A DNA stretch of 64,000 bases from Mytilus galloprovincialis. Lineage: Eukaryota > Mollusca > Bivalvia > Mytilida > Mytilidae. The notes beneath the pieces are model-generated. The model did not search any database. It saw nothing but the letters and a program-made list of their open reading frames with translations, and had not been told where the DNA came from. The translations under genes were made by a program, and so were the position numbers. Below are positions 1 through 64,000 of the stretch, piece by piece (position 1 is the first letter of the stretch; each line of letters starts with the position of its first letter). Location: assembly GCF_965363235.1 (NCBI RefSeq), contig NC_134845.1, positions 81,979,913 through 82,043,912 of the forward strand, written 5' to 3'.

Positions 1-3000
1 GAACACCTAAATGTCAAATAAACTTAATGTAATTTTTTTCCCTCCAATTGCAAGTTATTTCAAGCATAACTGTTAAGTTTTGTCTCAGTCAGATCTATAG
101 TTTCAGAGAAAATCACTATAATGTAAGGCCATATCCTACGGCAATTTCAGTCTTATTTCTTCGACAAATCCAAATTTCAGTGTATCATTATAAAATGCAG
201 TGTTGACTAATATCTGATCAAAAACTCATGATCTATGCATTCAAACAATTAAATAGAATACAAAAGACAACTTTTAGATGATAAACAATTTTATTGCACC
301 TTTTAGAGTTCATTTGAAGGTCTGTTTTGGTCTGTTTTGGTCCATTTTTCCTCCTTCCTTCCTTTTTCATCAAAACTTGATATCTTTTGTCTAAAAAATA
401 AAACAAATGTGATTATTTCCCCACAAAAATGATATAAATGTAATGTTAAATCAATAATTAAAGTGTTTTAGCTGAAAGAACTGTCTCTATAAATGTTAAC
501 AGTCTACACGGAAGTTTCTAGAAGCCCTTATGTGTAACTCGAGTTTTTAGTCTGTTCGCCTAGTGTGACAAATAACGGTTCCCTTTCAGTCAACCATTTA
601 TTGTTACTGGTATCAAAGTCTTTTTATTTACTCATAACAGTATATTTCTAATAGATTTACACAAAGTGTCCACTTTCTTGTATTTTACATTAGAAAATGG
701 GGAGAAAGAGTAATAAAAAATACCTCAAAATGTTTTAAAAAAGGGTTATGTCCCTTGGAATGCTGGTACAAAAAATAATTGGTAAGAATTATAAAGTTTA
801 AGTATGTGAGACTGGATTCTGATGTGTATAAATCCAGGGCAAATAAGTGTTTAGATGATTTATTGTCTGTGCAAAATGTAGATGGCACAATGGCAAATTG
901 TAAACTTTTGCGGCCAAAAAAAACACAAAAAACATGATGATAGTTGATACTTACTTTAATGCTGAAGTGTCATCTGCAGACCAATTCACATATAAGATTT
1001 TTCAACAGAATGCTCTTCAGAACATGTGAACACTGAAATAAAAAATTCACATGTTGTATAAACAAAACTGTTAGGGTATTATTTAAAATTTAACACAGTA
1101 AACTAAATATAGCTTTGTCTGTCCACCCATTTGACTTAGAAAACACCCGTAAACCCCCATTTCAAGGCAATTTTACCTCAAACGTGCTTTCTGTGTCTCA
1201 ATCCATTCCGAATAGTCCATGTTTACAATGTATGAACTGGTTTATTAATAACTTTTAAAAATGAAAGTACAATAAGGTCACGAGTGCACATGTAGTTTCC
1301 CTAAAGAACACCTAAATGTCAAATAAACTTAATGTAATTTTTTTCCCTCCAATTGCAAGTTATTTCAAGCATAACTGTTAAGTTTTGTCTCAGTCAGATC
1401 TATAGTTTCAGAGAAAATCACTATAATGTAAGGCCATATCCTACGGCAATTTCAGTCTTATTTCTTCGACAAATCCAAATTTCAGTGTATCATTATAAAA
1501 TGCAGTGTTGACTAATATCTGATCAAAAACTCATGATCTATGCATTCAAACAATTAAATAGAATACAAAAGACAACTTTTAGATGATAAACAATTTTATT
1601 GCACCTTTTAGAGTTCATTTGAAGGTCTGTTTTGGTCTGTTTTGGTCCATTTTTCCTCCTTCCTTCCTTTTTCATCAAAACTTGATATCTTTTGTCTAAA
1701 AAATAAAACAAATGTGATTATTTCCCCACAAAAATGATATAAATGTAATGTTAAATCAATAATTAAAGTGTTTTAGCTGAAAGAACTGTCTCTATAAATG
1801 TTAACAGTCTACACGGAAGTTTCTAGAAGCCCTTATGTGTAACTCGAGTTTTTAGTCTGTTCGCCTAGTGTGACAAATAACGGTTCCCTTTCAGTCAACC
1901 ATTTATTGTTACTGGTATCAAAGTCTTTTTATTTACTCATAACAGTATATTTCTAATAGATTTACACAAAGTGTCCACTTTCTTGTATTTTACATTAGAA
2001 AATGGGGAGAAAGAGTAATAAAAAATACCTCAAAATGTTTTAAAAAAGGGTTATGTCCCTTGGAATGCTGGTACAAAAAATAATTGGTAAGAATTATAAA
2101 GTTTAAGTATGTGAGACTGGATTCTGATGTGTATAAATCCAGGGCAAATAAGTGTTTAGATGATTTATTGTCTGTGCAAAATGTAGATGGCACAATGGCA
2201 AATTGTAAACTTTTGCGGCCAAAAAAAACACAAAAAACATGATGATAGTTGATACTTACTTTAATGCTGAAGTGTCATCTGCAGACCAATTCACATATAA
2301 GATTTTTCAACAGAATGCTCTTCAGAACATGTGAACACTGAAATAAAAAATTCACATGTTGTATAAACAAAACTGTTAGGGTATTATTTAAAATTTAACA
2401 CAGTAAACTAAATATAGCTTTGTCTGTCCACCCATTTGACTTAGAAAACACCCGTAAACCCCCATTTCAAGGCAATTTTACCTCAAACGTGCTTTCTGTG
2501 TCTCAATCCATTCCGAATAGTCCATGTTTACAATGTATGAACTGGTTTATTAATAACTTTTAAAAATGAAAGTACAATAAGGTCACGAGTGCACATGTAG
2601 TTTCCCTAAAGAACACCTAAATGTCAAATAAACTTAATGTAATTTTTTTCCCTCCAATTGCAAGTTATTTCAAGCATAACTGTTAAGTTTTGTCTCAGTC
2701 AGATCTATAGTTTCAGAGAAAATCACTATAATGTAAGGCCATATCCTACGGCAATTTCAGTCTTATTTCTTCGACAAATCCAAATTTCAGTGTATCATTA
2801 TAAAATGCAGTGTTGACTAATATCTGATCAAAAACTCATGATCTATGCATTCAAACAATTAAATAGAATACAAAAGACAACTTTTAGATGATAAACAATT
2901 TTATTGCACCTTTTAGAGTTCATTTGAAGGTCTGTTTTGGTCTGTTTTGGTCCATTTTTCCTCCTTCCTTCCTTTTTCATCAAAACTTGATATCTTTTGT

Positions 3001-3915
3001 CTAAAAAATAAAACAAATGTGATTATTTCCCCACAAAAATGATATAAATGTAATGTTAAATCAATAATTAAAGTGTTTTAGCTGAAAGAACTGTCTCTAT
3101 AAATGTTAACAGTCTACACGGAAGTTTCTAGAAGCCCTTATGTGTAACTCGAGTTTTTAGTCTGTTCGCCTAGTGTGACAAATAACGGTTCCCTTTCAGT
3201 CAACCATTTATTGTTACTGGTATCAAAGTCTTTTTATTTACTCATAACAGTATATTTCTAATAGATTTACACAAAGTGTCCACTTTCTTGTATTTTACAT
3301 TAGAAAATGGGGAGAAAGAGTAATAAAAAATACCTCAAAATGTTTTAAAAAAGGGTTATGTCCCTTGGAATGCTGGTACAAAAAATAATTGGTAAGAATT
3401 ATAAAGTTTAAGTATGTGAGACTGGATTCTGATGTGTATAAATCCAGGGCAAATAAGTGTTTAGATGATTTATTGTCTGTGCAAAATGTAGATGGCACAA
3501 TGGCAAATTGTAAACTTTTGCGGCCAAAAAAAACACAAAAAACATGATGATAGTTGATACTTACTTTAATGCTGAAGTGTCATCTGCAGACCAATTCACA
3601 TATAAGATTTTTCAACAGAATGCTCTTCAGAACATGTGAACACTGAAATAAAAAATTCACATGTTGTATAAACAAAACTGTTAGGGTATTATTTAAAATT
3701 TAACACAGTAAACTAAATACAGCTTTGTCTGTCCACCCATTTGACTTAGAAAACACCCGTAAACCCCCATTTCAAGGCAATTTTACCTCAAACGTGCTTT
3801 CTGTGTCTCAATCCATTCCGAATAGTCCATGTTTACAATGTATGAACTGGTTTATTAATAACTTTTAAAAATGAAAGTACAATAAGGTCACGAGTGCACA
3901 TGTAGTTTCCCTAAA

Positions 3916-4382
3916 TAGGTGTAATACCACCATTGATTTTTCCCTATTAGTCTTTGTTAAATTGGTACTTTTAAAAAAAATGTACAGAATTTACCTTTAT
4001 TTCAACCAAAGAAATACTTTGCATGAATAAAGTTTAATCCTTTCCAGTGCTACAGTGAAAATTTCACACTACATTTCATTGCATATAAGAAAGTAACCTG
4101 CACCGGAAGTAAACAATCACATTTTTACCAGGTTATTTACTGGTTACCTGCTTTGGCAACTATGTAACCTTAACTTTCCAAAATATTTTATAAGACCATC
4201 AAATAAAAAAAGAATGATGCTTTCAGACACCCAACATACATGTTTATGACTCAGAAAAATTTAAGTGCATTGAAATGCAGGGTTAATTTTCTACAACTGT
4301 CAAATTCAAGGGAATATTTTTTTAGACCTACTTTCGTATGCAACCGGATGTGGCGTATCATGATTTGGTGGTATTACACCTA
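3916..4382. mobile_element. Element B copy 1, MITE-like, inside satellite
   Basis: The ends are perfect 17-bp inverted repeats: TAGGTGTAATACCACCA at the left and TGGTGGTATTACACCTA at the right. The interior is AT-rich with no ORF of note, as expected for a non-autonomous DNA transposon. A diverged solo copy at 55336-55797 shows the element also exists outside the satellite, so it was probably captured by the array and amplified with it. The target duplication is ambiguous here (TA, or TAAA-like) because flanking A/T runs overlap the ends. Confidence 0.85.
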
Positions 4383-5689
4383 AAGAACACCTAAATGTCA
4401 AATAAACTTAATGTAATTTTTTTCCCTCCAATTGCAAGTTATTTCAAGCATAACTGCCAAGTTTTGTCTCAGTCAGATCTATAGTTTCAGAGAAAATCAC
4501 TATAATGTAAGGCCATATCCTACGGCAATTTCAGTCTTATTTCTTCGACAAATCCAAATTTCAGTGTATCATTATAAAATGCAGTGTTGACTAATATCTG
4601 ATCAAAAACTCATGATCTATGCATTCAAACAATTAAATAGAATACAAAAGACAACTTTTAGATGATAAACAATTTTATTGCACCTTTTAGAGTTCATTTG
4701 AAGGTCTGTTTTGGTCTGTTTTGGTCCATTTTTCCTCCTTCCTTCCTTTTTCATCAAAACTTGATATCTTTTGTCTAAAAAATAAAACAAATGTGATTAT
4801 TTCCCCACAAAAATGATATAAATGTAATGTTAAATCAATAATTAAAGTGTTTTAGCTGAAAGAACTGTCTCTATAAATGTTAACAGTCTACACGGAAGTT
4901 TCTAGAAGCCCTTATGTGTAACTCGAGTTTTTAGTCTGTTCGCCTAGTGTGACAAATAACGGTTCCCTTTCAGTCAACCATTTATTGTTACTGGTATCAA
5001 AGTCTTTTTATTTACTCATAACAGTATATTTCTAATAGATTTACACAAAGTGTCCACTTTCTTGTATTTTACATTAGAAAATGGGGAGAAAGAGTAATAA
5101 AAAATACCTCAAAATGTTTTAAAAAAGGGTTATGTCCCTTGGAATGCTGGTACAAAAAATAATTGGTAAGAATTATAAAGTTTAAGTATGTGAGACTGGA
5201 TTCTGATGTGTATAAATCCAGGGCAAATAAGTGTTTAGATGATTTATTGTCTGTGCAAAATGTAGATGGCACAATGGCAAATTGTAAACTTTTGCGGCCA
5301 AAAAAAACACAAAAAACATGATGATAGTTGATACTTACTTTAATGCTGAAGTGTCATCTGCAGACCAATTCACATATAAGATTTTTCAACAGAATGCTCT
5401 TCAGAACATGTGAACACTGAAATAAAAAATTCACATGTTGTATAAACAAAACTGTTAGGGTATTATTTAAAATTTAACACAGTAAACTAAATACAGCTTT
5501 GTCTGTCCACCCATTTGACTTAGAAAACACCCGTAAACCCCCATTTCAAGGCAATTTTACCTCAAACGTGCTTTCTGTGTCTCAATCCATTCCGAATAGT
5601 CCATGTTTACAATGTATGAACTGGTTTATTAATAACTTTTAAAAATGAAAGTACAATAAGGTCACGAGTGCACATGTAGTTTCCCTAAA

Positions 5690-6156
5690 TAGGTGTAATA
5701 CCACCATTGATTTTTCCCTATTAGTCTTTGTTAAATTGGTACTTTTAAAAAAAATGTACAGAATTTACCTTTATTTCAACCAAAGAAATACTTTGCATGA
5801 ATAAAGTTTAATCCTTTCCAGTGCTACAGTGAAAATTTCACACTACATTTCATTGCATATAAGAAAGTAACCTGCACCGGAAGTAAACAATCACATTTTT
5901 ACCAGGTTATTTACTGGTTACCTGCTTTGGCAACTATGTAACCTTAACTTTCCAAAATATTTTATAAGACCATCAAATAAAAAAAGAATGATGCTTTCAG
6001 ACACCCAACATACATGTTTATGACTCAGAAAAATTTAAGTGCATTGAAATGCAGGGTTAATTTTCTACAACTGTCAAATTCAAGGGAATATTTTTTTAGA
6101 CCTACTTTCGTATGCAACCGGATGTGGCGTATCATGATTTGGTGGTATTACACCTA
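5690..6156. mobile_element. Element B copy 2
   Basis: Same 17-bp terminal inverted repeats and interior as the copy at 3916; it lies between A4 and A5. Confidence 0.85.
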
Positions 6157-8768
6157 AAGAACACCTAAATGTCAAATAAACTTAATGTAATTTTTTTCCC
6201 TCCAATTGCAAGTTATTTCAAGCATAACTGCCAAGTTTTGTCTCAGTCAGATCTATAGTTTCAGAGAAAATCACTATAATGTAAGGCCATATCCTACGGC
6301 AATTTCAGTCTTATTTCTTCGACAAATCCAAATTTCAGTGTATCATTATAAAATGCAGTGTTGACTAATATCTGATCAAAAACTCATGATCTATGCATTC
6401 AAACAATTAAATAGAATACAAAAGACAACTTTTAGATGATAAACAATTTTATTGCACCTTTTAGAGTTCATTTGAAGGTCTGTTTTGGTCTGTTTTGGTC
6501 CATTTTTCCTCCTTCCTTCCTTTTTCATCAAAACTTGATATCTTTTGTCTAAAAAATAAAACAAATGTGATTATTTCCCCACAAAAATGATATAAATGTA
6601 ATGTTAAATCAATAATTAAAGTGTTTTAGCTGAAAGAACTGTCTCTATAAATGTTAACAGTCTACACGGAAGTTTCTAGAAGCCCTTATGTGTAACTCGA
6701 GTTTTTAGTCTGTTCGCCTAGTGTGACAAATAACGGTTCCCTTTCAGTCAACCATTTATTGTTACTGGTATCAAAGTCTTTTTATTTACTCATAACAGTA
6801 TATTTCTAATAGATTTACACAAAGTGTCCACTTTCTTGTATTTTACATTAGAAAATGGGGAGAAAGAGTAATAAAAAATACCTCAAAATGTTTTAAAAAA
6901 GGGTTATGTCCCTTGGAATGCTGGTACAAAAAATAATTGGTAAGAATTATAAAGTTTAAGTATGTGAGACTGGATTCTGATGTGTATAAATCCAGGGCAA
7001 ATAAGTGTTTAGATGATTTATTGTCTGTGCAAAATGTAGATGGCACAATGGCAAATTGTAAACTTTTGCGGCCAAAAAAAACACAAAAAACATGATGATA
7101 GTTGATACTTACTTTAATGCTGAAGTGTCATCTGCAGACCAATTCACATATAAGATTTTTCAACAGAATGCTCTTCAGAACATGTGAACACTGAAATAAA
7201 AAATTCACATGTTGTATAAACAAAACTGTTAGGGTATTATTTAAAATTTAACACAGTAAACTAAATACAGCTTTGTCTGTCCACCCATTTGACTTAGAAA
7301 ACACCCGTAAACCCCCATTTCAAGGCAATTTTACCTCAAACGTGCTTTCTGTGTCTCAATCCATTCCGAATAGTCCATGTTTACAATGTATGAACTGGTT
7401 TATTAATAACTTTTAAAAATGAAAGTACAATAAGGTCACGAGTGCACATGTAGTTTCCCTAAAGAACACCTAAATGTCAAATAAACTTAATGTAATTTTT
7501 TTCCCTCCAATTGCAAGTTATTTCAAGCATAACTGCCAAGTTTTGTCTCAGTCAGATCTATAGTTTCAGAGAAAATCACTATAATGTAAGGCCATATCCT
7601 ACGGCAATTTCAGTCTTATTTCTTCGACAAATCCAAATTTCAGTGTATCATTATAAAATGCAGTGTTGACTAATATCTGATCAAAAACTCATGATCTATG
7701 CATTCAAACAATTAAATAGAATACAAAAGACAACTTTTAGATGATAAACAATTTTATTGCACCTTTTAGAGTTCATTTGAAGGTCTGTTTTGGTCTGTTT
7801 TGGTCCATTTTTCCTCCTTCCTTCCTTTTTCATCAAAACTTGATATCTTTTGTCTAAAAAATAAAACAAATGTGATTATTTCCCCACAAAAATGATATAA
7901 ATGTAATGTTAAATCAATAATTAAAGTGTTTTAGCTGAAAGAACTGTCTCTATAAATGTTAACAGTCTACACGGAAGTTTCTAGAAGCCCTTATGTGTAA
8001 CTCGAGTTTTTAGTCTGTTCGCCTAGTGTGACAAATAACGGTTCCCTTTCAGTCAACCATTTATTGTTACTGGTATCAAAGTCTTTTTATTTACTCATAA
8101 CAGTATATTTCTAATAGATTTACACAAAGTGTCCACTTTCTTGTATTTTACATTAGAAAATGGGGAGAAAGAGTAATAAAAAATACCTCAAAATGTTTTA
8201 AAAAAGGGTTATGTCCCTTGGAATGCTGGTACAAAAAATAATTGGTAAGAATTATAAAGTTTAAGTATGTGAGACTGGATTCTGATGTGTATAAATCCAG
8301 GGCAAATAAGTGTTTAGATGATTTATTGTCTGTGCAAAATGTAGATGGCACAATGGCAAATTGTAAACTTTTGCGGCCAAAAAAAACACAAAAAACATGA
8401 TGATAGTTGATACTTACTTTAATGCTGAAGTGTCATCTGCAGACCAATTCACATATAAGATTTTTCAACAGAATGCTCTTCAGAACATGTGAACACTGAA
8501 ATAAAAAATTCACATGTTGTATAAACAAAACTGTTAGGGTATTATTTAAAATTTAACACAGTAAACTAAATACAGCTTTGTCTGTCCACCCATTTGACTT
8601 AGAAAACACCCGTAAACCCCCATTTCAAGGCAATTTTACCTCAAACGTGCTTTCTGTGTCTCAATCCATTCCGAATAGTCCATGTTTACAATGTATGAAC
8701 TGGTTTATTAATAACTTTTAAAAATGAAAGTACAATAAGGTCACGAGTGCACATGTAGTTTCCCTAAA

Positions 8769-9235
8769 TAGGTGTAATACCACCATTGATTTTTCCCTAT
8801 TAGTCTTTGTTAAATTGGTACTTTTAAAAAAAATGTACAGAATTTACCTTTATTTCAACCAAAGAAATACTTTGCATGAATAAAGTTTAATCCTTTCCAG
8901 TGCTACAGTGAAAATTTCACACTACATTTCATTGCATATAAGAAAGTAACCTGCACCGGAAGTAAACAATCACATTTTTACCAGGTTATTTACTGGTTAC
9001 CTGCTTTGGCAACTATGTAACCTTAACTTTCCAAAATATTTTATAAGACCATCAAATAAAAAAAGAATGATGCTTTCAGACACCCAACATACATGTTTAT
9101 GACTCAGAAAAATTTAAGTGCATTGAAATGCAGGGTTAATTTTCTACAACTGTCAAATTCAAGGGAATATTTTTTTAGACCTACTTTCGTATGCAACCGG
9201 ATGTGGCGTATCATGATTTGGTGGTATTACACCTA
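8769..9235. mobile_element. Element B copy 3
   Basis: Same ends and interior as the copy at 3916; it follows the A5-A6 pair. Confidence 0.85.
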
Positions 9236-11847
9236 AAGAACACCTAAATGTCAAATAAACTTAATGTAATTTTTTTCCCTCCAATTGCAAGTTATTTCAA
9301 GCATAACTGTTAAGTTTTGTCTCAGTCAGATCTATAGTTTCAGAGAAAATCACTATAATGTAAGGCCATATCCTACGGCAATTTCAGTCTTATTTCTTCG
9401 ACAAATCCAAATTTCAGTGTATCATTATAAAATGCAGTGTTGACTAATATCTGATCAAAAACTCATGATCTATGCATTCAAACAATTAAATAGAATACAA
9501 AAGACAACTTTTAGATGATAAACAATTTTATTGCACCTTTTAGAGTTCATTTGAAGGTCTGTTTTGGTCTGTTTTGGTCCATTTTTCCTCCTTCCTTCCT
9601 TTTTCATCAAAACTTGATATCTTTTGTCTAAAAAATAAAACAAATGTGATTATTTCCCCACAAAAATGATATAAATGTAATGTTAAATCAATAATTAAAG
9701 TGTTTTAGCTGAAAGAACTGTCTCTATAAATGTTAACAGTCTACACGGAAGTTTCTAGAAGCCCTTATGTGTAACTCGAGTTTTTAGTCTGTTCGCCTAG
9801 TGTGACAAATAACGGTTCCCTTTCAGTCAACCATTTATTGTTACTGGTATCAAAGTCTTTTTATTTACTCATAACAGTATATTTCTAATAGATTTACACA
9901 AAGTGTCCACTTTCTTGTATTTTACATTAGAAAATGGGGAGAAAGAGTAATAAAAAATACCTCAAAATGTTTTAAAAAAGGGTTATGTCCCTTGGAATGC
10001 TGGTACAAAAAATAATTGGTAAGAATTATAAAGTTTAAGTATGTGAGACTGGATTCTGATGTGTATAAATCCAGGGCAAATAAGTGTTTAGATGATTTAT
10101 TGTCTGTGCAAAATGTAGATGGCACAATGGCAAATTGTAAACTTTTGCGGCCAAAAAAAACACAAAAAACATGATGATAGTTGATACTTACTTTAATGCT
10201 GAAGTGTCATCTGCAGACCAATTCACATATAAGATTTTTCAACAGAATGCTCTTCAGAACATGTGAACACTGAAATAAAAAATTCACATGTTGTATAAAC
10301 AAAACTGTTAGGGTATTATTTAAAATTTAACACAGTAAACTAAATACAGCTTTGTCTGTCCACCCATTTGACTTAGAAAACACCCGTAAACCCCCATTTC
10401 AAGGCAATTTTACCTCAAACGTGCTTTCTGTGTCTCAATCCATTCCGAATAGTCCATGTTTACAATGTATGAACTGGTTTATTAATAACTTTTAAAAATG
10501 AAAGTACAATAAGGTCACGAGTGCACATGTAGTTTCCCTAAAGAACACCTAAATGTCAAATAAACTTAATGTAATTTTTTTCCCTCCAATTGCAAGTTAT
10601 TTCAAGCATAACTGCCAAGTTTTGTCTCAGTCAGATCTATAGTTTCAGAGAAAATCACTATAATGTAAGGCCATATCCTACGGCAATTTCAGTCTTATTT
10701 CTTCGACAAATCCAAATTTCAGTGTATCATTATAAAATGCAGTGTTGACTAATATCTGATCAAAAACTCATGATCTATGCATTCAAACAATTAAATAGAA
10801 TACAAAAGACAACTTTTAGATGATAAACAATTTTATTGCACCTTTTAGAGTTCATTTGAAGGTCTGTTTTGGTCTGTTTTGGTCCATTTTTCCTCCTTCC
10901 TTCCTTTTTCATCAAAACTTGATATCTTTTGTCTAAAAAATAAAACAAATGTGATTATTTCCCCACAAAAATGATATAAATGTAATGTTAAATCAATAAT
11001 TAAAGTGTTTTAGCTGAAAGAACTGTCTCTATAAATGTTAACAGTCTACACGGAAGTTTCTAGAAGCCCTTATGTGTAACTCGAGTTTTTAGTCTGTTCG
11101 CCTAGTGTGACAAATAACGGTTCCCTTTCAGTCAACCATTTATTGTTACTGGTATCAAAGTCTTTTTATTTACTCATAACAGTATATTTCTAATAGATTT
11201 ACACAAAGTGTCCACTTTCTTGTATTTTACATTAGAAAATGGGGAGAAAGAGTAATAAAAAATACCTCAAAATGTTTTAAAAAAGGGTTATGTCCCTTGG
11301 AATGCTGGTACAAAAAATAATTGGTAAGAATTATAAAGTTTAAGTATGTGAGACTGGATTCTGATGTGTATAAATCCAGGGCAAATAAGTGTTTAGATGA
11401 TTTATTGTCTGTGCAAAATGTAGATGGCACAATGGCAAATTGTAAACTTTTGCGGCCAAAAAAAACACAAAAAACATGATGATAGTTGATACTTACTTTA
11501 ATGCTGAAGTGTCATCTGCAGACCAATTCACATATAAGATTTTTCAACAGAATGCTCTTCAGAACATGTGAACACTGAAATAAAAAATTCACATGTTGTA
11601 TAAACAAAACTGTTAGGGTATTATTTAAAATTTAACACAGTAAACTAAATACAGCTTTGTCTGTCCACCCATTTGACTTAGAAAACACCCGTAAACCCCC
11701 ATTTCAAGGCAATTTTACCTCAAACGTGCTTTCTGTGTCTCAATCCATTCCGAATAGTCCATGTTTACAATGTATGAACTGGTTTATTAATAACTTTTAA
11801 AAATGAAAGTACAATAAGGTCACGAGTGCACATGTAGTTTCCCTAAA

Positions 11848-12314
11848 TAGGTGTAATACCACCATTGATTTTTCCCTATTAGTCTTTGTTAAATTGGTAC
11901 TTTTAAAAAAAATGTACAGAATTTACCTTTATTTCAACCAAAGAAATACTTTGCATGAATAAAGTTTAATCCTTTCCAGTGCTACAGTGAAAATTTCACA
12001 CTACATTTCATTGCATATAAGAAAGTAACCTGCACCGGAAGTAAACAATCACATTTTTACCAGGTTATTTACTGGTTACCTGCTTTGGCAACTATGTAAC
12101 CTTAACTTTCCAAAATATTTTATAAGACCATCAAATAAAAAAAGAATGATGCTTTCAGACACCCAACATACATGTTTATGACTCAGAAAAATTTAAGTGC
12201 ATTGAAATGCAGGGTTAATTTTCTACAACTGTCAAATTCAAGGGAATATTTTTTTAGACCTACTTTCGTATGCAACCGGATGTGGCGTATCATGATTTGG
12301 TGGTATTACACCTA
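11848..12314. mobile_element. Element B copy 4
   Basis: Same ends and interior as the copy at 3916; it closes the 3079-bp A-A-B higher-order unit 9238-12316. Confidence 0.85.
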
Positions 12315-14926
12315 AAGAACACCTAAATGTCAAATAAACTTAATGTAATTTTTTTCCCTCCAATTGCAAGTTATTTCAAGCATAACTGTTAAGTTTTGTC
12401 TCAGTCAGATCTATAGTTTCAGAGAAAATCACTATAATGTAAGGCCATATCCTACGGCAATTTCAGTCTTATTTCTTCGACAAATCCAAATTTCAGTGTA
12501 TCATTATAAAATGCAGTGTTGACTAATATCTGATCAAAAACTCATGATCTATGCATTCAAACAATTAAATAGAATACAAAAGACAACTTTTAGATGATAA
12601 ACAATTTTATTGCACCTTTTAGAGTTCATTTGAAGGTCTGTTTTGGTCTGTTTTGGTCCATTTTTCCTCCTTCCTTCCTTTTTCATCAAAACTTGATATC
12701 TTTTGTCTAAAAAATAAAACAAATGTGATTATTTCCCCACAAAAATGATATAAATGTAATGTTAAATCAATAATTAAAGTGTTTTAGCTGAAAGAACTGT
12801 CTCTATAAATGTTAACAGTCTACACGGAAGTTTCTAGAAGCCCTTATGTGTAACTCGAGTTTTTAGTCTGTTCGCCTAGTGTGACAAATAACGGTTCCCT
12901 TTCAGTCAACCATTTATTGTTACTGGTATCAAAGTCTTTTTATTTACTCATAACAGTATATTTCTAATAGATTTACACAAAGTGTCCACTTTCTTGTATT
13001 TTACATTAGAAAATGGGGAGAAAGAGTAATAAAAAATACCTCAAAATGTTTTAAAAAAGGGTTATGTCCCTTGGAATGCTGGTACAAAAAATAATTGGTA
13101 AGAATTATAAAGTTTAAGTATGTGAGACTGGATTCTGATGTGTATAAATCCAGGGCAAATAAGTGTTTAGATGATTTATTGTCTGTGCAAAATGTAGATG
13201 GCACAATGGCAAATTGTAAACTTTTGCGGCCAAAAAAAACACAAAAAACATGATGATAGTTGATACTTACTTTAATGCTGAAGTGTCATCTGCAGACCAA
13301 TTCACATATAAGATTTTTCAACAGAATGCTCTTCAGAACATGTGAACACTGAAATAAAAAATTCACATGTTGTATAAACAAAACTGTTAGGGTATTATTT
13401 AAAATTTAACACAGTAAACTAAATACAGCTTTGTCTGTCCACCCATTTGACTTAGAAAACACCCGTAAACCCCCATTTCAAGGCAATTTTACCTCAAACG
13501 TGCTTTCTGTGTCTCAATCCATTCCGAATAGTCCATGTTTACAATGTATGAACTGGTTTATTAATAACTTTTAAAAATGAAAGTACAATAAGGTCACGAG
13601 TGCACATGTAGTTTCCCTAAAGAACACCTAAATGTCAAATAAACTTAATGTAATTTTTTTCCCTCCAATTGCAAGTTATTTCAAGCATAACTGCCAAGTT
13701 TTGTCTCAGTCAGATCTATAGTTTCAGAGAAAATCACTATAATGTAAGGCCATATCCTACGGCAATTTCAGTCTTATTTCTTCGACAAATCCAAATTTCA
13801 GTGTATCATTATAAAATGCAGTGTTGACTAATATCTGATCAAAAACTCATGATCTATGCATTCAAACAATTAAATAGAATACAAAAGACAACTTTTAGAT
13901 GATAAACAATTTTATTGCACCTTTTAGAGTTCATTTGAAGGTCTGTTTTGGTCTGTTTTGGTCCATTTTTCCTCCTTCCTTCCTTTTTCATCAAAACTTG
14001 ATATCTTTTGTCTAAAAAATAAAACAAATGTGATTATTTCCCCACAAAAATGATATAAATGTAATGTTAAATCAATAATTAAAGTGTTTTAGCTGAAAGA
14101 ACTGTCTCTATAAATGTTAACAGTCTACACGGAAGTTTCTAGAAGCCCTTATGTGTAACTCGAGTTTTTAGTCTGTTCGCCTAGTGTGACAAATAACGGT
14201 TCCCTTTCAGTCAACCATTTATTGTTACTGGTATCAAAGTCTTTTTATTTACTCATAACAGTATATTTCTAATAGATTTACACAAAGTGTCCACTTTCTT
14301 GTATTTTACATTAGAAAATGGGGAGAAAGAGTAATAAAAAATACCTCAAAATGTTTTAAAAAAGGGTTATGTCCCTTGGAATGCTGGTACAAAAAATAAT
14401 TGGTAAGAATTATAAAGTTTAAGTATGTGAGACTGGATTCTGATGTGTATAAATCCAGGGCAAATAAGTGTTTAGATGATTTATTGTCTGTGCAAAATGT
14501 AGATGGCACAATGGCAAATTGTAAACTTTTGCGGCCAAAAAAAACACAAAAAACATGATGATAGTTGATACTTACTTTAATGCTGAAGTGTCATCTGCAG
14601 ACCAATTCACATATAAGATTTTTCAACAGAATGCTCTTCAGAACATGTGAACACTGAAATAAAAAATTCACATGTTGTATAAACAAAACTGTTAGGGTAT
14701 TATTTAAAATTTAACACAGTAAACTAAATACAGCTTTGTCTGTCCACCCATTTGACTTAGAAAACACCCGTAAACCCCCATTTCAAGGCAATTTTACCTC
14801 AAACGTGCTTTCTGTGTCTCAATCCATTCCGAATAGTCCATGTTTACAATGTATGAACTGGTTTATTAATAACTTTTAAAAATGAAAGTACAATAAGGTC
14901 ACGAGTGCACATGTAGTTTCCCTAAA

Positions 14927-15392
14927 TAGGTGTAATACCACCATTGATTTTTCCCTATTAGTCTTTGTTAAATTGGTACTTTTAAAAAAATGTACAGAAT
15001 TTACCTTTATTTCAACCAAAGAAATACTTTGCATGAATAAAGTTTAATCCTTTCCAGTGCTACAGTGAAAATTTCACACTACATTTCATTGCATATAAGA
15101 AAGTAACCTGCACCGGAAGTAAACAATCACATTTTTACCAGGTTATTTACTGGTTACCTGCTTTGGCAACTATGTAACCTTAACTTTCCAAAATATTTTA
15201 TAAGACCATCAAATAAAAAAAGAATGATGCTTTCAGACACCCAACATACATGTTTATGACTCAGAAAAATTTAAGTGCATTGAAATGCAGGGTTAATTTT
15301 CTACAACTGTCAAATTCAAGGGAATATTTTTTTAGACCTACTTTCGTATGCAACCGGATGTGGCGTATCATGATTTGGTGGTATTACACCTA
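14927..15392. mobile_element. Element B copy 5 (1 bp shorter)
   Basis: Identical ends. The internal A-run near position 70 has 7 A instead of 8, which shortens the higher-order unit 12317-15394 by one base. Confidence 0.85.
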
Positions 15393-16699
15393 AAGAACAC
15401 CTAAATGTCAAATAAACTTAATGTAATTTTTTTCCCTCCAATTGCAAGTTATTTCAAGCATAACTGTTAAGTTTTGTCTCAGTCAGATCTATAGTTTCAG
15501 AGAAAATCACTATAATGTAAGGCCATATCCTACGGCAATTTCAGTCTTATTTCTTCGACAAATCCAAATTTCAGTGTATCATTATAAAATGCAGTGTTGA
15601 CTAATATCTGATCAAAAACTCATGATCTATGCATTCAAACAATTAAATAGAATACAAAAGACAACTTTTAGATGATAAACAATTTTATTGCACCTTTTAG
15701 AGTTCATTTGAAGGTCTGTTTTGGTCTGTTTTGGTCCATTTTTCCTCCTTCCTTCCTTTTTCATCAAAACTTGATATCTTTTGTCTAAAAAATAAAACAA
15801 ATGTGATTATTTCCCCACAAAAATGATATAAATGTAATGTTAAATCAATAATTAAAGTGTTTTAGCTGAAAGAACTGTCTCTATAAATGTTAACAGTCTA
15901 CACGGAAGTTTCTAGAAGCCCTTATGTGTAACTCGAGTTTTTAGTCTGTTCGCCTAGTGTGACAAATAACGGTTCCCTTTCAGTCAACCATTTATTGTTA
16001 CTGGTATCAAAGTCTTTTTATTTACTCATAACAGTATATTTCTAATAGATTTACACAAAGTGTCCACTTTCTTGTATTTTACATTAGAAAATGGGGAGAA
16101 AGAGTAATAAAAAATACCTCAAAATGTTTTAAAAAAGGGTTATGTCCCTTGGAATGCTGGTACAAAAAATAATTGGTAAGAATTATAAAGTTTAAGTATG
16201 TGAGACTGGATTCTGATGTGTATAAATCCAGGGCAAATAAGTGTTTAGATGATTTATTGTCTGTGCAAAATGTAGATGGCACAATGGCAAATTGTAAACT
16301 TTTGCGGCCAAAAAAAACACAAAAAACATGATGATAGTTGATACTTACTTTAATGCTGAAGTGTCATCTGCAGACCAATTCACATATAAGATTTTTCAAC
16401 AGAATGCTCTTCAGAACATGTGAACACTGAAATAAAAAATTCACATGTTGTATAAACAAAACTGTTAGGGTATTATTTAAAATTTAACACAGTAAACTAA
16501 ATACAGCTTTGTCTGTCCACCCATTTGACTTAGAAAACACCCGTAAACCCCCATTTCAAGGCAATTTTACCTCAAACGTGCTTTCTGTGTCTCAATCCAT
16601 TCCGAATAGTCCATGTTTACAATGTATGAACTGGTTTATTAATAACTTTTAAAAATGAAAGTACAATAAGGTCACGAGTGCACATGTAGTTTCCCTAAA

Positions 16700-17167
16700 T
16701 AGGTGTAATACCACCATTGATTTTTCCCTATTAGTCTTTGTTAAATTGGTACTTTTAAAAAAAAATGTACAGAATTTACCTTTATTTCAACCAAAGAAAT
16801 ACTTTGCATGAATAAAGTTTAATCCTTTCCAGTGCTACAGTGAAAATTTCACACTACATTTCATTGCATATAAGAAAGTAACCTGCACCGGAAGTAAACA
16901 ATCACATTTTTACCAGGTTATTTACTGGTTACCTGCTTTGGCAACTATGTAACCTTAACTTTCCAAAATATTTTATAAGACCATCAAATAAAAAAAGAAT
17001 GATGCTTTCAGACACCCAACATACATGTTTATGACTCAGAAAAATTTAAGTGCATTGAAATGCAGGGTTAATTTTCTACAACTGTCAAATTCAAGGGAAT
17101 ATTTTTTTAGACCTACTTTCGTATGCAACCGGATGTGGCGTGTCATGATTTGGTGGTATTACACCTA
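16700..17167. mobile_element. Element B copy 6, array boundary
   Basis: This last copy has 9 A in the internal run and a GTGTCATG variant near the right TIR, where other copies read GTATCATG. Its right TIR runs straight into the 49-bp minisatellite, with no A unit after it, so it marks the edge of the satellite. Confidence 0.85.
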
Positions 17168-17875
17168 CATGTATTTCTCTCAAATAACCAGACTCGCAGA
17201 AACAACAGACCTTCTAAATGTATTTCCTCTCAGATCCAAACTGGCAGAAATAATAGACTTTCTACATGTATTTCTCTCAAATAACCAGACTCGCAGAAAC
17301 AATAGATCTTCTACATGTATTTCTCTCAAATAACCAGACTCGCAGAAACAACAGACCTTCTAAATGTATTTCCTCTCATATCCAAACTGGTAGAAATAAT
17401 AGACTTTCTACATGTATTTCTCTCAAATAACCAGACTCGCAGAAACAATAGACTTTCTACATGTATTTCTCTCAAATAACCAGACTCGCAGAAACAATAG
17501 ACTTTCTACATGTATTTCTCTCAAATGACCAGACTCGCAGAAACAATAGATCTTCTACATGTGTTTCTCTCGAAAAACCAGACTCGCAGAAACAATAGAA
17601 CTTCTACATATATTTCTCTCGAATAACCAGACTCGCAGAAACAATAGACCTTCTACATGTGTTTCTCTCGAATAACCAGACTCGCAGAAACAATATACCT
17701 ACTACATATATTTCTCTCAAATAACCAGACTCGCAGAAACAATAGACTTTCTACATATATTTCTCTCAAATAACCAGACTCGCAGAAACAATAGATCTTC
17801 TACATGTGTTTCTCTCGAAAAACCAGACTCGCAGAAACAATAGACCTTCTTCATGTATTTCTCTCAAATAATATT
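17168..17875. repeat. 49-bp minisatellite, about 14 copies
   Basis: The unit contains ATAACCAGACTCGCAGAAAC and CTACATGTATTTCTCTC, and recurs every 49 bp (for example 17281 and 17330). Copies differ by scattered substitutions (CTCAAA versus CTCGAA, GACTTT versus GATCTT). A plus-strand reading frame through the left part is a by-product of the repeat. Confidence 0.92.
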
Positions 17876-18130
17876 TAGAAGGAAAAAAAGGTGATTGAAT
17901 TAAGTATTCTATATTATACAATTACTGCATTTTAAACCGCTTTTTTACCTAAACAAAAGACAGTAATTGTTTTTCATTCCATATTCCGAGAGAAGTTTTG
18001 CCAAAGTTATAGATCTACACGTAAAAACACGCCAGGTTTTGCGCGGTGAATATACTTTGACCGCAGTTGAATGTGCTTATTTATTTAAAATCCAATTCAT
18101 ATAGAAATACATACTAAAGTTTAAGCAATA

Positions 18131-18378
18131 TATAAAAAAGAAGATATGGTATGATTGCCAATGAGACAACTATCCTCAAAAGACCAAAATGACACAGACA
18201 TTAACAACTATAGGTCACCGTACGGCCGTCAACAATGAGCAAAGCCCATAACGCATAGTGAGCTATAAAAGGCCCCGATAAGATAATGTAAAACAATTCA
18301 AAGGAGAAAACTAACGAAAAACAAATATATAACACAATAACAAACGACAACCACTGAATTACAGGCTCCTGAATATGG
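18131..18378 (-). repeat. Retroelement tail repeat R1 (truncated)
   Basis: This is the reverse complement of the sequence at 40262-40555. It begins with the AGAAGATATGGTATGATTGC end and includes the CAACTATAGGTCACCGTACG core. I recognise it as a very common interspersed repeat of mussel DNA. It sits 73 bp upstream of the orphan exon at 18452. Confidence 0.75.
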
Positions 18379-18451
18379 TAAGATAAAAGTTTTCTGCCAT
18401 TGAAAGTGGAATCGTTGGTAAACGTACTTATATGTTTTCTTTTATTGATAG

Positions 18452-18645
18452 TGAGAGAAACAGAGACCCAGGTTAACTGGACACACAATAATGTGAATGA
18501 TAGTTTAGCTAACAACGAACATATTGCGCAAGGTTTTATGCTAAATGTTCAACCACCACCTTACTCACAATGTATTGCGTCTGACCAATCTAGTAAACAA
18601 CTGTCTTCACCGACTGACTATACAGATCAGCCACCGAATAACTAA
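18452..18645 (+). pseudogene. Orphan PPPY-tail exon of the Cys-rich/TM/PPPY family
   Basis: An acceptor (TTTTATTGATAG, ending at 18451) opens a phase-1 exon that reads 64 codons to a stop, matching exon 6 of genes 1-3 in phase and layout. It contains an Asn-rich stretch, then QPPPYSQC, a DQS box and SSPTD before the stop; gene 2 has SPPPYSTC, DQS and SAPTD in the same order. No signal-peptide, Cys-rich or TM exon lies within reach, because a retroelement tail, the minisatellite and the satellite array occupy everything upstream. There is no donor before the stop, whereas genes 1 and 3 have one. It is either a gene remnant left after satellite expansion, or the last exon of a gene whose other exons lie left of the window. 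A remnant is more likely. Confidence 0.6.
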
Positions 18646-18659
18646 ATAACTCCACCACG

Positions 18660-19794
18660 ATTGTGATGATTTGGGTAAGGTTTATATAAAACAGTGGCAG
18701 AGGAAACATTGTGTCGAAAAGAGAAATAAGAAAATTGCATTTCGAAAAAAAAAGATTATATTAAGCATGTTAAGGGCATCATCAACAAATACGACAGGAA
18801 ATATTATTGATTAACCAACATGAATCCAAATAAAATCCTTAAATATACTCTAACACTAAGGAATGGTGTCGGATACCGCAGTTAGGTAGATAAAAATGCA
18901 ATTTACTGACAAAACTTGACTTAGCGAGATCATTGCATCAGTATAAATAATCTTGGGATACAGTTACATATGATTGATTTTTTTAAATGTTACTTTTGCG
19001 TGTATGTTATTTAATAATCAAATAGAGAATGAAGTGATAAGCAACTTTTTAGGTTTTAAAATATCACCTTAGAGAGAATCACAAATCTAGCGGATAATGC
19101 CATCATTCATCACGAAAATGTAACCCCTTTTAAATCGTTTAATTGACGTTAACATGACAGTTCTTGAAGTCAATATTTAGGAGTGCTTTAGGCCTTTGTT
19201 ATCATTTGTTTATCCAAACCTAAATGTTTTTCAAACTAACTTCAATGACATTCCACTAAGTTAATTATCCCGAATTTCTTTTCCAACAGGACATTGAAAA
19301 AAGACACATGAAGCCAATTGTAGAAAATATAGTAAATTATTAGTGATGATATTAACCTGAAATTGTTAGCCATCTCTTCTGAAATGTAACTCGACGTTTT
19401 TAAGATTATATTAAAAAAAATCTGTTTCAGAATTCGCAAGCTTGAACTACAGAAAGAAAGTTGCAGATTTTGTCAGATGAGACGCACATAGCACAACTGG
19501 AATTAACAATTACATCATATATCATAGTATAATAACAATTTAAATTATTGATTTGATTATGTAAATTCATCATACACATGTTTTAAGTCATTAAATGTTA
19601 ATAGTTTTTACTAATATGCATGCACCATAAATACTCATTTTGTTTGCATGTCGATTGTCTTCTGATCAAGGCTAAACTGGTCTTGATTTCAACCCAGTCA
19701 TTTACATTGGTGTCTTTCCGAAGTCCCGAACCCTATTCATGTTTATTTATGTGGTTCATATGTGTTTCTCGTTTCTTGTTTTGTTATATAGATT
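18660..19794. other. Intergenic, nothing recognised
   Basis: AT-rich sequence with short random ORFs only. I see no splice-supported exon, TIR pair or RNA gene. Confidence 0.5.
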
Positions 19795-19982
19795 AGATCG
19801 TCGGTTTTCCCGTTTGAATGGTTAAACACCAGTAATTTTTGGGGCTCTTTATAGCTTGATGTTCGGTCTGAGCCCAACTCCGTGTCGAAGGCCGTAAGCT
19901 GACCTATAATTGTTTCACTTTTATAAATTGTGACTTGATAGGAGAGTTGTATCTTTGGCACTCAAACAAAATCTTATATCTA
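19795..19982 (+). repeat. Interspersed repeat R2 (SINE-like tail), diverged
   Basis: It contains GTGTCGAAGGCCGTAAGCTGACCTATAA and AAATTGTGACTTG followed by an ATCTTATATCTATT end. This matches, in the opposite orientation, the repeats at 49970 and 33355. No intact promoter boxes are recognised. Confidence 0.6.
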
Positions 19983-21178
19983 TTAAATATTTGTATTTCT
20001 TATTTTTCATTCGAATTGCATCAATAAGTGACGATTTGGAGCTTGATGTTTTCACGCAATAGTTGAACATTATCACATGGTGATACATTGAAGTTTATCC
20101 TTTTGAAATCATGTACATGTCATTGTGGTTTATCTTACTATTAATATATATGAATATCAAGTCGCCTTTTATATATGGGAGAAAAATACTGTAATCATGG
20201 TAATGGAGAGAACACATAATCCGAAAGGTCAAAATTGTTTATGAGTATTTTGCGACAAATATTGCCGATCCTTCCCATAAAACCCACTAAATAAATGTTA
20301 TCAATAGATTAAAAGCTTTTATTGAAACGCCCTCATTTTCTGACAAATCTTTATCTGATAACGCTTCGAGATCCATACACTTATCGATTATACACACCTA
20401 CTTTTTTCATCTTCAAATATTAATGTTTCAATTGTATTTTTTCAATAGGTTCAATATATCTTTACGTTCTATTTATCAGTTTTTGGAATGTTTGGTAACT
20501 TCAACAGACATGATATGATTTTCTATGTGACAAATACCCACCAGTGACTAAAGTTTATACATCTTATCAAATATAAGTTACATAACTGCCATCAATATCA
20601 AGACACAACATTAATCTATAGTAATCTAGAAAAATTGAATGTATCATCAAATTTAAAACAATTAAAATGAGAACCATAACGACCTGTTCGATGTCAAAAC
20701 AATTAATATTTAGGGGTAATCTTCTCTGTTTATAAATAACAATGTTTTCAAAAGACTGTGATAGATTGATAGAATATAAAAAAGGGAACCTCAAAATGAG
20801 AAGTATAATCAATTGAAAATTTGACAGAAAAGGGTAAACACTAGATTTTTCATACATTTAACCTTAAAATATTTTTCCTTTAAAAAAAATAATTGATAAA
20901 ACTTAAGGATTCGGAATGACTGACATAATGCAAAACGAAAGTGTAGTGAACATCCTTGACAAATTGGTATAAAAGTGTGCTTGGTGCCGGTATCTTTTAT
21001 CCATTTCAAGCTTTATTGTTTGTATTCGAAAGTGTTCTCAAATTTAGGAATATAATAAATCATAATACACAATGTAATACCTTTCGCTAATTGATAAAGG
21101 TTCAAGGTGGAATATATCAGATGTATGAATTATACAGTTTCCTACGTCCCCGGGATGAGCAACCAACGATAGTCGTCA
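19983..21178. other. Intergenic, nothing recognised
   Basis: AT-rich, with no supported gene or repeat structure apparent by eye. Confidence 0.45.
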
Positions 21179-21403
21179 ATAGGGCACTTCACTTTAGTTC
21201 GGCCATATTGAATAGGGAGCAGATTTTTTTAAAGGCGACTGAAACAGTATGATAGTACGGGATATCCTATGCCTGTTTCTAAGCATCTGTTCTGTTTAAA
21301 CATTGTTTAATGATGTTTTCCGTATTTTCAGACCATTTTTACTTTCATTATGAAAATCTGCCTCTATTCAATATGACCAAATTAACCGAGAAGTGCCCTA
21401 TTT
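21179..21403. mobile_element. Short TIR element (MITE), ~225 bp
   Basis: Left arm AATAGGGCACTTC, then TTCGGCCATATTGAATAGGG. The right arm is its imperfect reverse complement, ending GAGAAGTGCCCTATT, so the inverted repeats are about 40 bp. The centre carries no ORF. Confidence 0.7.
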
Positions 21404-22776
21404 GTCATTCAGACAGGGCTGAGGTTGATGACAATGAAACAGATGTTTGATTTATGTAAACTTAACACAATGTTAAACATGTTCAAAGTTCGTAAGAATG
21501 GTCCATTAATTAGCAGACTTGTAATATATTTCCATTCATTCATTGAGTAAAAGTATTAAATTTCTGTTAACTATAACTTTTAAATGCGTATTGTTAACAT
21601 ACATTCAAGTGAACATGGTTAACGAATATTTCTGAACCATTTATTCAAGAGACACATGATGTTGATTACTAATATAACATAAAATGAAAACAAAATAAAA
21701 AAGGAACATTCGAAGTACAATATTAAATAACTCTTTTCTACCGAATTTCACTTGTTCTTAAATGATACCCAACTTGGGAGTAGCTCTGCATTACATTTGG
21801 TTCATTGAATCGATTGGTCAATTTCTCAAGGTCATCTTTAATTTTCTTTTAAAAACATTTCAAAAAGAGTTCTGACGTCATATTTATAATGACTTTTACC
21901 TGTTCAAAATGTGTCTACTAGGTTTTTTTATTTATGTTTATTCATCGATTTTTTTTTAATTCGTCAATATGATTTAAGGAATGACTATAAAAACAAATCT
22001 GACTCTAAAGAAAATAAATTACAAATTTCACTTTGTAGAGTAAATCATGACAAACGTTTATGACGTCACGGTCACATGACAAATCTATAAGATGATGGCC
22101 AATACGAACAAGTTTTACATCCACAATGAAAGTTATATAAAGTATAAAGTCAAAATTGAAAGGTAGCATCTGTACAAGGTAGAATATCATAAATAGCGAA
22201 CTCCAAAGAAAATGCAAGACAGAGAATCCGTAATCAAATGATCAAATGGCAAAATCAAATGTTTAATCACATCAAACGGATGAATAATAACTGTCACTTT
22301 TCTAGACTTGGTACAGCCATGCATCATCTTATATAGAAAATGGTGAATACACTATTTTCACTAGACATTCAAATTAATTCCCGTTTAAAAACTATTATTA
22401 TATAATTTAATTCTGGATGTAACACGTCTTCTGATTGGCTAACGTCGTTTTGTTTATCAGCTCATAGACAACATTTTGTCACGTGAACATGACGTGATCA
22501 ACGTTTTTTCATAGTTTACTCCGGTTAAAATGAAATTTAGAATAAAATTATATCATTATATTGATTGCAATGAATTACATTAATTTTCCAGTTTAATAAA
22601 GACCGATAATTTCACATGTGAAATAAACGTGATTATTTCACTCTCTGACGTCATATAACAATATGTGTTGTTAACGGCGGATCAAAACAAACTGTGAATG
22701 CGTAAAAAGAAGATATAGTTCCTTACATGTTTTACATTACTTTCTTTAAAAGAAACCATTTGCCAATGTAATAAAA
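21404..22776. other. Intergenic with diverged repeat R6 at 22190-22325
   Basis: The only recognisable part is a copy of an interspersed repeat also seen at 32883-33005 and 55085-55205. It reads GAACTCCAAAGAAAATGC, then AATCACATCAAACGGATGAA and TAACTGTCA. The rest shows no gene. Confidence 0.5.
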
Positions 22777-22936
22777 AGAATAACTAATTAAAGAATTCAA
22801 CTATCGAAAAACATTCAACTCGTGACCGAACAACACTGATAATTAACTCATGCGCTACGAGCATTCGTGAATTAATATGTTGTTCGGTCACTCGATGAAT
22901 ATTTTTCTCTTTTTGAATTCTTCGATTAGTTATTCT
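22777..22936. mobile_element. Foldback element, ~160 bp near-perfect inverted repeat
   Basis: The left arm starts AGAATAACTAATTAAAGAATTC. The right arm ends GAATTCTTCGATTAGTTATTCT. GTGACCGAACAACA and TGTTGTTCGGTCAC pair further in, and the centre lies near GCGCTACGAGC. Almost the whole element can form one long hairpin. Confidence 0.8.
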
Positions 22937-22980
22937 ATAAAGAATTGACTGTAATATTTTTTCTGTCAATTCGAAATAAT

Positions 22981-23051
22981 ATTAAAAAAATGGGGTTCAC
23001 ACTTTAAAGTTTCCCGCTACGCGGGTTATTCAGTGTGCACCTCATTTTTTT
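22981..23051. repeat. Short hairpin repeat
   Basis: AAAAAAATGGGGTTCACACT pairs with the downstream GTGTGCACCTCATTTTTTT across a GC-rich centre (CCCGCTACGCGGG, itself a palindrome). Together with the foldback just upstream it may belong to one composite non-autonomous element. Confidence 0.55.
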
Positions 23052-23457
23052 ATGTTATTTCTTCATAGACAGAAACAATATTACATTCATTCCATAAATA
23101 TATCATTTTTGTACAAACTTTTATCAAATAGACTTTGCCTTGAATACATTAGTTTTTTCACAAACTTCTTTTATGTAGATTTCAACATTATGCTATCGTT
23201 AACACCAAATCATTTATAATGCCCGTTTCAATTGTTTTATCAATAATGTCTTGTCAATTATAAGTCCTATACAAATATATATGAAACAACATTTGATAAA
23301 TATTTACTGAACCTGTTGGTCCTGGTATCTTTGAAGATGTTTGATACTGGTATCTTTTAACATATTTTATGCTGATATCGTTATACGTGTTTATAGTCTG
23401 ATATGTTCGACCATGTTTAAGTCTGGTTTCGTTGGTTATGTTTTTTAAAAGAAGTCG

Positions 23458-25733
23458 CTAGATCAAACGAATGTTTACAGAATGTGGCATTAACATTCTT
23501 ACCAGAGCAAAGCAAACCCCTAAAACACCTGCTCCAGCGAGAAAACTTTTAAATGTGTCTGCTTGTCTACTAGGACAATTTTCATTGACGGCTACAATCA
23601 TGGTATCGACAATTTTTCTTCTGTGAATATGTACGTATATAGGACCGTGTAACTTATAGACAGTATTAAATGTATCAATCGGTACATCTTTTAAAATGTG
23701 TCGATGTTCTTTTGTCTTGTTTTTTTCTTCCCGAAAGGTTTTAAGGTTTGGAAAAATATGTACGTATATAGGACCATGTAACTTATAGACAGTATTAAAT
23801 GTATCTATCTGTGCATCTTTTGAAATGCGTTCATGTTCTTCTGCTTTGGTCTTTTCTTCCCAAAAGGTTTTAAGCCTTGGAAAAATATTGTTATCTACAA
23901 CATCTATTTGTCTGGTGGCGTGTGGTTGTCGGACCTGAATCGATGTTCTTGAGTCATTGGAACTCTAAACGAAAGAAGATTTATGAGTAAAATAGCATTA
24001 TCAAAATCAAAATATAACAGGTTTATAATTTTTTCTTTTAATAAACCAGACAAACATTTTGTCTTCATGGGATTGATTATTAAAAGTAAAATCACAAAAA
24101 TGAAAAATTCAGACACACACCAAGTTTTATGTAAATACTATTAAAAACAAATATGACAACGTGTTTCAAAATTTGATTGAAGAGTCAGCAAAACAATTAT
24201 TTTGATATATGTTTATTCGTGTATGCAATTTATACCATAATCAACAGAAAAATTTCGTCATAGAATTTTTGATATACAAATGTATTTCATATCACTTTTT
24301 CATACAAATATGCATCATCTGAACTCTCTTTCTTCGAAAGGTTTTGAAATAGGTTACTGCAAAGGAATAACTTAAACATTATGTTAAATTCATTCCTTTA
24401 AAAAAGATAACAAATGGGTTGACCAGTATGGATATCTGTTCCCGTAAGGGAAGAAGGATATTCTAAAATTTTCATTACCTCTGTCTTTTCTCAAAACTGA
24501 CATTTTCAAATGAGTTTTACTAGCACGTTTGTGCTTATACACAAACACGATGGTTGTCACATGGATAGCAGAATCGGCTTACCCTTTTGGAGCAACTGAT
24601 ATCAACCATACATTTTATATTAGATTTGTATTACTCTGTCCTTTGGATTGTTTCTTGTTTTGTATTTTGTTAACTTCGTTTTGCATGATATTCTATGCCT
24701 TTGTAAGCTTGTATTTGACTAACGTGCCTGAATGTCGCTTTGCTATCTTCATTCTGTTATATATTTCAAGTGTAACTAAGAATACTCTTTGATCATAGAC
24801 AAAAAATACTAAAGTGACAATGAAACTCACCAGTCAAAAATTTACTGAGTATAAACCCGTTGCAAATTCTTTTACTATAAGACACATATAAGTCTCTCTT
24901 TAGATGCTTACACATTTATCATTATGGGTTATCGATAAATACCTTTCTGTTGATGTGTACGTATATCGGTCCATGTACATAATATACAGTGTTAAATGTA
25001 TCTATTTGGACGTCTTTTAAAATGTGTTGGTCTTCTTTCTTTGACTGCTCGTCCGAAACATGTTTCTCTCGACAGCCCATTTTCTGTGTATGTTCATCGC
25101 TAAAGGGCATTGTTTTGGTCTCAACAGTTACATTTCTTTTGATATGTACGTATATAGGTCCATGCAACTTATAGACACTGTTGAATGTGTCTATTTGTAC
25201 GTCGTTTGAAGTGATTCGGTATTCTCCTTTTGACTTTTCTTCCCAAAAATTCTGAAGTCTTCGAAAATTTTCGATGACCCCTTTGACAGCAGCGTTTGAA
25301 TCATAAAACTGTAACAAAAAAATATAATAAGAATATTTAGAAATTTAATTTAAATCTAGTGGTATAACTCAGTGCATCAAAAGCAAAAATAGTTGTTAGT
25401 CTTCATGAATATACATGGTATAGAAGACTCTTCAATGACCGTTATATCAAAAAATGAAAAAAAAACAAATTATGTCCGAAATTTAAGATCAATGAGACCT
25501 AAACTTTCGAAAGATTTTGGCAAATTCTGCAAACTATTGCCATTTCTGTGAAATATCAAAAGACATAAAACTTTCGAGACGTAACAGTTATATAGCATGA
25601 TTCATATTCGTATATCGCTTCATCCTATATGTAGATTTAAGTAAACCTGATAAAATGATCAGTGTTTAAATGTTTGTTAAAGTAACGTATCAAGATAAAT
25701 CCTTACATTCTTATCGTCATCAATGTTATCCAT
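23458..25733 (-). CDS. Membrane protein with four RHIM-like repeats (unrecognised family)
   Basis: Coding exons on the minus strand: 25733-25707, 25308-24943 and 23964-23458, all joined in phase 0 with GT-AG borders (donors GTAAGG and GTATTT; acceptors TTACAG and TTTAG). The start is the ATG at 25733, preceded by an acceptor (CTTACAG), so a 5' UTR exon probably lies upstream. The product is 299 aa. A ~43-residue repeat occurs four times. Its first part is charged (LKxFWEEKxKxEEH), and its core reads VQIDTFNTVYKLHGPIYVHI or a close variant, at residues 46-65, 109-128, 182-201 and 225-244. Residues ~269-290 are hydrophobic (FLAGAGVLGVCFALVRMLM), a likely C-terminal anchor. There is no signal peptide. 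The core recalls the RHIM pattern (I/V)Q(I/V)G-x-(Y/F)-N-x-hydrophobic, with Asp in place of Gly. The exon structure and repeats are seen directly; the amyloid role is inference. Confidence 0.75.
24540..24760 (-). repeat. Interspersed repeat R3, diverged, inside the intron
   Basis: Reads as the reverse complement of R3 copies at 56985 and 58648: GCTTACCCTTTTGGAGCA first, then a T-rich TTGTTTCTTGTTTTGTATT stretch. A plus-strand ORF across it is not evidence of a gene. Confidence 0.6.
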
Positions 25734-25749
25734 TCGTATTCTGTAAGAA

Positions 25750-25898
25750 AAATTAAAATTACAATTACAGAAGGAAAATTATAATTATAATTACAGAAGG
25801 AGAATTAAAATTACAATTACAGAAGGAGAAGCAAAATTACAATTACAGAAGGAGAAGCAAAACTACAATTACAGAAGGAGAATTAAAATTACAATTAC
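25750..25898. repeat. ~26-bp minisatellite upstream of the RHIM-like gene
   Basis: About six copies of a unit close to AATTACAGAAGGAGAA plus AAAATTACA, differing by small indels. It abuts the 5'-most coding exon on its upstream (intron) side and contributes TTACAG acceptor-like strings only on the plus strand. Confidence 0.8.
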
Positions 25899-25993
25899 AG
25901 ATCAAACATTGTTTTTAGTGTGAACCCTTGTTTGTCTCTTTGTCTTTTTTTCCTTTGAATATTGTGTTATCTCTATAGCTTCAAATTTTAGTA

Positions 25994-27120
25994 CAGTTGG
26001 GGACAGACCAAGCATTACATAAAGTAAACGCAAGTTAACGCGGCGTGCACATATTTCGTTAGTTAACTTTAAATTTCGCGTTTACTAGTAAACGCCCGTT
26101 TACTTCATTTACGTTAACGCGGTCAAAATGGAAATTTCTAATGTCTACTCGAGTAAACGCGCGTTTACTCTGTGTCCGTTTAGTCAGTAGTAAACGGCCG
26201 TTTACTTCAGATTTCACAAGTTTAATTTTACGTAAAAGTAAACGGGCGTTTACTACAGATTTCTAAATTGTATTTTTACGTGCACTTTAAAGTAAACGCG
26301 CGTTTAATTTTCGCGTTAACTAATTGTGTATATTATAAAATAATCGTCGCGTGCATTTGTACATTTATTTATGTTGTTAAAATGACTTAATATTTTACGT
26401 ATTTGTGTTTTAAACCTTAACATTCAAAAACACTTTTTATTACAAATATAAACATTTATTAATTGCAAAAAAAAAATCAGTTCAAAAAACTTTCAACAGC
26501 GGCTTTTCTTCTTTGAACATTATCCGATCGTATCAACTCATCTCTAACTTCAGTAATGTTTTTGCCAGATCTTCTTAAACTTAATATCCTCTCACGAATG
26601 TAAACTGAAAGTCTTGTAGGTTTTACAGTTCCAGGACGAATTTCCATTTTGTTCTTATATGCAATTATTAATTTTCAATAAATTAATTAAAGAGGTGTCA
26701 TTTCTTTAAATGCAATCGTCAATATGTTGATCGAAAATGGACAGATGGATATTTTGATGTACCTTATCATATGATATATTAGGTCAGTGTATCCAGGATA
26801 CGAGGACAATCTGCGTTAACGCGCGTTAACTACAAACAGTAAACGGGCGTTTACTTTATTATACAAAATTGGAAGACACGCCTTTTTCGCGTTAACGCGA
26901 AGTAAACGCCCGTTTACTCTTTACAAAATTAGAAGACGCGCGGTTTTTGCGTTAACGCGGAGGTAAACGCGAAAGTAAACGCCCGTTTACTATTTATGTC
27001 TACTAAAATTTCGGAGTTAACGCAGAGTTAACGCGGCGTTTACATGAAGTGCACGCGAGTAAACGCCGCGTTAACTTTTAAGGCCCGTTTACATGTAATG
27101 CTTTGTCTGCACCCAACTGT
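25994..27120. mobile_element. Tc1/mariner-like TIR element with palindrome arrays
   Basis: Ends are CAGTTGGGGACAGACCAAGC and GCTTTGTCTGCACCCAACTG, inverted repeats of ~28 bp flanked by TA on both sides. A CAGT start and a TA duplication are typical of the Tc1/mariner superfamily. Subterminal blocks (about 26020-26320 and 26815-27085) are packed with palindromes of the form AGTAAACGSSCGTTTACT (for example 26087-26104) and TTAACGCG strings. The centre holds one short minus-strand ORF with a helix-turn-helix pattern. A full transposase catalytic domain is absent, so this copy is non-autonomous. Confidence 0.85.
26477..26647 (-). CDS. 56-aa helix-turn-helix ORF in TIR element (truncated transposase?)
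   Basis: The ORF runs ATG (26647) to TGA (26477), 56 codons. The protein starts MEIRPGTVKPTRLSVYIRER, followed by ILSLRRSGKNITEVRDELIR. The pattern R-x-R-I-(L)-x-L-R-x-x-G-x-(N/S)-I-x-E-(V/I) followed by L matches the first helix-turn-helix of Tc1/IS630-type transposases, which binds the element ends. The second DNA-binding helix set and the DDE domain are missing. It lies in the centre of the element, exactly between the two palindrome blocks. It may be a relic of a deleted transposase, or a retained DNA-binding peptide; the sequence cannot decide. Similarity was judged from memory of the family pattern. Confidence 0.55.
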   Translation of the reverse strand: MEIRPGTVKPTRLSVYIRERILSLRRSGKNITEVRDELIRSDNVQRRKAAVESFLN

Positions 27121-27448
27121 ACTTCAATGTCAAATTGACAGATTTAAATCGATATACATGCTGTGAAATAGTTTAGTAACGGATATAAGAAGTATTATCA
27201 TATATTTGTTATGAATATCTTGGGTTTTGCATATGCAATAACCTCAAAATGCCGGGGCAAAAAAGCGTGTATTGGTATTTTGTCCTGATTCCAAATGACG
27301 TGACGTCATTGCGTCCTCAGTTAACGACACTTTTGTGATAAAATGTGTCAGATTTTACCTGTTACGTTTCATTAAATTGTTTTAATTAAATTTTAATTTC
27401 TCTTTTCTGCAGAATTTAAATATGTGATAAATAGATTATAACATGTCT

Positions 27449-27551
27449 TTTCCATATTGGCGCTGGTATCATCCCTCGGCTAAAGCCTCGAAGCCGATAT
27501 GGGAGTCTTTGGATGATACCAGGGCGAATATGGAAAAAGGCATGTTATAAT
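27449..27551. repeat. Palindromic hairpin element core
   Basis: TTCCATATTGGCGCTGGTATCAT pairs with ATGATACCAGGGCGAATATGGAA, and the flanks TAGATTATAACATG and CATGTTATAATCTA extend the pairing to about 27434-27556. It resembles a foldback MITE, with no ORF. Confidence 0.65.
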
Positions 27552-27559
27552 CTATACAT

Positions 27560-28427
27560 ACAGGTTAATAATTGGATTACAGATGCGACAAAATGACAAT
27601 ATCATATAAAGAAAAAAGTAAATTCATTTCGTCAAACCTAAATGGTAAATCCTCTAAAGACGTCCTAATATGGAATCATATATCAAGCATAAGGGTCGAA
27701 CGTAAAATGCATTAGTATAAGTAAATAATACAAGATTGAAATTGGATTATCTACCATTAACCACAAATAATGTTTATCAAAATATATTCAAGTGATTAAA
27801 TGTCTGATAGGTCCTATATCTAAATATATCTTATTTCACACACCTAGACGTCTCACATATATATGTGTCGGATAACTTTACATATATAGGTGACTATCAT
27901 TGCAAGAGACCTGTAATGTAGTGATTGTCTCTTTTCGCTATCTATCATTTTTGTTAATTACGTTTCTTTTTTAACTTTTTCAGGTCACTGAGTTTCATCA
28001 GAAATGATTTTTTTTTATAACTGTAGTGTATACGACGTTGATAACTGGCTCTTATGGATGGACAGGATTTACGCATTGTTTAGGGGCATACTGTAACCTG
28101 TAGAGGCTTAAATCTACGCCATTGAGAATCAAGTGGATAGTTCTTTAAATACCACATGTAACTGTGTGTACACGCATAATATTATGTGTACGCTAATTAA
28201 ACCAAATAGTTTATAACTGCATACCTTTTATGGCATTGCTGATTTTGTAAGTGTTTTAATAGCTATGTTGACGTAACAATACAACAACGTTTATACAACA
28301 AAATCATCAACATAATTTCGGAAATTAATCCTATTTTGAATAAATAAATTCATGTTATAACATTGTGCTTTAGACTGAAATATATAGATGCGAGGATGTT
28401 TTATACGTGCCAATGCGATTTGTAGAT
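27560..28427. other. Intergenic, nothing recognised
   Basis: AT-rich, with no gene or clear repeat visible. Confidence 0.45.
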
Positions 28428-28680
28428 ATAAGAAGATGTGGTATGATTGTCAATTATACAACTAACTATCCAAGTCACAATTTTTAAAAGAAAAAAAGAA
28501 AATCATAAAAATACTGAACTCCGAAGAAAATTCAAACCATTATAGGTCATAATACGGTCTTCAACAGCGAGCTTTGGCTCACACAGAACAGCAAAATATT
28601 AAGAGCCATCACAATTACAAGTGTCAAACCAGGAAAACCAAAAGCATAATCTTGCATAAAAAACAGCTTTGAAATCAAGT
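28428..28680 (-). repeat. Interspersed repeat R2, SINE-like
   Basis: It starts with TAGATATAAGAAGATGTGGT and carries CATTATAGGTCATAATACGG and GAGCTTTGGCTCACACAGAA, matching 49970-50165. A piece of R6 (ACTGAACTCCGAAGAAAATTC) is embedded in it. Confidence 0.65.
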
Positions 28681-28754
28681 AACAACTAGCGCTGAAACTT
28701 ATACCGTTCTAGAAATATTACAATTAACACAAATGTTTTTGGTTTTATAACTGT

Positions 28755-29085
28755 TTGAATCTAAGCGTCAATGATGAGTCTTAGATTATAATTTTGGTAC
28801 CTTTGATAACTATTTACACCACTGTGTCGATGCCACTGTCGGTGGAAGTTTTATCCCCGAGGGTATCTCCAGCCCATTAGTCAGCACTTTAGTGTTGACA
28901 TAAATAACAATTATAGTGTCATTTTTATAAATAAAGGCAACAGTAGTATACCGCTGTTCAAACTCATAAATTTCCTGTAACAAAACTTTTAATTTTACGA
29001 AAAACTAAGGATTTTCTTATCCCAGGAAAAGATTACCTAAGCCGTATTTGGCACAACTTTTTGGAATCTTTTGGCGTCATTACAA
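28755..29085 (+). repeat. Interspersed repeat R4, diverged
   Basis: It contains TTTTGGTACCTTTGATAACT, the TTTACACCACTG box, CCCGAGGGTATC and a GGATTTTCTTATCCCAGG block, in the same order as the copy at 35757. A short foreign piece (AGTAGTATACCGCTGTTC) belonging to repeat R5 interrupts it near 28940. Confidence 0.7.
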
Positions 29086-29519
29086 ATTGACAATAATTCG
29101 TTAATCCTTTAAAAAGTGTGTTATATGTTAAATCCAATGTTAGATTTGATAAAAAGTAAATGACAGTTCCTAAATTACGACTAGACAATACATTAATGAA
29201 ACTATAGGTGACTTCCGGTTTCAAAATGCCAGAAAAAGGTCAAAAATTTCAATTTGTATACTTTAAAGCAACTTCACGAGGGATGTATAATCCAATGTAA
29301 GTTATGATAAAACGTTAAAAAAAAGTTCCTAAGAACGACGAAACAACACATAAATGAAGAACAATAGTGACTTCCGGTTCCAAAATGGAGGCAAATACGT
29401 AGAAAATATTTTTATTATTTCCATCAACTTAACAAGTGTTAACACTCTTTGTTAAGTTTAAATGCCTAGTTTGTTTAGAAAGACAGGTTGCTTATTTTAT
29501 AATTATCTGATAGTTGCCT

Positions 29520-31930
29520 ATACAACAACCCGTTCAAGGAAGACCAGAACGGTAGTATCTACAGTTACCAACACAGCTCGGTTTTCGGCTCCGCATTACA
29601 AATTTGTCTGACACGAGGATGCAACGGCAGTCAAAGAAATCCATTTTGATTTCCAACTGTCATTGATTCTTTCTTTCATACAACCACAGTGTTCATGACT
29701 TGGAACACGTACCTGTCGAATACCTGAATCAGGCTGAGCCCAAGCAACTCCTTCTTGATATACTTCTCTTTTGATATGCTCTGGAAAAGAACCTCTTGTA
29801 GGCGGAATTGCATCACAATGCCGCTGCTTCCTGGCAAACAATTCACATCGTGCCTCGCTCCGTACTTAAGCCTTAAAAAGCATCATTTACATCTGGAAAA
29901 CCTTCCATTGTTAGCCAAGCTGACCTTTTGCCTTTCTCATGAAAATTCGACAAAGTGCCACATCCACTAAATGCATGGACGAAAGGAAAAGCAGCTACAC
30001 AAGGACCAAACGCCTTTGATATGTCACGTGCAAGAAGCCATCAAAAGTCGTTATTCCTTCCATAAACCTATCCGCAATTTGTTCTACCTAATTTTGTGAT
30101 TGCTGCAATTCTTGATACTATTACATCTGTGTCAGTACTACCTAAAATTACATTTTACAACACTTTTCATAATCATGCCGAACATGGACAAACATTCGTG
30201 TATCTGCTTCTTCATGATTACAAGGGGATAGATAGCAAGTATCTTTATTGAATTGCAAAGAATATTTTCACCATGAGTTACATACACATTTGTATTAGTC
30301 TCTTAAGAAGCAATTTTGTCATCAAGAAACTTGAACAATTCGTTTTGTTGTCATCTTCACAGAGAAAACTACTACATACCCTTGGTGTTCTACCAGAACC
30401 AACACCTTTCTATCTGGCACAAGAACCTTGTCTTTGTCTTGTCACAGCCTTTAAATTATTTATTTAGTAAACATCAAATACAATGTCTACTTTTGAATAC
30501 TTATCGATGCAAGATTTTACATAAGGCAGTATGACATCATTAGCATAATCATCAAATATTTTGCCCAACTTTGTAAACTGGAATTAACCATTGCTGCCCC
30601 ACCAACGATAAATGCGTCCGAATTCGGATCAGCAAATCGCAGAATGTTTCAAGTAAACCCATTTGCAGCGAATTAATACCACTATTTTAAGTGACATCCT
30701 GAGATATAGACGGAGGAGCAGTTTGGTTTATATGCATAAAGAAATATTCCAAGTAAACTGTCTACTGTGACAAGAGATGAAAAGTCTAGAAAAGATATCG
30801 CAATCACTTTTAAGGTTCTCTAGCTTTGTTTTTGACAAAGACATTTCCAGTTTCATTTTGCGGCCAACATAGGAAGTTGTTCTTTTTTATTTGGTTATAA
30901 AAAGCAGGTTTTCCTTCGTTTTGCATTTGTTTCAAAAGATCTTCGTATTGTTTAGACCAATATCTTGGAGTTTATTCACATATCTTACCTGTTTCCCAAT
31001 CAACAATTTCCTAAATGAAGTATTTTTTTTTTACAAATCTGACGACTCTTCCAGAAATGAATTTCCAAACTCGCTCATACTTGCAAAGCCTTTAAAGCTG
31101 TTTAAAGAAATCTTTTTGTGTTTTCGTAGAGTCTTCATTATGTCGTTCGTCTGTTTTAGAATGACCCAAACCACTAGATCTTTCAAATTAATCTTCTAGT
31201 ATACTGACTCCTGGTCCAGCTACCCTCCATTTGTCTAAACGAGATCTTCGGTTAATCCTATGGCACCAATATCGCCCTTTACAATTGCATTCTGTTTTTG
31301 TGCCTGATTAATTGTGTTACAAGAAAGAATTTACTGGTTTTACGTACAGTGAAATTATCATTTTCAAATTCTATTGCCACCTATGGGTGATGTTCAGGAA
31401 GGGAAGTCATATCTAGGAGATGAGTCGGTAACGATCGAGCATAATTTACATGATCAAGACCTAAAATAATACGCTATCATGCTCTATATGGACTGTCTAA
31501 CTCATGAAATGAGCATAATACCAAAATCAGAAGAAGTTCTAAATTTATAATTGAACGCCAGGAATTAAACTATGGTCGAGATTACTCTATTTCCTTACAC
31601 CAGTCTTTTAAATCATTGAACATCACAGAGTCATGACATAATTATATATTCTGAGTTTAGCAATTAACAAATTAACAATTTTTAAGCAAAATACATGCAG
31701 TTGTCTGATGCGCCTGTCTAGTCCTAGGTACATTTGAACATACATAAAAAGAATCTGCCGTTCTTGGTGTTGCAATATTGGCTTCAGTAAGACAACATGT
31801 CTATCCCCTATCACGCAATATATCACCCAGAGTTTTATAAAAGCCATTTCAATGTGAAATCCACCAAACATGACGATACACATATATTTTCCTTACAAAT
31901 CAAGCCATTCCCACTGAATTTGCTTAGGCA
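29520..31930 (-). pseudogene. Decayed C-terminal part of a high-copy invertebrate ORF family
   Basis: Minus-strand translation in shifting frames gives, from N to C: a GGFHIEMAF box near 31850; a DTDVIV box near 30130; HAFSGCGTLSNFHEKGKRSAW near 29900-29970; and PPTRGSFPEHIKREVYQEGV with AWAQP near 29730-29820. A short Cys-rich end follows. I recognise the order GGFH, then TGCDT-like/GKK-SAW, then LPPT-x-EH-x-R-x-VYQ-x-G-x-W-Q from a large, unnamed family of predicted proteins abundant in cnidarian and mollusc genomes, probably spread by transposition. Stops and frameshifts separate the boxes, so this copy is dead. The N-terminal part is not here; a piece of it occurs at 47420-48240. Confidence 0.6.
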
Positions 31931-33354
31931 TTTCCAAAAGTGGCTGATCTGCAGTTACATTTGATGTTTCTCCAGATTAACTAAATTTTCGCCTTAACCA
32001 TCGAATACCTGAGAATTGCCTGGTAGTGCATACAAATCGCATACAAATCGCTCTTGATGTCTATAAATAGTTTGCACATGCGCAAAAGTGTGAAACACAT
32101 GTGTTTCATAACCTTGAAAAATGTTATTAAACCAATTCATAATATCATCAAAAACACTAAATATATAGTAAATAGCTCAAATGTTTTTGAAAGAATTTTG
32201 TTACATTTTCACGCATGCGCAAATACTGGATCTGTCAAATATTCATTTTTAATAAATATGTGATGTAAGGAAGATAGCCACCAAACCTGGTAATAAGTTT
32301 TTTCTAAAAGAAATTCAAAGAAAAGATTTTCAGAAAAATCAGTATTTTCAAACTAAAGAAAACAGCCATTTTAGGAAATGGCCGTGGCCATCTTGAAAAA
32401 ATAATTGTTTTAATGGCCAGCAGTTATTTCTTACAAAGTATATAATAATGACGCTTTGTGGTAATTTTAATGCTTGTATCATCATTTGCACAATTCCCTC
32501 GATTTTGCTTGCTAATATCTTCCACTATTTTGATGAAGTTAGTTTCAGTGAATAAAATTGAGAAAGGAAATTGGGAATATGTCAAAGACTATTCTTAAAT
32601 CAAAGTGGTTTTGGCTCAAATAATAATTTTTCCAATCTAAAAAAAAAGGATTTGAATATGCTGATTATAGCAATGGTCTTCAAGCGAAATAAATGAACAA
32701 ATTAGAAAAATCTCTACTTGGTATAAAATTTAAAGACAACTGAAAAGAAAACTTGAACAAAGAAACAATATCAATCAAAATTGTATGAATGGTTTGAATG
32801 ATACTATTTGGGACCTCTTAAGACTGAGAGAACACATGTTTTTGGAGTCTAAATATCAAAGAAATATTTATACCTAAAAAGTCAAATAACAAATAAATAT
32901 CGAATTCCGAGGAAAATACAAAACGGAAGTTCCTAATCAAATACCAAAATCAAGAGCTCAAACACATCAAACGAATAATGTTCCTGACTTAGCTTAGTAC
33001 AGGCAACCTCTATCGTAGCAAATAGTGGTTTAAATCTGGTTTAAATGGGAGGAAGTTATAGATATTTCGGTAACAAGATTTTACTTAAAAATTGTTACCA
33101 CGAAATGTACGTATTTATTGCCTTTTAAAGATTTCTGTTTACCTTTTAGGTGAAGGTTAATCCGCACGCACAAGATATTTAATGAATTTTATGTTATTGA
33201 CTAGAACTAGTCACTTGCATCAATGCACATATACATTTATGTTTTATAATCGCCTATTTAAATCCAATCTTTTTTGTGTAACCGATTAACAATTTTTAAA
33301 GTACATTTAATGTGTTGATGTATATAGGCTATTTATATCAAAACACACAAATAA
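31931..33354. other. Intergenic with repeat R6 copy at 32883-33005
   Basis: The recognisable part reads ATATCGAATTCCGAGGAAAATAC, then CAAACACATCAAACGAATAA, like 55085-55205. I see nothing else beyond AT-rich sequence. Confidence 0.5.
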
Positions 33355-33480
33355 ATATAGATATAGGAAGATATAATATGAGTGTCAATGAGACAACTCT
33401 CCATCCATATAACAATTTATAAAAGTTAACCATTAAAGGTCAATGTACAGGCTGTTAAATAGTATATAAACATGTTGTAC
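33355..33480 (-). repeat. Interspersed repeat R2, 3' fragment
   Basis: It reads TAGATATAGGAAGATATAATATGAGTGTC, then CAATGAGACAACTCTCCATCC and CATTAAAGGTCAATGTACAG, matching 49970 onward. Confidence 0.65.
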
Positions 33481-33904
33481 ACGGCTAAGAATTTAAAATT
33501 ATGTTTTGTATTCGAAGGCTAGCGACGTTAGGTTAAATCTGTTAAAAAAAAATTTAAAATAAAAGTTAAAAGTTTTATATTTTATTCTATTTCTTTCATA
33601 AATTTGGATTTATCTTATTTCGTTTTCAAGAATGATATGGCTACCAATTATCGATGCGGTTGATTCATTTAATTTCAAATTGTTTCGAAAGTATCCGTTA
33701 TTTTAGCCTTGAAACAGAATTATTCAGAAAGGGATATACAATGTAGTTATGCTACTATTGTCAGGTCATTTAGGATGACATATGTTGGTATCAATTTCGA
33801 ATCACTCACTGGGTCTTTGCATCGAAAATAAACACATTTATTCTTAAACCAGTAGTTTAAACATATTTATTTATAGTGGATTGGGAAACAAGTTTTGCAA
33901 CTTA

Positions 33905-34195
33905 TATTAATCCCTTTCCACTTTGCGGGTGCTGCCTTGTAGCGGCATTAGCCTGCTCTTTTTCGAAATCTACAAGGGTGTCTTTACGTGCAAGAGATAT
34001 GTCTCTCTCTTAACACGGGTCAGCCATTTATCGTCCCCTTCCGACGGGCTATCATCGTTTCCTCAAGACCATTCTCGCAAATGGTGTCAAAGGAGATCCG
34101 AAAATTCATTCCCTGAAATTCCATCCCGGATTGGGAATCGAACCAGGAACCTTTGTGTTATTAGTCCGATGCACTAACCACTAAACCACGTTGTT
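33905..34195 (-). mobile_element. tRNA-derived SINE
   Basis: On the minus strand the head (34193 down to about 34124) reads GTGGTTTAGTGGTTAGTGC (A-box-like) and GGTTCCTGGTTCGATTCCC (B box: GGTTCGATTCC), spaced as in a tRNA gene. The anticodon arm lacks a clean fold, so this is a SINE head and not a functional tRNA. The body continues to about 33905, with GCAGGCTAATGCCGCTACAA near the end, which looks like a conserved SINE central domain. The exact SINE superfamily is not certain. Confidence 0.75.
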
Positions 34196-34364
34196 AGTAT
34201 GATACGGGTTATGTTCTGCTGATTTATTTTAGGATGGTAAGTGAGAACTGTTTTACGGACTTAATTGTAACGATAAAGTTTTAATAAATTGAATTATTGT
34301 CTTTGAACTAAACTATGTAATTATGTAAACTGATCGTATAAAAAAAATACGTAACCCTGAAATA

Positions 34365-34588
34365 TACAGGAAGTTATCCTTCTTAAAAGGAATGGCGTAG
34401 CTGGTTAAAACCTGTTTATTGTATTGCGAAATATGCGCAGTAAAAATACAAACACACTTTTTACACTTGTTTATGTTAAAAAAATAGATATAGATCTTTA
34501 AAAATATATACGGGTTATTCACAACTAAATACTATGATTCAAAACATACATGTTAAATCATTATTGTACAATGTCTGAAGTTTTAAAA
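34365..34588 (+). promoter_or_regulatory. Conserved upstream region of gene 1
   Basis: This region is shared at high identity with 43525-43748 upstream of gene 2: GGAATGGCGTAGCTGGTTAA, a TTGCGAAATATGCGCAGTAA block, and TTTTTACACTTGTTTATGTT. Weaker matches sit upstream of exon 1 in gene 4 (62340-62510: TTTACCCTTGTTTAAATGTT) and gene 3. It likely holds the promoter and 5' UTR. No precise TATA box or start site can be fixed. Confidence 0.45.
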
Positions 34589-37500
34589 ATGAAACACATC
34601 TTATTCGATATTGTAATTTTAATAGTATTGTTTAACAATAATCAAGGTAAATTGGGTTTTTTATCACTTTTTTTCAGATATTTGTATTTAATAAGATTAT
34701 TTAAAGAAAGAAAGGAGTAAATATTTCATTTTTTTATAAAACTTTTGCAACTTTGTTTCACACATTAGTAACATTATATCGATGTTAAATGAAAACACCA
34801 TATCGACCCAACTCCACATCTACATTATTGTGACTATGTCAAAATAAAATGAAAGCAGGTTAAGATCTTTATTTTTTAAATGTATCCATAGATAAATTGA
34901 TATCTCTGCGCGATGTTTATACTGAGTATACATAAAAGATCAATAAAGGGGCACTAGCTACAAGATATATAAAAAATCTAAAGTTTAATTTTTTTCTGTT
35001 CAATCAATAATGAAAGTGAAATACTAGTAGTGAAATAACAATTCGCTTTTTGCAGCCAAAAAGGTTAAATTTTGTCAAATTACGCTACGAAACATTGATA
35101 ATTAGTTATTCACTTGCAAGTGAATGAGTCGACCTCTTTAAATCCGTATTCATGTGAACTTCAATTTAACCCCTAGCTAGAGATTGACAATGCATGCATT
35201 GTACGTGTACTGGTTATTTAAAGAAAAAGAATGTCAACAATGAAAGTGAAACTACGGTAAATCATTTCATTACTAATTCGATGCACATAAAATCATTCTT
35301 ATACGGTTAAAAACAATGAAAAACATCTATTTTTAATCTATAAAATAAAATCAAACAGACCTATAAAAACCAATTGCACGTGTTGGTTTAATCTATATTT
35401 ATCTTTATTTATGTTTACATCGCTTATATGGTCGTCTGAGGTCAAATCGATAGGTAATTAGATGGCGTCTGGACTAAAATACACACGAAACGAACCTATA
35501 TATTATCTACCCCATGCTCTGTAAACTGTTTGTTTTAGACTTTTGATAGTTTGGATAAATGTTTTACATTGTATAAATCAAATATGAGAATTTGAGTCAA
35601 ATCGGTGACCTTGAATTTGACAGCTAGTGCCCCTTTAAACACAATGTATCAATATAAATATTATTGAATTGCTGTGGTTTACACAATGTTAAATAATCGA
35701 AAAGAAAAAGAAACCAATAGTCGTTTTTTTTTAGTATTGAGGGTTAAAATAGAATAGAGAATTCTTGTCTTATGTAGACGAAACGCGCGTCTGGCGTACT
35801 AAATTATAATCCTGGTACCTTTGATAACTATTTACACCACTCGGTCGATGCCACTGCTGGTGGACGTTTCGTCTCCGAGGGTATCACCATCCCAATATTC
35901 AGCACTTCGGTGTTGACATGAATATCAATAATGTGGTCATTTTTTATAAATTTCCTGTTTATAAAACTTTGAATTTTTCGAAAAACTAAGGATTTTCTTA
36001 TCCCAGGCATAGATTATCTTAGCCGCATTTGGCACAACTTTTTGGGAATTTTGGATCCTCATGCTCTTCAACTTTGTACTTGTTTGGCTTTATAAATATT
36101 TTGATATGAGCGTCACCGATGAGTCTTATGTAGAAGAAACGCGCGTCTGGCGTACTAAATTATAATCCTGGTAACTTTGATAACTATCTAGACCAAAGGA
36201 TGCGGATTAAACGGGGGGGAAAACAATGATAACAAATTTGAAAAAAAATAGGAAATATAGAATATTGGGGTGAATAAAATATATATAAAAAAAAAAAAGT
36301 ACAGAATTTAAAGAAAAATCCTTCTAGACGTTCTTTGATATATTTCTCTGAGTTTTATCATTTTTATTTTTCTTGCAATGCTGCTTTTTGTTTTAGCCGA
36401 AATATGCACACCAGATGGTTCATGGTGGAAATATGAATGTAATCATATGCCTTGTCCCAACAACTGGTATGAGATGTGTGATCAATGTTGTAGAATGAAT
36501 AGCACTTGGTATTGTGTCTCTGATGTCCGTTATCACTCATGTGAAGCTATTGCTCAGTAAGTATATAATTGTTTTTATTTTTATTATGTTTTTTAATTAA
36601 AATTGTTACACTTGACCGTGGTTGTTGAGCATTGCATGATGTATGTTCTGGATTAAATTATCGGACAGGTCATAGCAAACACTTAAAAAATGGTATGTGC
36701 GGCGTCGTTGCTTCACTACCGACTCCCTGAATCCGAATATATAGCAGGGAATTGGTTAAGGTTTCTACCTAGAGACAGTTAATTTGCACATTAACATGTT
36801 AGAAATTTGGTAACGCATGCAGTCTTGCACAAAAAACAACATTATTTTACTGATGTATCAATTGCATCAACCAAGGTAATATTCAAAACATCCACAGATG
36901 ACGTAACTTGGTTTGTCGACAAGATAAGCGTATCCTGTTAATTTCCTGCACCTCCTGCCAGGTTCCAAAGTACTAAAACAATGAAAAATTCCAATACATT
37001 TAATTTAACATTTATATCATTGTTTGTCCTGATGTAATACTTGTCACTTTACGTCAAACAGCAATCCGTCAAACTATCAATAATGGTAAATTTAATGATA
37101 TCATGTGATATCAAGTCATAGAAATGCCTATATTATGACTTTATAAACATGTTATTAAAAGATGAATGTTGTGTGCATTAAAACGTATATTAATTTTGAA
37201 AATAGATTTCATATTTCTATCAGACATGCAGCCTGGTTAAGGCTTTCTTATATAAACGTTGTCATGTTAACCATGTCACAGATTTTAATTAAGTGGACAT
37301 TCAGTTCCTCTTTTTATCATTACTCTAACTATACAGTCATTTGCCTTACTGACATGTCAAAGTCATGGCTAAAAATGAAAAAGACAAACAGACAAATAAT
37401 AGTACACTCGTGATGTTCATTCGTGTAATAATATCTAATTCGGCTTAATGAATAACCCATTTTATTCAACTTCTTATACATATTGATAGTTTAAACAATA

Positions 37501-40500
37501 TTTTATTGGTCGAGACTATACCACGTGTCATTGAACAAATCTTCATATTCCCCGTCTGAAAATCATATTGCCCTCTGAGTTCATATTCCCCTCTAACATG
37601 TTTGGACTACATTATGCGACGTTACGCGCTGTTAATGTACATGAGGATTTAAAATTTTGTTTTTCAAATAGCGATCGCAAAAATCATTATCATGTTTAAC
37701 AATAATCAAATTTAGACGTTAAAACAAAAAGACTCCTAATTAACTTTTGATCCGTACTGTTTATAAATGTGTAAGTTGTGTTTAGTTTTTAAAAAAAGCG
37801 AATTAAGAAAAAACAATGTGTGCAAGCAAATATTTCATGTTAAGCATATTGATAGTGGAATAAAACATTCATTTCCCTTCGCTTCGAGAGACATGAAGAT
37901 TTATTCACCCTCGACAATCATATTTCCCTCGGGATAAGCCCTCGTGAAATATGAATATTCTTGGGTGAACAAATCTTCATATCTCCCTTATTCACGGAAA
38001 ATAAATGTTTAATATGTCATCATTTGCTTTGCTCAATCGAAATGTTATAACCTTTTTTTTTTCTTAGCTCGAAAAGTGGAAACTGCCCCCTTGATATAGA
38101 ACGGTACATGCATTTTTGAGTTGTGTTCATTAAGAACTTACCATAATATCAATATACATTGCTTAAATGTTGTAAAAGTGTATTGGTTACTATCTGTTCC
38201 AGAGAAACGTCTTAGTAAAAAGTGATATATTTGGTTTATTGTATTTGCTTCTAGGAGATACTGGGAAAATGTCATTGTACACGTTTTACACTTTAATTAT
38301 GTCATCCATACTATAATCTTTATATCTTATGTAATATACATGTACATATATGTCATAACGTGTTTTTTTTTATACATTTTATACTTTATTTAAGTATTCT
38401 TTTACACTTTATGCTATATATTTATTTGTTGATACTTTTATATACTTCAGTACATTTTATACTTTATTCAAGTATTCCATTAAATTTTATACTTTAAAAG
38501 CATTTTTTTTAATTACTTTTGTATTGCATTCATATGTTTATACCAACCCCTGATTCCTTAAAATTAATAAAATTACATTTTCCGAACACAAGTCCAAACA
38601 GATAATGTTTAAATTGCTGCTGTTCGTCTTTGGGTCTTGGTCAGACCCTTAATTTGGAGCAAACGTTTGCTCTTCACAGTAGATGAAGAATGGACCCGTG
38701 TTTCTGTAATTCCCCCCGTGCGTAAATAAAGCTGGTATACCTTGAGGTGAAATACTATCAGGAATTTATTTCGTATAACTATTCTTCATATACGTATGAC
38801 ATTGATTTATTTAAGTTTTTTTTTATATATTTCGTTTCTAGAGGAAGCGTGACTACAACAACTACACTCAATCCTATTGGAGGTGTAACATTCACTACGA
38901 AAAGATATTCAACCGATAGACCATATCCAACACACAAACCAAATGACAACACAGACAACTATTCATCGAGTAGCAGGAAGGCATCCGTGTGAGTATTGTT
39001 TTAAATAAACATGTTTCATGAACAACAAAGTTTATCGACAGGTTGTAGGTATCCCCATGGGCACTAATTGTGCCCCTTTAATAGCAGACTTGTTTTTTGT
39101 ACTGTTACGAATCACAGTTTATGATTAAACTCAGTACAGACCCGTCGAAATTGCATTTAATTGATAAATTCAACAACACTTACCGTTATCTTGATGATTT
39201 TTTTCATTAAATAATCAAGAATTTTCTCAATATACTGCTGAAATTTACCCCAAGGAACTTACTTTAAATAAATCAAATTTATTCGGTAATAACTGTCCTT
39301 TCCTGGATTTAGATATTTCGGTTTTAAACGGGAAACTCCACACAAAAATTTACGACAAACGGGACGATTTTTCGTTCCCTATTTTTAATTTTCCATTTTT
39401 AGATGTTGATGTTCCTTTGGCACCATCTTACGGTGTTTATATTTCACAGCTCGTTCGCTATGCCCGTGTCTGTTGCGACGTTTTTGATTTTAACGAACGT
39501 AATCTATGTATTACTGGTAAATTATTAAACCAGGGATATCGTTACCATAAATTACTTAAAACCTTTACTAAATTTTTCCAGAGATATAAAGATTTGGTTT
39601 TGAAGTTTGGTTGTACTTGTAGAAAACTTATTTCAAACGGGATAGCACATCCTCATTTTCACGGAAATGTTGTTAACCGTGCCCGAAAATTTCGAAATGA
39701 TTAATGTAAACTTATCGCTCCTTTAAATAAACTTATTCTAAAAGGTTACCAATTCAACATTGTAATAAAATCATTGAACATTGTTTTTATTGGTATAAAT
39801 ATAGATTTTGTTATCAGTAAATTAAAAGCAAACTAAATATTACTAGCATGTTATATACATACACACATTTCATGGATCTACAATCTGTCGATACCTGTAA
39901 CTTGGCATTGCACAAGGTTATGTTTTTCTCTGTTTATGACGTCTTTACACTAAATCCATTTGATGTTGGACGTGTACGGATTGATAGTTTAGTCTTAGAT
40001 GCATGATTTGTTTCATTAGTTGTTAGTGGCTTTGAACTAGCGGTCAGATAACTGCGAGTACTCTCAGATCTGTTCCTAGTGTCTTTTTTGTCGGGATGTA
40101 CAAGTACCCGGCCACGTCCACTTGTATTTTTGTCCATCTGATGAGTTAAGCCTTTTCCAACTGAGTTTTATAGTTCGTTCTTATGTTGTACTGTTATACC
40201 TCTGTCCCAGGTTAGGGGAGGGTTGGGATCCCGCTAACATGTTTGACACCGCCACATTATTTAAGTATGTGCCTTTCCCAAGTCAGGAGCCTGTAATTCA
40301 GTGGTTGTCGTTTGTTCATGTGTTACATTTTTGTTTTTCGTTCATTTTTTTTTATATAAATAAGGCCGTTAGTTTTCTCGTTTGAATTGTTTTACATTGT
40401 CTTATCGGGGCCTTTTATAGCTGACTATGCGGTATGGGCTTTGCTCGTTGTTGAAGGCCGTACGGTGACCTATAGTTGTTAATGTCTGTGTCATTTTGGT

Positions 40501-43274
40501 CTCTTGTGGACAGTTTTCTCATTGGCATTCATACCACATCTTCTTTTTTATATGTATAGACTGATGAAAACGAACTTGTTAAAATCTGAGCAGATACAAT
40601 TAGACCGGTTATATTGTCAGTCCTTATATAAGGCCGTTAGTTTTCTCGTTTGAATTGTTTTACATTGTCTTATCGGGGCCTATTATAGCTGACTATGCGG
40701 TATGGGCTTGCTCATTGTTGAAGGCCGTACGGTGACCTATAGTTGTTAATGTCTGTGTCATTTTGGTCTTTTGTGGATAGTTGTCTCATTGGCAATCATA
40801 CCACATCTTCTTTTTTATATTAGAGGGTTTTTTCCACAATTGTCAATTGAAAAGGTCAGATTTTGTGAGACATGTTTCTCGTAGAACTTCAAAAAGTATC
40901 TAGTAGGAACAATAAAAGTTCTTAAGATTTGAATATTATATAAAACAAAGTTTAAATGATTTAATGTTTACGCCGATTACAAACTCACAACGAAGCTTCT
41001 TTTTGTATTAATAGATACAACACCAAGGTATATATATTTAGATTACAATGAAAATGTTTTATTTTTCCATTTCAATTACAGAAGCATTGCGGTTGGGGCT
41101 TCAGTTGCTTTTGGAGCAGTAGTCATCATTGTTTTGTGTGTTATTTTTGTGGTTTTGAAACAAAGACGAAAAAGTGATCAACTTAGAAGGAATATGCCAA
41201 TCACTGCCCCCAACGTGCTGATAGCTGGAAATAATGGACAGGCACGGGGAAATCCAATATATTATGTAGGGGGTATGTGGTATTACAAACGTATAAATAC
41301 ATTTGAAGAAATATAATAAACAAAGTAATTGAGAGTTTAAAGAAACAAAAGGGTTATTCAACCGCACATACCTTTTTTACCTGCTATATTTATTTTGCTC
41401 ACACATTGTTCATGTTGTTGTTATCAATAAATGACATTTAATGTCACTTTCATATATCCATTAATAAAACAAGGTTTTATCGACCATTTCTACATACTAG
41501 GTAAATGACTATACCAAGTCCGGAATATGACAGTTATTTTCCATTTGTTTCATCTGTTGGAACTTTTGGTTCTTCCATTTTATAAGGGTCTTTCCGTGTT
41601 AAAGTTTCATTGAAATGCAGTATTTTTGTAATTTTACTTTTAATGAAGAAAAAAACAGAAAAATGATCGAGAGACAAATAGGAGTATACAATGAACACAA
41701 AACATAGAATCGAAATTTTAATACAAGAACCCTACGAAAAACCTTGGTTGATCTCAAGTTTTTAGTTTTTATAAAAGCTAAATGAATACAATTTGTATAC
41801 ATCTGTGATAAAAAGATTATGCATACATGGATATTTTTTAGTTTACAATGCTCATTCTATTCTTAATATTTTCGAACCTTATCAATTTAACCAAACTGAA
41901 ATAGAGAAAAAAATTTAAACCAGGAAATGTGTTATATAGACAACTTTGTGCTCAAATTGGTACTAGGGACGTCTGTATCTTACACTGAAGTGTTAGTTTT
42001 AACTCTATATTGCAGCTTCTACTGCCATTTTTAGATTATTGATACCTACAAGTGTAACTAATGTATAAAAACATGCTCAATTGAATAACGAAAGTAAATA
42101 GTGTATATAACTGTGTTATCATACCATGCAAATGATCGGCCATGTATTCTCAATTTACTATTTCCCGCAAATTCTGGATTCCAATATTCAAACAGGAATG
42201 ACCAAACTCATAAGTATTTGAAAACATCGACTCATTGTCAAAGACAGATAAAAATAAATTCCGATCAGCGAATCAGCGTAATTCATCTCAATCAAAATAG
42301 ATCATAAATAACCTCATTTATGTTTTGGTTTACATCGAATGTGTATCATTTTTTAGATTAAACATTAAGTTCAAGTATTTATTTGTTTTATTAACAGACA
42401 GAGGAACAACCATAGCGCCTAACCAACCATATGGTTATACAAATACCAGTTTCGCTTACAATCAAAATGTGACCAATGGGAATCCGCAATATGCTTCACC
42501 GCCACCTTACTCAACGTGTGTTGTTTCTGGCCTATCAGGAAGAGGTTTGTCAGCACCAACTGACTCTGCAGTACATTATCAAGAAATTCAACATGTTGAT
42601 GAAAACGCTGAGGTAAATAGATATATGTAAGCCAAAGCTCCGTGTGGAAGATTGTACTTTGTCCTATAATAGTTTACCTCTATAAATTGTGCCTTGGATG
42701 GAGAAGTTGTCTTATTAGCACTCATATCACATCTTCTTATGTCTATATAGTTAAAACGATGTATAATAAGTGATTTATTTAAGGAGAGATGTGGGCAAAA
42801 AACGAAAGATTATTTACATTATGATAAAGGATTAACAGCACTATAAATGAATAATTGCTTAGTTTGAAGAGTGGCCGTCGAAAAAAGTCAGTATGTAAGA
42901 TGACATTCAACAAACCTAGGAGACAATTTTCTTTTCCAATAAAATGTGGTTAGTCTTCAAGCACATGGGCGGTATGTCCTCTTTTAATTATATTTTCCAC
43001 CAAACACACATAAGGAATCGAAATTGCAAAACATACTCTCATAAAAAAACAACTTTTAAACATTATATTGCTTGTTTTAAATTTGAATGATCTCTACTTT
43101 ACAATGTTTCAATCTTAATTTATATGTTGTTTTTTTATATCTTATTCTAATAAATCTATTAAAGAAAAAAGACGACCAGCATGATTGAAATGACTCTTTA
43201 GGAGCAATTTGACGAATGGATGCAAATTAATTATGATTTATCTGTTTCAGTATTCACAAGCGTCACATTTGTGA
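34589..43274 (+). CDS. Gene 1: Cys-rich single-pass membrane protein with PPPY tail (Shisa/CYYR1-like layout)
   Basis: Exons 34589-34646, 36397-36556, 38068-38103, 38842-38988, 41082-41272, 42398-42612 and 43251-43274 join in frame, with phases 1-2-2-2-1-0, to 276 aa. The start at 34589 matches the ATG of genes 3 and 4; an ATG 18 bp upstream is possible. Signal peptide ~1-19. Ectodomain Cys at 23, 34, 39, 47, 50, 51, 59, 68 and 79, with a CC pair. Thr/Ser/Pro stalk ~86-134. TM ~135-159, then KQRRK. The tail has PPPY at 232-235, a PPxY ligand for Nedd4-type WW domains. Exon 6 can end at the donor GAG|GTAAAT and splice to exon 7 (ending YSQASHL); if unspliced it reads five codons on, to a stop at 42630. 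The Shisa/CYYR1 comparison is by architecture only. Exon 3 (36 bp) is the least certain. Confidence 0.78.
34946..35635. mobile_element. 690-bp TIR element in gene 1 intron 1
   Basis: Ends AAGGGGCACTAGCT and AGCTAGTGCCCCTT are inverted repeats flanked by TA (34944-34945 and 35636-35637). The paralogous intron of gene 2 (around 44120) lacks it: ATAAAAGATCATAAAACACAATG reads through the empty site. This supports a real insertion after the duplication. No ORF of note. Confidence 0.85.
35757..36190 (+). repeat. Interspersed repeat R4 with direct-repeat ends
   Basis: A ~60-bp block (GTAGACGAAACGCGCGTCTG, then ACTAAATTATAATCCTGGTA) occurs at both ends, about 355 bp apart. The centre has TTTACACCACTCGGTCGATG and ATTTTCTTATCCCAGGC. 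Related copies lie at 28755, 51567 and 62700, and end-only fragments at 44545 and 47254. This suggests a tandemly organised element that inserts with variable copy number. Confidence 0.75.
36557..38067. other. Gene 1 intron 2, with repeat fragments
   Basis: It holds an R3 fragment at 37338-37412 (CATGGCTAAAAATGAAAAAG). An inverted repeat at about 37890-37985 pairs GAAGATTTATTCACCC with GGGTGAACAAATCTTC and is MITE-like. No further exon was recognised. Confidence 0.5.
39025..39704 (+). pseudogene. Truncated reverse transcriptase in gene 1 intron 4
   Basis: Translation gives QVVGIPMGTNCAPLIADLF near 39040-39095, then after a frameshift TYRYLDD (the F/Y-x-DD catalytic box, 39178-39198). After another shift an open stretch runs to the stop at 39704, with FPFLDVDVPLAPSYGVYISQ, LVRYARVCCDVFDFNERN and LLNQGYRYHKLLKTFTKFF. 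I recognise this C-terminal pattern from a common animal retroelement RT, probably Penelope-like, though the clade is uncertain. The 5' half and any endonuclease are missing, so this is a dead 5'-truncated copy. Confidence 0.75.
39705..40555 (+). mobile_element. 3' region of the retroelement, including the R1 tail
   Basis: Sequence continues from the RT stop through a GC-richer stretch (GGTTAGGGGAGGGTTGGGAT at 40212) to TAAGGCCGTTAGTTTTCTCG, the GACCTATAGTTGTTAATGTC core and the CATACCACATCTTCTTTTTT end. This final ~290 bp is the R1 repeat found alone at 18131 (minus), 40609 (plus), 60702 (minus) and, diverged, 61725 (minus). Being continuous with the RT suggests R1 is the tail of this element, but nesting of two elements cannot be excluded. 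Confidence 0.6.
40609..40820 (+). repeat. R1 tail, second copy
   Basis: Near-identical repeat of 40362-40555, starting ATAAGGCCGTTAGTTTTCTC and ending CATACCACATCTTCTTTTTT. It is only ~50 bp downstream of the first and in the same orientation. Confidence 0.8.
42640..42750 (+). repeat. R2-like piece in gene 1 intron 6
   Basis: TATAAATTGTGCCTTGGATG, then CACTCATATCACATCTTCTTATGTCTATATAG. The same piece lies after exon 6 of gene 2 (45840-45940), so it predates their duplication. Confidence 0.6.
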
Positions 43275-43512
43275 GTTCCATAACGAAGCACTGAGAGTGG
43301 GTTGTCAATACTACATATAGTATTTATTGAAAGACATGACGTGAATTACTCATATGATATCCTGTTCTGAATTGATGTGGTTCTACATGGCAGAACACTG
43401 AATTTGACACAGAACTGAAAATCACAACGACTTTTTATATGAGTTCTATCATATTCATAACAGTTAAAGTTATTGCATCGTCGCACTCATCATATACAAA
43501 CATTTGGGAATA

Positions 43513-43518
43513 ATTAAA
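43513..43518 (+). terminator. Candidate poly(A) signal ATTAAA, gene 1
   Basis: It lies at the end of a ~270-bp block downstream of exon 7 that is conserved in genes 1, 2 and 3. The equivalent place in genes 2 and 3 carries AATAAA. Confidence 0.5.
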
Positions 43519-43748
43519 ACTATACAAGAAATTATCCTTGCTAAAAGGAACAGCGTAGCTGGTTAAGAACTGTTTATTGTATTGCGAAATTTGCGCAGTA
43601 AAAATACAAACACACGTTTTACCCTCGTTTATGTTATATAAAAAAAAGATATAGACCTTTAAAAATATATAGGGTTATTCGCAACTAAATTCTATGATTC
43701 AGAGCATACATGTTAAATCATTCTTGCACAATGTTTGAAGTTTTGAAA

Positions 43749-45818
43749 ATGAAACACATCTACTTCGATATTGTAATTTTAATAGTATTGTTTAACAATA
43801 GTCAAGGTGAGTGGGGTTTTTATATCACTTTTTTTCAGATTTTTATATTTGATAAGATTATTTAAAGAAAGAAAGAAAGACATAAAGAAAAAAAGAAAGA
43901 AGTGAACATTTCAGTGTTTACAAAAATCAGAAATTTCATCTTTTGCCACTTTGTTTCAAACATTAAAATGAAAACACCGAATCGATCTAACTCCACATCG
44001 ACATTATTTTGATTATGTCAAAATAAAATGATAGCAGGTTAAGATTTTTGTTTTAAATGTATCCTATAGATAGTTTGATATCTCTGTACGATGTTTATAC
44101 TGCGCATACATAAAAGATCATAAAACACAATGTATATTTAATAAATATCATTGAATTGCTGTAAATTATACAATGTTAAATAATCGAAAAGTAGAAGAGA
44201 TCAATATTCGTCTTTTTCATGACTTTTTTACTTGCTATATTTATTTTGTTCACACATTTTTCATGTTGCTGTTACAAATAAAAGGTATTCAATGTCATTG
44301 TCATAAAAAGGGAAATAAAACCAGGTTTTGTCGACCATTTCTACATAGGGAAATGAGTATACCAAGTCAGGAATATGACAGTTGTTCTCCATTTGTTTCA
44401 TCTTTTCGAAATTTTTGTTCTGCCATTTCATAAGGGCCTTATCGTGTTAAAGTTTCATTGAATACGGTATTTTTGTTATTTCTTTTTATGAAGAAAAAAC
44501 AAGAACAAAATCGAGAGATAAATAGCAGTATATCATGTATACAATAGTTACCAAAGGTACCAGGATTATAATTTACTACGCCGGACGCGCGTTTCGTCTA
44601 CATAGAATAGAAATTTAAATACAAGAACCCTACGAAAAACCTTGGTTCATCTCAAGTAAAAAAAAAATTATTCATAAATGCTTGCTGTTAACAATTTGCT
44701 TCATTAATCCAGCATTCTAGTGAAAGGTCTCCTTATTTTTACAAGAAATCCAGGGTTTCTCTCTTTTTAACAATAATACATTACAATTTATCTAAACTAT
44801 GTTATGCATATTTTATTTTCTATAGTAAATAAATAAGTTATTTTTTATTTAAGTTAATAAATAAATACAATTTGCATTCATATGTGATAACAACAAAGCT
44901 CATTATGCATGCATCGAAACATTTAAATTGTCAATGCTTTTTATATTCTGGATATTTTCGAATCTTATCAATTTGACCAAACTCAAATACAGAAAAAACG
45001 TCAATTTTATTTAGATCAGGAGAAACGTATAGAGACAACTTTGTGTTCACATTGATGCTAGGTGCGCCTGTATCTTACACTGGTCTGTGAATTTTAACTC
45101 CGTATTGCAACTTTTACTGCCATAATTATATTGAGTGCACTCACTTTCAGATTTGGATACCTTCATTTTTCTTTAAAGATATACAAACATAGACGTGCAA
45201 TCGGTACCTTTAAGTGTAACAAAAACAAAACAAATAAGATTATATGTTCAATAAACCAATAACTAAAACTTGATCACAAAAATAAAGAAAATAAATTATA
45301 CAATGCAATTGATCGGCCATGTATTCTCAACCTTACTATTTCCTGCAATATCTGAAATCCAATATTGAAAAGGGAATGACCAGACTCATGAATACTTGAA
45401 AACATGGACTGTTACTACTCATTGTCAAAGACAGATAAGAATAAATTCTGAATAGCGAATCAGAGTAGCTTATCTCAATCATACTAGATAATTAATTACT
45501 TCATTTAAATTCTGATTTACATCGACTGTGTATCATGATGGAGGTTAAACATTAAGTTCAAGTAGCTATTTGTTTTTATTAACAGACAGAGGAACAACCA
45601 TAGCGCCTAACCCAACATATGGTTATACAAATACCAGTTTCGCTTACAACCAAATTGTTACCAATGGGAATCCGCAATATGCTTCACCGCCACCTTACTC
45701 AACGTGTGTTGTCTCTGACCAATCAGGAAGAGCTTTGTCAGCACCAACTGACTCTGCAGTACATTATCAAGAAATTCAACATGTCGATGAAAACATTGAG
45801 ATAGATAGATATATGTGA
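43749..45818 (+). CDS. Gene 2: exon-deleted paralogue, signal peptide joined to PPPY tail
   Basis: Only two exons of the family are present: exon 1 (43749-43806, donor CAAG|GTGAGT) and exon 6 (45586-45818, acceptor TTAACAG). Both junctions are phase 1, so direct splicing keeps frame and gives a 96-aa product: a hydrophobic leader, then DRGTTIAPNPTYGY, SPPPYSTC and SAPTDSAVHY. The Cys-rich, stalk and TM exons are absent, because the copy lacks the part matching gene 1 from about 35735 to 41365. The exon 6 donor seen in genes 1 and 3 (GAG|GT) is mutated to GAG|AT at 45801, so the frame reads on to TGA at 45818. A candidate exon 7 and AATAAA survive at 46519 and 46779. It may be a pseudogene or a new small secreted peptide gene. 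Confidence 0.6.
44545..44606 (-). repeat. R4 end fragment
   Basis: TTACCAAAGGTACCAGGATT, then GACGCGCGTTTCGTCTACAT: the terminal block of R4, inserted in gene 2's intron. Confidence 0.75.
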
Positions 45819-46518
45819 ACTAATGCTCCGTGTTGACAATTTACTTTGTCCTATAATGGTTTACTTCTATAAATTGTGACTTGAATGGAGAAGTTGTCTT
45901 ATGAGCACTCATATCATATATTCTTATGTCTATATAATTATAACGATGTATAATAATTAGTTTATTTAAGGAGAGATGTGGGAAAACACGAAAGATTATT
46001 TACATTATGATTAAGGATAAACAGCACTATAAATGAATAATTGCTTAGCTTGAAGAGTGGCTGTCGAAAAATATCAGTATGTAAGGTGACATTAAACAAT
46101 ATTCTTTTCCATTTAAATACGGGTAGTCTTCAAGCTCACGGGATGTTGGTCCTATTTTAATTATATTTTCAACCAAACACACATAAGGAATCGAAATTGC
46201 AAAACATACTCTCATGAATATAAAACTTTTAAACATTATATTGCTGGTTTCAAATTTGACTGATCTCTACTTAACTATGTTTCAATTTTTATTTATATGT
46301 TGTTTTTTTATATATCTTATTCTAATAAAACGTTTAAACATTTATTGCTTGTTTCAAATTTGAATTATATTTGCTTTATTATGTTTCAATTTATATTTCT
46401 CTGTTTTTTATATCTTATTCTAATAAATCTATTAAAGATCAAATATAACCAGAATGATTGACTCTTTAGGAGCAATTTGACGCATGGATGCAAATTAATT
46501 ATGATTTATCTGTTTCAG

Positions 46519-46784
46519 TATTCACAAGCGTCACATTTGTGAGTTCCATAACGAAGCACTGAGAGGGGGTTGTCAATGCTACATATAGTATTTATTGAAA
46601 GACATGACGTGAATTACTCATAGGATATCCTGTTCTGAATTGATGTGGTTCTACATGGCAGAACATGGCATTTGACACAGAACTGGAAATCACAACGACT
46701 TGTGATATAATCCAATCATATTAATAACAATCAAAATTATTGCATCGTCGTACTCATCATATACAAACATTTGGGAATAATAAA
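46519..46784 (+). other. Gene 2 relic exon 7 and 3' UTR, with AATAAA
   Basis: Closely matches 43251-43518 (CTGTTTCAG acceptor, then TATTCACAAGCGTCACATTT) and ends in AATAAA at 46779-46784. Because the exon 6 donor is lost in gene 2, this exon may be unused. Confidence 0.6.
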
Positions 46785-47253
46785 ATCTCTTTACGATACT
46801 CATATCGGATTTTTTTATTGTTGAAGGTCGTATGGTGACCTATTGTTGTTAATTTCTGTGTCAGTTTTGTAAATCAGATGTTGATACTAAACAAATCCAA
46901 GTATTGTCGTTTGCTAACATTTGAAAAAAAAACTGCATGGGATTCTTTGAAGTAAAATTAATATATATAAAAAGTTTAAAGCAAAGTTTTGGTTTTGTGC
47001 ATTTCAAATGCGTTGGCGGCCATTTTTAAAATATCCACCATTTTGAAAGTTATTGTCTAGTTTGAAATATTTACAGAACTTATCTGAAATGATTCCTTGT
47101 GTTGTATTTACTTTAAAAAGAATAAGTTTCAAATCCATTTGCTTTTTTTTTACAAATTTGTAAAATTTATAGCCATACCTGTTTTCTATATTCAAGGCAC
47201 TTGGTATATCTATACAATCACAAATCATCGGACCATTAACCGTTGGTATATAT

Positions 47254-47340
47254 AGTTATCAAACGTACCAGGATTATAATTTAGTACGCCAGACGCGCGT
47301 TTCGTCTACATAAGACTCATCAGTGACGCTCATATCAAAA
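47254..47340 (-). repeat. R4 end fragment
   Basis: TAGTTATCAAACGTACCAGG, GCCAGACGCGCGTTTCGTCT, then ACTCATCAGTGACGCTCATA. Confidence 0.75.
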
Positions 47341-47419
47341 TAGTATTTATGATGGTTTCTTTTGGAAGAACAACAGGAGGGACGATGGTATAAGCTTTTG
47401 GTAAAGGTTTCAGATTTTC

Positions 47420-48240
47420 ACTATTTAGTGATGTAGTAGCAATTGATAGTGTTTATTGTCTCGATATCCTCATTTCCTTGAATAAGATTCTGAAAGAGTG
47501 AAATGGTAGTACCATGCAACGATCTTAGAGCAGTTGTCGAACTCGGGTTATTGTCGACAATATCCACGGCTGAAGTTGTAAACACACCACTCCCAAGTAT
47601 TGCGGCACACTTCCCATTTTCAATATTGAATGCCTCACAGATGGAGTTGCCAAGTGCACTTCTTGCTTCATACAATATCATTGTCTCATCATCGAAGTTT
47701 GTTTTAGTTGCCTGTTTAAATGCAGCACCAACATCATCGTTGAAAAGTAGAAGCATGTCTTTTCCTTGTTAATAGGCCTGCAAGTTTGTGATAGCTTCAA
47801 GAACTCGGTTTTTTCATATCTATCGAATGCACTCTTCTAGATGTGTCTATTACAAACTGTTCTAAGCGAAACTTGTACATCCTTATTAAGTCTGCTAATT
47901 TGAATACTGCAGTATATGCATGATTTTTCTAAATACACAAGAACATGCAGTACTTTATATACGGTTGTCTGAACTTTTATCATTAATATTTAGTGGTCTA
48001 GCTCTATTTTATCAATTGTTCAGGTACTAAACATTATAAATTGCTTCTTGAGAAATCATGTTCTGCGCTTAATATTTACGAAAGTACTATATCTTACAAG
48101 TTGAGTACACATTTACGTACATGGTTGTCTATTTCAAACGTAGATGATGTGTGTAGATCGCATGAAGACTCACAACAGAAGAAACAATCTTCGGTCATTA
48201 TCATTGTTGCAGAGCTAATACTTTGACGTGTTATTTTACT
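47420..48240 (-). pseudogene. Decayed N-terminal part of the same high-copy ORF family
   Basis: The minus strand reads a CFFC box, TFEIDNHVRKCVLNL, then (after a stop) ILSAEHDF near 48040-48220. After a gap comes an open stretch (47756 down to 47421) with LLLFNDDVGAAFKQATKTNF and DDETMILYEA. The order C-x-FC, then VR-x-C-x-x-L-x-D, then KLSAGD-like, then FN-DD-x-A matches the N-terminal half of the unnamed family whose C-terminal half lies at 29520-31930. Stops and frame changes show it is dead. Recognition is from memory. Confidence 0.5.
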
Positions 48241-49969
48241 TGTAGTCCCAACCTGCTAACCACTTTCTCCTCTCCTCTTCTGCTGTTCATGCCTTTCAAT
48301 CTTTAATTCTGAAAATTCATTTCTACATGTGTTGTGCCATTTTACATTGTGCAGCTGCAAGTTTAAAGCCAAACCATTTTCGTCTTACGTCAGATACATG
48401 TTCAAATCTAATTTGAATCGGGAACCATTCAATTAGCCGACATCGTTCTAAAATTGTTCTAAGTGTTTTGTATACTATTCCTACTTATATATCGTTTGGT
48501 ATTAGCGGGACACTATACACTTTCATTAGTCTGTTCTTGCCAACAATACCGTCTTTTCAGTCAAAGTCGGAAAATATGAAGATGTTGATGGTTATTCAAT
48601 ATCTACAATTTTTATCAGTTTTTACATTGCTAACATTACAAGTTTATAGCTAAAAAAATACAGCTACGAGACTATTTTACCTCAAATGATAAAATAAATC
48701 TGATTTGTTCATTATTGCAATTATGTTTCAAACTTTTAAACTATTTTGCATAAATAAGAAACATATAATAACCTAGTACTAGTCAAATTTGTTAATTTTA
48801 ATATTCGATGACGGCCATCTTGAAAAAGGTCGCCATTTTGAAAATTTAAGGTGGTTCCATAGCTTATACTGTTCAAAATACCCATTCTTACTCTCATGTT
48901 AAATTTGATGCTTTTATCATCAAACCCACAATTATTTCACCAATCAGCCGGACTATTGACATAAAAGAAAATAATGGTAAAGAACAATAATAAATGGAGA
49001 AAATTGAGCAAATACAACAATGGGATGATACTAATGGGGTGTAAAAGTATAAAGAATAACCATCGAAAGAAAATGAATTAGTATAAGTTATATAATATTA
49101 ATCACAGAAAAAGGGATATGAAAAATAAAAAACCCTTATGTCTATAGAAATCATTACTAAAATCATAAATAAGCGTTGTGTATAACGATAAAGAAAATTT
49201 CTCTCCAAATTTTAAAAGCAGAAATCAAGTACATGTTACCTCTCATCCTAACCCTAATACACGAATAACGTAAAGTTTACAGTATAAATTCCTCCATAAA
49301 TACTCCGGTTTAAAGTACACAGATATTATTGAACCCATTTTCAGATTTAACAATTTTTTTAACGATGGAAAACTTGAACGTTTCATTAAAAAAGTCGGCA
49401 TAACTAATAAAATAATTTTACATAAATATTGACTTAAATCTTCTTGTATTCATATTTTAGTGTACAAAGACATTAGCTAGAACCGGATTTTTATTCAACT
49501 AAATGACACATCATTCATAACGAGATATTTTTTATGTGTCATTAAGAATAAATTATCTATGTGAGATCAAAAATGCAATATTTAATGTTTAACAAATATC
49601 CGTGTTGATCAGCGTATAATGTGAGATTTGATTATCAAAAAAATAAACTTGTAAAGGGAGTTTCCCTATCAGTTTCAAAATAATAAGCTTTAAAAACTAG
49701 TTTATATTGAAAAGAGATTAGTAAAGGAATCAAAAGGGCCAAAACGTCAATGTGCTTGTTTTCGAGGTATAAGCCATTGACATTTTGGTGAGAAAAGGTT
49801 TTTTCTGGACATTTCTTGGCTTTAAATTTTACAATTTTAAGTTCTCAAAAACTATTAAAAAGGAATTAAAATTTTATAAGGCTTTTACAGAAGGCTTATC
49901 ATAATGCATGTAAAAGATTTATAGAAAGAAAAAATGGGGTTCAATGGGTCAATTTTTTTAAGTAGATAT
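48241..49969. other. Intergenic, nothing recognised
   Basis: AT-rich sequence without a supported gene. A short GGCCATCTTGAAAAAGGTCG stretch near 48831 recalls similar motifs at 32380 and 47015, but no element borders are clear. Confidence 0.4.
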
Positions 49970-50165
49970 AGGAAGATGTGCTGTCAGTGCCAATGAGACA
50001 ACTCTCCATCCAAATAACAATTTAAAAAAAAGTAAACCATTATAGGTCAATGTACGGCCTTCAATACGGAGCCTTGGCTCACACCGAACAACAAGATATA
50101 AAGGGCCCCAAAATTACAAGTGTAAAACCATTTAAACGGGAAAACCAACGGTTGGATTAAACCAG
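49970..50165 (-). repeat. Interspersed repeat R2, best copy
   Basis: Starts TAGATATAGGAAGATGTGCT. Carries AATGAGACAACTCTCCATCC, CATTATAGGTCAATGTACGG, AGCCTTGGCTCACACCGAAC and AACGGGAAAACCAACGGT. Size and the tail shared with R1 (AGAAGATGTGGTATGA and GACAACT) suggest R1 and R2 are related retroposed tails. Confidence 0.7.
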
Positions 50166-51140
50166 AAGATTCCGAAAATCTGACAAGAGTTCCAATGCAT
50201 GACAAGCAAATACCTCAATTTACAAATTATTGCAAGTATCTATTAGTGTACTATTTACCAATTGCAGAGACAACTACATATTTTATTTTCATTGATTGAT
50301 AACGTTTGATTTGTTAAGATTCTATAGTCTTCACCTTTTTTACTGGCCTTATGACAAGAGTTATCTTAATCATGACTTTTTTTAATGTGTGGATGTTGTC
50401 TTTGAAAGTTGTCCAGTTAAATAATCCGAGTTATTTCAAGGTTGGTGGAAGTTTTCTTGGTCCGACTTGTGTTTACTTGTGTTTTTTTGTGTCTTGATCA
50501 TCAACTAACCAGTTGACAGATCATAAGAAAAGGGTGTAGAACCACAACTCTTAAAGCGACAAAGATTTCAACTACGCTTGAAATGCTGAATAAAAAAAGA
50601 AACATCAATTCTAGGCTTTTGTCGCTCTGTATATCTAATGTTGAATACTTCGTGCATAGCTTTTTCTGTTTATCTTATTATCATTTATTCAATTGTGTTT
50701 ACACGAAGAATCGATTTTATTCCCCTTCCCTTTTTTTAGTTAGTATTGCGCTTTTTTAATAAATATAACATAAATTGCATAAAAAAATATAATACAATTA
50801 TAACCTGTACTAGGGCTACAATGAAGATGAACTGTGTCAATTGAAATCGTGCATTTGGAATCAACCGATATTATTTGATGGTTTGATATGACCAAAACAA
50901 TATATTATCATTGGAAATGTTGCGAGAATCAGACTTCAAAAAAGTAATGATTTGTTTTCAGGTGTAACGGTAAATTTCACTACCATTGTGCACGCTATTA
51001 ATACAAACAGTGTATACCCGTATGTACTTGTTTACAAACGCAATGAACTGTCAAAAAATATATACAGGTAGCTCATGATCAACTAGATACATCGATTTAG
51101 AAAATAAACGAGTGCTTGTAAAATACTTGACGTCTATAAG
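50166..51140. other. Intergenic and presumed gene 3 upstream region
   Basis: No gene seen. The last ~150 bp resembles the region upstream of gene 4 exon 1: ATACAGGTAG, then CGATTTAG and AAACGA, then an ATAAGATGAAA or TAAAGATGAAA start context. Confidence 0.4.
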
Positions 51141-54100
51141 ATGAAACAGAGTTTCTTCGACGTAGTTGTTTTTACTGTATCATGTGTATTGTTTGACAAT
51201 ATTCAAGGTAAGTAGAACTCTTTTGTATCAGTAGTTCTCATATACATAAGTATACAAAGCAAAACTCGGAAAAATTTATGATGGCCAACCTACTTCCTCT
51301 TTATATAATATTAAATTTCGAACACATAATGGCCATTTATAATTTCGTCGAAAAATCAAATCAAAGCTTTCCGAAGTTTTGAATTAAGATTTTTGTTTAC
51401 ATGCTTAACCGTGCGATTCATTTTTACTTCATTGTTGATTAGTTTTCACATGACCGAATACTAATACTGGATATTGAGTTTTAAGTAATATAACAAAATT
51501 CAACGTGTTCTATTTATAATGTCGCTTGTATGTAAGATATTAAGTTAAAGTTATCAAAGTAACGTAAAGGTACCGGGATTATAATTTTGTACGCCAGACG
51601 CGCGTTTCGTCTTAATAAGACTCATCAGTGACGCTGATATCAAAATATTTATAAAGCCAAACAAGTACAAAGTTGAAGAGCATTGAGGATCCAAAATTCC
51701 AAATACAGCTAAGGTAGTCTATGCCTGGGTAAAGAACATCCTTAGTTTTTCGAAAAATTAAAAGTTTTGTCAACAGGAAACTTAAGAAAATGACCACATT
51801 ATTGATATTCATGTCAACACCGAAGTGTTGACTACTGGACTGGTGATACCCTCGGGGACGAAACGTCCACCAGCAGGGGCATCGACCCAGTGGTGTAAAT
51901 AGTTATCAAAGGTACCAGGATTATAATTTTGTACGCCAGACGCGCGTTTCGTCTTCAAGACTCATCAATGACGCTCATATCAAAATATTTATAAAGCCAA
52001 ACAAGTACAGAGTTGAAGAGCATTGAGAATATGCCTGCAATTTGATAAGAAGCATTAATAAAAAAGTAATTGAAAGTTTCTTCATGTCTGAGTATATGTT
52101 AATCTTTTTTTTTTCAAAGAAAAACAGTTTGAAATATATTACCTTAGGCATAATGTAAACACCAATCATAGATAATTCTAATAGGGAGAGAAAGTACTAA
52201 TATTTCTTTCACGAAGATCAAATTTTGATATTCCTTATCAGAAAGTAAAAAGACTAATTGAGATCTCTATATTTTCTATATTCAGTAAATGATTCATTTG
52301 TCACTGTTGCTAGATGCCACCATGAGTAAACAGTAAAGTGTTGTGGTACTTGTTTTTTGGCTTAACATAAAGCACAACAGGGTCGTTAAGTTCAAACGGA
52401 TGTAAAATAACCGTAATGTGTAAATAGAATTTGTCTCATTAAAAAATACAATGTGTTCTTCTTCTACCACGACTTGCATCAGTTGTATCGTAGTAGTTTA
52501 AGCGCTTTAATTGTTGGAAATTATGTGTTCTATTTACGGTGCAAACTAAAGACAGGAAAGTAAGTATTTAAACGCATGCGGTATACAGAGATGATAGCAG
52601 ACTGGTGGTATCAGAGTCAAAATTCGTGTATTATTACATGTGTTCCTGCAGACTCGTACATCTAGACCTATTTCAGGTGATATTTGCCACTGGGTATAGG
52701 GTTCAAAATCCATCATCATTTTTTCCTTAACTTCACTGAACCTACGATGAAAATATGTCATATCATTAGTGGAATTCATGAAAGCATAAATTTCTGAACT
52801 GGTGTGTTTTTCCGCAATAAAAACATTTCTGGACAAGGATAAATTAATCTCTACTAGTCTAAAGGTTCCAGTGTAAAACATACTTCATTTCATTTATCAA
52901 ACTCTGGACCTGTTATCTATCGTATATGACAATGAGTAAAAACATCTCGATCTTAGATAACAACACAACCTTGAACTATATAACATTTATAGTGTTTGAT
53001 TTATGTCAAAATGTAATGAAAAAAAGCAAGTTTTTAAGTACTGAATAGATAATTTAATTTGCCCTTGCAATTTGAAAACTGATCGTCCATGAAAAAAACC
53101 TTGTGTGCGTATATTTCTAAAAGATATTTGTGACGCCTAATAAGAAAACAAATCTCAGTTTTTCACGAATGATTTTGATTTCATTTTTTCTAACGATGAT
53201 TTATTTTCTATTTAAGCCGAAATATGTGAAACATCATGGATAAAACATGAATGTAATGATAAACCTTGTCCGGGTGACATGTGGTATAGGAACTGCAATC
53301 AATGTTGTAAAATAAAAAGCACGTGGTTTTGTGTTCATGATGTAAACGATCACAAATGTGAAGCTACTGGACAGTATGTATATATTAACTCTTTTTGTTT
53401 TTGTTTTGTTTTCTATTTTTTTTTATTCGTTATATGCAAACACGATCTTTGTTCCGTGGTTGATACATATATAAAGTTCATTTTTTCATTGGTTTGAATT
53501 CCTGACCGGGTCACAGCACATACTCGAAACTGATATGTTTTGCTTTAAGCTTAAATGTTGCTTTAGAAGTTATATTAACGACTTGTAGGCCAACAGTCTG
53601 GATATGTAAGGTAGAATGTATTTAAAAGTACGGATACCGTATAGCGGGTTATTTTTGCTGGTGACAAATTTTGCGATTTTCATTGAATAAGGAATACGAA
53701 ATATTTTGGCGGTTATAATTTGACGGATTCAAAACTGTTATCAATACATTTGCATGTGCCGTTTTAAATTTGCGTAATTTATTTTGGCGATTTTGTTTTA
53801 ATCGCAAAAATAGGCGAAAATATGCAGCTCGCGAAAATATGCAGCTCGCGAAAATAACCCGCGAAACGGTACTTTGCACTTTGCTCTTTACGTTTGAAAT
53901 CTTAATTAGCATTTCGCGCAAGCGCATTAGACTAGTAAAAAGAGTAGAACACTGATGTTCAAATCTCACGAACCGATTAAGGTGGTAGACCTTGGTTAAG
54001 GGAAATAACTCTTAAAATCATCAGTACGTTTGTGTCAACCATTTTCATAAATATATTCTAAGCTTCTAGGTTGCATAGATTATTTTCAATCTGTTTCAGG

Positions 54101-57100
54101 TAAATGCTTAAAATACATTGATGAAACTTGACTTTTACAAACACATAACTGATTTAAAGAGTTATCTCCCTGAACCAATGTCTACCACCTTAAGACGATA
54201 CAAATCAAGTTAAACAAAGATACATGAGGGAATCCCAAGTAATAAAAAAATAGCCATAAAGGGAACAGTATTATACCGGTGTTCGAACGTCATAAATCGA
54301 TTGAGAGAAAAAAATCCGGATTACAATCTTTAACTGAGGGAAACACATCACCTATATGAGTAAAACAACGAAACAACAGAAACACTTAAGTGCAACATAA
54401 AACCTAACGACAATGTAATACAAACAGAAACTAACTACAAAATAACAACCACCATTCTCCTAATTTTGTACCAGCAAAACCGGGTTTGTCGAGAGAGTAC
54501 GCATTTCTTTTGTTATGCATGTATCGATTTCCTTAACATTTCGCACTAAATAAGAAAGTATAAATCAACGTTTGAATTCGAAGGACACTTATATTCAAGC
54601 ATAACATTTACAACTGTCATCAATTTTATAGATAAATGAAAAATAGGAAATTACCTTACAGAAATGCATATTTTGCCATAAAATTCCTTTTTTTACTCTT
54701 AAAAGCAGTTTTCCTTTCCTGTATATCAGGATAACAGTTAGAGCATTGGATGACTCATCGTGGTTCTATTAACATTGTTTTGTGTGTAAAGTGGGTCACC
54801 CAAGACTAACTATATTATATTTGACTTGTTTTCATCATTTTGTTTACGACATATTTACTGTTGTTGAAAATACAAATGTTTCAAATAATTTGAATCACAC
54901 CATTATTTCTTTGGATATATAGAGCAGTTAAACAAACATTTTTTTTTTGTTATCATCGAGACGTTTGATTTCTGTTTACTAATAATTTGCGATTTACATT
55001 GCTGCTCAAAGTCTCTAAGTAAAAGTGATGTTTTAAACATTGACCAACAGTTGATTCATCACAGTTGGTATATACTTAAAAATAAGTTAACAAAAATACC
55101 GAACTCCGACAAAAAAATCAAAACAAATTGTCCCTATTCAAATTGCAAAATCAAAACATCAAAAACATCAAACTAATGGATAACAACTGTCATAGTTCTA
55201 TTGGAACGTCATATGACGTAGTATTGGAATTTTCTAATGTAGAAAAGGATGGATATAATAGGATTTTATGACTACCTAAAAAGTGTTTGGGTTATAACAT
55301 AAATACATTTCATACATTTATTTATCATCTGCATATAGGTGTAATACTACCATTGATTTCCCTCTATTAGTCTTAGTAGAATTTGCAATTTCTAAAAATG
55401 TGCAGAATTAGCTTTGCTTCAAATAAAGAAATACTTGGCATGAGTAAAGTTTAATCCTGTCCATTACTGTAGAAAAAAAAATTCACATAACATTTCATTG
55501 CATATAAGATAATAACCATCACTGGAAGTTAACCTTTCAATTGTTCCCCTTTTTTAAATATGTGTACAGGCTTTAGTACCCATTTAATCTCAAGTTTTCA
55601 AAATGGTCTATATAAATCCCAAATAAAAATGTTATGGTGCCTATAAATAACCTAAAATATATGTTTATGTCCACGAAATGTTTTACTACAATAAAACGTA
55701 GGATCAATTACCTACAACTTAAATTCAAGGGATTTTTTCGACCTATTTTCGTCGGCAACTGGATGTGACGTATCATGATTTGATGGTATTACAACCGCAT
55801 GACATTGATTTATTGAGAATCTATTTATATATTTTTTTTCTAGAGGAAGGTTGACTACAAGAAGATATTTTACAGATCGGCCATATCCAACACAAAACAC
55901 ACACGACGACACAGGCCAATATTCATCAGATAGCAACGAAGTGTCAGTGTGAGTATTTTTATGGTAAACATACTAATATCAAATCAAATCAAATGATATC
56001 GGTCATTCGTTGGTCCATGGAGATCATTTTCAATCGAATAAGTCTGATTTATTTAGTAGCGTTTGTCCTTAGAGAGTTTAAATACGTCTTTAACATGAGA
56101 ATTTAAATTAGTTTGCGACCATCAACCACTGAATTAAATAGTATCTGTCGATAATACGTTAATGATTTGTAGTAAATATAAAAAAAAATGCATACAAGAC
56201 TAATAAGTTTAATAAATATGCATGCAAAGATTCAATAATTTCGCTTACATTTCAATTTCAAGAGGAGGGGCAAAAGATACCAGAGGGATAGTCAAACTCA
56301 TAGATCGAAAATGAACTAACAAAGTCATATCAAAATAAGACAAAGACAAACAGACAAGTAAAAGAACACAATACACAAAATAGAGAACTAAAGAATAAGC
56401 AACACGAAGCCCACCAAAACTTCGGGATGATCTGAGGTGCTGCGGAAGGGTAAGCAGATCCTGGTATCATATTACGCTGAATTACAAAATAATGTGTTGT
56501 TTTTCTCCATTCTAATTACAGAACCTTTGCTGAAGTTGCTTCAATTGCCTCTGGAGCAATATTTACTATTATTGCATGCTTAATTTTTGTGTTTTTGAGT
56601 CGTCGACGAAAAAGTAATCAACTTAGAAGGAATATTCAGGTCACTTCCACCAATAACCAGATAGGCGGGAATAATGGAGTGCCACGAAGTTATCCGGAAT
56701 ATAATGTAGGAGGTATGTGTCATTAAGGTGTGCGGGAGTCCTGATTAAAATTTATAGAATTGTATACTATTTGTCAAAATGTAATTTTATCATGTTTATT
56801 TTTCCAAAATGTAATTAAAAGTCTTGGTCACAGGACTTTATATGCTGCTACAAGTTTTTCAAAATTGTTAGATTTTGTTAAGATTATGCAAATCCAAGTT
56901 TGTGAGATAAAAAGAAAACTGCACCAGAAAAAAATGGGGTCACTGGACTTGTTTTTCTTGCTACATATTAAAATAGGTTAATGTAAAAGAGAGTGACGAA
57001 AGATACCAGAGGGACAATCAAACTCATAAATCGAAAATAAACTGACAACGCCATGGCTAAAAATGAAAAGGATAAACAGACAAACAATAATACACATGAT

Positions 57101-58970
57101 ACAACATAGAAAAATACAAAATAAACAACAGAAACCCCACCAAAACCTAGGGGTGATCTCAGGTGCTCCGGAAGGGTAAGCAGATCCTGCTCCACATGTG
57201 GCACCCATGGTGTTGCTTATGAGATAACAAATCCGGTAAATAGTCTAATTCGGTATGTCACATTTATCACTTTCTATTAAAAAAAAAATAGGAATTACTT
57301 GTGGCACCCATGGTGTTGCTTATGAGATAACAAATCCGGTAAATAGTCTAATTCGGTAGGTCACATTTATCACTTTCTATTAAAAAAAAAATAGGAATTA
57401 CTTTATCTGAGTTATCTCCCCTCAAATTGCAACTAACAACACAACTTTTTTTTACTATAACTAATATAATGCAACTCTGATGAACAATCGTAAGTATGTG
57501 TTTATCAATTTACAATGTACCTTCAAATCATGACCAACTAAGCACACACAAATCTTAGATATCATTTAAACAAGGCGAAGTGTAACTTGTGAAAGAGACA
57601 TAAGATCTTTGTTTCAGCTACTAATAAATGTAATAATTAAATGACGTAGGCATGATCACATATACAATGTACCTGTACTGTTTCATATTAGTTATGTATA
57701 CTCAAGAACATATACCTGAAACATGCAAGTATAATGAGATCTCGATGAATCCAGAATGGTCAACTTTCGAGCAAATTGAAACAGTGATTTTATATAACTA
57801 TGGGATGTAAATTCTAGCATACAATACAATTCAAATTACCAGCCCTTTGCCTTGTATTTATGTACATTACGTTTTTCTGCATCTTCTTTATCTTTACACA
57901 AATATCGTAATACGTATGGCCATACTCATGAACACCTGACAACATGGACGGTTGCTACTCATTGTTAAAGATTGACAGGAATAAGTACCGTTTCAAAAAA
58001 CAGCCCTTATTAACTAAATGGTTTAGTACAGTTGTTTTGCTGTCTTACAGCGGACGAATTACATTAAATTCACTTATCTATGATATTTATCGACAGACGG
58101 CAGAACAACCATACAGGGTTACCCACCACCTTTTTATACCAATGCCAGTTTAACCTGCTCTCAAAATGTGATCAATGATTATCTACAAAATGATTCACCA
58201 CCACCTTACTCAGAGTGTATTAATCATGATCAATCAAATACAGCTCTGTCAGTTCCACCTTACTCAGAGTGTATTATTCATAATCAATCACAGATAGTTT
58301 TGTCACCACCAACTGACTCTGTAGTACCTTCTCCAGAACTTCAACTTCTCGACGAAATAGCTGAGGTATATATATAAATATATATTACTAGTAATAAAAT
58401 GTATAATCAAGTCGAGCACAGATTCGTATACTCATAAAATAACCCCACAAAAATCATGTAAATAGACGTAGACAATAACACACCTTCTGTTAGGTTTAAA
58501 CGTTTCTATAGGTACCAACCGTCACCTTTACTTAAAACATTGTTGTAACATCACAACAACTGCATAGATTGCTTGATATTCAATGACATTGTGCCAATAG
58601 AGATCAATCGAGTAAGTTTTCCCTGTAAGCTGGTAGAGAAAGGCATTTTCGAATGAAAGAGAGGCGACAGATACCACAAGCACATTCCAACTCGTAGGTA
58701 GAAAATAAACTGACAATGTCATGGCTAAATAAAAAAAAAAGACAAACAGACAAATAATAATACACAAAACATAACATGACAAACTAGAGACTTAGCATCA
58801 GAAACTCCACCAAAAATTTGGAGGGATTTAAGATGCTCCGAAAAGGTAAGCAGATCCTGCTCCAACTAAATAGAGAATGAAAATTCTGAAAATATTATTT
58901 AAAAACAACTTGCCGCATACATGTGATAATTAAGATAATTCTGATTCTGTTTCAGTCTTCTCCAGCATAA
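51141..58970 (+). CDS. Gene 3: Cys-rich single-pass membrane protein with PPPY tail
   Basis: Exons 51141-51207, 53217-53373, 55844-55948, 56522-56712, 58097-58365 and 58956-58970 join in frame to 267 aa. Signal peptide ~1-22. Ectodomain with eight Cys, spaced C-x8-C-x4-C-x8-C-x2-CC-x7-C-x8-C. Short stalk. TM ~111-135, then a basic SRRRK. The tail has SPPPYSEC (PPPY 208-211) and a second, imperfect VPPYSEC copy. No counterpart of gene 1 exon 3 was found; because that exon is symmetric (phase 2 at both ends) its absence keeps frame. Exon 5 is the same length (191 bp) as in gene 1. Exon 6 ends at GAG|GTATAT, and exon 7 adds SSPA and a stop; unspliced, exon 6 stops at 58377. AATAAA follows at 59205. 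Probably a plasma-membrane adaptor or receptor; ligand unknown. Confidence 0.78.
51567..52031 (-). repeat. R4 with both terminal direct repeats, gene 3 intron 1
   Basis: A ~120-bp block (GCCAGACGCGCGTTTCGTCT, then AAATATTTATAAAGCCAAAC and GTTGAAGAGCATTGAG) appears at 51567-51690 and again at 51909-52031. Between them is the central ACCCTCGGGGACGAAACGTC and GCATCGACCCAGTGGTGTAA region. This is the clearest evidence that R4 has direct-repeat ends. Confidence 0.8.
53977..54193. mobile_element. 217-bp MITE with TTAA ends, gene 3 intron 2
   Basis: TTAAGGTGGTAGAC at the left and GTCTACCACCTTAA at the right form inverted repeats; inner AGGGAAATAACTCTT pairs with AAGAGTTATCTCCCT. TTAA at both ends would fit a piggyBac-type target duplication. 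No ORF. Confidence 0.75.
54235..54480 (+). repeat. Interspersed repeat R5
   Basis: AAAGGGAACAGTATTATACC, then GTCATAAATCGATTGAGAGA and ACTGAGGGAAACACATCACC, with AACAACCACCATTCTCC near the end. I recognise it as a common mussel repeat. A fragment interrupts R4 near 28940. Confidence 0.6.
55085..55205 (+). repeat. Interspersed repeat R6
   Basis: AAAAATACCGAACTCCGAC, then AATTGCAAAATCAAAACATC and GGATAACAACTGTCAT; also present at 22190 and 32883. Confidence 0.6.
55336..55797. mobile_element. Solo, diverged copy of element B, gene 3 intron 3
   Basis: Begins TAGGTGTAATACTACCATTG and ends TGATGGTATTACAACC, with interior matches to satellite element B throughout (TTCATTGCATATAAGA, GTATCATGATTTG). 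The flanks TGCATA and GCATGAC suggest a short GCAT duplication. The same intron of gene 1 reads ATACGTATGACATTGATTTA without the element, giving an empty site. Confidence 0.8.
56262..56468 (+). repeat. Interspersed repeat R3, gene 3 intron 4
   Basis: AGATACCAGAGGGATAGTCA, then AATGAACTAACAAAGTCAT, and a 3' part with CCCACCAAAACTTCGGGATG and GGAAGGGTAAGCAGATCCTG. Confidence 0.75.
56985..57403 (+). repeat. R3 with a 103-bp tail duplicated in tandem
   Basis: The R3 body runs from GAGAGTGACGAAAGATACC to GGAAGGGTAAGCAGATCCTG. It is followed by two near-identical 103-bp units (57198-57300 and 57301-57403), each starting GTGGCACCCATGGTGTTGCT and ending AATAGGAATTACTT. They differ at one position seen (GGTATGTC versus GGTAGGTC). 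Confidence 0.85.
58648..58864 (+). repeat. Interspersed repeat R3, gene 3 intron 6
   Basis: GAGAGGCGACAGATACCAC, then GAAAATAAACTGACAATGTC and GGTAAGCAGATCCTGCTCCA. Confidence 0.75.
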
Positions 58971-59204
58971 CAATTGTATTTGCCATAATGACGTGTTGAC
59001 AGTTGCTGAGAATGCAGACATTATCATTAAAAAGCATGACGTGCAATATACATGTAATATCCTGTTCTGAATTGGTGTACTTTTATGGAAGAATGCGGAA
59101 TTCAACAAAGAACAAGGAATCATAAAGACTTGTGATAAAAGTTCCATCGTATTATAACAGTTAAAATTATTTCTTTGTTTAGCTTATCATGTAAAAACAT
59201 TTGG

Positions 59205-59210
59205 AATAAA
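59205..59210 (+). terminator. Poly(A) signal AATAAA, gene 3
   Basis: Ends the conserved 3' block (58956-59210) shared with genes 1 and 2, directly after ACATTTGG. Confidence 0.6.
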
Positions 59211-59690
59211 ATGACATTCCATTTCTATGCATGCCATCCTACTCAATCATTTTATGTTGACGTTTTTTTTTTTCTTATGATAAAGATTGAATAAATGACT
59301 GTTGCATTCTAAGAAAATATTTCACCCTGCCTTTAATACATGTGACTGTCGTAAGCCATTAATTCCATCACTGAAGGTGTCTTGTCATTGTTTAATAAAT
59401 TGTCATTTGATAGATGATCTATGCTTAATATAGCCTTTTAAAAACTTTTCAAGATTGTATAGACATGGTTGAGTAAATGTAAATAAAATTTCGATGTCAG
59501 GTGTCTATCATTGTCGATGGGATACTTTTAAAGAGGGTATACCCCGCGTTTTGCTTTCTACAAACGACGACATTGCTTAAGTTTACATTCGGTGGTTTCT
59601 TTTCACCATCCCATTATACTTACCAATGATTAGTTATATTGTTAAAAATGCAATTATTTTTAATAGAATCATATCCTAATCAATGTCATT
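59211..59690. other. Intergenic, nothing recognised
   Basis: AT-rich spacer between gene 3's poly(A) signal and the minisatellite. Confidence 0.45.
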
Positions 59691-60232
59691 CGTTGTACAT
59701 ATGATAATAGATCAGGAATTTATCTTTTTGATCGGCTTTCGTTGTACATATGATAATAGATCAGGAATTTATCTCTTTGATCGGCTTTCGTTGTACATAT
59801 GATAATAGATCAGGAATTTATCTCTTTGATCGGCTTTCGTTGTACATATGATAATAGATCAGGAATTTATCTCTTTGATCGGCTTTCGTTGTACATATGA
59901 TAATAGATCAGGAATTTATCTCTTTGATCGGCTTTCGTTGTACATATGATAATAGATCAGGAATTTATCTCTTTGATCGGCTTTCGTTGTACATATGATA
60001 ATAGATCAGGAATTTATCTCTTTGATCGGCTTTCGTTGTACATATGATAATAGATCAGGAATTTATCTCTTTGGTCGGCTTTCGTTGTACATATGATAAT
60101 AGATCAGGAATTTATCTCTTTGATCGGCTTTCGTTGTACATATGATAATAGATCAGGAATGTATCTCTTTGATCGGCTTTCGTTGTACATATGATAATAG
60201 ATCAGGAATTTATCTCTTTGATCGGCTTTCGT
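59691..60232. repeat. 49-bp minisatellite, about 11 copies
   Basis: The unit contains TTTCGTTGTACATATGATAA, TAGATCAGGAATTTATCTCT and TTGATCGGC, repeating every 49 bp (59692, 59741 and on). Copies are nearly identical; single changes occur in a few (TTTTTG in the first, GGTCGG and GAATGTATC in later ones). Confidence 0.93.
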
Positions 60233-60701
60233 TATTTTTTTTGTATTTCTAGATGTATTCTTTATCAGACCTTCATACTGTACAACCCAATTTTTCGTTA
60301 GGAATTTAATTTCGTTTATTTCGAGGATAAGAATTATCCACGAGATTTAAACCGCAACAAAAATTAAACTAGATTTACATTTGTTGATGATCTGAAACAG
60401 TCATTTTGATCTGAAACAGCCAAAATCATTATTCAGTCATTTAAATTCAATACGATATTTCAGGGATTGTACTTCTAAGATGACTTTCTTGATAGAGGAA
60501 GTTGCTGCTCACAAGAAGACTCATAAATCAAGAAATCTAAGTGGTAATGTTGCAATCATATTTTAGTAATTTTTTGGGGATGCCATCACGAGTCGATTAA
60601 CTATTATTGAATATCTGTTTCACAGTTTAAGATGGGTATGTTTCAATTGTCGGAACTACTATCCCTTTCCTTTAGTCCTCAGTATTACCAACAGAATTGT
60701 T
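60233..60701. other. Intergenic, nothing recognised
   Basis: AT-rich spacer without a visible gene or element. Confidence 0.45.
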
Positions 60702-60812
60702 CTATAAAAAAGAAGATGTGGTATGATTGCCAATGAGACAACTATCCACAAAAGACCAAAATGACACAGACATTAACAACTATAGGTCACCGTACGGCCT
60801 TCAACAATGAGG
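60702..60812 (-). repeat. R1 tail, truncated
   Basis: AAAGAAGATGTGGTATGATT, then CTATAGGTCACCGTACGGCC and TTCAACAATGAG; 3'-end fragment of the retroelement tail. Confidence 0.8.
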
Positions 60813-60867
60813 AAAGTTCTAATCATTGGTAAGTACTTACATAAGCACCGTGATGGTTTCCACGTGT

Positions 60868-61045
60868 TGAAGTGAAATCTGCTTACCCTTCCGGAGCCCT
60901 TGAGATTTTCCTAATTTGTTGTTATGATTCCTATGGCTGAGCCTTTAGTTATTGATGTTATTATTTGTATTTCTTTTTTCATTTTAACTTGGCATTGTTA
61001 GTGTATGTTCGACTTATGAGTTTGAATTTTCTTTTGAAATCTGTT
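60868..61045 (-). repeat. R3, diverged copy
   Basis: TGCTTACCCTTCCGGAGCCC, then GTTATTATTTGTATTTC and CTTATGAGTTTGAATTT, the reverse complement of R3. Confidence 0.6.
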
Positions 61046-61724
61046 TTTTTATTCAAAACTGCTGGCCAACATTCGAGGGAATAACACAATGTTGACTACT
61101 CTACTACAATACTTTACATTTTTACCTATAATGTCTGTTTGTCATGTTCAAACAGCATTGTTAAAATAAAGGAATTGCATACCACTGTCATACAAATGCT
61201 TGGTTTAGTTAGATATGAAACCAGGTTTAATCCAACATTGTGTACCTGATAAATTACCTTTAACAAACAGGAATATGACAGTTGTAATCCATTACATCGA
61301 TGTGTTTGTACGATTTTTTTATTTTAACTTTTCAACTTGTATATAGATGTGCTGGCATTCTAAAGATCAGAAATACTTGTTGTTTTTTTTTATTACTGGA
61401 ACCAAGATATCTTGAATCATCGACAAATCAGATAGCTTTTTGATCACTCATAATTTTATTGAAAAAGAAATTTAGTCTTATTGTTTTTTTTTGTTACTTT
61501 AAATTGTGTTAAATGATGATATCATGTGTTCAAAAGAGTACTAGTAACTTAAAGATGTATATTTTAGATATAACAAAGATGAAATGTTTTTGAAAAAGGT
61601 CATGGTCAATTAATTTGAATTTTTACGTTGATGTGAAAAACATGTACATAAGTTTTATTTTATTTTATTTTTATTTATTTTTTTTTCCATCAATTTGTTT
61701 ATTTCTCAAAAAGTCACAATAAGG
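61046..61724. other. Intergenic, nothing recognised
   Basis: AT-rich with T-runs; no exon or repeat border recognised. Confidence 0.4.
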
Positions 61725-61960
61725 CCTTCATCAATGATCAAAAATCGTGCCGCATAGTCAGCTGGACACACGGCAACTAATAACAAATGTAAAAAACAAC
61801 TTAAACGTTTAAACTAATGGCCTAATTAATGTACATAATAATGAACAAAAAATGTTACTTAGCAAAACACGCCAACCACTGAATTACTGGCTCCCGACTT
61901 GGGATATGCACACACAGATTATGACGGGGTAAAACTGATTTAAAGGAGCAAACCATTCCC
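61725..61960 (-). repeat. R1 tail, diverged copy
   Basis: AAGGCCTTCATCAATGATCA, CGCATAGTCAGCTGGACAC, then CCAACCACTGAATTACTGGC and TCCCGACTTGGGA; this matches the R1 core order in reverse complement, with many changes. Confidence 0.55.
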
Positions 61961-62510
61961 CTATCAATGAAGATTTGTAACAGTACCACCTAGGTTCAAA
62001 CTGTCAAAATCAGTCGTCAAAGGTTAACTCATCTGAACATTGCACATAGAAATACATCAAATACAAACAAAAATTAAGTGCAGATGTACACGGGTTTTTA
62101 TAAATACTCCCAACAATAAAAAAAAATACACAAATACAGATCGGAAAGTACAAATGTACTGACAGTTACTGACAGCTAGTTCAAAGTTAATAACAACTAA
62201 CAAAAATAATATTGCATCTATGACCTGTTAAATGGATACCATGGTAAAAATAAAGTTCTTGCTTTCGGAATTGACGGGAATTATTTGTTTGTGTTTTGTT
62301 CTAAAACAATATAATCATTCAAAATTTTCAATTTTCCAGGTATCGTTGTAATTTGAATAACGATATTGCAAAGTAAAAACACACTGTTTACCCTTGTTTA
62401 AATGTTAAAAAAAAATTTAAGAACTTTACTAAAATAGATACAGGTAGTTGACCTATATATATTGATTTAGCTCAGAAACGAATGCGATTTAAATACTCGA
62501 GGTCTTAAAG

Positions 62511-62568
62511 ATGAAAAACATTTACATCGCCATAGTTATTTCAATTGTATTTTTTTACAATATTCAAG
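62511..62568 (+). CDS. Gene 4: signal-peptide exon (partial, runs off window)
   Basis: The ATG at 62511 opens 19 codons (MKNIYIAIVISIVFFYNIQ) and one extra base before the donor CAAG|GTAAGT. This is the same length (58 bp), phase 1 and ending (NIQ or NNQ, then G) as exon 1 of genes 1 and 2. The following sequence resembles gene 3's intron 1 near 63640-63860 (CACCAATCATA, then GATTCA and CTGTTGCTAGA). Remaining exons should lie to the right of the window. A predicted secretory leader; nothing else of the product is visible. Confidence 0.65.
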
Positions 62569-62699
62569 GTAAGTGAATACTTTTTTGTGTATTTGATTAA
62601 ATTAGTTATTCAAAGAATAGTAAATGATGTGTCGCATATCTACATCATCTTTATCAACTTGTGACAATTAATTAGAATTATAAATGACAAACTGAATTC

Positions 62700-63052
62700 T
62701 CTATGGTGTTATAACATTAACGGTACCAATATTTTTGCACCAGATGCGCATTTCGACAATACATGTCTCTTCAGTGATGCTCGTGGCCAAAACATGTAAA
62801 ATCCAAAGCTTATATAAAAGATGAAGAGCTATAATCCAAAAGTTCCAAAAAGTATAGCCAAATCCGTGAAAGGAATCAGAGCTTTCCATGAGGGAGATAC
62901 ATTCCTTAATTTATATTTTTTTAATATTTTGTAACAGCAAATTTAATAACACAAAAAAATCCGTATTTTCATGCCAGTACCGGAGTACTGGCTACTGGGC
63001 TGGTGATACCCTCGGGGACGAACAGTCCACCAGCAGAGGCATCGACCCAGTT
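62700..63052 (-). repeat. R4, diverged copy, gene 4 intron 1
   Basis: ACCAGATGCGCATTTCGACA, then TTCATGCCAGTACCGGAGTA, CTGGTGATACCCTCGGGGAC and GCATCGACCCAGT. Its offset within the intron differs from the R4 copy in gene 3, so the two insertions look independent. Confidence 0.7.
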
Positions 63053-63664
63053 TCTGATCATACTTATATTTTATGACTCATTAAATGTACAACGCAATTT
63101 AATGTAAATTGATATGATTTTCTGAATACCTTTGTTCAACTAATGTGATACCAGAATAAAATTATATAGAAATGACCATACATCTACATATCTAACATAT
63201 AATGGCAATTTATGAAAGTTAGTCGTGTAAACATATTAAGAAATTTAGAGCCAAGCTTCCTGTTTGCATGGTTAACAATTTTATGCGTTTTAAACTCCGT
63301 TGTTTATTATAAATTTCCACTTGAGCGAACACTAATACTGGATAACGAATTTAAAGTTATATTTCACAGTTGAATGTTTTCTATATATCACGTTTGTCAT
63401 TTGTATAAAAAATATTTATAAATGACTGCAGTCGATTATTGACAGATAATTATTAGTAATGTTTAAAACCAAATTTGTATCCAATTCCACATGTTTGTAT
63501 TATTTAATTTTGCCATTTGATAAAAGCCTTTTCGTTTTGAGTTTACCTCGGAGTTCAGTATTTTTATGATTTTCCTTTTTTTATGCGAATCTTGTTTTGT
63601 TAAGTAAAGAAAAATAGCTAAAAATATTTAACGCCGAACATAAGGCGAACACCAATCATATATC

Positions 63665-63666
<2 letters not shown>

Positions 63667-63735
<69 letters not shown>
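63667..63735. repeat. (GA)n microsatellite, about 34 repeats
   Basis: An uninterrupted GA run in gene 4 intron 1. The matching place in gene 3 intron 1 (about 52181-52190) has only GGGAGAGAAAG, so the run expanded after duplication. Confidence 0.95.
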
Positions 63736-63741
<6 letters not shown>

Positions 63742-64000
63742 TCCTCATTACAAAAGAAATAAACACACTAATTCTGAGCTATACAATTTATTCATATAGC
63801 ATATGATTCACTTCTAACTGTTGCTAGACGCTGTCAGGAGTGAACAATGAGTTTTTGTTGCACTTTATTGTTTTTGATGTTTCTTTGTTTACCACATATA
63901 AAAAGGTGATGTGTTGCCCTCGGTTAAAGTGTGTATCCTGGATTCGTTTTCTTGCAATCGATTGATGTCTATCGAACATCTGTTTACTTTTGTTGCCTTG

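What the first reader, a model, noticed from the sequence alone, without database searches (positions are those of the whole stretch)
23458..25733. Three-exon gene for a membrane protein with four RHIM-like repeats
Seen: three phase-0 exons with GT-AG borders give an unbroken 299-aa protein. It has four copies of a ~43-residue unit with core VQIDTFNTVYKLHGPIYVHI, and a hydrophobic C-terminal segment. Known: RHIM motifs (RIPK1, RIPK3, ZBP1, TRIF; cryptic versions in insect Imd-pathway proteins) have the core (I/V)Q(I/V)G, followed by an aromatic, Asn and a hydrophobic residue, and form signalling amyloids. Here the same spacing is kept with Asp for Gly. Inference: a membrane-anchored scaffold whose tandem strand-turn-strand motifs could nucleate assemblies in immune or death signalling. 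I recognise no described family with this layout.
Basis: partly seen in the sequence, partly recalled or inferred. Interest (0 to 1): 0.78.

Follow-up and report, generated by a model that had tools for sequence, protein, structure and literature searches.

The report
Tail-anchored protein with four-fold repeat
The window holds a convincing animal gene for a probably membrane-tethered protein that carries four copies of a strongly conserved 20-residue motif not found elsewhere in its genome; its likeness to the RHIM cell-death motif does not stand out from chance, so it is an interesting orphan and not a shown immune amyloid.

Summary
The gene is convincing; the RHIM reading is not supported. 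Three phase-0 exons on the minus strand (25733-25707, 25308-24943, 23964-23458) give 299 aa with four 20-residue cores and a C-terminal hydrophobic segment. Of 20 core positions 15 are invariant, 10 of those 15 with silent codon changes; amino-acid change is depressed in 5 of 6 copy pairs (P 0.0046 or less), the sixth being a recent duplication. In the 1.385-Gb genome, searches found the motif only in these four copies. RHIM fails: the tetrad glycine is Asp in 4 of 4 copies, V-Q-I precedes it in 2 of 4. Pfam RHIM scores a mouse RIPK3 control at 33.6 bits (cut-off 20) but lists no repeat. The best repeat ties for sixth among six-frame fragments of the window in likeness to mouse RHIM. Most of the invariant block lies outside the tetrad. 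Two low-confidence models disagree on helix or strand. Most likely: a tail-anchored multivalent scaffold whose four motifs dock a partner or pair with each other. Expression, partner, fold and spread among species could not be tested.

The parts
25707..25733 (-). exon 1 (coding part), MDNIDDDKN, phase 0; an acceptor-like TTTCTTACAG 7 bases upstream of the ATG suggests a further upstream exon, coding or not
25309..25706 (-). intron 1, GT-AG, 398 nt
24943..25308 (-). exon 2, 122 codons, holds repeat copies 1 and 2
25141..25200 (-). repeat core 1, VQIDTFNSVYKLHGPIYVHI (aa 46-65)
24952..25011 (-). repeat core 2, VQIDTFNTVYYVHGPIYVHI (aa 109-128)
23965..24942 (-). intron 2, GT-AG, 978 nt
23458..23964 (-). 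exon 3, 168 codons plus stop, holds repeat copies 3 and 4 and the hydrophobic tail
23755..23814 (-). repeat core 3, AQIDTFNTVYKLHGPIYVHI (aa 182-201)
23626..23685 (-). repeat core 4, VPIDTFNTVYKLHGPIYVHI (aa 225-244)
23488..23547 (-). hydrophobic segment SFLAGAGVLGVCFALVRMLM (aa 271-290), predicted tail anchor, nine residues before the end
   Evidence: best 19-residue mean hydropathy 2.07; low-confidence helix over aa 263-289

Best explanation
A probably single-copy animal gene for a tail-anchored scaffold protein. Shown: a three-exon open frame; four copies of a 20-residue core kept by selection on the protein; a C-terminal hydrophobic segment ending nine residues before the stop; no other copy of the motif found in the genome. 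Inferred: the C-terminal segment is inserted into an internal membrane (ER or mitochondrial outer membrane), leaving a flexible, charged cytosolic arm that shows the motif four times. The motif acts as a short adhesive module, most likely by beta-strand pairing through the FNxVYxxHGPIYVHI half, either on a groove of a partner protein or between copies. Four copies give avidity and cluster partners on the membrane. The pathway is unknown.
For: Gene structure. Selection: in the cores dS is 0.81-1.72 and dN 0.044-0.094 for the five pairs other than 3-4; 2-3 residues differ against 5.5-8.9 expected, P 0.0046 or less in 5 of 5 (the pairs share copies and are not independent). Silent changes at 10 of 15 invariant positions, which argues against recent gene conversion. 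In the one pair whose lead-in is in register (copies 3 and 4) pN is 0.044 in the core and 0.19 in the 22 residues before it, at similar pS (0.14, 0.16). Hydrophobic tail. Motif found only here in the genome.
Against: The AF2 model of the repeat unit (pLDDT 55, 4 sequences) puts a helix on IDTFNTVYKLH and has no strand; DTFNTVYKLH also has a helix-type moment at P=0.051. The exon 3 model (pLDDT 34) has strands at the end of core 3 and within core 4 but at different places, so it is no support. No expression data, no relatives in other species, no partner. The 5' end is unproved, so an N-terminal domain or signal peptide could be missing.
Confidence: 0.42

Rival explanations
1. The repeats are RHIM or cryptic-RHIM motifs and the protein nucleates RHIM amyloids in immune or death signalling.
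For: Local likeness NDVQIDTFNSV to SEVQIGNYNSL of mouse RIPK3 (score 29; 2 of 2000 shuffles of copy 1 reach it; 13, 29 and 60 of 2000 for copies 2-4). RHIM-bearing RIPK1 is reported in zebra mussel (PMC12119088, passages), and a cockle iridovirus gene with CARD and RHIM resembles bivalve sequences (PMC12452177, passages).
Against: Tetrad Gly is Asp in 4 of 4; V/I-Q-V/I kept in 2 of 4; Pfam RHIM silent on the repeats although it scores the control at 33.6 bits; the best repeat only ties for sixth among the window's own six-frame fragments; no RHIM match in the genome at E<=1 or with the mouse query at E<=10, neither with a positive control in this genome.
Confidence: 0.06
2. A different, non-RHIM signalling amyloid or beta-solenoid: the four cores stack as rungs and template a partner, in the manner of fungal HET-s-type systems but with an unrelated motif.
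For: Repeated short core, strand propensity and hot spots, hydrophobic tail. Whether metazoans have signalling amyloids besides RHIM is named an open question (PMC7889193 section 10).
Against: No second protein with the motif found in the genome, whereas fungal and bacterial receptor-effector pairs share theirs (PMC7889193 passages and section 10); a diverged partner would be missed. HET-s-type pattern not met. AF2 unit model gives helix at low confidence.
Confidence: 0.12
3. Each lead-in plus core is a small folded module with helix, and the protein is a string of such domains.
For: FxxLKxFWEEK lead-in conserved in 3 of 4 copies; the AF2 unit model has two helices.
Against: Lead-in not clear in copy 2, spacing 43-73, pLDDT 55; no fold search was made because the models are too weak.
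Confidence: 0.15
4. Multi-copy precursor of secreted peptides, with the cores cut out at basic residues (KR after core 1, RK near core 2, RR near core 4).
For: Direct reading of the sequence; repeated conserved peptides between variable spacers are typical of such precursors (recalled).
Against: No signal peptide visible at the first ATG (by eye); copy 3 has no basic pair directly behind it; the C-terminal hydrophobic segment does not fit; the 5' end is unproved, so not excluded.
Confidence: 0.08
5. Not expressed as drawn: decayed or mis-joined gene.
For: No transcript evidence; the 140-codon frame of exon 2 is within the shuffle range; a DNA element with inverted ends lies about 250 bases upstream of the ATG (25980-27133).
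Against: The 168-codon frame of exon 3 exceeds the maximum of 147 in 30 shuffles of window 16901-64000; codon-level selection over both exons.
Confidence: 0.1

Closest known systems
RHIM (Pfam PF12721; RIPK1, RIPK3, ZBP1, TRIF; cryptic RHIMs of insect Imd-pathway proteins)
   Same: V-Q-I in 2 of 4 copies and, in 4 of 4, an aromatic residue then Asn beginning two residues after the fourth tetrad position
   Different: Asp for the tetrad Gly in 4 of 4; tetrad varies while most of the rest is invariant; extra invariant HGPIYVHI half; not recognised by the Pfam model
HET-s-related amyloid motifs (HRAM1-5) of fungi (PMC4518210, abstract and section 3 part 1)
   Same: short repeats of about 20 residues joined by variable linkers, in a membrane-linked protein
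   Different: the Gly with its hydrophobic pattern is not reproduced; linkers of 43, 53 and 23 residues where 154 of 155 fungal proteins have 6-18; four copies; no HeLo domain listed by Pfam
Tail-anchored signalling platforms such as MAVS (recalled)
   Same: C-terminal single membrane segment with a cytosolic assembly region
   Different: no CARD or other accepted Pfam domain; repeats in place of one domain

Membership tests
RHIM | core tetrad V/I-Q-V/I-G (PMC12119088 passages; G-(I,V)-Q-(I,V)-G in PMC7885112 passages) | tested here: not met
   VQID, VQID, AQID, VPID: full tetrad in 0 of 4 copies
RHIM | recognised by the Pfam RHIM profile | tested here: not met
   whole protein, 6 fragments and a 24-residue consensus: RHIM not listed at E up to 10, with HMMER's filters dropping most matches above about 0.1; control mouse RIPK3 RHIM 33.6 bits, cut-off 20
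RHIM | similarity to a real RHIM above background | tested here: not met
   best copy scores 29, tied sixth to eighth among 3,654 six-frame fragments of the window; against that, only 2 of 2000 shuffles of this copy reach 29
RHIM | forms amyloid or hetero-assembles with RHIM proteins | not testable with these tools
   needs a peptide assay
[quoted passage not shown]
   G absent in 4 of 4; V present in 3 of 4
HET-s-related amyloid motif | invariant Gly at position 19 with hydrophobic residues at 5, 8, 10, 16, 18 (PMC4518210 section 3 part 1) | tested here: not met
   placing the core's only Gly at 19, by hand, puts D, I, T, K/Y, H at those places: 1 of 5 hydrophobic, plus a T that the paper says also occurs at 10
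HET-s-related amyloid motif | Pfam PF11558 match | tested here: inconclusive
   not listed at E up to 10, no positive control run; the profile matched only 38 of 155 such proteins in PMC4518210; the genome search with it did not complete
HET-s-related amyloid motif | partner protein with the same motif | tested here: inconclusive
   none found in the genome at E<=10, but a diverged partner would be missed
tail-anchored membrane protein | hydrophobic segment close to the C-terminus | tested here: met
   aa 271-290 of 299, best 19-residue mean 2.07; the five best windows all overlap this segment
tail-anchored membrane protein | no N-terminal signal sequence | tested here: inconclusive
   the N-terminus from the first ATG is polar by eye, but the 5' end is unproved

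The most novel reading that the evidence does not exclude
A signalling amyloid of animals that is not RHIM: a four-copy membrane-anchored beta motif that nucleates assemblies by a core of its own (IDTFNxVYxxHGPIYVHI).
Probability: 0.07. Interest if true: 0.75.

Novelty: new variant of a known kind. Interest (0 to 1): 0.33.

Why it matters
The gene looks like a lineage-restricted protein whose most strongly constrained part is a 20-residue motif in four copies; the motif is a ready-made peptide for binding and assembly tests. If it did assemble by itself it would bear on the open question whether animals have signalling amyloids other than RHIM (PMC7889193 section 10). It is also a caution against reading RHIM into short strings: unrelated reading-frame scraps of one 64-kb window score against a real RHIM as well as these repeats do.

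Tried and rejected
RHIM by Pfam, by pairwise scoring and by genome search: rejected for the repeats. Whether this genome has true RHIM proteins is left open: neither genome search had a positive control in it (the tool's 14 control genomes gave one match, below the cut-off). HET-s-type motif: rejected on pattern and linker length. NCBIfam FlaI match (E 2.8e-6 for the 299-aa protein, 26.4 bits against a cut-off of 550): rejected as a sum of weak repeat matches (12.8 bits for exon 2 alone); two further NCBIfam lines at 13.3 and 12.1 bits are far below their cut-offs (145 and 80). Best Pfam line, Zona_pellucida at 14 bits (cut-off 24.6), and two weaker: rejected. PDB sequence lines at E 0.59-0.79, PHROGs lines at E 0.022 or worse and phage tblastn lines at E 6: rejected as chance. 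Genome matches L008 and L009 (18.3 bits, E 1.2, one stop inside): L008 read in one frame shows no repeat-like peptide; L009 was not read. Viral contigs (2 scans) and prokaryote genomes (1 scan): 31, 6 and 71 pattern stretches, 0 confirmed. No fold search was run, the models being too weak. Literature: RHIM with bivalve, mollusc, oyster, invertebrate and genus names and with amyloid terms, tail-anchored with bivalve and amyloid (0 papers), and the string HGPIYVH (0 papers). I saw no paper describing this protein in the listed rows, but listings were capped (20 of 41, 20 of 34, 15 of 4,762, where 14 of the 15 rows do not mention RHIM). In one search the comparison of the 22 residues before the core is out of register except for copies 3 and 4; only that pair is used. 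Peptide-precursor reading: kept as a rival, not rejected.

Full report
Observation. On the minus strand, exons 25733-25707, 25308-24943 and 23964-23458 join in phase 0 with GT-AG borders into a 299-residue frame with its stop ending at 23458. Introns are 27% and 29% GC against 37% and 36% in exons 2 and 3. The stop-free frame of exon 3 is 168 codons, above the maximum of 147 in 30 shuffles of window 16901-64000; that of exon 2, 140 codons, is not.

The repeats. The cores lie at aa 46-65, 109-128, 182-201 and 225-244. A profile of the four gives 69-72 bits on each and at best 9.1 bits (best domain) on any other six-frame fragment of the window. Copies 3 and 4 are a 129-nt tandem with 88% matches. 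The other spacings are 63 and 73 residues and the FxxLKxFWEEK lead-in is clear in three copies only. The common unit is therefore the 20-residue core.

Selection. For the five pairs other than 3-4, dS in the core is 0.81-1.72 and dN 0.044-0.094. Substitutions of the same kinds placed at random would change 5.5-8.9 residues on average; 2-3 are changed; P runs from 0 of 20,000 trials to 0.0046. The pairs share copies, so these are not five independent tests. For the recent pair 3-4 the test shows nothing (P 0.39). Of 20 core positions 15 are invariant and 10 of the 15 carry silent codon changes. So the core is coding, and its protein sequence was held while its DNA drifted. In pair 3-4, the only pair whose lead-in is in register, the 22 residues before the core change faster (pN 0.19 against 0.044) at a similar silent rate (0.16 and 0.14).

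Genome. The window lies in a 1.385-Gb assembly of 331 contigs, unnamed. A 26-residue query at E<=0.001 and a 21-residue core at E<=10 find the four copies of this gene and nothing else. Exon 3 at E<=10 finds this gene and two weak places (18.3 bits, E 1.2), of which the one read is not repeat-like. The exon 2 search did not complete. The search reads exon by exon and scores only the best candidates. The gene is therefore probably single copy, with no detectable second bearer of the motif. Relatives in other animals could not be searched; viral and prokaryotic collections gave none.

RHIM. RHIM is defined by the tetrad V/I-Q-V/I-G (PMC12119088 passages; PMC7885112 passages). Here it reads VQID, VQID, AQID, VPID. 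In human RIPK3, of the natural tetrad variants tried, two (TQIG, VQSG) did not activate NF-kB, while all variants still supported ZBP1-dependent death; in mouse RIPK3 the change of the tetrad Gln to Asp abolishes necroptosis although fibrils still form (PMC7955032 passages). I saw no test of Asp in the fourth place in the passages read. In mosquito cryptic RHIMs V and G of the core are called absolutely conserved (PMC9531809 passages). Pfam RHIM scores a 22-residue mouse RIPK3 query at 33.6 bits (cut-off 20) but lists neither the whole protein, nor any of six repeat fragments, nor a consensus with or without Gly put in. By ungapped scoring against the mouse RHIM the copies reach 29, 25, 21 and 19; shuffles of the same copy reach that in 2, 13, 29 and 60 of 2000, so there is some likeness, but seven other fragments of the window's six frames equal or exceed the best copy. 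A relaxed pattern that copies 1 and 2 fit is expected about once in 15 million residues, but it was written after the motif was seen. The likeness is what choosing one motif among many could give. HGPIYVHI, invariant in 4 of 4, lies outside the RHIM match. The Pfam RHIM search of the whole genome found nothing at E<=1 (63 candidates scored) and the mouse query nothing at E<=10; neither had a positive control there. True RHIM proteins are reported elsewhere in bivalves: RIPK1 of zebra mussel, and bivalve proteins resembling a cockle iridovirus gene with CARD and RHIM (PMC12452177 passages). PGRPs with RHIM are said not to have been found in molluscs (PMC9835746 passages).

Fold. Exon 3 alone folds with pLDDT 34: a helix over the hydrophobic tail (aa 263-289 of the protein), and strands at the end of core 3 and within core 4 that do not correspond. 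The repeat unit with four sequences gives pLDDT 55 and a helix over IDTFNTVYKLH with no strand, which speaks weakly against a strand-turn-strand motif. The fold is open.

Mechanism proposed. Tail anchor at aa 271-290, a charged flexible arm, and four adhesive motifs: a multivalent membrane scaffold that clusters a partner or itself. Shown: gene structure, repeats, selection, hydrophobic tail, apparent uniqueness. Inferred: expression, topology, docking, clustering. Rivals and probabilities are given in their sections.

Comparison. HET-s-type motifs have an invariant Gly at position 19, a hydrophobic pattern and loops of 6-18 residues in 154 of 155 sequences (PMC4518210 section 3 part 1); linkers here are 43, 53 and 23 residues and the pattern is not met. 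The question whether RHIM is the only signalling amyloid of metazoans is posed in PMC7889193 (section 10); nothing here answers it, but the core is a testable peptide. The paper on the evolutionary link of RHIM and HET-s (PMC4262963) is not held and was not read.

Verdict. Convincing and unusual orphan gene; RHIM interpretation not supported. Interest 0.33.

Noticed in passing
window 1-16400: Tandem satellite: a 94-codon frame recurs 11 times at steps of 1305 or about 1774 bases; the first two copies are identical over 1000 bases.
   Followed up: partly
window 25980-27133: Element with 41-nt inverted ends (83% complementary), rich in GTAAACGnnCGTTTAC palindromes, with a 65-codon frame at 26477-26674 minus that looks by eye like a transposase N-terminus (no Pfam match); about 250 bases upstream of the gene's ATG.
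   Followed up: partly
window 18553, 42499, 45687, 58198 (+ strand): Four open frames with PPPYSxC near their end, closely alike at 42499 and 45687: possibly a local family of membrane proteins with PPxY-type tails.
   Followed up: no
window 28810-28974 (- strand): Terminal-exon-like 54-codon frame behind an acceptor-like TTACAG; no NCBIfam match. Possibly the end of the next gene upstream.
   Followed up: partly
window 25751-25901: 26-bp minisatellite of 5.8 copies directly before the acceptor of exon 1.
   Followed up: no
window 39198-39701 (+ strand): 168-codon frame that looks by eye like a piece of a mobile-element protein; no Pfam match at E<=1.
   Followed up: no
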